Positions 1 through 64,000 of a stretch of DNA of 64,000 nt are shown here, one piece after another. The notes beneath the pieces are model-generated. The model saw only the letters and a list, made by a program, of their open reading frames with translations, ran no database searches and was not told where the DNA came from. This stretch comes from Isoetes taiwanensis (taxonomy: Eukaryota > Streptophyta > Lycopodiopsida > Isoetales > Isoetaceae). How positions within the stretch are numbered: position 1 is the stretch's first letter; every line of letters begins with the position of its first letter. The stretch lies in the NCBI GenBank assembly GCA_021234155.1, contig JAJEKV010000063.1, positions 838,947 to 902,946 on the forward strand, read 5' to 3'. A program made the position numbers and the translations under genes.

Positions 1-1373
1 GAACTCGTCAGCAAAAAAAGGCCAGTGCAATCATCTCGAATTATCATTTATACCCCTGCTGACATGGCAGGGTTGGCCACGTCAGAACAATACACGCCAC
101 CTGGCGGTTTCCAGCTGGAAATCCGCATGCGGCGCCGCTGCTCATGGCTGCCCGCCAGGTGGCGTGCATTACCCCCTACTTAAAACTTTGCTTGTAAAGG
201 TTTACTCAAACGTTTGAAGCAATGATCCCATATGTGTTTCTATGACAAGAGAACAACAATCAATATAGAGAGGATACACTATCTTCCAAATATACATTAT
301 TAATCAATTCAAACAAGATCCAATATACATGATTTGTTCAAACAAATCACAACTAACAAAATAAAAATAGGCCGACCTTTTCCTTGACGTGCATTTTCGT
401 GGTACCACATGGCACCATGCTATACTGCGGAATGGAAGCCGCCTCGACCCATTCTGCGTGACTGGCAATGCAAAATTTTTTTTTTTTTTGAGGGTTTTGT
501 TTTGAGGTTAGGGTCCTTCGAGCTCCACACAACTGCCAATACTTCGAGCTCTTTGCCTGTATATCAGCTCAAACTCTAGAAGGTCGCAGGGTAGCGGATT
601 GCAGGTAGCAGATTGCTCCGAGTTTCTTTGCCAGATTTGTTCAAAAGATGACGAGTTTTTGCAAGAACTGGTAGAACCTTGTCAGTCTGGTAAAAATGCT
701 CCCCTAATCTGGTAAGAATCCTGTAAATTTGTTAGATCTATAAAAATGCCTCCTCTATTTTGACTTTCTAGGGAATGGAAGCTGGGACTCCAATCTCGAT
801 TTGCAGGTGTAGTCCCGCGACGGAATTTCAGAAATGGATGACCAAACTCTATTCCTTATACATCAAGTTGTGATTCAATTTCTCATGATTAATTAAGAAA
901 AATAGCATGCATGATTGTCAAAAAAGAAGAGGAGCAATAACAACAAATGTATGGCACACCAGTATGAATAGTTTGGGGCAAATTTATTACAATAGATCTA
1001 TATGCTTCATTTAACTTGTTGGCAAAAAGATAAGTGGCCCGATGGAAGCCACAAAGTTAGGATTGACACGAGCACTGCTATAATTGCCTTTGTGTTCCAT
1101 GCTAAGCCCATCTTTGCCTAGGAAGCTGGGAACCATGATCGACTTTCAATCACCTTCTACCGAGGATGACGACATTGATTCCATCAACTAATTGTCGTTG
1201 CTTTCACCATAGAAATTGTGACTAAGTAGCCTGCGGTCGAATCCTTCTCACTAGATGATGAGTTTTGTAACTTAGCAGTTCCAAATGCTTTGGCAGCTTG
1301 TTCTTTTGGAGCAGCTCATCACTTCCAATTCTGCATTGGAAACTGAAGCCGATCTCTTCACCTTGGAAAATGA
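1..1373. other. Intergenic, no gene recognised
   Basis: No coding region with recognisable motifs was found on either strand. The stretch holds a short inverted repeat near its left end, a T-tract at about 477-490 followed by gagggttttg that may be the reversed tail of a retroposon, and otherwise unremarkable AT-rich sequence. Confidence 0.5.
93..166. repeat. 15-bp perfect inverted repeat
   Basis: The arm cacgccacctggcgg at 93-107 is the exact reverse complement of 152-166, separated by a 44-base GC-rich spacer. It could fold into a hairpin or be a transposon end; nothing nearby decides which. Confidence 0.6.
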
Positions 1374-1575
1374 ATCCCATCGATCCGAGTCCTCGGATCG
1401 AAATTCTAGAGGGGGCGAGCATGCATGTCTTGCATGCATGCATGCAGTGCATGCCTTCTCTGGTTGGGAGATCGCTATATTAGGCGAGGTTCTTCATCAG
1501 CAGTACCTTATTCTCTATTCTTTGAAACCATGCAGAGGAGGGGCTTCTCCCTGCTTGGATTGATCAATTTAGCGT
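1374..1575 (+). repeat. Partial copy of the foldback-element arm
   Basis: This stretch is a diverged direct copy of 1731-1908 inside the neighbouring inverted-repeat element. It includes the cgatccgag/ctcggatcg mini-palindrome, a cluster of GCATGC motifs and the segment ending in ttctctattctttgaaac. Its last 50 bases match, in reverse complement, the fragment at 5826-5871 rather than the neighbouring element, so it belongs to a variant of the family. Confidence 0.7.
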
Positions 1576-1579
1576 TTCT

Positions 1580-3139
1580 TTCATGTTGTGGCATGTCCTT
1601 TCTCGGCCTTGCCTCTTTTTTAGCCATAATCTTTTGACCTTCGTCCTCGATCCCATTTTGATAAGGAAGTTCTCTTCTGTTCGGGAGGTTTTTGTCATTT
1701 TCATGCGAGCCCCATTCTAGAATCCCATCGATCCGAGCCCTCAGATCGAAATTCTAGAGGGGGCGAGCATGCATGTCTTGCATGTATGCATGCAGTGCAT
1801 GCCTTCTCTGGTTGGGAGATCGCTATATTAGGCGAGGTTTTTCATCAACGTCTCATTGGCGCTTCCTCTTCTCTCTCAGCAGTATCTTATTCTCTATTCT
1901 TTGAAACCCACCCTCCTCCCTTAATTGTTTAATGTATTTGTCGCCTGGCACGCGTGATGAGCCCCTCTATTTGAAGAGGTTTTTGTTTTGTTATCGCATG
2001 GCACACGTAATCAGCCCCTCCACTTTGGGAGGTTTGTTTTGTCACATTTATTCTAGTGTTGGTGATGTGCAGTACGGGTTGTGGCGGCGGCGGCCGACTT
2101 CTCCATTAGGTGGGTTTTGGGGCGAATTCTCCGGCCTTACATTTGTCAAGCCTCTTGTCGAAGGCTTATCGCTGGGTTTTCCTCGAAGACCGAAAGGCGG
2201 GAGGTTTTTAATCTACGGTGATAAGCTTTGGCGGTACCGCAGACCAAACATCTATTAGCATTGTATTTCATGGGGTCCAAGTTGTATAATTTGACAACAG
2301 ATTTTCTACAATGGTGGATAGTGGGTAGCCGCGCACATGCGAACTACCCAGAAGAAAATAATTGGACATTCCTTTATTTTTTATTATTGGGTAGTTCGCT
2401 ATATGTGCCGACTACCCACTATCACCATTAAAATCTTCACAAATTTTATACAACTTGGACCCGATGAAATACAATGTTAATAGATGTTTAGTCTCAGGGT
2501 AACCGGCCAAAGCTTATCATCGATATAAAACCTCACTTTTCGGTTTCGGGAAAAACCCTAGTGATAAGCCTTCGCAAGGCTTGGACAAATGTATAGGGAA
2601 TTCGCCTCCCAAAACCCACGAATGGAGAAGTCGGTCGCCGCTATTGCCGCTTAACCCTGCACTGCATATCACCGACACTAGAACAAATGTAACAAAACAA
2701 ACCTCCCAAAGTGGAGGGGCTGATCACGCGTGCCACGCGACAACAAAACAAAAACCTCTTCACATAGAGGGGCTGGTCACGCGTGCCAGGCGACAAATAC
2801 ATTAAACAATTAAGGGGGGGAGGGTGGGTTTCAAAGAATAGAGAATAAGGTACTGCTGAGAGAGAAGAGGAAGCGTTGATGAAGAACCTCGCCTAATATG
2901 GCGATCTCCCAACCAGAGAAGGCGTGCAATGCATGCATGCGAGACATGCATGCTCGCCCCCTCTAGAATCTCGATCCGAGGGCTTAGATCGATGGAATTC
3001 TAGAATGGGGCTCGCATGAAAATGACAAAACCTCCCGAATAGAAGAGAACTTCCTTATCAAAACGGGATTGAGGACGAAGGTCAAAGGATTATGGCTAAA
3101 GAAGAGGCAAGGCCGAGAAAGGACATGCCACAGCATGAA
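1580..3139. mobile_element. Foldback-type element, about 780-bp inverted arms
   Basis: The sequence from about 1580 to 2360 is repeated in reverse complement from about 2381 to 3139, with roughly 10 percent divergence and only about 20 unpaired bases at the centre (near 2366). Matching landmarks include the tcatgttgtggcatgtcc terminus, the block tctctattctttgaaacc, and a wing near the centre containing tagtgggtag. No transposase is present. This is the structure of a foldback or long-TIR non-autonomous DNA transposon, or a recent inverted duplication. A clear target-site duplication was not found, so the exact termini are uncertain. Confidence 0.75.
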
Positions 3140-3789
3140 TATGTAGCATAATAACATGGGGTTTTTTTTTGTGTTTTTGTACGCTTTTCACAAAGGTTTT
3201 CCTAAGATTTTATGGCGTATTCGAATGCATGTACTAATGCGTACATCTAGAGTGCACCATTTTTTAGTCGTTGATTTAGGTTTTTTTTTTCAATGGTCCA
3301 AAATCAAGGGCTCACAACAAAAGCCCTCTTTTTATTTTAGGGGCTGAACATGCAGATTTGGATCAAGCTGGGGGCTGCATCCCAATCATGCAAATCAATT
3401 GGTCAATCTTTCTGCTTGAATCTTTTGCAGATCTAATGTGAGATTTTTTTCGTTTTGCTTCAATTCAATCTGTCCACGATCTGCGCATTTTAGGTCAAAA
3501 TTTGCATACAATGGCAGCTGCAGCCGTTCATCCGATCGTGGGCGATTACTAGCATCATGGAGAGGTCTAAATCCAGTTAAAATGGTGGAAATTCTTCTAA
3601 ATCTTTGTCCTTGGCAAGGCAAGCGTTCCAAAAGCTTTATGAGCTACTTACGGTCTCAAATATGCTTGGAGTTCTTCTTGGGCGAACCCATTTTTAGGCA
3701 ATCTTGATCTTCTTAGACCTTGAAAAGCATCGAGCTCGGAACCCTAGCCATGGCAACGAGTTAATCTCAAGACCCTAGCCCTTTCTTTT

Positions 3790-3998
3790 TTGCGGTAGGG
3801 TATTTCTCTTTGGTTTATTCCTCCACTGCGGGTGTGACAGAAAATGCATGGCAGCTGCTTGCCATATTCTTGGCCACCATAGTGGGTATTATCACCACGG
3901 CGGTTGCTTTCGGGTCTTGGAGACGAGTTGCTTACCAATTTGTGTCACTCTTTGCTAAAACAACTCTAGGTCTTGGATACATACGGTCTTGTTTTTAG
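3790..3998 (+). pseudogene. Plastid dicarboxylate translocator (DiT) fragment
   Basis: The frame reads AGVTENAWQLLAIFLATIVG followed after a gap by RVAYQFVSLF and TTLGLGY, ending at a stop. Both blocks match the first part of the chloroplast 2-oxoglutarate/malate or glutamate/malate translocators (DiT1/DiT2, SLC13-type Na+/dicarboxylate family), where they lie about 60 residues apart. The intervening membrane segments are deleted here and no transit peptide or downstream part is present. It is a short pseudogene or retrocopy fragment without neighbours of related function. Confidence 0.6.
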
Positions 3999-4599
3999 TG
4001 AAGCTCATTGGCTAATGACTTTAGTTTGAACGAACACGAACGGGAAGCCAAAGATCAATCGCTTTTTGGGCGAAATTGCGAAACGACTTCTAAGCTTTCC
4101 AAAAACTAAAAGTCCAATAGGGTTTAACGATGATGGTGCGACTGTTCTTGAGTCCGTCTGCCGGATGAGGGCTTCCAACGGCTTTGTCGGTTGCTTGCCC
4201 CATTATTTCTATATGAAGCTCGGTGTGGATTTTGACTTGGCATATTGTCCCAGGCTTCCTGATTCCGGTGAGTTTTCAAACCAATATTCATTTCTTCCTG
4301 TGGTAGAATATGGATCACTAGCAGGCATTGCGAATGAAGCTGATTCTTATTAAGGAAGAGATTGCGGATCTCGTCTGCGACCCTAACAGAGACTTAGAAA
4401 TCGGATTTGCAGGCTTATAAAGCGTTAGCTTGTTCATGGCTTGCAGATGCCAGTAAAACAAATATATTTTCCAGCGCTTCCATGGCCCGTAAATAAGGCT
4501 TTAGAAGACTATCACATTTCAAGCTTTTGATTCACGGAAAACACGCCTCTATAGATTGCATTGCATGGATTTTGCTTCTATCATTAGTCATTGTGGTAA
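3999..4599. other. Open but unrecognised stretch
   Basis: A 95-codon frame at 4066-4353 is open but has no family match I recognise and may be a chance ORF or decayed sequence between two pseudogenes. No other signal was seen. Confidence 0.3.
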
Positions 4600-5095
4600 C
4601 ACTAAGGATTTGGAAGGAGGAGAAGGGTTGGAAGGATATTGATGAGTATGGTTATGGAAAAGTTAGGTTTTGGAAAACCTTCTTGTAGAAATGTATCGCA
4701 GAGATGTGGAGCTTTGAAGGATGCTTTCGGCGGTGGTCTCACTGAATTCAATGTTAGCGAGTTTGGCCAAAGGGGAGCATCCAAGAGGCCCGGAATATTT
4801 TTCATAAAATGCCTCTGCATGATCTAGTGTCATGGAACTCCATAATTGCAGCATGTGCACAGAATGGACATGAGAATCAAGCACTTGAATTTTTTAGGCA
4901 AATGTAGCTGGAGGGCATAGTACACAAGTATGCTTGGAGCGTATGCTTGGAGCATATGTGCAGAATGGAAATAATAAGAAGGCTTTGGAGTTTTTCAATC
5001 AAATGAATCTTTGAAGGGGTGAAACCAGATAAATATACTTTATGCGACTGTTTTGGATGCATGTGCCAATCTGGCAGCTCTAACAGATGGCTTGA
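4600..5095 (+). pseudogene. Pentatricopeptide repeat (PPR) protein remnant
   Basis: Switching frames, the plus strand reads RCGALKDA, then FHKMPLHDLVSWNSIIAACA with QNGHENQALEFFRQM, then AYVQNGNNKKALEFFNQM, GVKPDKYT and YATVLDACANLAALTDG. These are the characteristic blocks of PLS-type PPR repeats, which bind organellar RNA in plants. At least three frameshifts and a stop separate the blocks and both ends are missing, so it is a truncated pseudogene. Full proteins usually have ten or more repeats; here about three are visible. Confidence 0.75.
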
Positions 5096-5446
5096 ACTGG
5101 CCCCTTTTCTGGCCTCATGGTAATTTTTCTTTCTTTAACAGTGGTCCATGAAGCCATTGCAGAGAGTAATCACGTTTTAGGTTTTAGAGTCTGTATGTCA
5201 CACTTAATATTAGGACATTGAATGTAATGGCTTGTTTTTTAGCTCGACTTCCATTTTCTATTATGATTCACATGCACTAAGGAATCTCCATGCACGGATA
5301 TTATATGCACAATATTACATGCACTAAGGAAACTCCATGCACAATATTACATGCACCCTACACCATCTTTAAGGCCCGAAAGGGCCAAAATTTTTAGTTA
5401 ACACAAACCATTAACACACAACTACCATTAACATTATTAACATAAA

Positions 5447-5816
5447 CCATTGCATTTGACACATTTAAATTAAAATCCCCTTAAACCCCCTTTGGTTTGG
5501 GTGCATATTCACCGGGGGTTACGTGGGGCGTGAGCCCCCAAAAAATTACGATATATATGTACAAAATTAACACCATTAAAAGTACATTCTCTCAAATCTT
5601 ATAGTATTTTGCAAATCTTAATATCGATATACAAAAACTTGTACATGCATACCCCATAAATGAGGATCGCTATGTATGCGGTCGGATCTTGGAATAAAGG
5701 GCAAATATGCCCATCAAAGCCTCTCTGTTGCGGGGAGTAACCCCCACGTGTGAATATGCACCCAAACCAAAGGGGGTTTAAGGGGGATTTTAATTTAAAT
5801 GTGTCAAATGCAATGG
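5447..5816. mobile_element. MITE with about 70-bp terminal inverted repeats
   Basis: The left end (5447 to about 5520, ccattgcatttgacacattt...) is repeated in reverse complement at the right end (about 5742-5816) with very few mismatches. The 370-bp element has no coding capacity. The superfamily is not clear because no convincing target duplication was found at the ends. Confidence 0.75.
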
Positions 5817-5825
5817 ATTTGAATT

Positions 5826-5926
5826 GACCAAATTGGTCAATTCAAGCAGGGAGAAGTCCCTCCCCTGCATGGTTTCAAAGAATAGAGAATAAAGTACTGC
5901 TGAGAGAGAAGAGGAAGCGCTGACCC
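5826..5926 (-). repeat. Fragment of the foldback-element family
   Basis: In reverse complement this matches 1523-1572 (cttctccctgcttg region) and 1855-1908 (cttcctcttctctctcagca). It sits just right of the MITE. Confidence 0.7.
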
Positions 5927-7391
5927 CTCAGGCTCATTGAGGAAAATTCATGTTTTTGCCGCGCGCGCATTCTTCGAGCCAACAGCAGTCATATGCGCCT
6001 TGGTCCCATCTTGTTTTATATTTAGCCCTTCATATTCGCACCAAATCCTCAAGTTGAATTTGTTATTTTTCTATTAATCTATTGACTATGGTCGTCGTCG
6101 CATTTTAGATTTACTACCCTAATGATTTCTTTCTCCTTTGTTTTCTCAGATTTGGCTCTTCTAATAAATTGGTATTGTGATTCATTTTTGTAGATACATG
6201 TCCCGATTCGCTATTTTTACATGCTATCGTTAGTTGGCTATCATTCCATGGCACCATTAATATTTTTCACCTTCTAGCCATATAATTCCTTGGTGCATTT
6301 CCCCTAACTTCGGGATGGAACCTTTGCAACCTCAAACTCCACCATTGTAGTTTTGCCACAGTGTTATTCAATGCACTTGTTTCTCGAATGCCTTGTTTTC
6401 CGGGGATCGTTTTTGCCATGCAACTGCCTTTATCTAATGCATCACTATCCATTCACCACCATTCCTTATCTTAACCATTAGTTTTTGACATGCCACACAT
6501 CTACCTATAAACGTCTATCATTTTTCTAGCTAACAATTTTCTTTATTTGAACCTTTTCTTTAAGCCCTTTTCTCTACATTCGTTCCTTTATTTGAACCCC
6601 TACGTTTCTCAACCCAATAAATCACTGCTTTGAGTTCGTGATTCTGGTGTTCTTATGGTATTTTTCTAATAAGCATCTTTATTTTTTGGTAATGTATAGC
6701 TTGTGTTGCCTTATCCTCAACTAACTACTACAAACATTTTGGTTTTGAAAATGTTGAAAATTTCTGATTCTTGTGGTGCTCCATTATTTTATTCGAAAAA
6801 TACTGTCTAAGCATTTTTCTCTCTTTTGCACCTACTCTATGCTCCCTTTGTTAAGCAATTTCTTGGACTGATATCTCTGCCACCATTTCATCAGGTGGTG
6901 GCTTATTCAACTTTGTCTCGATACATGCATGTGGGTATTCATTATTTTAGACTATGTAGAGATATGTCCAATGCTTTCTAAAGTGGTTTCACATAGTTTT
7001 GAGGCTTTTTTGGTCAAAGGGAATTCAAACTTATTTACTTCCATGTATTCAATGGTTCTTGGACATATGCTATAGATATATTTTACAGTGCCTTTACAGA
7101 TACATTGTCTAGGGTCGGACATTCCATACAACTTGCTTTTGCTTGATCTATTTTTGTAGCTAGAGTTGGGATGCTATTTTGAGACAGTTATTTCTTGGTC
7201 CATTTCATTCATCACCTTGAGGGTTTATGGTTTGGGGATATTTTGGCATGTTTGAATGGTGAGTTGCAAATTGTATAGAGTACGCATACTCGAATTCATC
7301 ACTGGTATTTATTTTCATGATTTTTCTACAATGAGCTTGGTTTATTTCTACAAGCTATTTCAGGGTAATAAAGGTTCCCCCGATCTTTTGT
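5927..7391. other. AT-rich intergenic, nothing recognised
   Basis: No ORF with domain-like content and no repeat beyond low-complexity AT-rich sequence was seen. It is flanked on both sides by fragments of the foldback family, so it may be the interior of a larger, decayed member. Confidence 0.4.
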
Positions 7392-7439
7392 TCCTTCGGG
7401 AGGTTTTTGTCGTTTTCATGCGAGCCCCATTCTAGAATT
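7392..7439 (+). repeat. Fragment of the foldback-element family
   Basis: This 48-bp block matches 1679-1725 (gggaggtttttgtcattttc region) almost exactly. Confidence 0.65.
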
Positions 7440-7831
7440 TCCTAACCTGTCAAAGTTATATTCTCTGGCAAGTTGGCCACGGGTCCTTTTCTGATGGAGG
7501 TGTACAAAAAGGGCATAACAAACACATCTTCAACACCTTAGTTTTTGGTTGCTCGAAGGGCTAACTCTAGGCAAGGTTGTGATGAAATGGGAATATGTAA
7601 TGAATATCCTCAATGGAAGGTCGAGATTTATGAAGAGGGTAGAATCTGGTCAGAATATGCTGAATGGATGGCCAGAGGTAGTAGCAAAATAAAACGATAC
7701 CATTCTTGCAATTTGTTTCTAAATTGAACTGATGGGAATATCTGGAAGAGTGCCAATTTACATGAAATCAGCTTTTTCCTGCTTTAGGAGTTGAGATCCG
7801 AACTCGGATATCTGTCTCAACTGCTCTCCTT

Positions 7832-9330
7832 AAATTGTTCAAGCTCTGATTGGATATGATAATCTGACAATAGCGGCATTACACAGGTACAAAGAGAAGC
7901 TGAAAAGGGCTACATACATTCGCATGGTTAGTCTGCCAAAAGATGCAAAAGAGAACACAAAGAAGAAGATAAGCGTGTTTATCAAATCCAAGTTAGATTT
8001 TGATGGTGACATAGTTGAGGCATTTCGGGTGGGCAAATGCTTTGGTACCACGAAGCATATTATTGTGAAATTTGCAAGCAAGGAGAATAAGATGGGTGTC
8101 TTGAGCAAGCGGGAGAGAAGGTATGGACTAATGATGATCTGACAAAGGAACAATATATTGAGTACAAACAAGAACTTCATAAATTAAAAGATGCAGGGAA
8201 GAATGGTCATAAGGCATTTTGGAAGAAGAAACATGTTGATGTAGAAGAAAGGAAGTGGAAAATGCAGTTGCATAGGAAACAGAGGTTTGCTTGCTGGAAT
8301 ATCAATACACTAAAGCAAGCAAAAGTTGACACTATGGGGGACATTTTAAGTAATGTAGACGTAATATTCTTTCTTGAGACGTGTGAAAATGAAGAGGTAG
8401 GGCTTCTTATATTATGGGGTTTAAAATGATGCATTCAGTATGAAATAAAAAGAATAAAGGCTTAAAGGTTTTCGAGGCATTGCTTGCTATGTTAGACATA
8501 AATTTACACATTTAGTGATAGTCTTGGATAAAATGGCATCACTTCAGTATATTGGATTGAGATACCTGGACAATCTGGAAAACTTTATGTTGCTGGTTGC
8601 TACTTTCCACCAAGAGAATTTTGTGTGTACAGTTCTGATAATTTAGATAGAGATGATCCCTTTTCTCATTTGGAACAAGATATTCTAGCATTTGATGAAG
8701 ATGTGCTATCAATTCCTGGATGGCATAGATACTTTGATGATAGGATTAGATGGCCTAATCCACAAGGGCACCGTGTTTCAGTATTATGTAGCCGTCTTGA
8801 TATGGTTATATATAGTGGGATAGCAAAATTTTCCAGTTCTAGAAATTGTACTTGCAAGAATGCAAGTGTGGTGGACTATATTTTAGCAAAGCCAGCATTT
8901 ATTAATCAGATGGTCAATCTTTCTATTGGCAGTGAAAGGATTGACTCAGATCATGTGCCAATTTTTATTGCTATATGTGCTTTAGAAACGCATGCTCCTC
9001 CATCTATCCGAGCTCCAAAAATCAAGAGGAGATCTGATAAGAACATTCTGTTTAAGGAATCATGCGAGGAAAAAGATTCATTGATATCGTGGCCACAACT
9101 AACATCTGAGATTAGTGACACTTTGACATGTTTGGTAATTGATATAGCAGCCATGTGCTTTAGCTCACATAGGCAAAGGAAGGGATTACCATGCAATGGG
9201 TGGTTTGACCAGGAATGTAGAGAACAAAGGCCGAGGTTTAAGAGGGCAAAAGAGGATGTAAAAAAAAAAAAAAAAAAAGAGAGAGAAAAGAATATGTCAA
9301 TTTGGTTAATAAAAAGAAAGGGCACATCTG
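7832..9330 (+). pseudogene. LINE fragment: ORF1-like domain plus endonuclease
   Basis: The first part (7832-8140) reads like the C-terminal RNA-binding part of LINE ORF1 proteins, with IIVKFASKENKMGVL near its end. After frameshifts, RFACWNIN at about 8283 begins an AP-type endonuclease domain, followed by VAGCYFPP and, in the 242-codon frame at 8625-9353, CTCKNASVVDYI and SDHVPIFI, the terminal endonuclease motif. The same motifs occur in the better copy at 26.7 kb, so both belong to one LINE family. The copy stops near 9330 after an expanded lysine/A-run; the reverse transcriptase is missing. Confidence 0.8.
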
Positions 9331-9359
9331 CATATCCTTTAACATATATTTGATATAGA

Positions 9360-11030
9360 ATTATAAGTTACAAGAAATTTGTCGTGACGGCCAAGGCCGC
9401 CGCGAACATTTTTATTTCCTAAATCCTTTAATAAAAGAGGTTTTTGTGTTAGGTCATAATCTTGATCTTAGTTCTAGGATGCAAGCAAACTAGCTATACG
9501 TCAATAGAATCATGTTACTTGGTGAATACATGCCTTGCCACCACTCTCATTAAAAACCTTTATGTAGAAGAAGCAATTAAGAAGATTCCATTTGCAGTCT
9601 CTAGTGTTCTTACAAAGATCACATTTAAAAGGAGCTAAACAGTTTGACTACCTTGCTTCTCCTCCATTTCATGTATAAGAATCCCAACATGCCATCAATG
9701 GCTAAAAACGTGAAGGTCTATACAGACTCCCAACATGCCATCAATGGCTAAAATGCATTAGAAAAATGCATAGCTTCGTAATAATTTAGAATCATGTTGC
9801 ATATGAAGATCCAATGCATATTGATATGCTTTGAGCAAAAACTGACGTCAAAATTCAGATCTATTCTTTAGCCTGAAATTCAATAAATTCAAATAGCCTG
9901 GAATTCAATAAATTCTAACATAATAGAAGGAATGACAAATTACTATGGGAAGCAGATTCAGACCACCAACCAACTTGACAATTCCATCAATGTGCTTCAA
10001 ATTGCAGCTGGCTAAGCATAAGTTACAAAAATCCTACGAACAATAAGAATTAAATATGTTCATAGAAATGTCAACAAATGATACTTCTTACACAATCATA
10101 GCATCCTCAATAGAAGATGCAAGGACACCAACGCTATCCACTATCTAATTTAGAGGGAGCACATTGCCAACCATAACACACCATGATGTCGAACAAAATA
10201 GATCGAACAAATGCTAAACCAAAGGAAGAAATAAATCCATATGTGCCCTTTATACCAACAATTCCACAAAGACCCCCTGACATTCTTACAGATTCTGAAG
10301 CTTACCTCATATCAACCCCAATAGCTCACACATCAATCTTCAAAACCCAAAAGCTTACCTCCACTATCAACCCCAATAGCTCTAGGGCAAAGACCTGAAG
10401 CGACTGTAGCTGCAGACCGACCTGAAATCCTCCTGATTCTATATCTCTATTTTAGGGATTCCAAGTTGCTGCTATGATCAACGCCACTAGCAAAAAAACA
10501 ATTTGAATATAGGTGTACAAATATACTGATGTACTGAGACAAAGCAATATTGGTGTGCAAACAATAGTTATTTACTTTCTGAAATGGACATAGTCTAGAA
10601 ATCTAATTAAGTAAACAGATGAGTTTTGTACCTAAACCCTTTCAATTTTAGCAAATAATATTGCTAGAAGTAATGAACTTGTTCAACATTCTGCATTTAG
10701 TTCATAATAAGCATTTCCTAAACTTGAAAGCACTTACTTGAAACACGATCTCTCAAAGAATGGACTACTGCCAGTTACACCTTCATAGTGCCTCTCCAGT
10801 GCTAGACCTGCATAATCCACAGTAAAAAGAGCTCTAAAAGTATAGTAAAGCAACTACAACTAAGAGCTAATCCAGCAACGCTCAAATCACTTAACTATTC
10901 TGAAGCTATAAGCTGCACCACTAAGCACTTAAGCAATAGCATGCAGCACCATACTGACCCTGCAACTACACTAACGTGCAAACAGAGCAATGCCTTAAAC
11001 TATTAATCCACTACATGAAGCACTATATTA
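9360..11030. other. Intergenic, no gene recognised
   Basis: AT-rich sequence with short ORFs only. A small repeat (cccaacatgccatcaatggctaaaa) occurs twice near 9683-9755. Nothing coding can be supported. Confidence 0.45.
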
Positions 11031-11040
11031 CGCCTCGAGG

Positions 11041-12661
11041 AGATTGTATCTAGGAAATGAGTATGTAACGTCAAATGATGTATGGCATGTCTTCAACATG
11101 TTTCAACGTGAACATGGACTCCAATTGGGAGATGTTGAAAGGAAAGATAGGCAAAATTGGAGGGTTGCTCAAAGGATAGCTTCACGAAAGGTTCAAGCTT
11201 GTTTGCAAAGATTAAGAGATCCAAGTACATCCAAACCAATGAGAACTTTAGGGACTGAAATAACTTGCATGTTGTTTCCCAATATATTGACGTATTTCTA
11301 TCACCACATTTGGACCTTCGGGCACATGTGAAAGCGGCTTCAACGGTCTCTTTTTTCTTTAGACACATTCTTTGACCAAGAACTTCATATCCCGTGAGAC
11401 ATTTCTTGATATTCAGCTCTCATGCCACTTCATAGTATTGCTAGTCAAGTACTTCAACAAAACATGCACATGTATGGTTGTCCCATTGCATTGTACAGGA
11501 TTAGATCGTTGTGAGAATTTTTTCTCTAAAGTGGGGGGCATGGTTAGGAATGAAAGGTCCTATATAGGGGCTGATTTGCTAGAAACATGTAATGCCTTGA
11601 ATAAGGTGGTTGAATTCCAAGCTCTAGGTGACTTATTATTCCATGCGGTACATATAAAACAAGAGAACATTTGGCAAGTGCTGGAAAGAAAGGTAGATAA
11701 TGCAGGAAATGAAATGAGAGCTGATCTATGTAATCTAAGTCAAGCAAGTATCAATGAAAAAATTGTGGATGCCTTAAAGGACAGTTTCAAGTATGCTCAA
11801 GCATTTTGTGCTCAAGCAGGCATTACATATGATATAGAAGGAGCAGAAACATGGTGGAAAACACCATGGAAACATGAAGATTACTTTCATTGTGACTACT
11901 TCAAGCAATTAGACACTACACAAATTGAAGATGAATCCGTTGTTGTTGAGATTGAAGAAGATGAGATTGAAGAAGATAATACAAGTATAAGAGACAATAG
12001 TGCGAATGAATCACATGATATTGTTGCCGAGATGGCGCTTAGGCACACATTTGAAGCCATGCTTGATGAGACTGAAACCTTACATTCTGAAATAGATAGA
12101 ACCATGAAAGTAGATGGTAAATTGGTGTGCAAGGCCACTTTAGTAAGCCAGCTTAATGGCAATCCTTGGTTGTCAAAAGATAGGTTGACAAAAGTTAAAC
12201 ATCATGCTGTCCTTGATGCAAATTCGAAGATAGTAAATGCAGCAGCTTTACTTGGAATAGGTTCTGATTGTGCAGCTTATTTTGAGAATGATGAGGAATT
12301 AACAAAAAGAATGCATGGTGGTGGAAAAGAGCAGCAAAAAAGCTTGGTTTGGTACTTGGGCCATGTGCTATCTATTATAAAGAAGATTGGAAGAGCGTGG
12401 AAGAAAAGTAGAGAAAGCATTGACCTTATTAATAGGCCCTCATACTTGGTGGAGTTGAATTTGGCCTGGTACAATGAACACAAGGAGGGAAGGAGGACAT
12501 GGTTTACCTATGACAACTTTGATAATCAAGTAATATCGCTTGATTCCATCATCTCATTGGCTTGTTTGATATATAAGCCTGAAAATGGTAGATACTCTCT
12601 TGATGAGAATGATAGAAGACAATTTAATGGCTTTCTAAATGATCAAATGAAAGGTGTCTAG
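11041..12661 (+). pseudogene. Transposon-like protein of unassigned family
   Basis: Two frames form one coding region. The first (11041 to about 11290) contains SRKVQACLQRLRDPSTSKP; a frameshift near 11290 moves the text to a frame reading LDLRAHVKAAS, and another shift leads into a 429-codon frame ending at 12661. The latter contains LDRCENFFSKVGGMVRNERS, LLETCNALNK, a highly acidic stretch (about 11920-12000), NGNPWLSKDRLTKVKHHAV and HGGGKEQQKSLVWYLGHVLS. The fixed CENFF...GG block and the acidic linker are reminiscent of multi-copy transposon proteins with no named domain, but I cannot assign a superfamily. No terminal repeats were found. The long intact 3' frame argues for a fairly recent insertion. 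Confidence 0.5.
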
Positions 12662-13019
12662 CCTCTAATTAAATATGCTTGTCTGTTTTATTGTGTTTGC
12701 ACATTGTAGTCTAATCATTTGTATTTATCTTTCTTGTATTTCAAGGAACGAAGGGAAGTAGAAGGTGTAATTGCCTAAAACTATCATATGTCAAGAACTA
12801 GCCAATGATGCCTTCTTTTTCTTTGCTTTAGACATTTGAAGGAATTGAAAATAATGCGTCAATTTTGTTATGGCAGAGATGCTTCAAATTTACATCCAAG
12901 ACTTCTGATCCTTTCGCATGCTTAAGACATTTTGTTATAAGCGGTAGCATCTTTGATCATAGCGATAGCATTTTGTTATCCGCGACATCTTTGATCATAA
13001 GCTTGATAGCATTTTGTTA

Positions 13020-13120
13020 TCACATATTGTAGATCTGTTAGATTTAGAAATATAGAATCAGGTTTGTGATCTATAACTCACATATTGTAGATCTGTTAGA
13101 TTTAGAAATGTAGAATCAGA
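13020..13120. repeat. 60-bp direct duplication
   Basis: The phrase cacatattgtagatctgtta with its following 20 bases occurs at about 13021 and again at about 13080. Confidence 0.6.
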
Positions 13121-13245
13121 GTTGTACATTTCGTATTAATAATCAAAGCACTGTTAATAATCAGAGCACTACAAAGACACATAACAGCATGTGAAGCAAG
13201 GAATAAAACTTTTACATTTTTTTATAGGTCAAATTGATATTGCAT

Positions 13246-13385
13246 CACCATATTACTGATCATCATATTACAGATCATCATATTACTGATCACCATATTA
13301 CTGATCATCATATTACATTACTGATCACCATATTGCAGATCATCATATTACAGATATTGCTGATCTACATATTGCTGATCATCAA
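13246..13385. repeat. Minisatellite, about 15-16-bp units
   Basis: Imperfect tandem units of the type catattactgatcat (variants acagatcat, gcagatcat) repeat about nine times. It is AT-rich and non-coding. Confidence 0.8.
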
Positions 13386-13712
13386 AAAGGTCTACAGATA
13401 AAAATTGTATCAGAAGCATTTGTATAAGAATGCTTAAGAAGCTTTAAAACAATCTGATACTATAGCCTATACTACTGCCGAAATCCTACTACTATTTAGG
13501 CTAAAACACATCCTAAAAAGCTTCAACTAGGCATCTTCAACTTCAAACTCAAGTCATGGCCATTTGATTTTATTTTCAGCTCCAAAAGGCGTTCCTCAAT
13601 CATGTGAGCACGATCTAGCCACTGCTGGACATCCTGAGAAACTCCAGCACCTTCTCTCTGCAAACGATCCATCTCCAACTTGGAGAACCTGGCCACAATC
13701 CGCTTTCAATTT

Positions 13713-14612
13713 TCAGTTTAATGTAACAATTGTTAATGCACTTCGGCACAAATTAGTGCTCGGGGCTTGCTCTACTGGAGCTTGACCAGATAGTGCTTCA
13801 GGTGGTGCTTCCTCACCTACAACAACTTCTTTTCTGCAATAACGTGGTAGTTTGATACCATGGAAAATGCACTAGTCTATATATAATGAAACTTGAATAA
13901 ATGTAGCTTACCTTTTTTAGGAACTGTATCAACTGTTGCTTCCTTGCCCCCATCATCTTCGGGACCTCTCGTATTATGTTCCACACCTGCATATGTTTTA
14001 ATATGAGTGCAATAAATATAAAGCTAAATTTTAAGATCGTGCTTAAAATTCGTTGCTCCAAATCAGATTCCTCTCTTCATTTTCAGCAACTCCGTCTTCA
14101 TCAAGATGCGACTTCTTTAACCGTTTGCCGTGTTGCTCTTTTGCTGCATATTTGCAATTAAATAACCAGAATTATTGAATGTAAAATTAAATAGAATGCT
14201 TACTTTTCAAAAGGCTTGTCATGGATCGAATTTGTGGACGTCTCCGCACTTGTAATTTCTAAGGAGATTCAATTTCGTCATCATTATTATGACTGCTTGT
14301 ACCTTTCATAGTTGCAGTCTCAGTATCTTCATCCTCCACGTTTGGTATAAAATTAAGGCAGTCGAGTTCTGAATACAATTCTATTGGCAACTCTTCCTTG
14401 CAAATATTACATTGCAAATTTTGCATGCACTTTTGAAAGCACCATAGGTGGAATTTGTGTCCACATTGGAGCTGCACATGCACAGCAAATTTATAATTAA
14501 ATGCCATGCCACAAACCACACATCCACTTGTTCCATCAATGACTATCCAATTCCCAGGACAAAGTGGTGGTAAGAAATGATGATCGCAAATATTGTAAAT
14601 TTTCCAGTTTGG
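13713..14612 (-). CDS. RING-like zinc-finger gene, multi-exon, possibly decayed
   Basis: Read on the minus strand, the frame from about 14612 gives ICDHHFLPPLCPGNW, then CVVC, then CGHKFHLWCFQKC and CNICKEE, a cysteine/histidine pattern that fits a RING-like or treble-clef double zinc site. After an in-frame TAG at about 14260 the frame stays open to a gtaag donor near 14205. Further exon-like blocks with plausible splice sites follow: KEQHGKRLKKSHLDEDG near 14100-14150, GPEDDGGKEATVDTVPKKG ending at a gtaagct donor near 13912, and a terminal exon containing VVVGEEAPPEAL that stops at 13713. The order and splice signals suggest a small nuclear or E3-ligase-like protein. The TAG suggests a relic unless an intron removes it. 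The start is unknown. Confidence 0.45.
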
Positions 14613-17600
14613 TATTCAAGTCATCACACTTTTCCTGCTTGAAACAGATCAAATAATATATAGAGCTAATACACAGTTCTACTTTCAAAAGCGGAATGCT
14701 GAATTTGATCCTAGGGATCTTAAGCAACTTTACCACCCGGCCTCTTGCATAGTAGCAGGACTGAACCCCATGTATTGGCATGAATTTTTTTTTTAAAATG
14801 TTATTCTCTGGAATAGGAGAATAAATTGGCTGAAAAGGGGTACCTGAGAGAGCTCCAAAAGTCTGGATTCAATTGGATATTCTGAAAGAGGTTCCAAAAC
14901 AAGTGCAATATCAAGATTTTTTTGGGGACACTAAAAATCTATTCTTAAATTGGCAGGGTCTCCCTCCACCATGCAATATATGTGGCTTTAGATTACATGG
15001 AGGAGGAGTATGCCAAGGTAGGTGGATGAAGCAATCAACTGAACCAATTGTTCCAGCATAAATAAAAAATATAGAACCTGCAAAAGAAAACAAAAATGTT
15101 GCTCCTTGGACACCAGCAAATAACAACATGAAAAATAAAAATGGCAGTGCTTACAGGAAAGCTCGAAAACAGAAGGCTAGGGAATTGAATAAAAAGCTGG
15201 AGGAAGGGCAGAAGGAAAGGAACATCATGAAAAAAGAATGGAAGAGAAAACAAGAACATGAAAAAACTAATGGCCAAATTAAGGTGTTGGTGAATTCTGT
15301 TGGCCAGGGAGTGGATAACTCCAAGGAACCTGTAAGTCCACATAGCCAGGTGTTGGAATTATCCAACGTCCCTATAAGCCCAAAGGAACAAGAGACTAAT
15401 GAGCTTAAAGGAAAACAAATAATTCAGGAGATATCTATGGTTGAAACTCCAGCTCATCTCTTAAAGAAGAACTCACTGATAATTAATGAGCACAGTGATC
15501 CCCCAATTAATGAATATCCAGAGTCTTCAGATTCGGATTTGTCTATTGGATGCACGAGATTGATCAGAGGAGAGACTTCCAATAAATTATCCCCCTCAAC
15601 AACCAGTAAGCTAGTTTTCTCCACAAATGAGGAGGTAAGGGAACCAAAAAAGGAAATGCATGATATCTTATTGGAATTGATGAAGAAGGTAGAAAATCTT
15701 GCTGAACATTAGCAGGCTCAAGTAAGTAGCTGGCCAAGAGGAGTTTGTCCCTGAGACCCCTGCAGAACTCATCAATACTATACCAAAGGAGAAAATGAAA
15801 TTCAAGTTTTTCACCAGGTCTCATATGGAAGAAGAAATTTCAATAAGGGGTAATGAAGATCTAAGGATTGCTAAAGGGGTACAATTGCAGCAGAATCCTA
15901 TAAGCCCTAATGGCCTGGGAATTGACAAGTGCAATAGATCAATAAGTCCAAAAGGCCAGGATATGCTCACCTTAGAGGGGATTAAGGTGCTGGACAGAAA
16001 TACAGCAATTATTATTCTAGATATTCCTCTAGCCTTGAATAAGAATTTGCCTGGGACATGGGAACCTATAGTTTCTAGAATCAAATAGAAATTCACCAAG
16101 TACCCATCTACTTTATCTCTAGCAGGTAGGGTGGAGATTGCAAATGCAGTATTTAGTAGTACACATGTACACTTCTCTTCAGCCATTGTAGGGGACAAAG
16201 CCTCGTACAGTAAGATTGAGGCAGCAGTGAGGAAGTTTATATGGCAGGGAGCACACAAAGTAGCATGGTCAGACTTAATTAAGGATAAGAAAGAAGGGGG
16301 CCTTGGGTGGTGTAAGGATCTATTTATTCAAGCACAAGCCTTGGCAGCTAAAATGATTTGGAGAGCTTTATATAGTCCAAAGCCATCTCCAGCACTCAAC
16401 TTAATTAAATATTGGATTGGAAAATCTCAAATAGTTGCCAATCCCATTTTGAAGCATGAACTCCCAGACTCAGCTTTCTTCAAGATTAAACCAGGCTCAG
16501 GGACATCCAAAACCATGAGGATAGAACCCTGGAATGAAGTGAGTTTGTGCTATTAGCCACCTGAAATTGATGCTAGATGTAAGGAAATTCATTTCTTTTG
16601 GTATCTAGAAATGTCTTCTGAAGATATAGGATGCATAGCTACACCCTCAGAAATATATGCAATGGCATGAGGCAGGGCTTAGAAAGTTTGATGATCTAAG
16701 AGTCGACAATAGGTGGAAAACTTGGGAAGAAGTGGCAGAGATTAGTAAAGGGTCACACGTTGATAGGGATATATGGAGAAGGTGACCACATAGGATGATC
16801 TCAGTGCTAACTCAAACCAATGGACTTTGAATGGGAAGGAAATATATTCTGTTAAGGAAATATATAAAACTCTCATAGTACATAAGCCATCTCAAGCAAA
16901 TTCTCTTTGGCAATGTGATAAAGAAAGGTTGGCTAAAGCTAATGCCAAGAGTTGGAAAATTTATACTGCTAGCAAATTGAAAACCTTTAGATGGTTAGTG
17001 CTGCATTGAGAAAAGCTAAATATGACAGCTCGGTATCACCATTATGTCCACTTGATTGTGGTGAGAGGGAAACTTTAAATCATATTTTCACATGTCACTA
17101 GGTAGCTGAATTTTGGAGCTGGATTGCACAGATAAATTTAGGATCAATTACTGAAAGTAACATGTTAAGGTTCCTGGATGCTGGCAGTAAAATTCAGAAT
17201 ACCACTAGAATTATATGTTGTTGGGTATTGTGGAAGCATAGGAACAGGATTCAAATAGAATTAAAGAATCCTTCCCTCCATTGGATAAAGAAAAACTTTC
17301 TTGGTATATTAACAGATTTTGATGTGGCTCATAAATTGTCAAAGGGGCAAAAATATGACAGAACATGGGATAGGTTTGGAAACTTTCAAGGTGTTTTTTA
17401 CTTTTATGTTACAAATTTAAATGTGTGTGATGATGTTCTACAAAGGAGAGATGAGGAGACTCAATAGGACTGGAGGTGTTGATAGCATGATGGGTTGTGC
17501 TGAATATGAAGATGAGGAATTCTCCCAATTATCTAAACCTGAACAGGAGGATACTTTCAAACAATTGAGGCGTGAAATGGTACATGCCAAAGCAATCAAG

Positions 17601-17723
17601 AGGGTGCTCAAGAATAAAGAACTGTGGAGATTCAATAACCTGAAGCCTTATTTTGAAAATCTATTTCATAAATGGCAACAAAAGAGGCAAGCTCATGTGC
17701 TGATGCTGCTGGATTTCACAAAT

Positions 17724-17843
17724 TACACTCCTGAGGATCTGGACATGCTGCTCAGGATGTTTATGAAGCGAGGGATTCCAAATTACACTCCTGAGGATCT
17801 AGACATGCTGCTCAGGATGTTTAGGAAGCGAGGGATTCCAAAT
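17724..17843 (+). repeat. 60-bp in-frame tandem duplication
   Basis: The codons for NYTPEDLDMLLRMF and KRGIP are duplicated head to tail inside the last LINE frame (17724-17783 and 17784-17843) with two or so differences, preserving the frame. Confidence 0.9.
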
Positions 17844-17937
17844 ATCACCTTACAAGATATCCTTGATGTCGCATGAGGAGCAGAATCAGGAAAGACAGGA
17901 AACAGGATGTGGTTTCTGGCAAACTTTTTCTTTAATT

Positions 17938-18120
17938 CGGATATATCTCTGAGATATTTTTAAACTTGATTGAAATTTTGGGTCGCAGGTGTTATAGTAA
18001 TAATACAGATATATCTCTGAGATATTTTTAAACTTGCTGAAATTTTGGGTCGCAGGTGTTATAGTAATAATACGGATATATCTCTGAGATATTTTTAAAA
18101 CTTGACTTAAATTTTGGGTT
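17938..18120. repeat. 68-bp tandem repeat, nearly three units
   Basis: Units begin with gatatatctctgagatattt at 17940, 18008 and 18075 and contain ttttgggtcgcaggtgttat. They lie in the 3' UTR of the LINE remnant. Confidence 0.9.
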
Positions 18121-18235
18121 ATGGGTGCCTAGTCCATGATTGGATGGTCGTCATCAAAAGGCCAAAACTCTGTTATAATAGACAGAGCTAATTATGTATC
18201 TTTGTTAAATGCAATATAAAAAAAACTGGCTTAAA

Positions 18236-21069
18236 CTAGATAAACCTAGCACAAACATCAGCATTGGTCAATCCCTCCGCTGTCTTATCTGGCCATACAA
18301 GGACTTTTCAATCCAGGATGGTACCATAAATCCAAGGAAAACAGTTAACTACTAGTACTATTCATACTACAATCACCAAGACTTGAAGCTGAAATATCAT
18401 AAACATCCAAATGGACCAAGTTTCTCAAGCCCAATAAAAACAATAGGACAGTAAACCATTGATGTACAAGAATAAGTTACATGAGTGTAACTAGTACACC
18501 ATGCCGTGCCAAATAAGAACCCTGTTTTTACGCTCAAAAAAAGCGGCCGATATTTCATTCCCATTAGAACATTTGTTCAGCGTGAGAGTTAGACATGGAA
18601 AAACACTGATCTAAAGAACACGCAGTACAACTGCTAATAAGATATTTCCTTACATATATATCATGAATAGTACTTCAGTAGGAAACTTAGAAAATTTATA
18701 GCACTACTAGAGGTGCTTTTCAATCAGTTACAGCAAGATCAAGCGTTCACCAAATATTCATTTATGACGCTTGAACATTAATGAGGTACAACCAAAAGAA
18801 AGGGGGTAAACCTCATGTATGCGTAAGATAATTTTGGACAGCCAGCATTCTATGTCAAGGCTAGGCTTTCTAGCCATCATGGCAATCCTAGGAAAGAGTA
18901 TCAGATCACAAACATTTATAACAACCATAAAGGGTACCATTTTGATGTAATCATTTAAACAGCTTCAGATGTGCCAAGCTCCAGTCCCCATTTGCATGCC
19001 AACTCCTAAGAACTCCTAATACACTGGACAAAAGGAAAACATTAAGAGGAGAAGCCCGTACCTGCAGCCAATCAATACATCATTAGCCTGATAAGGGTAA
19101 AGATGCAAGGGCTAAAAGGTACCTTAGGCTTCTCGGTTATCAACCGATCACCTAATGTAGTCCTTTTGCCCAAAGATCAAAAATATCTTAGAATCTATTG
19201 ACATAAATCTTGACAAATAAGAGAGCATAATCCATATATTATAGGAGGGCATGGGAAAGGACCATCAGATATCTTATAAGGAACAATGCAGGCGGGAAAC
19301 CAAGCAAGCTAGCAAACATTGCGATCAGAGAATCAGCGAAAGCCCACATAATCGAAGGCAACAGGTGGTTCAGGGATGTAGCAATGTGGACGAGGAAATT
19401 GGGGATGAACTTGAGCGATCTCATCAAAAACGTTCAGCTCAAAGCTGATTGATAACGACGCGCCCGTGCACGGCCATGAAGCCGATCCAAAGCTGGGTGC
19501 CGGTATTAATAGAGAAAAGTCAAGCCTTCAGAAAAGGCTACATTGTAAATCAGCATGATGTGCTAGTAGCACCCGTAAGGGAGCTCGCCAATGCTACATA
19601 AGTCCACGGGCCTCAGGGTACAAGGGACAATAATGTATCTATCTATCTATCTATCTATCTAATATAGACAAATCCCGAGAGAATGTATTACAGTTCAGAG
19701 GCAGATTCTGCCATAAGCTAAATATAAGCAATTAACAGGAAAAGAGGAATCAAGTTATAGGAATCAATCTTATAGATTCATCCTATGTTCAATGAATTAG
19801 CTATAGCTTTACAATACCGATTGTCAAAATCATCCTGCAGTAATTAGCACAGACGCATCAAAGTGCTGCTAGCGATTTTTTTTAACAAGTGCATGCTTAA
19901 GCAAATCCAGTACAAGCGTACCCATAATGTCATACCTGAATATAAGAAAATGCATTGCATTACCTGGTTATTTGTGGAGTTAGATCCATAGTCTTCTTCT
20001 TGCCTTTGAGTGATATGAACAGGAGCAGCTTGAGAAACTTCCCCTTAGCATTGTCTAGATTTCCAGCATGGTGTATGCCATCCATAAGCAAATATAAGTA
20101 GGACCGACCACCAGCGGTGGGACAATCACGACCATCCTAGCTCCACAATTTCCTGAGGTAAGCTCCATCATTTGAGGCGAAGAATCCACATGCAAATGGA
20201 TACACATTTGCCTTATTTTTTTACAAACAGAGGAATCCAGAAAGCAGATATATGGATCTATATCATGAATAGATAAAGCCCGAACATAGTCTTCTTCTTG
20301 CCTTTGCCCTCTGACATGACATTGTCTAGGTCAAGCATAAAATATAACCTCATCAGTATGAAGATTAACCCTGAAGCCACTGCTTATAGCATGTTGTTCC
20401 AGCCAAAAACGAGGCCGGATTTGCAGAATACGAAAAAGCCCCTTATGAAAAATATTCAAGGCAAAATCCGAAATCAAATATGCTCTGTAAGATATATTCT
20501 TGGGAAGAGATCACATAAAGCCAGCGGAATATCCCCTTAGCCTTCCCATCAAAATTTCGAAGGCCACTTAGGTATAACCATAATGCACAGTAAATGAATC
20601 CCTGTGAAAATAGCCATACATATCGATGTGGAAATATTCATTTAAAAAAAACCCATGGTTTCTCTATGCATACACATATATATTATGCCCATATCATGAC
20701 AATGGATTTGCCACATAAGCAAATTGATGCCCAACAGAACTCATATGTGCTCAATTGCACAAAAATTTCCAAGTCTAATTGCCCAGGAGGAATAGTCAAC
20801 GCAAAGGTTTACACCCTCATGGGTGCTATTCATTTATACTCTGCAAAGGTTTACTCCCTCATGGGTGCTATTCATTTATACTCTTGTAATATCCGTAAGG
20901 TGCACAGTTAAATTAATCTAATCGTGCAAGCTTTATATAAAAAAAAAAAAAAAAAAAAAGAGAGAGATTAGTGTACTTAACCTTGTTATTTCAGCCTCTA
21001 AATTTGTTCGAATCTGCCTCTTGTTTTTTCTTCAGTATGATTAAGAGGAAGAGACCTAATGCATACTCT
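18236..21069. other. Intergenic with simple repeats, no gene recognised
   Basis: Holds a TATC microsatellite at about 19637-19661, a 42-bp tandem duplication at about 20802-20884 (caaaggttta...catgggtgctattcattt), and an A-run followed by AG repeats at about 20938-20967. Two short copies of tagtcttcttcttgccttt lie near 19989 and 20287. No coding region can be supported. Confidence 0.5.
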
Positions 21070-22050
21070 TCACAGTTTTTTGCTTCAAGGCTACATCTTT
21101 GTCTGGACAAAGCTCTCGCAACTCTTCTAAAACTTTCTTGATTTTCTTGATGTCTAATGAAATTGATGCAGCTACAAGATCATACCCTTGCAAAATTCCA
21201 TTGATGGAGACCGTTTCAGTTTCCTTCTCCTTAAATTCTTGCTCTAATGCAACAAGTGCAACACTAAATCTTTCGACTCTGCCTCTAGGATTGAAATAGC
21301 AAGAGCAATGTTCTTTAAATTCACCTCTTCCACATCAGATTTTTTCTGGATATTTCTTTGGGACAACTACATTCTATTTCATGTAAATCTTGCTCAATTA
21401 ATTATGACTTTTGCAGGATGGGCAAGTGCCTTAGGAATGTGCTGCCATGCAAAAGCTCTAGCAAACATTGTCCTAGCTTCCTTATTTCTTAACCCTTTTT
21501 GATAAATCTCATGCATCAGGTCATGCAAATCATCTGCAAACTCTGGCCTTACCTAGTGGAGCTTTATCTTATTGTCTTTCACCTCCCAATTCCAGACACT
21601 AAGGAAATCATGTGTCGGGCAGTCAGCCCAAGTTAGGGTTTCTGGATCTCTGCATTCAATTGGAAGTTTCTTGTAAACATGGAATTCCTCTACGGTGCTT
21701 GCAAACCTCATCTTTACCTAGCAAATGAAGCACACATTAAAAAAAGGATGAGACGAATCAAATCGAAGGGAAAAAATGAGAGCAACACATACCTTCTCCT
21801 TCTCCGACATCCAAAGATTTGTTTCAGAAATGCAACTAGGGTTTGAATTCATGGGGATCATGGCCATTGGGTGAATCATTTCAAAGTACCTTCGATTATG
21901 ACCATCTACGAAATTATCTAGGGTAGCAGCAGAGGTAGCTGCGCCTCTGCTACAACAAAAACATGAAGGGAATGACGAGGGAAAATCTTTTGAAAGTGTA
22001 TAGCTATTTAGCGTGTTCTGCTGAAAAATTCTACAAAATTGAACTTCCAA
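21070..22050 (-). pseudogene. Unknown minus-strand gene relic with an intron
   Basis: The minus strand reads DNFVDGHNRRYFEMIHPMA and SNPSCISETNLWMSEKEKV, then a plausible intron (gtatgtgttgc to ttgctag, about 21720-21791), then KMRFASTVEEFHVYKKLP, SVWNWEVKDNKIKL, a TAG, RPEFADDLHDLMHEIYQKG and, after frame changes, QEFKEKETETVSINGILQGY and KVLEELRELCPDKDVALK. The blocks look like real protein, with amphipathic charged helices, but I do not recognise the family. Stops and shifts suggest a decayed copy. Confidence 0.4.
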
Positions 22051-22173
22051 TTCCAGCAGAATAAAGTAGTAAAAGCGAGTCTACTCATCTGAAATATACT
22101 ACCTTCCAGGTTGTTGCCTGCAAGGGAACATCAAACATATCTTTATTTTTTTAGTACTTACCTCCTCCCCTTT

Positions 22174-23695
22174 TTTTTTTTTATAATTATGAACATGACA
22201 TAGAATTGTCAAAAAGGCATATATTTTACTAGAGGGTCATGCCTGTGTTACCTTAGAAACATCACGGTTATCATATGTAGTTCTCCATTTTATCTTGAAT
22301 ACCTTGAATATCCGTGCAGTACATGCATGGGTGCCATATTGTGGCTTTTTCCTTACACTGATTTGTATCAAAGCTTTTGTGCCCTAAATATTACTTTATT
22401 TTTTATGACCTAACACTGTTGTGACCTATACAGCCGCATTCTATCTGATGTGCCTCCATTCTTGCCATCGCCTCCGCTACAAAAGCATTTGTCCTGCATT
22501 TGGAGTACTCAAATACTCAATAGATGAGAACATGGCTGGTTGCAAAAGGCTTTACTGCTTCGGTTGTCATACGATGCCGATTTCTAAATAGGAAAACCCC
22601 AATGACCAAATGCTCTACAAAATTGTTGACGGAGTGTGCAAACGTCCAGCATAACAAGAAGACAAATACTGGATATGGAACAGTCAAGGGATAATCCCTT
22701 CAAGACAATCAGTTCGAAATGACAACTATGAATATCGGTACTTTTTTGTAACATTTAAATGAGCTTGGCGGTCTCGCACAATATCCGGTTGATCTAGACA
22801 CTTTACAATAATGGTGATAGCATTTTGCTTTACGATTTGGTTGTCTTCTCTTGAATGCTAAATGGCTCTCATCCGGATCATGACCGATAACTACGAATCG
22901 ATCTTTTGCAAGATCTTAAACGTATTCAAATCAATTCTTGTGTTGCATTTTCATTTCTTGCTTTTACTAACCAAGGACAAAGGGTTACAAAGGGTGATCG
23001 GCCATAAGCCGAGGGGACCCAATGTACCTTTTGGCCCTTGCTATGTTACCATTTTCATGCTAACATAGTATTGTTTGGCTGCAGGTACGGATCCCCTCCT
23101 CCCTTTGTGATTCCTTTGTTCTGTTTATGTTGGTATTTGGTTGCAAGTGGATATGGAGCACTCAAGAAACTGTTGCAAAAAGTCTCATCATGACAGGAAG
23201 CTATTTTTCCCTCTGCCCGATAGGAAGTTATTCTTCCTTTTGTATGGTAAATGCTGTTATCATTTATGACATTTATGCCCATGTACTCGCTCTGCTGTAG
23301 CTTAAGTGAATTGAATCAATGAGTAGTCTGAATGAGCAGAGGCATATAGCTGGAGCAGTACAAATAGTAAATTTGACCATTGGGTTAATATTACAATAGC
23401 TTCTAAAGGTTATAGATACAAGGGATACTTGAAATTGTTATGGAAGACATAGATGTCTTATTTCTTGGTAATCCGACAGTTAAACAATGTGTATTGGCTA
23501 CAGTTTGAAGTATTGATTTTTCTCGTATTTGCAAGATTACAAAGTTTGATTCTCAAATATTATATAGGATAACAGGCTAAAGGAACACAAGTACTAAATT
23601 TGAATCCGTTCAAATTTTTGGATTGATAATACAGTGGAAGGATTGATTGAAGCTGATGCTGACCTAGGATACTAGGTTGGGCCGGGGTTTTTTTA
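22174..23695. repeat. Large direct repeat, copy 1
   Basis: Matches 24773-26455 at very high identity in the same orientation, from tataattatgaacatgacat through the end at gatactaggttgggccggg. Copy 1 lacks about 150 bp present in copy 2 at about 25964-26112; the break sits on the shared triplet gct. Confidence 0.95.
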
Positions 23696-23747
23696 GACAC
23701 TTCAATTCTCTGGTTTAACTGGAGTTGCTTGTGTCCTTCAGTCTAAA

Positions 23748-24615
23748 CTCCTATCAAACATGTATTCAATCTCTGTACTGATTTATCTTATACCAGCATT
23801 ATGACTATTGAACTTTTACAGGAGTTTTCTTTGTTCCCAATTTGAAACAAATATACAACTTGATTGGACAAATAGCTGGAAAACCAAGTGACAATATGTT
23901 GACTCTGCAGTGAGTTTTTGCCATGGGGCTTAGTTATGGAAGCTGTCATATTATAGCCCATAGAGGCTAGTATCAAGGTATGTTCATATTTCATCTTCAT
24001 TAAAATAACCTAAGATGTTGCATTTATGCAAAATACAGTCATATTACATATGCCTTCTTAAGTGGTTAAAAAAGGTTTTTAACGGATGCCTTTGGACTAC
24101 TCTGCCACTAGGCATTGCCACTTGGCCATGTAAATGCGATACAATGGTATGCAATGAATTTATGCATGCCTCTAAAAGTTACACACACTCCTATCAAACA
24201 TACATTCAATCTCTGTACTAATCCATCTTTTACCAGCATTATGACTGTTGAACTTTTACAGGAATTTTCTTTGTTCCCACTGTGAAACAAAGATACAATT
24301 TGATTGGACAAACAGCTGGAAAACCAAGAGACAAGGTTTTGACTCTGCAGTGACTATATGCCATGGGGCTAAGTCATGGCATCTGTCATAGTATAGCCCA
24401 TAGAGGCAAATATCAAGGTATGTTCATATTTCATCTTCATTAAAATAGCCTAAGCTGTTGCACTTTAGCAAAATACAGTCATATAACTTATGCCTTCTTA
24501 CTTTATAAAAAAGATGGTTACCAGATGCCTTTGGGCTACCTTGCCACTAGGCTTTGCCACTCGGCCATATAAATGTGATACAATGGTATGCAATGAATTT
24601 ATGCACACCTCTATG
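23748..24615. repeat. Tandem duplication of about 440 bp with an exon-like core
   Basis: Two copies (about 23748-24186 and 24190-24615) share the run from cctatcaaacat through gtatgcaatgaatttatgca. Each contains an exon-like segment following tttttacag, reading FFVPxxKQxYNLIGQxAGKP, and ending before gtatgttcat, so it may be a duplicated relic exon of an unrecognised gene. Confidence 0.8.
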
Positions 24616-24772
24616 TTTTACATATACTACTCCGTTGTTAAGATTAATTTTAGGGCTTTAGTAAAAAATTAGGGTAGGGTCAGACCTCCGCTGTAATGGT
24701 GGGGTCTGTCCTTCCCATTATTGCAGTATTTCCACTTGGAGGTCTAAACTATCCTACTGTTGGAGGTAGGAT

Positions 24773-26455
24773 TTTTTTATAATTATGAACATGACATAGA
24801 ATTGTCAAAAGGGCATATATTTTACTAGAGGGTCATGCCTGTGTTACCTTAGAAACATCACGGTTATCATATGTAGTTCTCCATTTTATCTTGAATACCT
24901 TGAATATCCGTGCAGTACATGCATGGGTGCCATATTGTGGCTTTTTCCTTACACTGATTTGTATCAAAGCTTTTGTGCCCTAAATATTACTTTATTTTTT
25001 ATGACCTAACACTGTTGTGACCTAATACAGCCACATTCCTCTTGGTTGCATTCTATCTGATGTGCCTCCATTCTTGCCATCGCCTCCGCTACAAAAGCAT
25101 TTGTCCTGCATTTGGAGTACTCAAATACTCAATAGATAAGAACATGGCTGGTTGCAAAAGGCTTTACTGCTTCGGTTGTCATACGATGCCGATTTCCAAA
25201 TAGGAAAACCCCAATGACCAAATGCTCTACAAAATTGTTGACGGAGTGTGCAAACGTCCAGCATAACAAGAAGACAAATACTGGATATGGAACAGTCAAG
25301 GGATAATCCCTTCAAGACAATCAGTTCGAAATGACAACTATGAATATCAGGTACTTTTTGTAACATTTAAATGAGCTTGGCAGATCTGCACAATATCTGG
25401 TTGATCTAGACACTTTACAATAATGGTGATAGCATTTTGCTTTACGATTTGGTTGTCTTCTACTGAATGCTAAATGGCTCTCATCCAGATCATGACAGAT
25501 AACTTACGAACGATCTTTTGCAAGATCTTAAACGTATTCAAATCAATTCTTGTGTTGCATTTTCATTTCTTGCTTTTACTAACCAAGGACAAAGGGTTAC
25601 AAAGGGTGATCGGCCATAAGCCGAGGGGACCCAATGTACCTTTTGGCCCTTGCTATGTTACCATTTTCATGCTAACATAGTATTGTTTGGCTGCAGGTAC
25701 GGATCCCCTCCTCCCTTTGTGATTCCTTTGTTCTGTTTATGTTGGTATTTGGCTGCAAGTGGATATGGAGCACTCAAGAAACTGTTGCAAAAAGTCTCAT
25801 CATGACAGGAAGCTATTTTTCCCTCTGCCCGATAGGAAGTTGTTCTTCCTTTTGTATGGTAAATGCTGTTATCATTTATGACATTTATGCCCATGTACTC
25901 GCTCTGCTGTAGCTTAAGTGAATTGAATCAATGAGTAGTCTGAATGAGCAGAGGCATATAGCTACCATGCTTTTTGAACTGTGGATTGGCTTATCCATAT
26001 ATCAAGATTTATTCATGTTATTCTAAAGCATCTAGGTTGATAAAAACAAATTATCATAGATGTATAATATGTAACAGACTACAATATGAATATCAAGACT
26101 AGTTCTTTGCTGGAGCAGTGCAAATAGTAAATTTGACCATTGGGTTAATACTACAATAGCTTCTAAAGGTTATAGATACAAGGGATACTTGAAATTGTTA
26201 TGGAAGACATAGATGTCTTATTTCTTGGTAATCCGACAGTTAAACAATGTGTATTGGCTACAGTTTGAAGTATTGATTTTTCTCGTATTTGCAAGATTAC
26301 AAAGTTTGATTCTCAAATATTATATAGGATAACATACTAAAGGAACACAAGTACCAAATTTGAATCCATTCAAATTTTTGGATTGATAATACAGTGGAAG
26401 GATTGACTGAAGCTGATGCTGACCTAGGATACTAGGTTGGGCCGGGTTTTTTTGT
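24773..26455. repeat. Large direct repeat, copy 2
   Basis: Second copy of 22174-23695, separated from the first by about 1.1 kb, giving a 2.6-kb repeat period. It ends where a T-tract and LINE sequence begin, so the insertion there post-dates the duplication or used its end. Confidence 0.95.
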
Positions 26456-26640
26456 TTTTTTGAGGGATAAAAAATTGACTTTATTTACTTTAAAGGAATG
26501 GTACAAAGCCACGTGGCAGGGGTGTACCCATCTGCAAATCTGAGATGGAGATAGCTACATGGCTCCTTCTTGCACTATTCCCTTGTTCGTCCTAGTGTAA
26601 TCTTAGGTAGGTGCCCCAAATTTCAACCTTTACTTCTTCT
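26443..26640 (-). mobile_element. Possible reversed retroposon tail
   Basis: Read on the minus strand the segment ends aaataaagtcaattttttat, ccctc and a broken A-run, that is, a poly(A) signal followed by a tail. It may be a short 5'-truncated retroposon lying in front of the LINE. Confidence 0.35.
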
Positions 26641-26655
26641 TCAATGATGCATAGG

Positions 26656-29600
26656 AAATCCAGGCCATCAGGTTACTTGCATGGAACATCAACCATCTAA
26701 ACAATGGAAAGGTTGTGGAGATGGAAGATGTACTAACATCAGTAGACATGGCATTCTTCACAGAGACATGGGAACATGAGGAGAGTGGGCTTCCGGAAAT
26801 ACCAGGATTTGTAGTTGTGTGTTCCTTATGGAACAAGAAGGGCTGGCGAAGAAGAGGGTATGGAGGGGTTGCATGTTATGTCAGAACTGAAATGGTGCAT
26901 TTAGTTAAAGTTATAAAAAAGAGGGACACAAAGCAGTACATATGGGTGGAGGTCCCAGGGCGGGACGGCCAGAGAATATTTATCGCAGGATGCTATTTCC
27001 CACCGTTGCAGAAAAGCACATATCAAAAATACAACTTGGATTTTGAAGATCCCTTCCAGCAGTTGGAGCTTGATAGTATGGAGTTGATGGAGTCGGGGGA
27101 GGTGGTCCTTGTAGGGGATTTTAATGGCAGAACGGCAGGAAAACAGGCAGCCTTGGCAAGCAACGAAGGTGAACCGGTGTGGATAGATCAATTAGATGAC
27201 AATGAGCTAAGCATAGCAGGCTGGAAACGTAACACACTGGACCGAGACAAATGGCCTACCGCAATGGGAAACTATTTGTTGAATATGTGTGGAGGCTTAA
27301 ACTTAGTGATCTACAATGGGATAAGAAATTTTCCAGGCACTGAGCGTTGCACATGCAAAGGCAAAAGCATAGTCGATTATCTCATTGCATCGGAGAACTT
27401 TTTGGAGCAAGTTACACATTTTCAAATATTGGACACTAGAAATGAATCAGATCATGTACCTCTTATAGCACACATTGCAGTCACTGGAAAAACACACTAC
27501 CAGGCGCATGTTAGCATTGACCGCATTCATATTAATCCAAGGAAAAAAGATAAATATCACAAATATTACGAGGAAAGTGTAGAAAAGATAGACTGGCCAA
27601 GTGGGGCTGCCATGATGAGCGAGGTTATGACCTCCTTGGTGCTCGATGCTGCAAAGAAATGCTTTAACTCAGGGAGAAGAAGGAAGGGCCTATTTTACAA
27701 TGGGTGGTTTGATGAAGAATGCAAGCTGAAAAGGGCACAATATAAGAGGGCATATGGGCAAGTTAGGCTGCGGCTAATCAAAGAGTATAAGACTCTAGTC
27801 AGGCGCAAGAAAAGAGTATTTATAGACCTTAAGCAAAAAGAGCTGGTCACAAAGCTACTAACAGACCCAAATCAATTCTGGAAGAGGATGAAATACAAGC
27901 AGCAAAATAATACACAACTATCACTGGAGGATCTTGTAGGCCAAGTAAAGAAGCTTTACCACATTGACGATGTTGTTGATCAGGAACAAGTGTGCAAATC
28001 TGAATTAACTCTCTCGATAGATGATGTATATGATGGCTTGGCAAAACTTGCAAATGGGAAAGCAGCTGATAGCTTGGGCATGGTGGCTGAAATGCTTAAA
28101 TGGGCAGGAGAGGGGCTAGTTGGAAAAATAACAGAAATGCTAAATGCTGCAATGCAAGAGGGGCTCCCACTGGCATGGCAAATCAACCGGGTGGTCCCAA
28201 TTCATAAGGCAGGGGATGCGCGCGACCCGAATAACTATCGGATGATCATGGTGAGCAATTTATTTGCAAAGCTTTTTGCTACTATTCTTGAGCATAAGAT
28301 CAGCACATGGGCTGAGTTACATGAGGTACGGGCCAAGGGACAAGCGGGTTTTAGACCCAATAAATGTACCATTGACCACTTGGTCACATTCAGAGCTATG
28401 ATAGACACAGTCAAGGGGACTAGAAAGCCATTGTTTGCAGGATTTGTGGACTTCTCTAAGGCATTTGATATGGTGCCTAGAGGAAATTTGTGGGAGAGTC
28501 TGGAGAGAATTAATGTGCCTATGCACCTGAGAGATGTTGTGCGGGTACTATATGAAAAGGTGCTAGTGAAACTGTCCTTTCCATAAGCAAGGGTGTCCTC
28601 TTTCACCTACGCTTTTTGGCATCTTTATTGATGACTTGGAAAACTGGATTATTGCTCAGGGTGGGGGCTGTACCCAACTTGCAGGATATGCTATCCTTCT
28701 GTTGCTATATGCAGATGACATCGTCTTACTGGCCAGGAGCAGGGGAGATATGCAGAAACAGTTAGATACATTAGGGAGCTTTTGCGACAAAAAGGGTATG
28801 AAGGTGAACTTGGGGAAAACCAAAGTTATGATATTTGGAACAAACCTGGATGAGAATTATGCATTCACATACAAAGGGGAGCCAATGGAGATCACAGATT
28901 CATACAAATATTTAGGGCTAATGGTAGATAAGCACTTCCGGTGGAACCGCACAGTAGAGCAGAGAGTTAATGGAGGCATCAAGGCATTATTTGCCATGCA
29001 AAAGCAGTGTTTGAGGAATGAAATCTGGAACTTTGGTCTTAAGAGAACTTTTTTTAAAACACTAGTGCAGTCGGTAGTATTGCATGGGTGTGAAGTCTGG
29101 GGGCCCGGACTCTCGCTGAAGCTGTGGCAGAAAATCGAAAGGGTGCAGAAAAAATTCATATTTCATGAGCTTGGGGTCAAAATGCAAACACCGTATGATA
29201 TGGTCTTAGCAGAATGTGGGCTGATGCGTTTGGAATGTGAGGCTATATGCCATTACTTGACATATTTGAGCCGGATGGGGGGCTTGGACGAAGGAAGCTA
29301 CCCAAGACTAGCTCTAAAAGCAACAATGGATAAAGGCTGGTATGCGGATGGGATGATCTGGCTGCAAAAATGGGGCATTCCGATCCAGGAGCTAGCAAAT
29401 AACAAAAAATGGATTCGGGACTGGGTACAGGAAAAGGTACAAACAAAAATGTGGCATGCACCTGGCACCAAAATGGCACACTATCGAGAAGAAATGAATC
29501 CAATGCTGCTGGAAGCGAAATATCGGCATGAGAATATATCCTTGGTCAAGAGACAGGCTATTAGCAGGATGCGCCTCAGTGCTCACCATTTGGGTGTAGA

Positions 29601-29986
29601 GGTAGGCAGATGGTATAACGTACAGCGAGAGTATCGGACCTGCAGGGCATGTGGCTCAGATGAGGTAGAGGCGTAATAATGGTATGTCCAGCTTACCAGA
29701 CGCTGAGAGATAGATTCAATGTTCAACCATCTAGCTTGCAACAATTTTTCGATATGCCGGGCACCATAGTTGGCAGCTTCCTATTGGACTTGATGGAGCT
29801 ACGGGAAGTAGCAATCAAATATGTTATCGAATCTAGTGGAGATGAGATGGTAGAGAGCGATGGCGAGGTACTCGATGACGAGTTCTTGCCGGATGATGAT
29901 ATATTTTACTAGTGATTTCTGTATTCGGTCTTATGGACCTGATGGTCTGAAAAGACAAAATAATACAATTCACTTCACTTCACTCT
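26656..29986 (+). mobile_element. LINE A: endonuclease plus reverse transcriptase, frameshifted
   Basis: The frame opens just after a TAG near 26655 and reads RLLAWNIN (endonuclease start), FFTETWE, VVLVGDFNGR, CTCKGKSIVDYL and SDHVPLIAHI, the AP-endonuclease motifs. The RT follows with NRVVPIHKAGD, GQAGFRPNKCTIDHL, FVDFSKAFDMVPR, then a short deletion/frameshift near 28575, GCPLSPTLFGIF and the catalytic LLYADDIVLL (about 28704-28733), and the thumb region through VLHGCEVWGP. A terminal CRACG...CPAYQ zinc-knuckle-like motif is split by a shift at 29675. The copy lacks ORF1 and is 5' truncated. It ends with a ttcac repeat after a small hairpin, not poly(A), which differs from plant L1. Clade not assigned. 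Confidence 0.9.
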
Positions 29987-30091
29987 CGAAGACTAGCCTG
30001 AATTTTTTCAGCCTTGCAAGTACTATATGTAGAAGCTGATATGGTGATATGTCTGCTTGATTCTCATCAAAGACCAAGGCATTTCTCCTTT

Positions 30092-33000
30092 TCATATTGA
30101 CCAGATTGTCCAGGCCCTAGCTATATGAAAGGCCACCTTCTTCATGGTGCACCATTCTAGGGGGAGGATACCCAACAACATTTCCTTGATACCTAGTGGG
30201 TATTCAAAGCTATCCAGACTCCATGCCCATACTACTTGCAGCTTCTCACACTCCACCAGACAATGTTCTATGGATTCCTGTTCGGCCTCACACATGGGGC
30301 ATACTGATCTGACGTTGTTGTCCCATTTTGCGACTAGTTGATTGACCCTTGGAACCCTGTGTATCACTTGCCAGAGGAAAACATTTATCCGTGGGGGTAG
30401 ATATTTCTGCCACGCATCTCTCCATATGTTTTTAAGGTTTTCCTCCGTGACAACTATATCCCATTTTGTAGGTATTGGAAGTAAACCCTTAGTCCTCAGG
30501 CTTCTGTAACTTGATTTCACAAACTTGTTTGGCAAAATCGCAGGGTGCAAAACCCATGGATTTTGATCTCCTGTAGTTATAGTGTTTGGGAGTACTGTGG
30601 CCACACATTCCCATATTATTTTATCTGTGTCCTTTAAGGCAAAGCGTACCTGAAATTCTGCCCAACTGACTAATTGTTCTCCCTTGTACTATTGAGAGCA
30701 AGAATCTATTCCACAAATTTTCCACCTCTTTACGATCCTTGCATCAGCCACCATACCTAAGGGGCCCTGTTTATTGTGCAGTACCACTGGTACCCACCAT
30801 GGAGGGGAAGTCTCTGCTTCGAATTTGTTGATGTCAAGCGTAAATAGCTTTTTTATGATTTGCCAAGCCGAAATTAATCCCTTCAGGAATGGAGAAGCTT
30901 CTCTACATGGCTTAAGATAAAAAAGAGTGACCATGGGAGTGAGACTTTGACGGAGGGCTTACTATGCCTACATAACGCTAATAGAGCCTGATTGATGAGG
31001 TGCATACCTAGAGACTTCACCTCTTTCTGTATGATCATCCATATGAATTTGGCTATTAATACTTTGCTCTGCAATGATATGTCGACCATTCCAATTCCTC
31101 CTTCTGCCTTATCTCTCTTGCACTTCCACCAAGCGATTTTGACCACTGCCCCTTCTTCATTCTCTCCCCATACAAAGTTGCGGATTAGTCCTTCTAATTC
31201 CTGTGCCTTTCTCCTTTGGGGCTAGTAAAATTGATGACGTGTAGACATGAGTATTGCTTAACACATGTTTTGCCACAGTAATTCGACCTGCAAGTGATAA
31301 CTTTGCCACCTTCCACCAATTTAAGTGTTTCTGAAGGCCTAGGAGTATTTCATCCCATATTTGTGCATTAGCGATATTAATGCCCACTGGAACTCCTAAT
31401 AGGCTGGAATGCTCACCATTTTCCATGGTAGGATTGTCAAGCATGTGGGATGCGGTTCTTCCAAAGGCCATTGTACTGCGCATTTTTTCCAGTTTATGAG
31501 ACATCCTGAAGCTATTGAGAAGGAGGCTAGTAATTTGTCTGCACTTGACAAGTTATCTTCCTCTGCCTCTATGAATAGAAATGTGTCGTCTGCGTATTGG
31601 TTACATATTTGTTGAGAGTCATCCAGCATTTCTAGTCCCTGAATCATACCGTCTGCAGAGGCTTGCACGAATATTTGTGAGAGTGCTTCTGCTGCGATAT
31701 TGAAGAGGAATGGGGCTAAGGGGCACCCTTGCCTGATGCCCCTCTTTATGTCAAATATTGGAGAGGGTTCACCTTGGAATAGGACTGAGGCTCGAGCAGA
31801 TCGCAGAAGTTTCATGACGCCTTCTGTAAAAATATTTCCACAACAGCTTGAGCATCATTTTATGCAGAAAACTCCATCTGATACTGTCATAAGCTTTGGT
31901 AAAGTCTAGCTTTAAATAGGCCACCTTTTGTCTTGTTTTTCTAGCCCAGTACAAACCTTCGAATGCTGCTGCGATATTGCTCAAGATACTCCTGCCCGGC
32001 AGAAAGCCGGATTGGGCTTGTGAGATGCCTTCTGCTAGAATTGGCTTAATCTTCCCTGCCATAGCCCTAGCTATGATTTTATAGAAAGGAGATAAAAGTG
32101 TGATGGGCCTCCAATCATTGATTGTGCTTGGCTCCTTACTCTTGGGAACCAACATCCTGTGTTCAATCTTGGATTTATATTTTCAGCTTGCATAAAGTCT
32201 GTGTATGTAGAGAAGATATCATCCTTGACCCATTCCCAATTGCGTTGATAGAATTCTATGGGAATTCCATCCATACCCGGACATTTATTTTTAGCTAGTA
32301 AAAAGGTGGCCTTTTGAAGGTCCTCAACAGAGAGGGGAAGATTTAATATGTCTTGCTGGCTAGAGTTCATTATAGGTGAGACTTTTGAAACCACCAGCTC
32401 TTCGAAGGTCTCTTGAAATGGTAAGTTGTGTTCTCCAAAGAAAGCATTAAAATGGTTATATAGATACCTTTTTAGATCTCCTGGGGATTTGAGAATCGAG
32501 CCGTCATTTTGAGTGATGGATGATAGTGTGGAAGATCTCTTCTTCTCTTTGGTTGTCTTGAAGAAGAACTTTGTGCATTTATCAGCTTCTTTTAGCCACA
32601 TCAATCCTGCTTTACATCTGTTTTCAGCTATCTTGACCTCTTCTAGTGTCTTTATCTGTTCTATTATCCTATTCTCCTCCATCCCATCATTGGGGCCCAA
32701 TGCTCTAAGTGAGAGGAGTTGACCATAAAGAAAATCCAGTTCTTCCCTTTCTTTTTGCACTTTAGCTCTACCCCAACTTTTGGCATAATTTTTTATATTT
32801 GAAAGAGCTGTTATCATAGTTTCCATACCAGATCCCATTCTAAAAGCTGATTGCCATATACTTTTGCAGGTCTCCACAAAATCTGGGTCTTTCAAGTATC
32901 TGGTATTTAATTTGAATACTGTTTTAGAAGTTCTAAACTGATACTTCTTAGTAGATATCACTTGTGGATTATGATTGGATATAGCATTCTTTAATTGGTC

Positions 33001-33585
33001 ATTCATATAGCATCTATCATGTCTTGCATATGTCCTCCCTGTTCCCAGCCATCCATTACACCATGTAAATTTACACCACTGAAGTTTCTCAAATCCGTGT
33101 ACAATTTCTGAAGACACCCCTTGTCTATCCTCAGCTGCCTCCACCATATTGAAATCCCCTGCCATAAGCCACGCTACCTGACTTCCAAAGCTTTTCAATC
33201 TATGACTGAGAGTGGCCCATAAGGCACCTCTACCCCTGGGGTTGTTATGGGCATAAATATTCACCACTCCCCATATTCTACCTTCATGTTGCCATAGAAT
33301 TATAGCCCATCTACCAAACCTGTCTACCTGTGAATCACATACTTTTACGTCCTTCTTCCAGGCGATCAGAGTGCCTGCACTAGAGGTATCTTTTACTGCA
33401 GCGATACCCACGTATTCTTTACCTATTGTGTTGAACAATGTGTGTATCTCCCCCTGTTTACACTTATGCTCCTGCAGGCATATTATGTTTGGATTTATCT
33501 TCTTGACTGCATTTGATAATCTGCTTTTCTTGTATTCCGAGGATTTTACTCCCCTGATATTCCAGCTAAGGATCTTATAATTCAT
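30092..33585 (-). pseudogene. LINE B ORF2: endonuclease, RT, zf-RVT (frameshifted)
   Basis: ORF2 starts at ATG 33585 with MNYKILSWNIRGVKSSEYKK, followed by ICLQEHK and LMAGDFNMVEA (endonuclease). The expected terminal SDH of the endonuclease is not obvious around 32940. RT blocks: NKCPGMDGIPIEFYQ, WRPITLLSPFYKIIA, QSGFLPGRSI, LKLDFTKAYDSI, GIRQGCPLAPFLFNI and the catalytic NQYADDTFLF (about 31590). The thumb LSLAGRITVAKHVL and WWKCKRDKAEGGIGM follow, then zf-RVT near 30300 (NVFLWQVIHR; CPMC; EHCL). Frameshifts lie near 32150, 31800, 31440 and 31170. Intact function is impossible for this copy. Confidence 0.85.
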
Positions 33586-35628
33586 GGGGCAATGTTTGGA
33601 GACCCTTTCTTCCTTTTCATATTACCCGTCCCATCTGTATCGATTACTTCTGCCTTTTTATTTTTTTCCCCTGTTACACTAGGCGGGTCCTCGTCCACCC
33701 CGTTCTCCTCTTCCATTGGAAGGTCTGCCCACATATTTTTGTGTGATGGGAGGGCACTCTCTATAGCAGCCAACTCACCACATACTACCATTTCTCCTCG
33801 ATTTCCTTTCACCTTATCTGGCATTGCCTCCTCTGAAATCATTACTTCTTTAATGTATTGAGAGAAAGGATTGTTTACCTCAGTGACAAAATGGATGCTG
33901 AGAGACATCTGAGGAGGGGACTTTGGGCGAGGCCCTCCACTCTTTCGAGCGATATTTCTGGTTCTCCCTTTTTGCCTGGCGCCTCCCACTTCCCAAGTTT
34001 GGCCTTCTGTTTTTGACAAGCCCTCTACAGTTGTAGAGATGATGGGCTCCAAAATAGGTCTCATGGTTGGAGATGCCACGTTGCTAGTGTTAGGTGTTTC
34101 TACTCCCCGACTTGGAGCACCTGGGGTGGTTGTTGCAGGAGTAATGGGGTGGCTCTTTGGGATCCCAGCACTTGTGGGGGGATGTTTGGGATTATCGCTC
34201 TGTGCTTGATGTTGAGGGCTTATCTCTTCCTTTGAACTTGCCTGAGGGTTCTCTTCCAGCCCTTCAATTTTTAGATCTGGGAACATTCTGTATATTTCCC
34301 ACTTGTTGGTCAATTTCAAAGGAAATTTGAAAGAGCAATTGCCACTCTTAACTATCACTCCTTTGGGTATGCTCGCCTTTGCTGGAATGGCTACACAAAT
34401 CCTTGGCCCTCTGGCTATGGAGTGTGAGATGTAAGCACCTATTGTGTTAGCAATGACCTTTAAAAACTCAGGTATCAGCATGTCTGGAGGTAGGTGTTCA
34501 ATCTCCAGCCAGCATGGGATTTTGATTGCTGACATTTGATGGGGGGAGAATCCAGGAGAATAGTATTGATATAAGATATATTCCCCCATAAAGGTGTCCG
34601 CTGCGCGAGCAACCATCTTATCTACCGCGTCTTCAATTTGGAATAAGATGAGGAAGAAGTTGCCACCTAGTGCCTTTAAAGATTCGTGCTGAGGCAAACC
34701 TAACCTTTTCAAGTGAGTTGACAACCAAAATTCTAGTTTTCGGAAGTCCAGGAATCCTCCTGTAAAGAATCCAATAACTGCTCGTGATACCAAGTTCTCC
34801 ACCACTTTTACATGCGTACCATGATCTATCTCTGCTTTTGGAAAGTTATCCTCCACATCTACTTCCATGTTCCCAACACTTTCCATTCCATTTTTTTCAG
34901 GATGGCCTTTATTTAGTTTGCCCAGATCTTGGGCAAAACCTGCTTCTACTATTTTAAGTGCTGCATCTACTCTCAAACTCCTGGTTGTCTCTGCTGGCAC
35001 ATTATTCTTTATCCACTCTGAAAACCTAGGCTTGTTAACCCTTGCTATAGCGTCGTTGTTTTTCCAAGCCTCCCTTGCATTGCTCCTAGCAGCGCCACTC
35101 GCTGAGTCAAGATTTGCAGTATTGTTATGCTTTTATGATGCTCTCTGTACTCCATTTCTCTTCCATTATAACGCCTCCCAATCCTATGGATTTGTGCTTC
35201 ATCCCTGCTAGTTTTTCATTTTCTTCCAACTCTTTCTCGTTTGCTTCTGTTTCTGCTTCTTCCATATGTGAAGCTTCCATGGATGCTTCTTCCATATGTG
35301 AAACTTCCATTGGTGACACTGATCTGCAAGGCTGTGTGAATTTTTTCTGCCCTCCTGCACTATCTCTTACCCCTGGCCCTAACATTGCAGTTTTCAATTT
35401 TCGGATAGCACCGATGGCACTCACACTTGCCTTAGAGGCCAGATCTTCCTCTGCTGATACCTTACCTACTCCATTGCCCTTTGGGGAATGATTATTACTA
35501 TGTGAAGCAGGGGCGGCTGCAAATGGGCCTGGATTCTTATCTGATAAGCTAAGGAAATGGTTTACCTCATGCTGGGCAAAAGCCCCAATTTTTGAGACCG
35601 ATTTGTTGGAGGCCCCATCGGCTGGCAT
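33582..35628 (-). CDS. LINE B ORF1, nucleic-acid-binding gag-like protein
   Basis: The ATG at 35628 (minus strand, MPADGASNKS) follows the GC-rich leader. The N-terminal 167 codons contain short repeats of SHMEEASME. A one-base shift near 35120 leads into ANLDSASGAARSNAR and the 472-codon frame ending at 33582. The middle of that frame (LSTHLKRLGLPQHESLKALG; MPPDMLIPEFLKV-type region) resembles the DUF4283 domain of plant L1 ORF1; a proline/threonine-rich linker and a basic C-terminus follow. Its role would be to bind LINE RNA. The TGA stop overlaps the ORF2 start as ATGA. Confidence 0.75.
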
Positions 35629-35815
35629 TTTGCAGACCCCTGGAGTCTGCCGGATTGCTGTGGTCTAGCCTAAACTGCCGCTGGCAGGGCGAATCGGGGG
35701 CCCTGGGTCCCCGTTGTGCTTACCTGGGTCGGACCCAGGCCGACTTCCGACAGTCGCCTCGGTTTCGCGCCTTCGTCCATTCTTCGTCCCCGTTGTGCTT
35801 ACCTCTTTTTAGTAG

Positions 35816-36485
35816 TGGTTCAAATCAGTTTTTCCTAAAGAATGAAGCTCCATATGATAGAATTAATCTCTTTTCTTCAATATAATAAGGCCTAGGCTAT
35901 AGGCTGGCTATTGCTCCAAAATTATGCATCGTGATTGGTTGGTATTTTTGGTTCGCGCTATATTTATGTCATTTATGCTATTGTCTTTATAGCATTTCAT
36001 TTACTTAGGGTCTTCTCTCTTCATTTGTACTCATGTTCCATGTTGACTTAGATTTTTGAGTTATCCCTATGCATGTACAAGCGACTTGGCTCCCAGTGGT
36101 CATGAAGACTAGCCCAGTTAGTGATCGAGGGTAAATGAGGCCGAGGCTAAAGGAGCAATTCAAAATAGGGTAAGCTAGATGTGATCTTGTGGCAAATGAA
36201 TGTGAACTAGGAGTTCAGAATTGTTTTTGTTATAACATTTTTTATTGTGATATTTATAAGGGACTAATGAGTGTTTTTTGTTCTCTGTATTTGATTGTAA
36301 TAGAAATAACTAGTCTCGACAAAAGTTTAGGCTGGATCTTGAGTTGCCAAGAGGGTGAACTCGACAAGCATGTCATATAAGAGAACAAATAGCCTAGTAT
36401 TGAATTGAATTGGATTTACCCGAGTACGACGGAGCAGATAATACTAGTATGGCTTATAGCATTGTTCAGTATGTCACGTGCTATA
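35816..36485. other. Intergenic, nothing recognised
   Basis: AT-rich sequence between LINE B and the next repeat tail; only short ORFs without motifs. Confidence 0.4.
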
Positions 36486-37350
36486 AGAATAGAATAGAAT
36501 AGAATAGAATAGAATATGATTTTATCGTCCACGGAGACCAACTGGCCTATGGTACCCAAGTACAAAGAGAGAGCAGTGCGTATTACTACCGTGGATTAAA
36601 AACCCCGCCCGAAGGGTTTTCTGGGAAAACCTTAGTAGCAATAAGGATCTTGACATCTTGCCTGATTATATACATAATCACAAGAATGCAATTTGAGGTT
36701 AATGTCGGACGAGGGGCATAACGAGTCCGCGTATCCATTACCTCCTGAGGTAACATCCCAACAAGCCTACAGAGGTCGCGTGCTCGATAGCTCATGCGAG
36801 GGCACGATGGGGCACAACTAACCGAGCATCTTGAGCCCGATATGCTCGTGACAGCCGGGGTGGCTGGAGGGAGTGACTTTCATCCTCAATGGCGCCTGCT
36901 GGCGGCACTTACGGACTCTACCCTCACGCGGCTCCCTAATCCACCTCCCCATCCTCAATGCGGAGGTGGTGTGCACCCGCTTGAATGGAAGCAATCACCC
37001 TGCGCTTTTTCATGGGTAGATGGGTGCGCAGGTAGTGGTCTGGGCCCCTCGTGAGCATGGGATTAACCTGCTATCGATAATTTGCCACCTTGACATGTGA
37101 CAGGGCCTCTGCATCCCAAAGCTTGGCCATGAAGCAAGCATCCAAGTACTGCTTCAAGGCAGCGCGTTCCTTCGGTGTATGCACTGGTCCACATCTGTGT
37201 GCCTGCACATTCCATCGCGAGAACCACGCGGGCCCATCGCCACTGCCAAAGCAAGGTTGGGCAGCCGGGCTTCATCCATAGCCACCACCTTCTGGAAGTA
37301 AATAATATGACGTTCCAGCGCAGCCCTCTGTAATAAGCATGGTTTCATTA
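36486..37350 (-). mobile_element. Probable 3' fragment of another LINE
   Basis: On the minus strand a coding-like stretch (37348-37154, AMDEARLPNLALAVAMGPRG and RHTDVDQCIHRRNALP) and a second one (36795-36586) are followed by a small hairpin (ggtctccgtggac), aataaaatcat-like sequence and a ttcta repeat tail at 36486-36516. LINE A has the same tail design (ggtctgaaaagac then a ttcac repeat). The protein part is not clearly recognised. Confidence 0.4.
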
Positions 37351-37565
37351 ATTAGAGAAATTTCGTTTTCTCGTTTGACAACGAAATAGGTTGTGGTCAC
37401 CCCGGGGATGGTAAGAAATGATACCTCTCTACCAAAACAAAGCCTCAATAATCCTAAGTTCAGCTTGAAAAAATAACACGCGCCATAATTTGATACCAGG
37501 CATGTAGCCCAAAGCTGTCATGACAGTAACCGAGGGGTTTGAGCATCATCACGAGTGGTCGTAAG

Positions 37566-37581
37566 GATCGCCATTGCGATT
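37566..37581. repeat. Palindrome family site 1
   Basis: gatcgccattgcgatt, a 16-bp imperfect member of the family RATCGCGnnnGCGATY, downstream of the methyltransferase-like gene. Confidence 0.6.
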
Positions 37582-37672
37582 CTTGCGAGAACTAGTGAAG
37601 GCAGAATACAAGAAGCACATTGTGTGCATCGTGGTCAAATTACCATCTGGGGGTTGTATAACTGGTGTACAG

Positions 37673-37688
37673 AATCGCGACCGCGATC
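37673..37688. repeat. Palindrome family site 2
   Basis: aatcgcgaccgcgatc, 16 bp, palindromic except the end base and centre. Confidence 0.75.
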
Positions 37689-40152
37689 TCTCAGACTACT
37701 TTGTTTATCCAATTCAAAGTTGAGATAACTCAAAAGCATAGTGAACAAAAGTATAACACATACTGAACTCAAAAAGCATAACTCGTATTGAACATGATAA
37801 CAGGTGAAAATGTTATAACAAAAACTTTTTACAAAATGCTCAGCAGAAAGGCGAAGCTACATCACTGAGTCTCAAATACAGTCTCTGGATCAATACCATG
37901 TTGAGCAGCTATTCTTGCAATATGCTCCTTTCCAATAGCAATGGTCTGTGACAGGTCCATTTCTGTATATCCGGTTGTTATGCAGGATGTCAACATCCAT
38001 TGCCCGCTTTGCGTTAACAACACGCCCGACATATCTTGGCTATTAAACAATTCGTCCTGCAATTGCTCAGAATATTCATTAGAGGGTACCAGCTTCTGCC
38101 TTTTGGGTGAAGGGTGGGGGGAGGTTCTCCCACTTTCTGGAGGCGGCTTGAAGTTCCCACATACTCAAAATTAGGAAGGGCTTGTCCGGTTGCTTGGATA
38201 GCGATGGCATTATGGTGTCGAAGTTCTTGTTCGGGGCTTCAAGCTTCTTGAAAGTTGGATCAAGTTTTGCCTGCCTTCTCGATCACCGCTCTATCGGTTC
38301 GGGTCTCCTTGATCCTTTCTTGAAGCTTTTCGATCCGGGCCTTCTAGTATCCGATCCATGTTCTTTGAGATCCATTCCCCATGTTATATTAATATCAGGC
38401 TTGTCGGAACCTTGTTCTTCACGTTGCTCATCTTGCTCTTCACCTTCCTCTTCCATGTCAGGCCTTGCCATTTTCTCTAGAATCTCGAAGAAAGATCTAA
38501 GGAAACGGCATACCTTGTCGTCAAACTCAAAAGCAACACTCCGTTTTCCTTGCATCAACGCTACCCTTGAGGCAGTTCCTCCTGAGAAGAAATCCAAAAC
38601 GCAACCTTCTAATGGTACCAGCTCCTTCACTATATAATAGACATAAGAGGTTTTTGCCTGGCTCTTGAGGACGAAGTCGCCTTCCATAAATTGCCCATGA
38701 GAATTTGGGTTTACATAAAAGAACTCCAAATACTTTCTTTTTGTTTTTGCATCTACATCTTCGTCGCCAGTTATCGGATATTTTGGAAGAGGAGTGCTTT
38801 GTGGTGCCTTAGTGACTTGAGTCAGTCGCAGCTCCAAGTTGGGTTTAACGGGCAGCACCCGAACGTCACTCCTGTTTATTGTCACATGGCTGACATAATA
38901 CTGGAATTCTTTTATATTTTTTTTGCTCTCCCATCCTTTCTCTTCATAAGCCCCTAGGGAAACATGGGAGCTACCTTGTATCTGGCTAAGACTGTACAAA
39001 TAGTTTGGCAAATGTACCGATCTGAGGAACATGACTATATGGTACACTTTTGCATGTGTCATGCCTGCAACTCTGCTAAAAAAATCTGTGTATTTTTTCA
39101 CATCCCACAGGGTGGAAAAACTACGCATGTCTACAAAAATCAAACTGGCATTTTCTGACACCGATGCAGACACAAGGATGCCACTTTTTGTTACGTGTTG
39201 CACGATGTTTTGCTTCTCTTTCATTTTCCGGGCCTCATCTGGCCTCATTATAGCAACAATAGCTTCCAAAAAAACTGCAGGCAGATTACCTTGAACTGCC
39301 TCTTTATTATAGTTTGCTTTGACGTATTCGAAATCTGTGTCCGCAATATCCAGGAGACGTTGCTCAGATAGCTCTGGAAAAGATGAAGCCAACTCATCAA
39401 AATTATTGTATAGCTTCTCTGAGATAGAATTGGCATATGTTAACACTTCACGACGCATGAGTGAAAGTGTTCTGATGTCTAGAGCCATCTGACTGCAATT
39501 AAAACGTCCTGTATACCCCTGCTGCACTTTCAAGAAAACCTTGCCCTGTAAGATTTCGTCCATCAACTGGCTTACCTCAGCATTGTTCATTCCTCGTAGG
39601 TTTCTCAGGAATGTCTTGTTGAATAGGAACTGCTTCTCATCCTTCAGTTCCTTAACCTTCAGAGTTGTGGTAGCCACCTCGACAAAATCCTGCATGTATC
39701 GAAGTCTTTGGTTAGGATCATGACAGCGATTTTCCCGAGCAAAAAACGAATAACATACCTTCGGTGGATGTCACTGCAGTTCTGTTGGCCCTTGTGGAGG
39801 ACGGCCGAATGCCTTATCTTCAGTTTCTTAGTTGTTGGAGCTTTTCAATCAGTGGTTCTTTGTATACTGTTTCTGCGATGACGTCGTTTCACTGTATGAA
39901 AATCTGAATGTATTCTTTGTTGGAGAGGTTACCATTTAATACCACGACTTCTTCTTTTTACATATGCTTTTGCAAATTCCAACCTTTGCTCGACATTGCC
40001 CACGTATTATAAAAACCGTGGCAAAAAAATCTTTGTGATTACCGTAAATGATATAAAATTTCTTGTTTGCCAATTCTTAAAGTAGCGACCAAGTGACTAA
40101 TTTCCTGCATGTGGCCGAGATACACTAGTTAGTCCAAGATATTGTTCACGAA

Positions 40153-40168
40153 GATCGCGACCGCGATC
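40153..40168. repeat. Palindrome family site 3, inside an intron
   Basis: gatcgcgaccgcgatc, a perfect 7-bp stem around ac, inside the 128-bp intron (40105-40232) of the methyltransferase-like gene. Confidence 0.8.
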
Positions 40169-40540
40169 CGCTTGAGCATATTTATATATGTAACCAATAT
40201 GAGAAGAAAGAAATAAATATGATGTAACAGACCTTGTTAAAGGATCAAATGGAACGAGATCAGCCGGTGTTAGAACCTCTGTCGGGTATTTCTTGAAGCT
40301 TTTTATCAGTGTCTGTACATGGTCATTTGACCGGACTCTATGTGTCATATTAGCGGGAGCTGGTTCGCAATCGAAAATGCTGACTCTTTGGAACCAGTTC
40401 ACACCCATTGGATAATATCTTTTGAACTCCTCGAGCTTGGATGCTGTCTCCTGAGCCAGTTTCTTTTCTTCATCTGGATTAAACTTCAAATCTTCTGGCA
40501 TTTGGGGATCAGTTCTCCAGGGCAATAAGTGGCTGGTAGG

Positions 40541-41053
40541 CAGTGTGGGAAATTCAACTTATTTATTGTATTTCTTATGACACGCTTTTTAAAATTGAAT
40601 GTGTCAATTGACACACTTCCAAATTTTTTGTGTCTCATTTGATGCGTTGTGAACACCATTGACACACTTTTTTTTATCTTATCAAATGAAGAAAATAATT
40701 TGAACTTCTACAACAAAAAGATTACAATATGATTTTTGCTATGAATGATAAGTTTATATAAATATAAGGAAAATGAAAAATACTATTGAATATTAATTCT
40801 TCTTGCATTATTAAGTATACACATACATTAAGCCTTGTACAGACAACTCTTGTGTATTTGGGGCTCTAAGTTTTTTTGACACATTTAATATTCTTAAGTG
40901 TGTCAAATGACACATTTAAAAATTTTTAAGGTCTCTTTTGACGCATTTTATCAAACTATAAACTCTCTTTTGACACATTTTCTCTACGGAAGATGTCTCT
41001 TTGACACATTTTTTTGCTTTTGACACCCTCTGGGGTGTCAAATTCCCACACTG
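40541..41053. mobile_element. hAT-type MITE with 8-bp target duplication
   Basis: The ends are cagtgtgggaaatt and the reverse complement aattcccacactg. The 8-bp direct repeat ctggtagg flanks it at 40533-40540 and 41054-41061. An 8-bp duplication and CAG...CTG ends are typical of hAT elements. The 513-bp interior is AT-rich with repeated gacacatttt motifs and no ORF. It interrupts an exon of the methyltransferase-like gene; flanking reading frames are in phase when the element and one duplication copy are ignored. Confidence 0.92.
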
Positions 41054-42004
41054 CTGGTAGGTGTTGCTTTAGTGGACGAGGAAGGAGTAGAAGACGTCGA
41101 AGGTTGCGCACTGTCATCCATGGGCACCTTTGGAATCTTTATCCTGAATGGCGGGATCCTCTTTGATGGCTGTCCTTCTAGTGCGGTGGATTCTCTGGCG
41201 GGAGCAGTCAAAAGCATGACGGGAGCTGAAGGGTCAACTACTGCAGAACAACCAACATTTGCTGAGGGGGCTACAGCAGCTGCTGAAGGAACAACAACAT
41301 TTGCCTCTATGGGCACTACAGTATCCTTTGGAGTGGATGGTTCGCCAATAGCCTGCAAAGGGGCCACGGATCTCTTCTTTGAAACAGCCCTGAGCCAGTT
41401 GGTGTCCATCCTTGAAGGCAGTTTGTTGTCTTTAGTAGCCTTCAAAGCAGCAGAAGGAGGTTTCTTATCAGCTAAAAGGCCTTTTCTGCACATGCTAAAT
41501 CCAACAAGTATATCCCTGTTGCACTTTATACCCGACAAACTTAAGGAATCATAGGACGGCAATATCCAGCCAAATCCCTTAGCACTGGTGGGCATCCCCT
41601 TGCCGCTTGCCGCTTTGTTGACTTTACTCGCAATCATAATGGATGGATCATAATTCTGCCATCTCAAAACGTACTCGACAAACTGCAGTCCTTGAGTATC
41701 TTCTACGCTGCAAATTATTGCATCCTGTACATTATTTTTGGTGCCTTCCCACATAGCAATAACTATACCTAGCTGTTCGTAATCTTCTGGACCCTTCCCA
41801 TTCCTAAAGAACAAACACAAGTCCTTTCGGCGGTCTCCAGTGACATGAGGTTTTGCCTGTGCGATTTCAACACACCACTTCCTGCTTCTATCGGGAGTGA
41901 CAATTCTGATTGGTTCTACATTGGGCCCGCGGAATAGTTCGAGGGCTGCAGAAGCAATTGAACACGGGTTAGATGCACTAGTATTGGAAGATGGTGTTCG
42001 TAAG

Positions 42005-42213
42005 GATCACGGCCGCGATCTGGTTCATCAGTTGCAAACTAATAAAGGGTATTCTGTCACCATTATGCTGGCCAGAAACGCGGCCGCGTTCTTTACGACC
42101 AGCGAGTATTACGTTTTATATAAAGTGCTCGCCACTATCGCGGCCGCGATTGTCTTGAGCACTACCTTCCAGAAAAGAGGGAAGGTCATGGTCACAACTA
42201 TCGCGGCAGCGAT
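42005..42213. repeat. Cluster of four palindrome-family sites
   Basis: Four palindromes lie at 42005-42020 (gatcacggccgcgatc), 42077-42090 (aacgcggccgcgtt), 42137-42150 (atcgcggccgcgat) and 42200-42213 (atcgcggcagcgat). Two are perfect 14-bp palindromes. Centre-to-centre spacing is about 71, 60 and 63 bp. They lie just upstream of the first recognised exon of the methyltransferase-like gene. Confidence 0.8.
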
Positions 42214-42327
42214 CGTAGCGACCATCTAACTATCCTAAAAAGACATGGCCGAAGCTATAGAGATACCTATGCTAAAAAAAATCGCGGAAATTACCTTCTC
42301 TGAGGGCGGAGGCGCGAGACATGGTGG

Positions 42328-42384
42328 CGCTAGAAATTTTCGGATGGCGCTTGAAATTTGCTGAAGGCGCTAGAAATTTTCGCG
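42328..42384. repeat. Short repeats of ggcgctagaaattttcg
   Basis: ggcgctagaaattttcg occurs at about 42326 and 42366, with a diverged copy (ggcgcttgaaatttgc) between them, 19-20 bp apart. Upstream of the methyltransferase-like gene. Confidence 0.75.
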
Positions 42385-42425
42385 AGGCTGCCCAGAAAAA
42401 TGAACGCCACTCTTTTTATAGACAT

Positions 42426-42515
42426 CGCCATTATGACGGGCGCCGTCATTATGACGGGCGCCATTATGACGGGCGGCGTCATTATGACGGTCGCCGTCAT
42501 TATGACGGGCGGCAT
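42426..42515. repeat. Tandem repeat of cattatgacgggcgc units
   Basis: Five units of 15-18 bp, each cattatgacgg followed by gcgcc, gcggcgt or tcgccgt; the joints form small palindromes such as gacgggcgccgtc. The minus-strand frame through it encodes VIMTAP-type repeats that are probably not translated. Confidence 0.9.
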
Positions 42516-42690
42516 ATTCCCCCATTACCCCTAAAAGCAACCCCCAGCTTAGCAACGTACGGGACTGTGACACGTGAGAATTTGTGTGAGAGTGACTGTG
42601 GGGCAGTTTGAGAGGACAGCAAATCACCCACGGCATGTCAGTTTAAATTGGATAGGGACAGGGACATTAGGGCATAAAAAGGTCCCGCCC

Positions 42691-42736
42691 GTCTTACCGC
42701 ATTTGAAATTCAAATCCATTTCAAATGCGGTAAGAC
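42691..42736. repeat. Perfect 19-bp inverted repeat, 8-base loop
   Basis: gtcttaccgcatttgaaat (42691-42709) is exactly complementary to 42718-42736. It would form a strong hairpin; function unknown. Confidence 0.85.
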
Positions 42737-43040
42737 CCTCCATTTGAAGGCGCTATGTTGGATTACAATGGCGCTCCGATGAATTTCAAAGCATCCAAGC
42801 ATATTTGACGTTGTAGAATTCATTGAAGGCCAAAGACAGGCAAGTTCATTCATTAAACTGTGTTTTCGATTAAATCCGCGATGCACCCTTTTTTGTGTCT
42901 GGTAGATCAAATCCCGTTCTAATTTGGTAATATAGATTGCCTGTATCAACAATTCTTAAGATGTTCCTGTTTGTAGGCGTTGATGTCATTCATCTTCCTC
43001 TGATACAAGTGATCCTTGAGGCACAGCTAGCAGTCATCAG
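42737..43040. other. Intergenic, nothing further recognised
   Basis: No coding region; spacer between the hairpin and the next palindrome sites. Confidence 0.4.
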
Positions 43041-43056
43041 GATCGCGAAGGCGATC
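43041..43056. repeat. Palindrome family site 8
   Basis: gatcgcgaaggcgatc. It is embedded in a longer imperfect direct repeat (cacagctag...tc...ggatcgcgaaggcgat) shared with the next site 105 bp away. Confidence 0.75.
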
Positions 43057-43145
43057 TTTCCGAACATATTCTAGACCCATCAAGGGTTATTGATTCATCT
43101 ACTTCTCCCGCAGGTCGTCCCTACGACACAGCTAGTACTCGTCCG

Positions 43146-43161
43146 GATCGCGAAGGCGATT
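43146..43161. repeat. Palindrome family site 9
   Basis: gatcgcgaaggcgatt, second copy of the longer direct repeat. Several taatctaga motifs follow at 43185-43270. Confidence 0.75.
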
Positions 43162-43292
43162 TTGGCGCAAAGATAATCTAGAAAGACGCACCTATAATCT
43201 AGACTATGGTATGCAGCTTGATGTAGGAGACTATGTTAGGCGCTTGCTCTAGGCACGCATAATCTAGACGGTGTATCTCGCTTTTTCTAGGA

Positions 43293-43308
43293 GATCGCGG
43301 TCGCGATC
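43293..43308. repeat. Palindrome family site 10
   Basis: gatcgcggtcgcgatc, a perfect 16-bp palindrome except for the central pair, 18 bp left of the LTR retrotransposon. Confidence 0.8.
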
Positions 43309-43325
43309 CCCGCTAACCCGCCCTT

Positions 43326-44889
43326 TGTGACGTTCGGCCAAAGATATCGCTCTCCGGGGCGTACATTGTATGCCGCCACGTCCGCGGCGTACGCGCCACC
43401 CGGTTGGCGTGTGCGCAACGGATAGCCAGGTAAGTAGCCCTAGGGGGCAACTTGCTAGGAGTATTCATATATTATTAATGTGCACATGTGCACATTAATG
43501 AGGGCACACCTTTCCATGTTGGCATATTTTGCCACCTAGCCATTAAAGGCAAGTGGGCCCTTTCCAATTATCCCACATGCCAAATTGGATGGTGGAAACC
43601 TAACCTAAACCCCATGTCTATTTAGGGTAGGAAAACCCTAGCTTGCTAGTTTTTAGTCCTTAAGCGTTTTAGAGCTCGGTTTTTGGCTGCCCGAGGCCAA
43701 AGCGCCTCCCAGGCGCCCCAAGCGAATTAAGCCATCGGTTTCCCGAATCCGATCAGCTCAGCAGGATGGTTGAACTCAGGTCAGGAGGAGCCACTCAAGG
43801 ATCAGGTATTTGGTCAATTTAATAGCTTAAACCGTCTTCTAATCATAGAATCGTGGGGTTTAGACTATTAAATTGCCCATAGCAGACTATCTAGATCTTA
43901 GATCTGGGACACTAACTAAAGAACCTAACTCTATGATTAGATCTAGTTCTTTAGTTCTTACTTGATATTGGGTTGATGTATCTCTGTGAACTCCTTGTAT
44001 TGGGAAGGGGGGGGGTAGAGGCCCTAAGGCTTGTAGTTGATGCTCCTAGAGTAGCCTCTCTAGCACACCAGATTCGGCACATGTACAAGAGCCACACCCA
44101 GTTTGTGGGTGGAGGGGCCAGACCGGCTAAGAAGGAGGTTCATGTTCGACTCCCGAGCGATCCCACGTGTGTAAAAAGCCTACCGGGATCATTGTGACTA
44201 GGTCTAATGGCTTACCACCGAGTGCGGGTAAGGCATGGGCTCATTGCACCCGTGAAGTGGTGTACACTTTCCAGTGGGTTCCCATCGAATACGGGCGGGG
44301 CCCTCTAGTCACCTTGAGTTAGTTAGCATGTAGATCTCTGGAGGGAGTGATCCCTACCCTTCCCCGGGCTGGGAGGATGAGACCGGGAATAGCCCCTTCG
44401 GGCTATGCATCCGGGCTAAGGCCAGTCCCAACACTTTTCACCCTACTACGCAAAGTGTGCACAGGGAGGGGCTGGAGTGGACAACCCTATGCCATGTTCT
44501 TATGCCAGCCAATTCCATTGCCATGAATTACATGCATAACGAACTCCTGGAGACCCAAAGCCGTCATCATCCTTTGAGTCCGAGCCTTGGGTAGGATCCC
44601 CTATGTGATGTCTTGATCTTTGTCTATCGCGGATATGAGGAGGACCATCCTTCGAGATGGTCCACGGGATGTTGATGTATGTGCTCTTGACATGTATGTT
44701 TACGCTTCCGACTAGGTAGGCCACGAGGGAGACGGGGTAGAATGACACCTTCACTCTTCCCAATCGAGACTGGAATTCACGGTGCGGTGATATGTGGAGG
44801 GCCCCGTATCGACATGGAGCCGGGTGTGGGGAAGAACTCCTGTTTTGTATACGGTGAGTGCACCGTATCACGAGTGAGGGGACGTCCAC
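43326..44889 (+). repeat. 5' LTR
   Basis: About 1.56 kb, matched by 54912-56453. AT-rich parts (for example around 43455-43600) are almost identical to the 3' LTR while G/C-rich parts differ by many small indels. Contains a 26-bp perfect palindrome at 43474-43499. Confidence 0.9.
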
Positions 44890-44891
44890 GG

Positions 44892-44902
44892 TGGTATCGA
44901 GC
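44892..44902 (+). other. Primer binding site (initiator tRNA-Met)
   Basis: tggtatcgagc lies 2-3 bases after the 5' LTR and differs by one missing base from tggtatcagagc, the usual complement to the 3' end of plant initiator tRNA-Met. Confidence 0.8.
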
Positions 44903-45092
44903 AATGTTCTTGGAGACCAAGAGCAAAGCACTGACCATGTTCCCAGTAGTACTAACTTGATAGGATCCTCAAGCCTCGAAAAGTGGGAAAAATTTTTTCT
45001 CACCTTTGTAGTTATGCTAAGCTAGTAACAATTAAGTGAATTGGAATTTAACAAGATTAAAAAGAATGAGCCAAAATTTTTCAAAGTGAGGT

Positions 45093-45345
45093 GGTCTCCG
45101 CATTTCGCTTTGGTCATAAAACTAACTTTTTTTTTTTTGAGGCGTAAGTCGTGAGACATCGAGTCAAGAACACCAAAACATGATGAATTTGAGATAAATA
45201 ATGTGGTAAGGCTAATTCTAAGGTAGGAATTAGTTAGAATAGCATGTTTTAATTACCTAAAAACCCTAGAAATGTATGAGATCTCACATTTCACCGGTTA
45301 TAAAACTAAACATTAGTATTGGAGCGAGGCGCAAGTCGTGAGACC
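45093..45345 (+). promoter_or_regulatory. Hairpin pair 1 (two about 65-bp units)
   Basis: Unit 1 (45093-45157) runs from ggtctccgcatttcgc to gaggcgtaagtcgtgagac; unit 2 (45281-45345) from atctcacatttcaccgg to gaggcgcaagtcgtgagacc. In each, the left arm is complementary to the right arm. The units are 188 bp apart and precede the TATA box of the histone-like ORF. Confidence 0.65.
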
Positions 45346-45444
45346 AATAGGTAGAAAAAGTCTAAAATAAGTATAAGTTTAGATAAGTTGGTGCCTTAGC
45401 ATGTTAAGCGGACAACTTGAGTTTTGACCTAAAATTCCCCAAGC

Positions 45445-45452
45445 TATAAATA
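45445..45452 (+). promoter_or_regulatory. TATA box of histone-like ORF
   Basis: tataaata 106 bp upstream of the ATG at 45551. Position and context resemble a Pol II core promoter and the same arrangement recurs before the second ORF. Confidence 0.5.
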
Positions 45453-45550
45453 GATGTAGAACCCCTCATTTTTTTTCCAAGCCCTAGAAATCCGCTCTTC
45501 CCAACTTAGGCGATCTTTGGCGCTTTTATCCGATTGACGATCCGTAAAAC

Positions 45551-46807
45551 ATGGCCCGAACCAAACAGACCAAGCAAGGGAAGCGTGCCCAGCGAAACCA
45601 CCAGCCAATTTGAGGCAGATCATTCGGAGATGCTTCGTGAGAGGCTCGCAGAGGGGGTCGTCGCCTTCGGACGGTAAGAGGAAGACACCGATTTGATCGA
45701 TGTCTTCAACCAAATGTGGAGGAGGACGAGGCCACATCACCAACTCCATGGACGTAAGAGACGAGGGAGGTGTGTACGAGGAAATAGAGCGGAGATCCAA
45801 AGAGCAGAACAAGGTACTATCATTCAAACGAGACCCACGGAAATCCTCGAAAGGTGATGAGCAGTGATGTGTCCGGAGCCACGGAGGTAGCGTGCATCTT
45901 AGAAGGTTCATCGAAGTACGAAATGCGTAAGAGAAGGGAAGACAAAAAGAGGAAAAGGAAGGAGGAGGAACAAAAGGTAGCAGAAGAAAAGAAGAAAGCG
46001 AAAAGGGAAGTTCGTGGGTCTGGCGAAGGAGAACAAAGGACCTTCGCCAAGGAAGAGGCCGAACCCCAACATTATTATCAAGGAGCGCAACCCGACGAAC
46101 CCCCAAACCCTTCCGGACGACTCTTCTGATGAAGACTTCAACCCTAACGGCTGGGAGCTCTTCCAAGCACCCAGGCGACGAAAGGTGAAGTACCCGAGCA
46201 AATGCACCCGAGCAACCCCACCAAGACCAAGTCACGAGAAGCCCCCCAATACCTCCATGGGATAGAAAGAAGCAACCACGACCTGCCCGGAAGCCTACGC
46301 CACCGGCGATGGTAAAGATTTATGAGGAAGATGAGAGAGCACGAGGCCTACATGAAGAAATGGGAGGCCTATAACAAATATTATGAAGAAAATGTTAAGT
46401 TCATCGAGGGGAGGGCGACCAACGGGCAAAAACCTAAGGCCGCCACCACCACCGCCCAAGGTTCCCAAGCCACCCGAAGAAGAAAGCGGATAGGAAGGAG
46501 GTGGAGAGAAGAGCGTTAAGGGAGATTAGACACTTCAGTAAGCAGCTTGGTCTCCTAATCCCCCGTGCCCCTTAAGCTCGGTTGGTGCGTGAAGTTATCT
46601 CGGAGCCTATAGAGCAGACTTTAGAGTCACGGACGGCCGGCTGGCGGCAATGCAAGAGGCGGTGAGGCAAAGATAGTGCAACATTTTGAAGATTCAACAG
46701 CCTGCACTATCCACGCCAAGCGGGTAACCTTAATGCGACAAGACATGAGTCTTAGCGACCGCGTATTAAGGAGAACGCATATAGAAACTTTTGTTGTAAA
46801 TAATTAA
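45551..46807 (+). CDS. Histone H3 / CENH3-like protein carried by the retrotransposon
   Basis: The ATG opens MARTKQTKQGKRAQR; the first seven residues equal the histone H3 tail including K4, while the ARKS of K9 is absent. The last 300 bases encode a histone fold: ALREIRHFSKQLGLLIPRAP (46513-46572), RLVREV, LAAMQEAV, then HFEDSTACTIHAKRVTLM and RQDMSLSDRV, ending at TAA 46807. Blocks correspond to H3 helices alphaN to alpha3; REIRHF-KQ-LLIP and HAKRVTLMR are closer to plant CENH3 than to canonical H3. Between tail and fold lie about 300 codons of charged linker (KRKRKEEEQKVAEEKKKAKR). A TGA after codon 20, a TAA at 46573 and several shifts break the frame. A role in nucleosomes or chromatin targeting of the element is inference. 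Confidence 0.8.
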
Positions 46808-46930
46808 AAATTTTGTAATATAGAGCAATTTTGTGTACCTTGATGACATAAACTTGAGTAATTAGAGCAAATTAATAAGTTTTAGCTTTTATTTCAGTGA
46901 AATAGGACATTTGGGAGCCGAGAGACATGA

Positions 46931-47190
46931 TGTCTCACAGCTCGCGCCTCGTCGCAAAACAAAAAGTTAGGATTGAGCGGCGCAAGGCGTGAGACCTATA
47001 TCTTGACCAAAACAGCTCCAAATTGACCAAATAAGGGGTCGATTCTGCCTAATTTGATGAGCCCATCACCCTTACACCATTAGTTTACCCAAGTTGGACA
47101 TCTTTGATTAAAATGGGACTGATGTCTCACAGCTCGCGCCTCGTCGCAAAACAAAAAGTTAGGATTGAAGCGGGCGCAATTTGTGAGACC
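46931..47190 (+). promoter_or_regulatory. Hairpin pair 2 (two about 65-bp units)
   Basis: Unit 3 (46931-46996) and unit 4 (47123-47190) both start gtctcacagctcgcgcctcg, share cgcaaaacaaaaagttagga, and end ggcgca...gtgagacc. They are 192 bp apart, nearly the spacing of pair 1, and precede the second TATA box. Confidence 0.7.
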
Positions 47191-47378
47191 TCTTACCAAT
47201 TCTTCACCGGGACTTGTCAAAGTCACCTTCAACCCTCTTGCATAGCATCTTTTAGGTAACCTAGCCTTGTTCAAGCATCTCCTATAGTCCTCAAACTCCT
47301 ATCGACCTCGGATAAGTTAGAATTACCCAATCCTAGGAAATTTCAAGTCATCCAAAATTAGGGTTTCCCCTTTTTTTC

Positions 47379-47386
47379 TATAAATA
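47379..47386 (+). promoter_or_regulatory. TATA box of the second extra ORF
   Basis: tataaata 116 bp upstream of the ATG at 47502, mirroring the first cassette. Confidence 0.5.
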
Positions 47387-47501
47387 GACCCTCACTTCTC
47401 ACATAGCACCCTACAAATCTGCTCCACCGCCCTTCTAGCGATTTCCTAACTCCACGAGGCGCTCTTGCAACCATTTTGTTACCCTCTTACGCAATTAATC
47501 A

Positions 47502-49075
47502 ATGGCAACCGATTTCCCACGATGGTACAGCGCCCGGCGCTCATCTTCTTGGTAGGCCGTCGACCAAATCTTCGGATCTTGGGGAAGGAGGTAGGCGTCG
47601 AGCAACCTTGCCACGCGACCCGGCTTATAGTAGAGTCTGGCGGAGTTTCAAGCTAGGGTAGAGCCAGTAGCTAGTGCAACTCCCTCCTTGTGTAGGATAT
47701 TTTGTTCCTAGGCAGGTCCCTGCTTGGCGGCATTAGGCGATGTCGGAACATGCGCCAAATACCTCTCACAAACAAAGCGCCTGCACACTTACGAGCCAAT
47801 GGTCCTAGCGTCCAACAGACCAAGTACTTCTCTTTCAACACTTTGCCAAAGCAATCTTTCTCCTGCCAATCGTCAGAGAACATCGTTGGGGAAACCTCTA
47901 TTCCCCATGGGCGTGGATCCATTGGCCGTAGCGGCGGAGAACAAGCGGCTCCTCACTGTTGTCTGAGCGAGGGCGAGGGAAGGGAAGGAAGAAGACTTCG
48001 GATGAAACGGGAATCAGGAGGAGGAAGATTTATGTTGAGCTCGACCCGGCCGAGGAGCGGCGTCAAGCGAGGCGGGGTGGCAGACTTCGAAGAGGCCGTG
48101 AACTCGTAGAGTCGCGCCACCCCTCCGGGTTAGGCATCACAAGCCTAGCCCCCATTATAATCGAAGGTGAGGAGTTTCTACTCTAGCGACATTCAAAACC
48201 TCCCTTTGGTGCGGGGAAAGGAGTGACCTGAAGAGTTTTTGCACCAACTCCGAAGAAGCGGACTTGGGCGACTTCATCGTCCGAGGAAGTCCGACTTTCC
48301 CCTCCCAGTAAGGAAGCCGACACTTACACGGAGAGTTTACCTCCGGCATCCAAGCCTCACGGCAACATCGGAGGAGATCATGGAAGCGGACAAGGCTGAG
48401 AACAAGCTACCGACGGAGGAAGAGTTCCTTGCTCTCCCGAGGGGCGGATGGGGATCCGCTATCGCGACCTCAAACATCCTAATCGGAAAGCTCATCCGCA
48501 GCACCTCCCGGATGGATAGGGCCGGCCCAGGTCGACCTCGGGAGGGCTTCAAAGAAGTCCAGAGACTACAGGAGCCTCACCACGGTAGGAGGTTGATGAT
48601 TTGGAAGGCATAATCGAGCTGGATCACCGAGTAGGACCCATCTATCATAGCAACGGCAGTCATTACGCTATTACCCTCGCCATTGCGATGGATGGAAGAA
48701 TAGCGGTTATCCACCGCAGTTCACCCCCGAGGAAGGAAGGAGTATGGCTTTGATTGCACTCTCGAGGATTGGCCGCATGCGGCTACCCCTTAACACCAAG
48801 TATGCAATCCTGGTGAAAAGAGCGGTAGCACTTTCGGCGTCTTCGACCCATACCTTCACAGGTGGCCGGGCAAGGCTTGTCAAATGGCGCCTTTTATACC
48901 TCCCACCGCAGAATAGAAGATTTAGCAAGAGCATTACAGGGTGGATCTCCAGCCAATGTCCGCCAGGAACTTGGGCCATTCAGTGGGAACAGCCAAGTGA
49001 AAAAGTTCTTGGAGGATAATCCATCTTCACCGGCATCAACAAAAGTGATTAGCGGTAGTTGCAAGTTCTTGTATT
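47502..49075 (+). CDS. Second extra retrotransposon ORF, unknown
   Basis: Starts at the ATG following the second TATA box (MATDFPRWYSARRSSSW). The frame is broken by many small indels. Recoverable stretches include KADKAENKLPTEEEFLALP, a run reading YHSNGSHYAITLAIAMDGRI near 48650-48700, and DLARALQGGSPANVRQELGP near 48915-48980, ending at TAG 49075. I recognise no domain. It could be an accessory protein, a second chromatin-related protein, or the N-terminal part of gag. A short AT-rich spacer (49076-49200) separates it from gag-pol. Confidence 0.35.
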
Positions 49076-49199
49076 AGTGTAATATAAAATATAAATATAA
49101 CATTCTCTTGCACTATAAATGTTTTGTTGATACATTTTGTGTCCCCTCAACCATGCCAACAAACATAAATAATGCAAGAAAGCAAGGAAAAAAACTAAC

Positions 49200-52100
49200 C
49201 ATGTAGATATGAACCACTTGTGTATGCAGCTAGAGGCTGGCGCGGGAGAGCGACAACTACTTGAACTTACAGAGAACGAGCCCGCCCGTGCCACGCCTAC
49301 GCAAGGAACCTGCTTCAAGAGTTTGGACAAATGACTCGGAAAGAAGAAATATCGCAAATGAGGACCGGACCTCGAATAGGATAAAGGCCTTGCTAGCCGC
49401 TGGCGGGGAGGCGGTTCCGGTGGAGTAACAGCTCAAGCTACCGCAAGCATCAGCTTCGGAGAACAAGTAGAGACAAGAAGAGGAGCAAGAGAGGAAGGTC
49501 CCCAGCTCGGACTCCTCCGACAAGCTTCAGATCGGACTCGATTCGAGGAAGAAGAAGAAGCGAGAACCAAGTCCGAAAGCGGGAAAGGCGGAGGAACCAC
49601 CCGGAGGGACTCCACAAAGGACACAAGAACCTCACGACTACGGGAAGAAAGTAGACTGCATTGGGAAATGTTTGAAGGCCAGGAAGCTCGAGCAATTCTC
49701 AAAGTAGAACAATTCGAGCATGGAAGCAGAGGCTTGGCAATGAGATGGCGAATCTGGGCAATGCCTATGGTATGAAAGGATAAGGATAAAAAAGCGGGGG
49801 TGGCAAATAACACGAAAGGACAAGACGCATTTGGTGGAAGGGCTATGCCAAGGCTCATGGCTTAGCGGGGATGCTTGCAGGTTCAAGAAGTTTGCTAAAG
49901 CCTTCAAAGCGCCATTACGTTCCAAGAGCACAAGTCGGTATGATCTGTGATTCTCTGGCCCGAGGTTGCAGCAAGGCAACAAGTCATGACAGAAATACCG
50001 CAGAGGAATTTATGAGGCTAAAATTTTGTATGTGCCAAAGTTAGGTGAGAAGCATGCGGTGGAAAGCTACATTGAAGGTCGAATGAGGAGATCCCAAGCT
50101 TGTAGGGCAATAAACCCTAGAGCGATTGTCCGGGCGGAGTCAAGGCAATAAAGCTTGCAGGGCAAGGGACACCCGGAATGGCGGGGCGGAGAACAACGGT
50201 ATTGAAGGATAAAAGGAAGGCAAAGGCTGGCCGAGTTTTTGCGAAACGGCCCGACCCGGGACCCGACTAGAGCCCATATAGTGGCAATCAAGGAAGCTTG
50301 GCGGGGGAGAAAGAAGCGGTGTCCTTCAAAGGGCAAGCGGGAAGGTCAAACTACTCCAAAGCGATGCGTCCTTTACTGCCGAGGCCACATGCCCAAGGGA
50401 AAGAGCGAGGAGTGCATAAGCGGCTTTGCGCCCCGGTGTTTCGGCCGGGCCATAGGGCGGCAAAGGCTGCTTGCATATGTCATGAAGTCTTGGCTGCTTG
50501 CGAGTTGGGAAGATGGGACACTTTCTACGTGATGCGGCTTGGCCGAGGAGGCCCTGACTACATTGGTGAGTGTCGCCATCTTTGCGCAATAGATCTGAGA
50601 ACTAGCCCGGGCGATTATAAAGTAATTTCCCACGTTGGGAAAGGCCAAGGCCAAGTCATTTATAGTCCTAATAGATTCGGGAAGTAGCCATAACTTTGCA
50701 TCTCCCGGAATGGTTCAAATGTTGAAGTTGAAACCATTAAAGTCAAAGCCAAGGCCGTTGTCTTAGCAAGTGGAGCGGTAAAAGGCGGGGCCAGGTAAAA
50801 GAATCAACTTTGACATCGACTTGCTTGGGGATTAAGATCCGGATAGGGGCGAGAAGTAATGGGCATTGGCAAGTGCGACTTGATAATAGGTATGGAGTAC
50901 CTTGGACCAGCGAGGGGCCATTATTGATTGTGGAAGCGGAAGGTGACCTTCCCAACACCCGCGACAAGATCATTGAGATAACGAGGTAAAGAAGTTGTCC
51001 CCATCATGCGGTGTATGTCTTCTAAATGGCTGTTCAAGTGCATCAAGAGTGAGCGGGTAGCATACATCTTCAAGCTTGAGATTAGTGAGCGGAATTGGAA
51101 GGAAGCAAAGAAGACAAGATGCTTTCGACAAGTTGCCGAGGCAAATAGCTAAGTTGATCCGGAGTTCCACGATCTCTTTCGAGATGAGATCAAGCGGCTC
51201 CCTCCTTATAGGGGAGTCGAAAAGTGCGAGATAGCACTTTCGAACCGGGGCAAAAACGACAAAACAAGGCCCCATATAGAATGACAACGCGGGAGTTGTC
51301 GGAGCTAAAGAAGCGATTCGCGGGAGCTGCTTTCGACCTAGGTTTCATTAGACCTAGTGTCTCGCCGTTTGGGCGCCCATTCTTTTGTCAAGAAGAAGGA
51401 TGGATCTTTGAGGATGTGCATAGACTATAGGCAGTTGAATAAGAACACCATTAAGAACAAGTATGCGCTTCCAAGATCGACGCGACTTGATGGATCGACT
51501 TCAAGGAGCAAAGATCTTCTCAAAAAATCGACTTAAGGTCGGGTTACCATCAGTCTGAGGATAAAGGAGGAGGATATCCACAAGACCGCCGGGGCGGTAT
51601 ATGGGCATTATGAGTTCACGGTGATGCCTTTTCGGCTTATCAAATGCCCCCATAGCGTTCATGAGGCTCATGAGCGATATCTTGAGGGAGTTCACAGACA
51701 CCTTTGTGATTGTTTTTCTTTGATGACATTTTGGTGTATAGCGGGATCCTTGAAGAGCACGTGCAACACTTGAGAAAGGGTGCTAGAGAAGTTGAGGCAC
51801 GGGTTAATACGCCAAGTTGTCGAAGTGCCGCCGCCTTGAGAGAAGGTGGAATACCTTGGTCATGTGATCTCGGCGAGAAGGCATCTCGACCGGACCCGCC
51901 AAGATCGGCGATGATTACGGTGGCGTGGCCCGAAGAATGCCTGCAGGTCGAAGTTTTCGGTCTAGCGGGGTACTTTCTGAGGAAGTTAAGTGAAGAACTT
52001 TGCTAAGATAGCAGCCGGATTAACAATAGCAGACTGTGAGGCGGAGAAGGTGAAAGATTGGGTAGAGCATTGGCACAAAGCCCAAAGGTTTGAATTGTTG

Positions 52101-54046
52101 AAGGAAGCTTTAACAACAGACCCGATCTTAACCTTGCGGACCGGGAGAAAGATAAGCTTAACAACAGATCGCGAGTAAAGATAGCTACAGTGCGGTGCTT
52201 ATGCAAGAAGAAGTGTGGTAGCGTATGATTCGAAAAGATGAGCGCAGCCAAGAACTGGCGGCGCGATGTCGGGGAATTGCTTGCGGTTGTCGGGCATTAA
52301 GAATATGGAGGCACTATCTCTTGGGAAGGAAGTTCCAATTGGATCACCAGACCATGAGCCTCAATATGTATTCCGCATAACCACACCTCAATCTGAGGCG
52401 GCGGAGATGGATGGAGTTCCTCGAAGAATATGACTTTGATATAGTCTACAAGCCGGGGAAGCTCAATGTGGTAGCGGATCGCTTTCAAGGCATCCACGAC
52501 AACTAGAGTGCATTGCAGCGCAATTTCGACGCTCTCCGCTGACTTTGGTAAGAGGATTGAAGAGTCCTTGCCAGCGGATGTGGATTCCGGGGAAGTATGG
52601 GCAAGCCTCTCTAAGGAGGCTAGAGCAGGATAAAGGCGGGGAGGCCTTCAAGCATTATAAGAAGGAAGGCAACCTGTTATACCATAAGAACAAGTTGTCG
52701 TGCAGAATCATCAGGTGTAAGGAAGTTGATCCTCCATGACACGCTGCTTGACCCAATAGGCCCATGCGGGATTCATGAAAACATATTTTTCAAAGTCTTG
52801 GCTAACTATTATTGGCGGGAATGAAGAAGCAAATAGCTTCGCTACATCAAGGAATGCCGGCTATGCGGCCAGGCGAAGGCGAGCAACTTAATTCGAGGGG
52901 CATTAAAACCGATAGCGATTACCAAGCGCTAAGTGGGAGGTAATCGGCATGGATTTCATCCACCGGGACTCCCAAAACGGCCGAGAGGCAAGGATGCCTT
53001 GATGGTAGTGGTCGACAAGTTGTCAAAGATGGCACATTTTGTGCCTTGCGGGACCACCGACTGACTATGGATCGGACAAAGCTCTTCACCAAAGAGATCT
53101 TGAGGGCTTCATGGCATGCCAAGGGAATTATCTCCGACGAGAGATCAAAGTTCATGAGTGCCTTTGGCAAGACCTCTTCTGCGACAATTCGAGACCAAGC
53201 TATCCATGAGCCGCGGCGTATCATCCTCGAGACGGATGGCGGGCGGAGGCGGACCAGCGGGATCTTTAAAGACATGCTCTGAAACTATATATGCGGAATA
53301 AGCAAAGTATGTGGGAAGAATTCATTCACTTGGTGGGTTGCATACAATAGCACCAAGCAGGAATGCGTCCCAAATGTAAGCCATTTATGATCAATTATGG
53401 CTATCGATTGCCTAACTCGGACACTTGGCACAACCCGTGTCAAAAGTAGAAGTTTCCTTGGCCGGATGTTGGCGATATCAGCAGCTTCGTGGAAGAGGTT
53501 AGAGGGTATCTGCTAGCAGCAAAAGTCGACAAAAGAGCATCGCCGATAAGCATCGAGCGGTAAGAGAGTTCAAAGTTGGAATGATGTTTGGCTCAAGATC
53601 AAGAGTAAAAGCGGTGGCTTCGAGTTAGGAATTGCAAGAAGCTTGCTCCAAGGTGGGCTGGACCCTTCGAATAATCAAGAGAGTAGGTAATCAATCCTAC
53701 AAGTTGGATTTGCCAAAGACACCTAAAGATTCATAAGGTCTTCCACGTGAGTTTGTTGAAGAAGCATACTCCAAATCGAGGCCCAGTCTTGGACACTCAA
53801 CGTTGTTGGAAATGGCGGAGGAACATTTGGAAATAGTCCTGAATTGATTCTTGATAAAGCTTTCAAGAAAAACGAGGAGATCGAAATTCCTCCGGTATTT
53901 GGTCAAGTGGAAACACTTACCAGTGGAAGGCATACGTGGGTACTTAAGAAAGATTTAGTAAAGCGGTACCCACAATTTATGGAGCAATGGGATGACAAGG
54001 TCATCTCAGAAGAAATCGGCTCGAGCATGTCGATTTGTGTAGGTTA
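49200..54046 (+). pseudogene. Ty3/gypsy gag-pol polyprotein, heavily frameshifted
   Basis: Gag-like charged sequence (49200-50340) leads to a damaged zinc knuckle (RCVLYCRGHMPKGK, about 50363-50405). The protease C-terminus shows GKCDLIIGMEYLG near 50865-50900. RT follows with [15 protein letters not shown] near 51340, SNAPIAFMRLMSDIL (about 51640-51685) and FVIVF before the catalytic aspartates at about 51720. RNase H ends with [20 protein letters not shown] near 52415-52475. Integrase has ECRLCGQAKA (zinc motif end, about 52852) and [20 protein letters not shown] (about 52993-53053). The tail contains HTWVLKKDLVKRYPQFMEQW, a chromodomain-like end. The order PR-RT-RH-IN defines Ty3/gypsy. 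Dozens of small indels preclude function as written. Confidence 0.85.
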
Positions 54047-54895
54047 ATTCTTGTATAGATTAATCTACGCATGCAACCTATGCTTGGTATGGGGTGCATG
54101 CGTTGTTGTTCGGCGATGAGACCACTCACGGTGATCTCTAGGGCGTGGTGTAAATGTCAATGTAGGCATGACCGCGTTTCCAAGGCCGAGTGGAAGGTAG
54201 ATTAGAAAGTCTACCGTCCCGTCGGAAGTGGCTACCTCGAAAAGAAAATTAAGGAATGCATTGATAGGGAAAGCACCTTTAGCCCCATATATGCTTTGAT
54301 AGGAGGAATCCATCCTTCCGCCCCCACGCGAGAAGGATATCCTCCAAAGCCCAGGCAACTAGAGGTGTAGGCATGAGTGGCATATAGGCATATAGGTGCT
54401 TTGTCTCCACGGCCATTATGGAAGATTCATCCTCTTCCTACGCCGGGAGATTAGCCATGCATTCATGTAGATAGGTGGGGTGGTCACCATATAACCAAAA
54501 AAAAAAAATTTTAATTAATAATTAGCGGTACTAACGTAGTGTCGACTGCTGAGGCGATGAGGCTCGGGAGGGCAAGGAGGTGGAAGATCACGAAGACTTG
54601 CAACACAAGTTTGTTGGAATGTGTTGCAAGGAATGAAGAGTACCTCGGGGCGAATTATTATAGATATGAAATGTTGAAATTTTGTCTAACTTAACATAGT
54701 GAATAACTTGTTAATGATGTTATGAATTGATAAGTATTCCATAATATAATAGCGTTAATGTTCTAAAAGTAATTACCTTAGAGTAATGCGTGATAAATGT
54801 ATAAAGATTATATTGTAGGTATCACGTTGATTGCAGGGTGCGAGGTTAGGAAGATCCCAAGGTGGGGAGACCCACGATCTTGCCGGGATGCATCA
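54047..54895. other. Retrotransposon 3' untranslated region
   Basis: Between pol and the 3' LTR. Mostly non-coding; a 97-codon antisense frame at 54065-54358 is open but unrecognised. Confidence 0.5.
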
Positions 54896-54911
54896 TTTCA
54901 AGGTGGGAGAA
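54896..54911 (+). other. Polypurine tract
   Basis: ttcaaggtgggagaa directly before the 3' LTR, as usual in plant Ty3/gypsy elements, where it primes plus-strand synthesis. Confidence 0.75.
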
Positions 54912-56453
54912 TGTGACGTTCGGCCGCATATCGCGCTCCAGGGCGTACATTGTACTGTATCGTCACGCGTCCCGCCACCGCCGTTGGCGTATGCAACGGA
55001 TAGCCGAGGTAAGTAGCCCTAGGGGCAACTTGCTAGGAGTATTCATATATTATTAATGTGCACATGTGCACATTAATGAGGGCACACCTTTCCATGTTGG
55101 CATATTTTGCCACCCTAGCCATTAAAGGCAAGTGGGGCCCTTTCCAATTATCCCACATGCCAAATTGGATAATTGGAAACCCTAGCCTAAACCCCATGTC
55201 TATTTAGGGTAGGAAACCCTAGCTTGCTAGTTTTTTAGTCCTTAGCATTTTAGAGCTGGAGTTTGGCTGCCCCAGAGCCAAAGCCCTCTGACGTTTCGCC
55301 CAAGCGAATTGCGCCATCAGTTTCGAACAGGTCATTTCAGGGATGGTTGAACTTCGGTCGGGGAGGAGCCACTCGGGATCGGGTATTTGGTCAATTTAGC
55401 TTAAACCGGGTCTTCTGTCATAGAATCAGGTAGGTTTAGACTATTAAATTGCCCATAAACTATCTAGATCTTAGATCTTGGACACTAACTAAAGAACCTA
55501 ACTCTATGATTAGATCTAGTTCTTTTTAGTTCTTCCGTGATATTGGGTTGATGTATCTCTGTGAACTCCTTGTATTGGGAAGGGGGTAGAGGCCCCAAGG
55601 CTTGTAGTTGATGCTCCTAGAGTAGCCTCTCTAGCACCTTTGTGGATTAGGCGTGTACAAGAGCCACACCCGTTGTGGGTGGAGGGGCCGGGGCCGGCTA
55701 AGAAGGAGGTTCATGTTCTCCTCAAGCGATCCCCGGTGTGTAAAGCCTACAGGGATCATTGTGACTAGGTCTAATGGCTTACCACCCTTGAGTCTGCGGG
55801 TAAGGCATGGGCTCGACAATCTGAAGTGGTGTACACTTTTCGGTGGGTTCGGTCGAATCTGAGGCGGTGGCCCTCTAGTCACCTTGAGTTAGCATGTAGA
55901 TCTCACGGGGAGTGATCCCTACACGCCCCCCTCGGGCGGGAGGATGAGACCGAGGAATAGCCCCTTGGCTATAAATCCCGTGGCTCTGATCGAGTCCCAA
56001 ACACTTTTCAGCCTACTCGCAAAGTGTGCAATGGGAGGGGCGGATGGAGTGGACAACCCTATGCCATGTTCTTATGCGGCCAATTCCATTGCCATGAATT
56101 ACATGCGCAGCGAACTCACGGAGACCAAAGCCAGTCATCCTTGAGTCCGAGCCTTGGGTAGGATCCCTATGTGATGTCTTTGATCTTTGTCTATGCAGAT
56201 AGTGAGGAGGACCATCCTTGAGATGGTCACAGGATGTTGATGTATGTGCTACTGACATGTATGTTTGCGCCCGCAGCTAGGTAGGCCCCGAGGGAGACGG
56301 GTAGAATGACACCTTCACTCTTCCCGAGACTGAGATTCACGGGTGCAAAGTGATATGTGGAGGGCCCCGTATCGGCATGGAGCTGGTGTGGGGAAGAACT
56401 CACTGTTTGTATCGGTGTGAGTGCAACCGTATACGCAGTAGGGACGCGTCACA
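54912..56453 (+). repeat. 3' LTR
   Basis: Copy of the 5' LTR, about 1.54 kb. It starts tgtgacgttcgg and ends gggacgcgtcaca. Contains the same 26-bp palindrome at 55052-55077. Confidence 0.9.
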
Positions 56454-59400
56454 TCCTTGCTTAAACTTGGTGCGTCCGGCTAACGTGAAAGTGCTCTGCG
56501 CGACATCATGGCCGCTTTTTAACCGGCAATAGCGTCCATTGTAACTTGCGTACATGGCTGCCTCGAGGTCCATACTATTCCATGGAGTCAAAGTGGGCGA
56601 AGGAAAAGTACATGCCTTCGACAAGCACCACAACTTGCCCTTTGGAGATACCGGATTGTAGTGTCTATGGAAGTTATTCTCGACGGAAGCATTGGTTTGC
56701 CATATCCTAAACCGGAATTTACAACACTCGAGGATTCGCGAGGGAGTTTTATTTTGTGGCCAGTATGGTGGATAGCTACCCTTACACAAGAACACTGAAA
56801 TATCCACACCGCTGCTTGATTAAAAAAATTGATTGGTCAGGTTGCAAGCACCTAAAAGCCCTTCCGTGAATAATTTTGAGGCATTTCAAGGGGCGAGCTA
56901 GTAGAGAAAAGTTGCACACTACTCCATGATCGCCACAACATTCCCTATGCCCTTGGGGTGATCATCTTCATTGACCCTAATCGGTGGTCGGTGACATGAG
57001 ATTGGGAGAAGACTACTTGGCGAACCATAATGAAGACATTCCCCTATGCGAGATAGGGCCAAGCCATGCGATGCCAAGCATGTCTTGAAATGCCACAGTT
57101 GCACGCGACGGTGAGGTGGCCGGTTGCTTTGGTGTTAGTAGACAATGTTCTTTGTGTCAACACTCATAAAGACTGCGAAATGGGCGGTCGTTGAAGCGAA
57201 CCCTATGCCATGCAAATTGAGCCCGAAAAGGCAACAAAGAGGACGTGACACAATGGTGAACCGGACCCCACGTTCATCTCCTCAGTGGCCACTAAAAGCC
57301 GGAGAGAAAAATCACGCTTTCCATTTTAGACTTTAAGTCTTCGCTCTTTGCATCGCGAAGATCTTTGCGCAAACTTCTCATCGAGGAGATAGCGTGTATG
57401 CGTGAGTTCTATTGGAACTTGCGAGCTTCGCACAAGACCACATTTGTTTTCAACATGTTAGACGCGTCCCATTCCGCGAACGGCACAGTCCGTAGGCGAT
57501 GCTAAATAATAAGCGGTATGCTTGAAAGCATGGAAGAGAGCCTATGGTATACCAATGTCCACATTCTATAAGTGGCGAAGACTTTTCCTTGCTGGTCACG
57601 GAGTTGCCGAGCATGGTAACACCCGGGACGCGAAAAGCCGAGGCCTCACACTCTCACGGAAGGCCATACTCTCTATGTACATCGATGAGAATGCGAGAGG
57701 CGATGCCCCACAGGATCCAAAATCACTACTTGAAGGGCGAGAGAGAGAATGTGAAGAGGCTCCCCTCTGTCCTAACTAAAAGGACATTCTTCAAGAGGTG
57801 GGCGCCAATGTGATGGAGATGACGGGCAAGCACATCTCACATTCTTCATTCTCACGTGGGTGGAAGCAAAATCATTGAGGTTTGCAATAGCAAAGAGGAC
57901 AGCTTTTCTCTAAGTGCAATACTGTATTGTAATAAAAGAGAAATGGCTAAAACCAGAGATCCACGGAGAGAGAGAGAATTGCGATGGAAAGGAAGGAACA
58001 CATGATGACCCCAAAATCTCTTGTAGGAGCTTGTCTTGGTCATGGAGAGCTTTGTCCCATCGATCGTAGGACCAAAGCTCACTATCATACATGATAAGAT
58101 GGACCAAAACAAGACTATGATTCCAAGATCGGAGAAATTAGCCAAATCGGTATGGAGAGGTGAACGCTGAAAGTTAGTGTGGATTGCACTGATGCATGGC
58201 CATGGCACAGTGCCTTAGGACATTTCACTTTCGACCTTTGGAAGGATGATTCAAATTTTCATGTTGGTTCCTTGAATCATGCTATCAAAACCCCGGAGGA
58301 CACTTCCCAAAGACAATTGGGGTCATTTGAGAGAAGAAGCTCATACTCGAGGGCATGTGGGGAACCGCACTCCTAAAAAAGTCTTGAGGTTGAGAACCAA
58401 AAAACAATTGCCTTCGGGGTAGACTTTGTAGCACCTCCTAAGCAAGCAAAGGCAATTTAAGAGGCTACCTGCGGCGGCTCTACTTGCGGACTAGACAATC
58501 TGCTTGAGCAGGCAAAACAAGAATATCTCTTCTCTTACCTATCCTATCTTGTGTGGTTGGGGTGTTTTTGATCAAATACTGAGTTGGCTTCATGATGGTA
58601 GGCCACACTCATGATGACATTGATGCGCCTCTTGGTAACTATTCAACGCAATCGCGCAGGTCTGATGCTTTAACTATTCGGGAACTAATGCAACTCTTCC
58701 GGTGAATGTAGCACAAAGGCACCGACACCATACCTTGTTACCAGGTTCCCGATTGGAAGGGGTTAAGTAAAGGTTACATTCCCGATAAGAAGGACCGTTT
58801 GGTTGGTCACTTGGAGCCCTGTTATTCAAGTTCTGCATGAATGATGGGTGGCCATTAATGTATTACAAGATGAGACCTGGTCATAGAGAATGGTTGCCGA
58901 AAAGGGTATTCGGATGTGGAAAGCGAGATGACAATGGTTTCCCAAAGATCTGATTGGCTCGCCCAAGGCTGTCGGGCCATATGCATGCCTCAAGGACATA
59001 GGAGCATTGAGGTGGAGTCATTCAAAATACATTATGCATTGGGCTAACATCTCGGGGGTGGCTGGTGAACTTCGTGGTCTAATACCTACATGAACGAGGT
59101 CATGGACTCTTGGTGCGGTGATCGTGTGCTAGGTGAAGTACCCCCCGCAATCGAAATTGAGAACTTCGGCCCCAAACAAGGCAAGTTGTGCTTCAAGAGC
59201 TTTGAATCTATTAGGTCGATCGATATGACGCCCTTTCCATTTTGTCTATGTTGGGCCCGCTAAGGATAAACCCAAGAATGCGATGGAGATATTTGACCCA
59301 TACCAAGATGTACAGAAAAGGTATGTTTCTTCTTGTGAGACCATCGATGCATGTCCTACATGGTTAGCGTATGTGGAAGAGGATCCAATACAAGATCCCA

Positions 59401-59760
59401 CGCCCCTCATTATAACGAGGTTTTGTTTTCTTGGTGGGAGCCTCGTGGCTAGGAAAGGCACCCGTCGCGCAACAATATCGGGATCTTTGGCATAAGAAGT
59501 GGAGGCCGAATTCTAATGACAGACCACGCTTATCGACCCTCTCAAAACGATAGACTATGCTTGGTTTGTGGAACCGCCATTATTGGTTGTGATACCTCCT
59601 ATTGTAGGAATCCATTTCTGAGGAATTGCTTGCTAAAGAGGCATCCGAGGAAGGAGATGAAACTTGAGTCTTACAGTACATTAAAGCATTTCACAATAGA
59701 CTATTTATTATCCATGACATCACTACAATAGACTATTTATTATTCATTAGTCTTGCATTT
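56454..59760 (+). pseudogene. DUF7869-like transposon protein, decayed
   Basis: Fragments in shifting frames form one long coding region: TTFVFNMLDASHSANGTVRR (57430-57495), GIPMSTFYKWRRLFLAGHG (57551-57607), ITGKHISHSSF-like text near 57820, HFTFDLWKDDSNFHVGSLNH (58220-58280), LDN...QEYLFSYLSYLVWLGCF (58495-58570), and VGHTHDDIDA (58594-58623), then AMEIFDPYQDVQK (59282-59320) and WLAYVEEDPIQDPTP. The LDN-E-N and GHTHDDID pair is the hallmark of the DUF7869 family, multi-copy proteins of probable transposon origin. Many indels prevent translation. It abuts the 3' LTR and may be the host repeat into which the retrotransposon inserted, but no left part was found before 43.3 kb. Confidence 0.55.
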
Positions 59761-60200
59761 TCCTCTTAACACAAGAGCTCTTACACTATAACATGTTGAA
59801 TGGGTGATTCATTCATCTTCGGGATCGTAGTAGTGATCCCCGATATGTCATAGCTCATGCGCGCCAGCCAAATGGATGGATCATCACCTTGCAATTGATG
59901 CAGGGCAACGAATCTCGGCCCCAAAGCTTTCTTCGGTAGGGATCAAGAAGAAGATGCACATCTAGGCAACCAACAAGATCAGTGGCTCATTGAGCACTTG
60001 ATAATAATCGATGTGGTTGAATTGATGAAGGCGAAAAATCCATGGGAGATGAATGAACTTTAGCCCTAAGTGAGAAGTTTTTATAGTGAGGAAGAATTAT
60101 TGGGGTAGACTTTACCCCAATATATTGCGATGTATAAGACGTTGTATACATACAAGTATAATACATCTTTAGGTATGGATATGTTTTGTGGATTCATGAT
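59761..60200. other. Non-coding flank
   Basis: AT-rich sequence with no recognisable coding content. Confidence 0.4.
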
Positions 60201-60405
60201 GGTAGAAGTTTTTTGTGCTTTAGTAATTCAGGTGTGATTGAAAAGCTTGCGGATATAGTGGAAGTCGAAGAGCACACCCTACACTACACTTTCGGGTATG
60301 ATGGTAGAAGTTTTTGTGCTTTAGTAATTCGGGTGTGATTGAAAAGCTTGCGATATAGTGGAAGTCGAAGAGCACACCCCTACACTACACTTCGGGTATG
60401 ATACA
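60200..60405. repeat. Tandem duplication of about 100 bp
   Basis: The block from atgatggtagaag through cactacactttcgggt occurs twice head to tail with a few one-base indels, most in runs of T or C. Confidence 0.9.
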
Positions 60406-61007
60406 TCAAACAATATTCATTGTGCTATTACATCCTTACATAGTTTATAGGTGCTCATACCATTATTATATCATAAAAGAATCTGATGAGTCATTCGCGA
60501 TAACATTGATTCACTCATCATCAACATCAAAACTTCGTGATGCTATTGACTCATAGATCTCTGATCGGGAAGCCGATTAAATGTGGACTTTAACACGGTG
60601 AGCTTCTTGCAAGCACTAAGCGGGACCATCGACCTTAGATTAGAGCCATGGATCAATATTAACACCATTTCTTGCGCATTCATTCGGATCGTTGTAGCTC
60701 AAGTAGCACTTGAAAGATCGGATGTGCTTTCGGGCGAAGGCATCGAGGAAGCCATGGAAGATGAATGATCTCTACCCCGAAATCGAATTTTGTTTTTATA
60801 GTGAAGTGAAATTATTGATGTGAATTATTGGTGTAGAATGTAGGGCCATTATTGGGCTTCTACAAGTATCATGTACATGTACAAGTATAACACATAATTT
60901 GTATGTATATGTGTATGTTAATTACCTCATGTTTGTTGGGCTCGAGAACTAGGTGAAAGTATTCGTGCTTGAGCAAATAAGGTGTGCTTAAAATTCTCAA
61001 AATTGCG
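60406..61007. other. Intergenic, no gene recognised
   Basis: Short ORFs only; a 61-codon frame at 60583-60768 has no motif. Confidence 0.4.
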
Positions 61008-61379
61008 TTATTTTATCCAATTAATGAAATCATGCTTTAATGGAAGGAAGCCTGTGTCCTGGAGCAAGATCTGATATGGGACCGTGGATTTTACTCCCAG
61101 TGCCCGGGCCAAGAAGGCCTTCTGTACCTGTTCTAGGTCGTTCCAAGTGGTGAGGGATATCACTGGCCCCCACACTTCTGCCCCATAGAGGAGGACCGGT
61201 TCAACCAAGGCCCTGAATAAGTGTGCCTGGTGACCCCATGCATACAGCTCTGCCTTGTGACTGTTGTTTTGCATTGCATACAGGGCTTTCCAGCCTGCAG
61301 TGACCCGTAAGGAAAGAGGAGGTGGTTTCAACTTTCGAGAGGAGGAAACAATCATATAAAGAAGAGGTTTGAAATTCAA
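61008..61379 (-). pseudogene. LINE ORF2 fragment (RT thumb region)
   Basis: The minus strand reads TAGWKALYAMQNN, LFRALVEPVLLYGAEVWGP and LEQVQKAFLARALGVKS, the block after the catalytic core that in LINE A reads IKALFAMQKQ...VVLHGCEVWGP. It is truncated on both sides, without RT catalytic motif or tail. A related but diverged family member. Confidence 0.75.
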
Positions 61380-62549
61380 CCAGACGAATAAAAGTGTACA
61401 ATTTATGTGTCATTATGACTATAATTTGCAAGTAAACTAAGCTAAGGTATTTCATATCGTGCCGTATCAACAATTTGGTTGTTAATAAGAGAATTGCAAG
61501 TGCAATGTGTGATTTGTAAGTTATAGTTCGAGTCAAAATTTAAAATCATAAAGGGGTGAATAAGTTGTTTGTGTTCATTTGTATTCAATTGGCAAAAAGG
61601 ATGTGAGACATAAAACAATAAGAATATAAAAACCTACAGAATCAACCCCAAAGTGGTCATATATCAGCAATTTATAATTTATTAATTAGACAACTGCAAG
61701 TGCAGTGTGTGGAGTGTGTGGTTTGTGATATGTTAAGTCTGAGTCTGAATTTTTTTATTAATTGCACAAGACAATAAACATAATAGATTGTGGAGGCTAT
61801 TTTATATTATCTTTTGTATTTCTTTCTGCACCTACAAAGATGCAAATTGCTTGACCCAAGGAAGGACAAAGGTTTGGGACAAAAAAGAAAACTAGAAATA
61901 AAACCTAATTATCTATCAAAAAAAAGGAAAAAAAAAAACATGTAAATCCAGCACAAAGTGGCCGTTTATCTTTCAAAAAGAAACCAACGAATCAGATAGG
62001 CTCCAAACTATGTGGCCGTTAAAGGGAAATCAACGGCAGAGATGCAGCACCCACAAAGCAGGAGTGCATCCTAGCCGCGTATCTGTTTCCTCTACGAGTC
62101 CGGACCGTTTGCTTGCAAAAAGACTCAAACAAAAACAGGACTCGAAGAGGACCCCTCCTTTGTGAATTTGACCGTTGGGAGCAACGGCTATGTCTTCAAT
62201 TCCTGTATTTTGTACTTCATATCCACCGGAATGCAAGCTGCGCCCTATTTTTCATCAATCCACCCTCTCAAATCCGCCTTACCTTGCCATAATTCCTCCA
62301 AATTCCGGCATTAGATCATCAAAAATCGCCCAAAACGGTGTCAGATTAACCAAAATCCGTGTTAGATGATTCAAAACTGCCCACAATTCATCCAATGTCG
62401 TGCTGCAGATTTGTGTAAAAGCAAGCACAGCACCGGATTTGAGCTCAAACTCATTGGGCTCTGCAGAATTGTTGCAGAATTCTGTAGAAATTGAGGTGGG
62501 TTGATCTGCTTTGGGTAATTCCGGCGTTGGAATTTGGAGGTGAAGAAAA
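61380..62549. other. Upstream region of the TPR gene
   Basis: AT-rich intergenic DNA to about 62000, then a more mixed stretch that should include the promoter and 5' UTR of the gene starting at 62550. No TATA box or other motif can be pinned down with confidence. Confidence 0.4.
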
Positions 62550-64000
62550 ATGCTGAGTGATCATCGATACGGTCTGGCTTCTTCGGCCTCGAATGTTTTA
62601 GGAGGCCAAAGAATGAGCAAATCCGCTCCATGTTCTCCGATCAAGCCATTGATCAAAAGGACGCCGGCTCGAGCAGATTCGTTTCATGTCATTCACAAAG
62701 TACCTGTCGGAGATTCGCCCTATGTCAGGGCCAAACATGTCCAGGTTTGATCGCAAACTTATTCTGTACTCTGTATCAGTAAATCTGGTGATTAAACATC
62801 TTGTACTTGAAAAATTGGGAAAAAATTCGAGCTCTAGTTTGTGGGTTTTGCAAATTCTGTGGAAGGGTTTCTTCCTGTTTCTAGGAAATTAATGGATTAA
62901 ATCGAGGTCTGTTTGGACGGATTTGTCTGTTCTTGCTTAATTTGAGAGCTAATCTGCTCTGTTTTTTGATGGGTTCGAAGGTTTAATGGTGTATTTTTGT
63001 TTTGCAGCTTGTAGACAAGGATCCGGAGAGGGCAATAGCGTTATTTTGGGCAGCGATAAATGCAGGAGATAGGGTGGATAGTGCTCTAAAGGATATGGCG
63101 ATTGTGATGAAGCAGCAAAATCGGCCGGAAGAAGCGATTGAGGCAATTAAATCTCTTCGAAGCCGATGCTCTGATCAATCTCAAGAATCGCTGGACAATG
63201 TCTTGTTAGATCTTTACAAGGTAAGCCGCTGTTATTCTTCTTCCGATTAATGCAAGAATTTGCCCACTGCAGAATTTTTTTTCTTTAAATCTCTGTTCTA
63301 AGATGGATTCTCATCGTTTTTTCTTCCAATTCAGAGGTGCGGAAGGCTTGACGACCAAATTGCTCTGCTCAAGCATAAGCTGCACCTCATCCATCAAGGA
63401 TTAGCATTCAACGGGAAAAGGACCAAAACTGCCCGATCTCAGGGCAAAAAATTCCAAGTGTCAATCGAACAGGAAGCAACCAGGTTGCTGGTAAGCAATT
63501 CAACAAAATTCTACATGCTCTTCAAATAATTTCTCCCTTTTTGCATCAATCTGATCTGTTCCGGCTATTGCAGGGAAATTTAGGTTGGGCTTATATGCAG
63601 CAATCCAATTATGCTGCAGCGGAAGCAGTATACAGGTGAGAATTTGCTTTATTAATCCGCAGCTCATAATAATTTGCCGAAGAAGGGTTGTTTCTGATTA
63701 AAAAAAAAAATTGAAATTCCGATGCAGGAAAGCTTTGTCGATCGAACCAGACAACAATAAGGTTTGCAATTTAGGGATTTGTTTGATGAAGCAAGGCAGG
63801 CTAGAAGAAGCAAAGCTTATGCTTCAAAGCGTAACTCCGGCGTCAACAGATAGCAGATGGGGTTCAGATTCGCACCTTAAATCTTATGAAAGAGCTCAGG
63901 AAATGCTGAGAGAGCTTGAAAATTCTACCGGATCTGCAGCTATGGAATTGGGTCCTCGAGCTTCTGGCTTTGGCGGATCGGAGCATACCCAAAATAATAA
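62550..64000 (+). CDS. SDI1/POLLENLESS3-like TPR protein, five exons, cut by window end
   Basis: Exons: 62550-62744, 63008-63220, 63335-63490, 63574-63635 and 63728 to beyond 64000; every intron has GT/AG ends and reading phase is kept. About 299 residues are visible. The N-terminus (MLSDHRYGLASSAS) leads to the family signature FHVIHKVPVGDSPYVRAKHV and QLVDKDPERAIALFWAAINA, followed by TPR-like helices (PEEAIEAIKSL; YKRCGRLDDQIALLKHKL), a basic linker (GKRTKTARSQGKKFQ) and two clear TPR units (GNLGWAYMQQSNYAAAEAVY; GICLMKQGRLEEAKLM). Relatives in Arabidopsis include MS5/TDM1 (meiotic exit) and SDI1/SDI2 (sulfur-starvation control of glucosinolates); which role applies here cannot be told. 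The start is supported by the in-frame signature and lack of an upstream alternative. It is the only clearly intact host gene in the window. Confidence 0.93.

Follow-up and report, generated by a model that had tools for sequence, protein, structure and literature searches.

A histone H3-fold reading frame in a Ty3/gypsy chromovirus family of Isoetes taiwanensis

The element and its H3-type reading frame

The window analysed here is the whole stretch of 64,000 nucleotides from the Isoetes taiwanensis assembly, and positions 43326-56443 of it are occupied by a decayed Ty3/gypsy chromovirus, recognised by its LTR pair, a primer site, pol domains in order and a chromodomain. The features of this element are the following:

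43326-44880, + strand: 5' LTR, 85.7% identical to 54912-56443 and found in 20 of 20 other copies
44892-44902, + strand: primer-binding-site-like TGGTATCGAGC, directly after the 5' LTR
45094-45156, + strand: first palindromic module, preceding the H3 ORF (fold z -2.0)
45278-45346, + strand: second palindromic module, preceding the H3 ORF (fold z -1.8)
45445-45452, + strand: TATA box TATAAATA, a candidate internal promoter for the H3 ORF
45551-46804, + strand: broken H3-type ORF with a MARTKQT start, a long charged extension and a C-terminal H3 fold
46501-46804, + strand: histone H3 fold, read over three frames (PF00125 E 1.9e-17, the breaks being written as X)
46928-46997, + strand: third palindromic module, preceding the second ORF region (fold z -2.45)
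47120-47191, + strand: fourth palindromic module, preceding the second ORF region (fold z -4.0)
47379-47386, + strand: TATA box TATAAATA, putative second internal promoter
47503-49000 (end approximate), + strand: second 5' ORF region, decayed, with an ATG at about 47503
50662-50733, + strand: aspartic protease fragment (RVP_2 E 0.17 in the window, E 1.5e-8 in copy L016)
51604-52431, + strand: reverse transcriptase and RNase H fragments (RVT_1 E 0.073, RT_RNaseH E 9.5e-5)
52789-53767, + strand: integrase fragments (H2C2 E 0.012, SH3_Tf2-1 E 1.9e-5)
53863-53955, + strand: chromodomain piece (PF00385 E 0.0017 for the piece alone, under the curated cut-off)
54900-54911, + strand: purine-rich tract ahead of the 3' LTR, identified from its sequence
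54912-56443, + strand: 3' LTR, 85.7% identical to the 5' LTR

Both LTRs begin with TGTGACG; the real end of the 5' LTR may lie about 10 nt further, and the 3' LTR possibly extends to about 56453. The TGGTATCGAGC at 44892 resembles a primer site for the initiator-Met tRNA. The order protease, reverse transcriptase, RNase H, integrase is kept in the window, with several fragments below the Pfam cut-offs. Pol domains rise above these cut-offs in pieces of copies L014, L016, L017, L024 and L026, and the better-kept copies give E values of 1.8e-42 for RVT_1 (L024), 5.1e-34 for RT_RNaseH (L017), 1.4e-22 for SH3_Tf2-1 and 6.2e-10 for the chromodomain (L017).

The H3-type ORF is located between the primer site and gag-pol. 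An earlier sequence-only reading had described a MARTKQT start and histone-fold blocks inside a Ty3/gypsy element, and these motifs lie where it placed them, spread over three frames. It had proposed an H3 profile search of the fold region, and this search gave a significant PF00125 match (E 1.9e-17). Taken separately, the two pieces of the fold match the same profile at E 9.2e-5 (46501-46662, just below the curated score) and E 6e-6 (46664-46804), and profile and alignment together show the fold to span alpha-N to alpha-3. The best PDB sequence relatives of the window fold are cnp1 chains (centromeric H3) and H3 chains, with a best E of 4.3e-16. A chance resemblance to H3 is ruled out by the profile value together with these PDB matches.

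The window ORF is heavily broken, the longest open piece on the + strand being 113 codons. Its product differs from canonical H3, which has about 136 residues, in retaining at best the first tail residues and continuing with some 300 others. Loop 1 is one residue longer than in canonical H3, according to our own count from alignments of P0014, one of the archive proteins described below, and of the window fold read with X at the breaks; in plant CENH3 this loop is longer still. Eighteen proteins were aligned with the fold of family A, as we call the family of the window element, and show 42-52% identity to it. The ORF at 45551-46804 is thus an H3-fold chimera and not a canonical H3.

The sequence-only reading had the ORF followed by gag-pol, which holds in so far as gag-like sequence and pol come later, but the region directly after the ORF, from the ATG at about 47503, is without a Pfam match, gag included, in a search of 47503-50003. 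When an open piece from this region of copy L007 was compared with the further 5' ORF of a type B element (L088 412-1560; types B, C and D are described below), no similarity emerged.

Each of the palindromic modules in the leader regions is about 65 nt long and has arms that pair (RNA fold z -1.8 to -4.0). Thirteen other copies contain three or four modules apiece, with both TATA boxes at the matching places in 13 of 13; in 10 of the 13 the H3 ORF start word was found unchanged. From this arrangement we infer that the two 5' ORFs may be served by separate internal transcription units; alternatively, the modules could represent a packaging or dimerisation hairpin. The 49-nt module copies at 46928-46976 and 47120-47168 are identical, though the LTRs of the element differ by 14%, and in some copies the CpG-rich palindrome arm is swapped for TACCG-like strings.

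Other repetitive sequences are present elsewhere in the window. Long repeats comprise a 1.56-kb palindrome (85%) and direct repeats that are 97% identical (1580-3139 and 22176-26453). A non-LTR-type retroelement with matches to endonuclease and reverse transcriptase is found at 26715-29676 (+ strand), and another, with a DUF4283 ORF (33582-35000) and an endonuclease ORF, at 32071-35000 (- strand); the DUF4283 ORF is in keeping with a land plant. The 470-aa ORF at 38283-39695 (- strand) has no Pfam match at 1e-3 and includes a stretch, DFFSGGTASRVALMQGKRSVAFEFD, which we take to be methyltransferase-like.

Copies of family A and further H3-fold types

A DNA search of the 1.66-Gb assembly with 46480-46810 as the query yielded 1415 first-look candidates, of which 40 were scored, namely the window and 39 others. 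All 39 cover nearly the whole query at 89-93% identity. For the 20 next-best copies after the window, upstream and downstream pieces were compared; LTR, leader, H3 ORF, following region and pol occur in identical order and orientation in all of them, and the H3-ORF stretch is matched end to end in each. The sequence-only reading had named absence of the ORF from other copies as the finding that would speak against it; the ORF is present in 20 of 20, and the shared layout rules out a one-off nested insertion.

Fold motifs are found in one frame in 18 of the 40 copies (window included), and the start is readable as MARTKQT in 19 and as MARTKQTA in 11. The longest stop-to-stop frames holding the fold in this set are 422, 404 and 390 codons, and the open fold of copy L007 matches PF00125 at E 1.3e-28. 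Two copies in the same orientation are spaced 11.6 kb from each other (G000:C1030 15398405-15410328), a distance of approximately one element minus one LTR, and are perhaps tandem elements sharing an LTR.

The LTRs of the window element (43326-44891 against 54912-56453) diverge by 30.6% within 3 nt of CpG and by 6.4% elsewhere, so that the density of differences is almost fivefold higher close to CpG; the ratio of transitions to transversions is 88:88 near CpG and 32:28 elsewhere. The differences near CpG could reflect base-calling error at methylated sites and not true mutation. Considering that this pattern is unlike plain CpG decay and possibly includes such error, the number of frame breaks counted in the assembly may be overstated.

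Using P0014 as a protein query against the genome, 12,205 first-look candidates were obtained and 105 scored, many of them in open frames of at least 400 codons. Twenty of the 105 were fetched, hand-picked for diversity and for mostly open frames, so the share of open frames among them is not representative. One of these loci, L078, encodes a canonical H3, taken as that of the host. Thirteen contain an uninterrupted ORF of 400-441 codons and define three further H3-fold types, whose start words are MA(N/I)TK (type B), MPRFK (type C) and MARTKG (type D) and whose extensions are alike by eye (IPYPIYHF, IPYPIFHF and IPYPVFHL). The fold of locus L069 matches PF00125 at E 2.9e-41. At L077 (C1078:19590780-19592500, - strand) a type B-like H3 fold stands in a frame that extends back into unrelated protein sequence containing a YMDD-like motif, which looks like either a nested insertion or a fusion.

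Four loci of types B-D were read downstream. In L088 (type B) and L089 (type D) the H3 ORF is followed by further ORFs without a Pfam match and then by Ty3-type capsid, protease and reverse transcriptase, with Ty3_capsid E values of 3.4e-15 and 2.5e-15, respectively. The type B element continues into integrase and chromodomain (chromodomain E 1.5e-8 in the type B locus L092). L090 (type C) has putative gag-like ORFs downstream, and in L091 (type B) no downstream gag-pol ORF of at least 150 aa was found. The further 5' ORFs without a Pfam match include L088 412-1560 (382 aa) and L089 834-1703 (289 aa).

Proteins of the same plan, 337-402 residues long, are encoded by archive contigs (P0014, P0030, P0115, P0146, P0148, plus shorter or partial ones); these were compared as protein sequences. 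Four of the five start with MARTKQTARK, K9 included, and residues 106-227 of P0014 are predicted to form a long helix. A further archive protein, P0018, has an H3 fold followed by a PF02902 domain, presumably a Ulp1-type peptidase, and is perhaps another mobile-element H3.

The first structure model, that of P0014, gave no PDB match at E <= 0.001 in a fold search. A model of one H3-type protein reached moderate confidence (pLDDT 69, pTM 0.42) from an input alignment rich in H3 proteins and gave 323 PDB matches at E <= 0.001, the 50 listed being nucleosome or histone chains (TM about 0.48). A homology search with profile A2 returned 7955 matches and was swamped by ordinary H3, as judged from the best 120 of the 7955. 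No relatives were found in viral contigs scanned with P0014, A2, A4 and the palindrome word, nor in prokaryote genome contigs scanned with A4.

The proteins of types B-D and of the archive could be host H3 variants that lie near elements by chance, family A alone being element-borne. Such a reading draws on the fact that profile-supported gag-pol lies downstream in two of the four B-D loci, L091 being the locus without a gag-pol ORF of that size. We regard it as very improbable: in types B and D the H3 ORF is followed, at a similar distance, by a second ORF and Ty3-type gag-pol, and a degenerate DNA search for the fold-end coding motif IHAKRVTxM gave 2,716 genomic matches (true H3 genes included; reversed control 0).

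Selection on the H3 ORF and its origin

For family A, we used a 40-copy alignment in the frame of one copy, over-gapped sites being removed. Variants common to at least four of the 40 copies were taken as mostly pre-insertion and singletons as mostly post-insertion. The shared variants number 62, 66 and 116 at codon positions 1, 2 and 3 (p 1.5e-5), and 15, 21 and 49 outside CpG (p 9e-6). Singletons number 40, 52 and 42 (p 0.4), and the shared and singleton distributions differ (p 0.003; outside CpG 0.013). An earlier alignment of 21 copies, treated likewise for over-gapped sites, gave 58, 52 and 95 shared variants (p 0.0004), with p values of 0.07 against singletons and 0.02 outside CpG. In the fold alone the shared variants are 13, 12 and 20 (p 0.28), or 4, 4 and 12 outside CpG (p 0.041), with no significant contrast between shared variants and singletons in this part (p 0.67 and 0.63). 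The codon-position signal of family A comes mainly from the extension and is weak in the fold.

For the further types we determined dN/dS, omitting 7 of the 20 fetched loci, L078 among them, that have no uninterrupted ORF from the three expected starts. Type B displays a median of 0.114 (8 uninterrupted ORFs, 28 pairs), with 0.042 in the fold and 0.122 in the extension, and type D a median of 0.185 (3 ORFs, 3 pairs). The value for type C is 0.068, from one pair whose dS of over 2 places it near saturation. A dN/dS below 1 was what the sequence-only reading had proposed to look for, and types B-D give 0.07-0.19, alongside the third-position excess in the shared variants of family A. These substitution patterns indicate that the H3 ORF of the elements has been under purifying selection.

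This result bears on whether the captured H3 gene is a passenger, amplified with the element and without function for it. Host genes carried along as passengers are known from LTR elements, and the broken state of most copies, with fold motifs in one frame in only 18 of 40, is what a passenger would look like. Against this stand the third-position excess of shared variants, the low dN/dS of the uninterrupted ORFs, the fixed position in 20 of 20 copies and the several divergent H3 types in related elements. The codon-position excess and the dN/dS values largely refute a neutral passenger, and we give this explanation almost no credence.

The relationships among the H3 types were assessed with a first tree of 40 rows, L074 being omitted, and with AU tests on 26 rows that are mostly a subset of it; the CENH3 and CENP-A folds in both sets were entered by hand. 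In the first tree, with bootstrap values that are unsettled, family A (100/100), types B-D (97/93) and the archive proteins (100/100) form supported groups, and types B-D adjoin the canonical H3 of the host (92/78). In the 26-row set, family A joins plant CENH3 at 68/52. The AU tests reject neither the union of family A with types B-D (p 0.153) nor that of family A with the archive set (p 0.311), and marginally reject the three held together (p 0.047). Repeated capture and a single capture with fast change are both compatible with these supports and tests.

The reverse transcriptase of family A is 82% identical to that of type B and 81% to that of type D (about 190 residues), and a second, more decayed family A copy is 70% identical to type B over 240 residues. 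The H3 proteins, comparing one from family A with one from type B, are 43% identical over the last 156 residues and give weak matches before. As the H3 proteins are far less alike than the reverse transcriptases, a single capture is not established.

The sequence-only reading had spoken of a captured H3/CENH3 gene. The first part stands, in that an H3-type gene is fixed in a Ty3/gypsy element (20 of 20) and has been under purifying selection; CENH3 is one possible identity among others, given the 68/52 support and the unrejected alternatives. The motifs IRHF, LLIP and RVTLMR, which are like those of plant CENH3, are present in the window ORF.

Possible roles of the H3-fold protein and comparison with known systems

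That the element contains an H3-type gene is, in our judgement, nearly certain. It also appears reasonably probable that a lineage of Ty3/gypsy chromoviruses took up a host H3 gene and keeps it as a 5' ORF whose product acts on chromatin. A host histone H3 gene would have been acquired as a separate 5' ORF ahead of the second 5' ORF and gag-pol. Its product, of about 400-420 residues, would consist of a short H3-like or altered start, a type-specific extension of about 300 residues replacing the tail, and the full H3 fold. It may be expressed from its own internal promoter, the TATA box with two palindromic modules upstream.

In plants, transposons are silenced by way of marks on the H3 tail, and the integrase chromodomain of chromoviruses serves to read H3 marks. 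The H3-fold product would pair with host H4 and be deposited in chromatin, within host nucleosomes, as a tail-replaced H3 variant, and the chromatin on new copies or at target sites would then escape or rewrite the H3-tail marks. Since the H4-binding fold is kept and the tail that bears silencing marks is replaced, a mark-altering H3 variant in chromatin would be the simplest reading; we put this mechanism forward tentatively, from the layout of the proteins. Types B and C are without the MARTKQTA start, which family A and the archive proteins can have, and therefore no single tail-based mechanism would apply to all types. The maintenance of the ORF by selection suggests that the elements act on the packaging that normally silences them.

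The presence of a chromodomain in the same elements is in agreement with another role, in which the H3-type protein is mainly an integration-targeting factor that forms a variant nucleosome, for example in centromeres or heterochromatin, where the integrase chromodomain would dock on its long extension or tail. The H3 tail start retained in 11 of 40 family A copies (MARTKQTA) and in four archive proteins (MARTKQTARK, with K9) and the weak leaning of the family A fold towards CENH3 (68/52) would also fit such a factor. The H3 start is absent in types B and C, though the type B element has a chromodomain, and we consider targeting as the main role unlikely.

It is more doubtful that the H3-fold protein belongs to the particle or pre-integration complex and serves cDNA compaction or nuclear import outside host chromatin. 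An ORF in the proviral coding region that is kept under selection, and the long helix predicted in the relative P0014 (106-227), are consistent with a particle component; the H3 fold by itself, on the other hand, cannot wrap DNA without H4.

Extending the chromatin reading, the whole chromovirus lineage may produce a diversified set of H3 proteins (more than 1000 coding copies) that reprogramme the nucleosomes on their own or on target DNA. This possibility, which we raise without committing to it, would entail an arms race with the host over H3, and the proteins of the elements could give rise to new H3 variants, some of them CENH3-like. An H3-encoding element would act on the substrate of silencing itself. 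Surveys of H3 and CENH3 variants, moreover, can be swamped by element ORFs.

Plant chromoviruses such as Tekay/Del, Retrosat-2 and RIRE3 have a 5' additional ORF (aORF), for whose proteins a nuclear location and a largely disordered state are predicted. According to the same source, the sunflower Tekay product does not resemble known domains but is structurally like double-stranded-RNA-binding proteins, while for some aORFs a resemblance to certain domains of plant proteins is mentioned (PMC11728184). The elements described here are like them in layout, having an additional ORF of some 400 codons that follows the 5' LTR and precedes gag-pol (45551-46804 in the window, 400-441 codons in the 13 ORFs of types B-D). 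Whereas the sunflower Tekay aORF is described as without a known domain, the present ORF ends in an H3 fold; the word 'histone' is absent from that paper. The often unexplained chromovirus 5' aORFs thereby gain a case with a recognisable domain.

LTR retrotransposons of bdelloid rotifers likewise keep additional ORFs, and no histone ORF is mentioned among them in the portion of the paper available (PMC5408684); the available parts of two further papers mention no histone gene in elements (PMC12440569, PMC9033089). Among the matches listed in searches of open-access PMC full text, none described a core-histone gene in an LTR retrotransposon, subscription papers and preprints being outside this scope.

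With H3 variants, including CENH3, the present proteins share the H3 fold and, in some cases, a MARTKQTA start, but they differ in having an extension of about 300 residues in place of the tail and in being encoded by mobile elements. Histones are encoded by viruses as well: the bracovirus H4 has an added N-terminal tail, and Marseilleviridae also encode histones. A core-histone-type protein made from a viral or mobile genome is common to these systems and to the one described here, a likeness by description; bracoviruses and Marseilleviridae are DNA viruses with H4 or histone doublets, whereas in the present case the histone is H3 and its carrier is an LTR retrotransposon.
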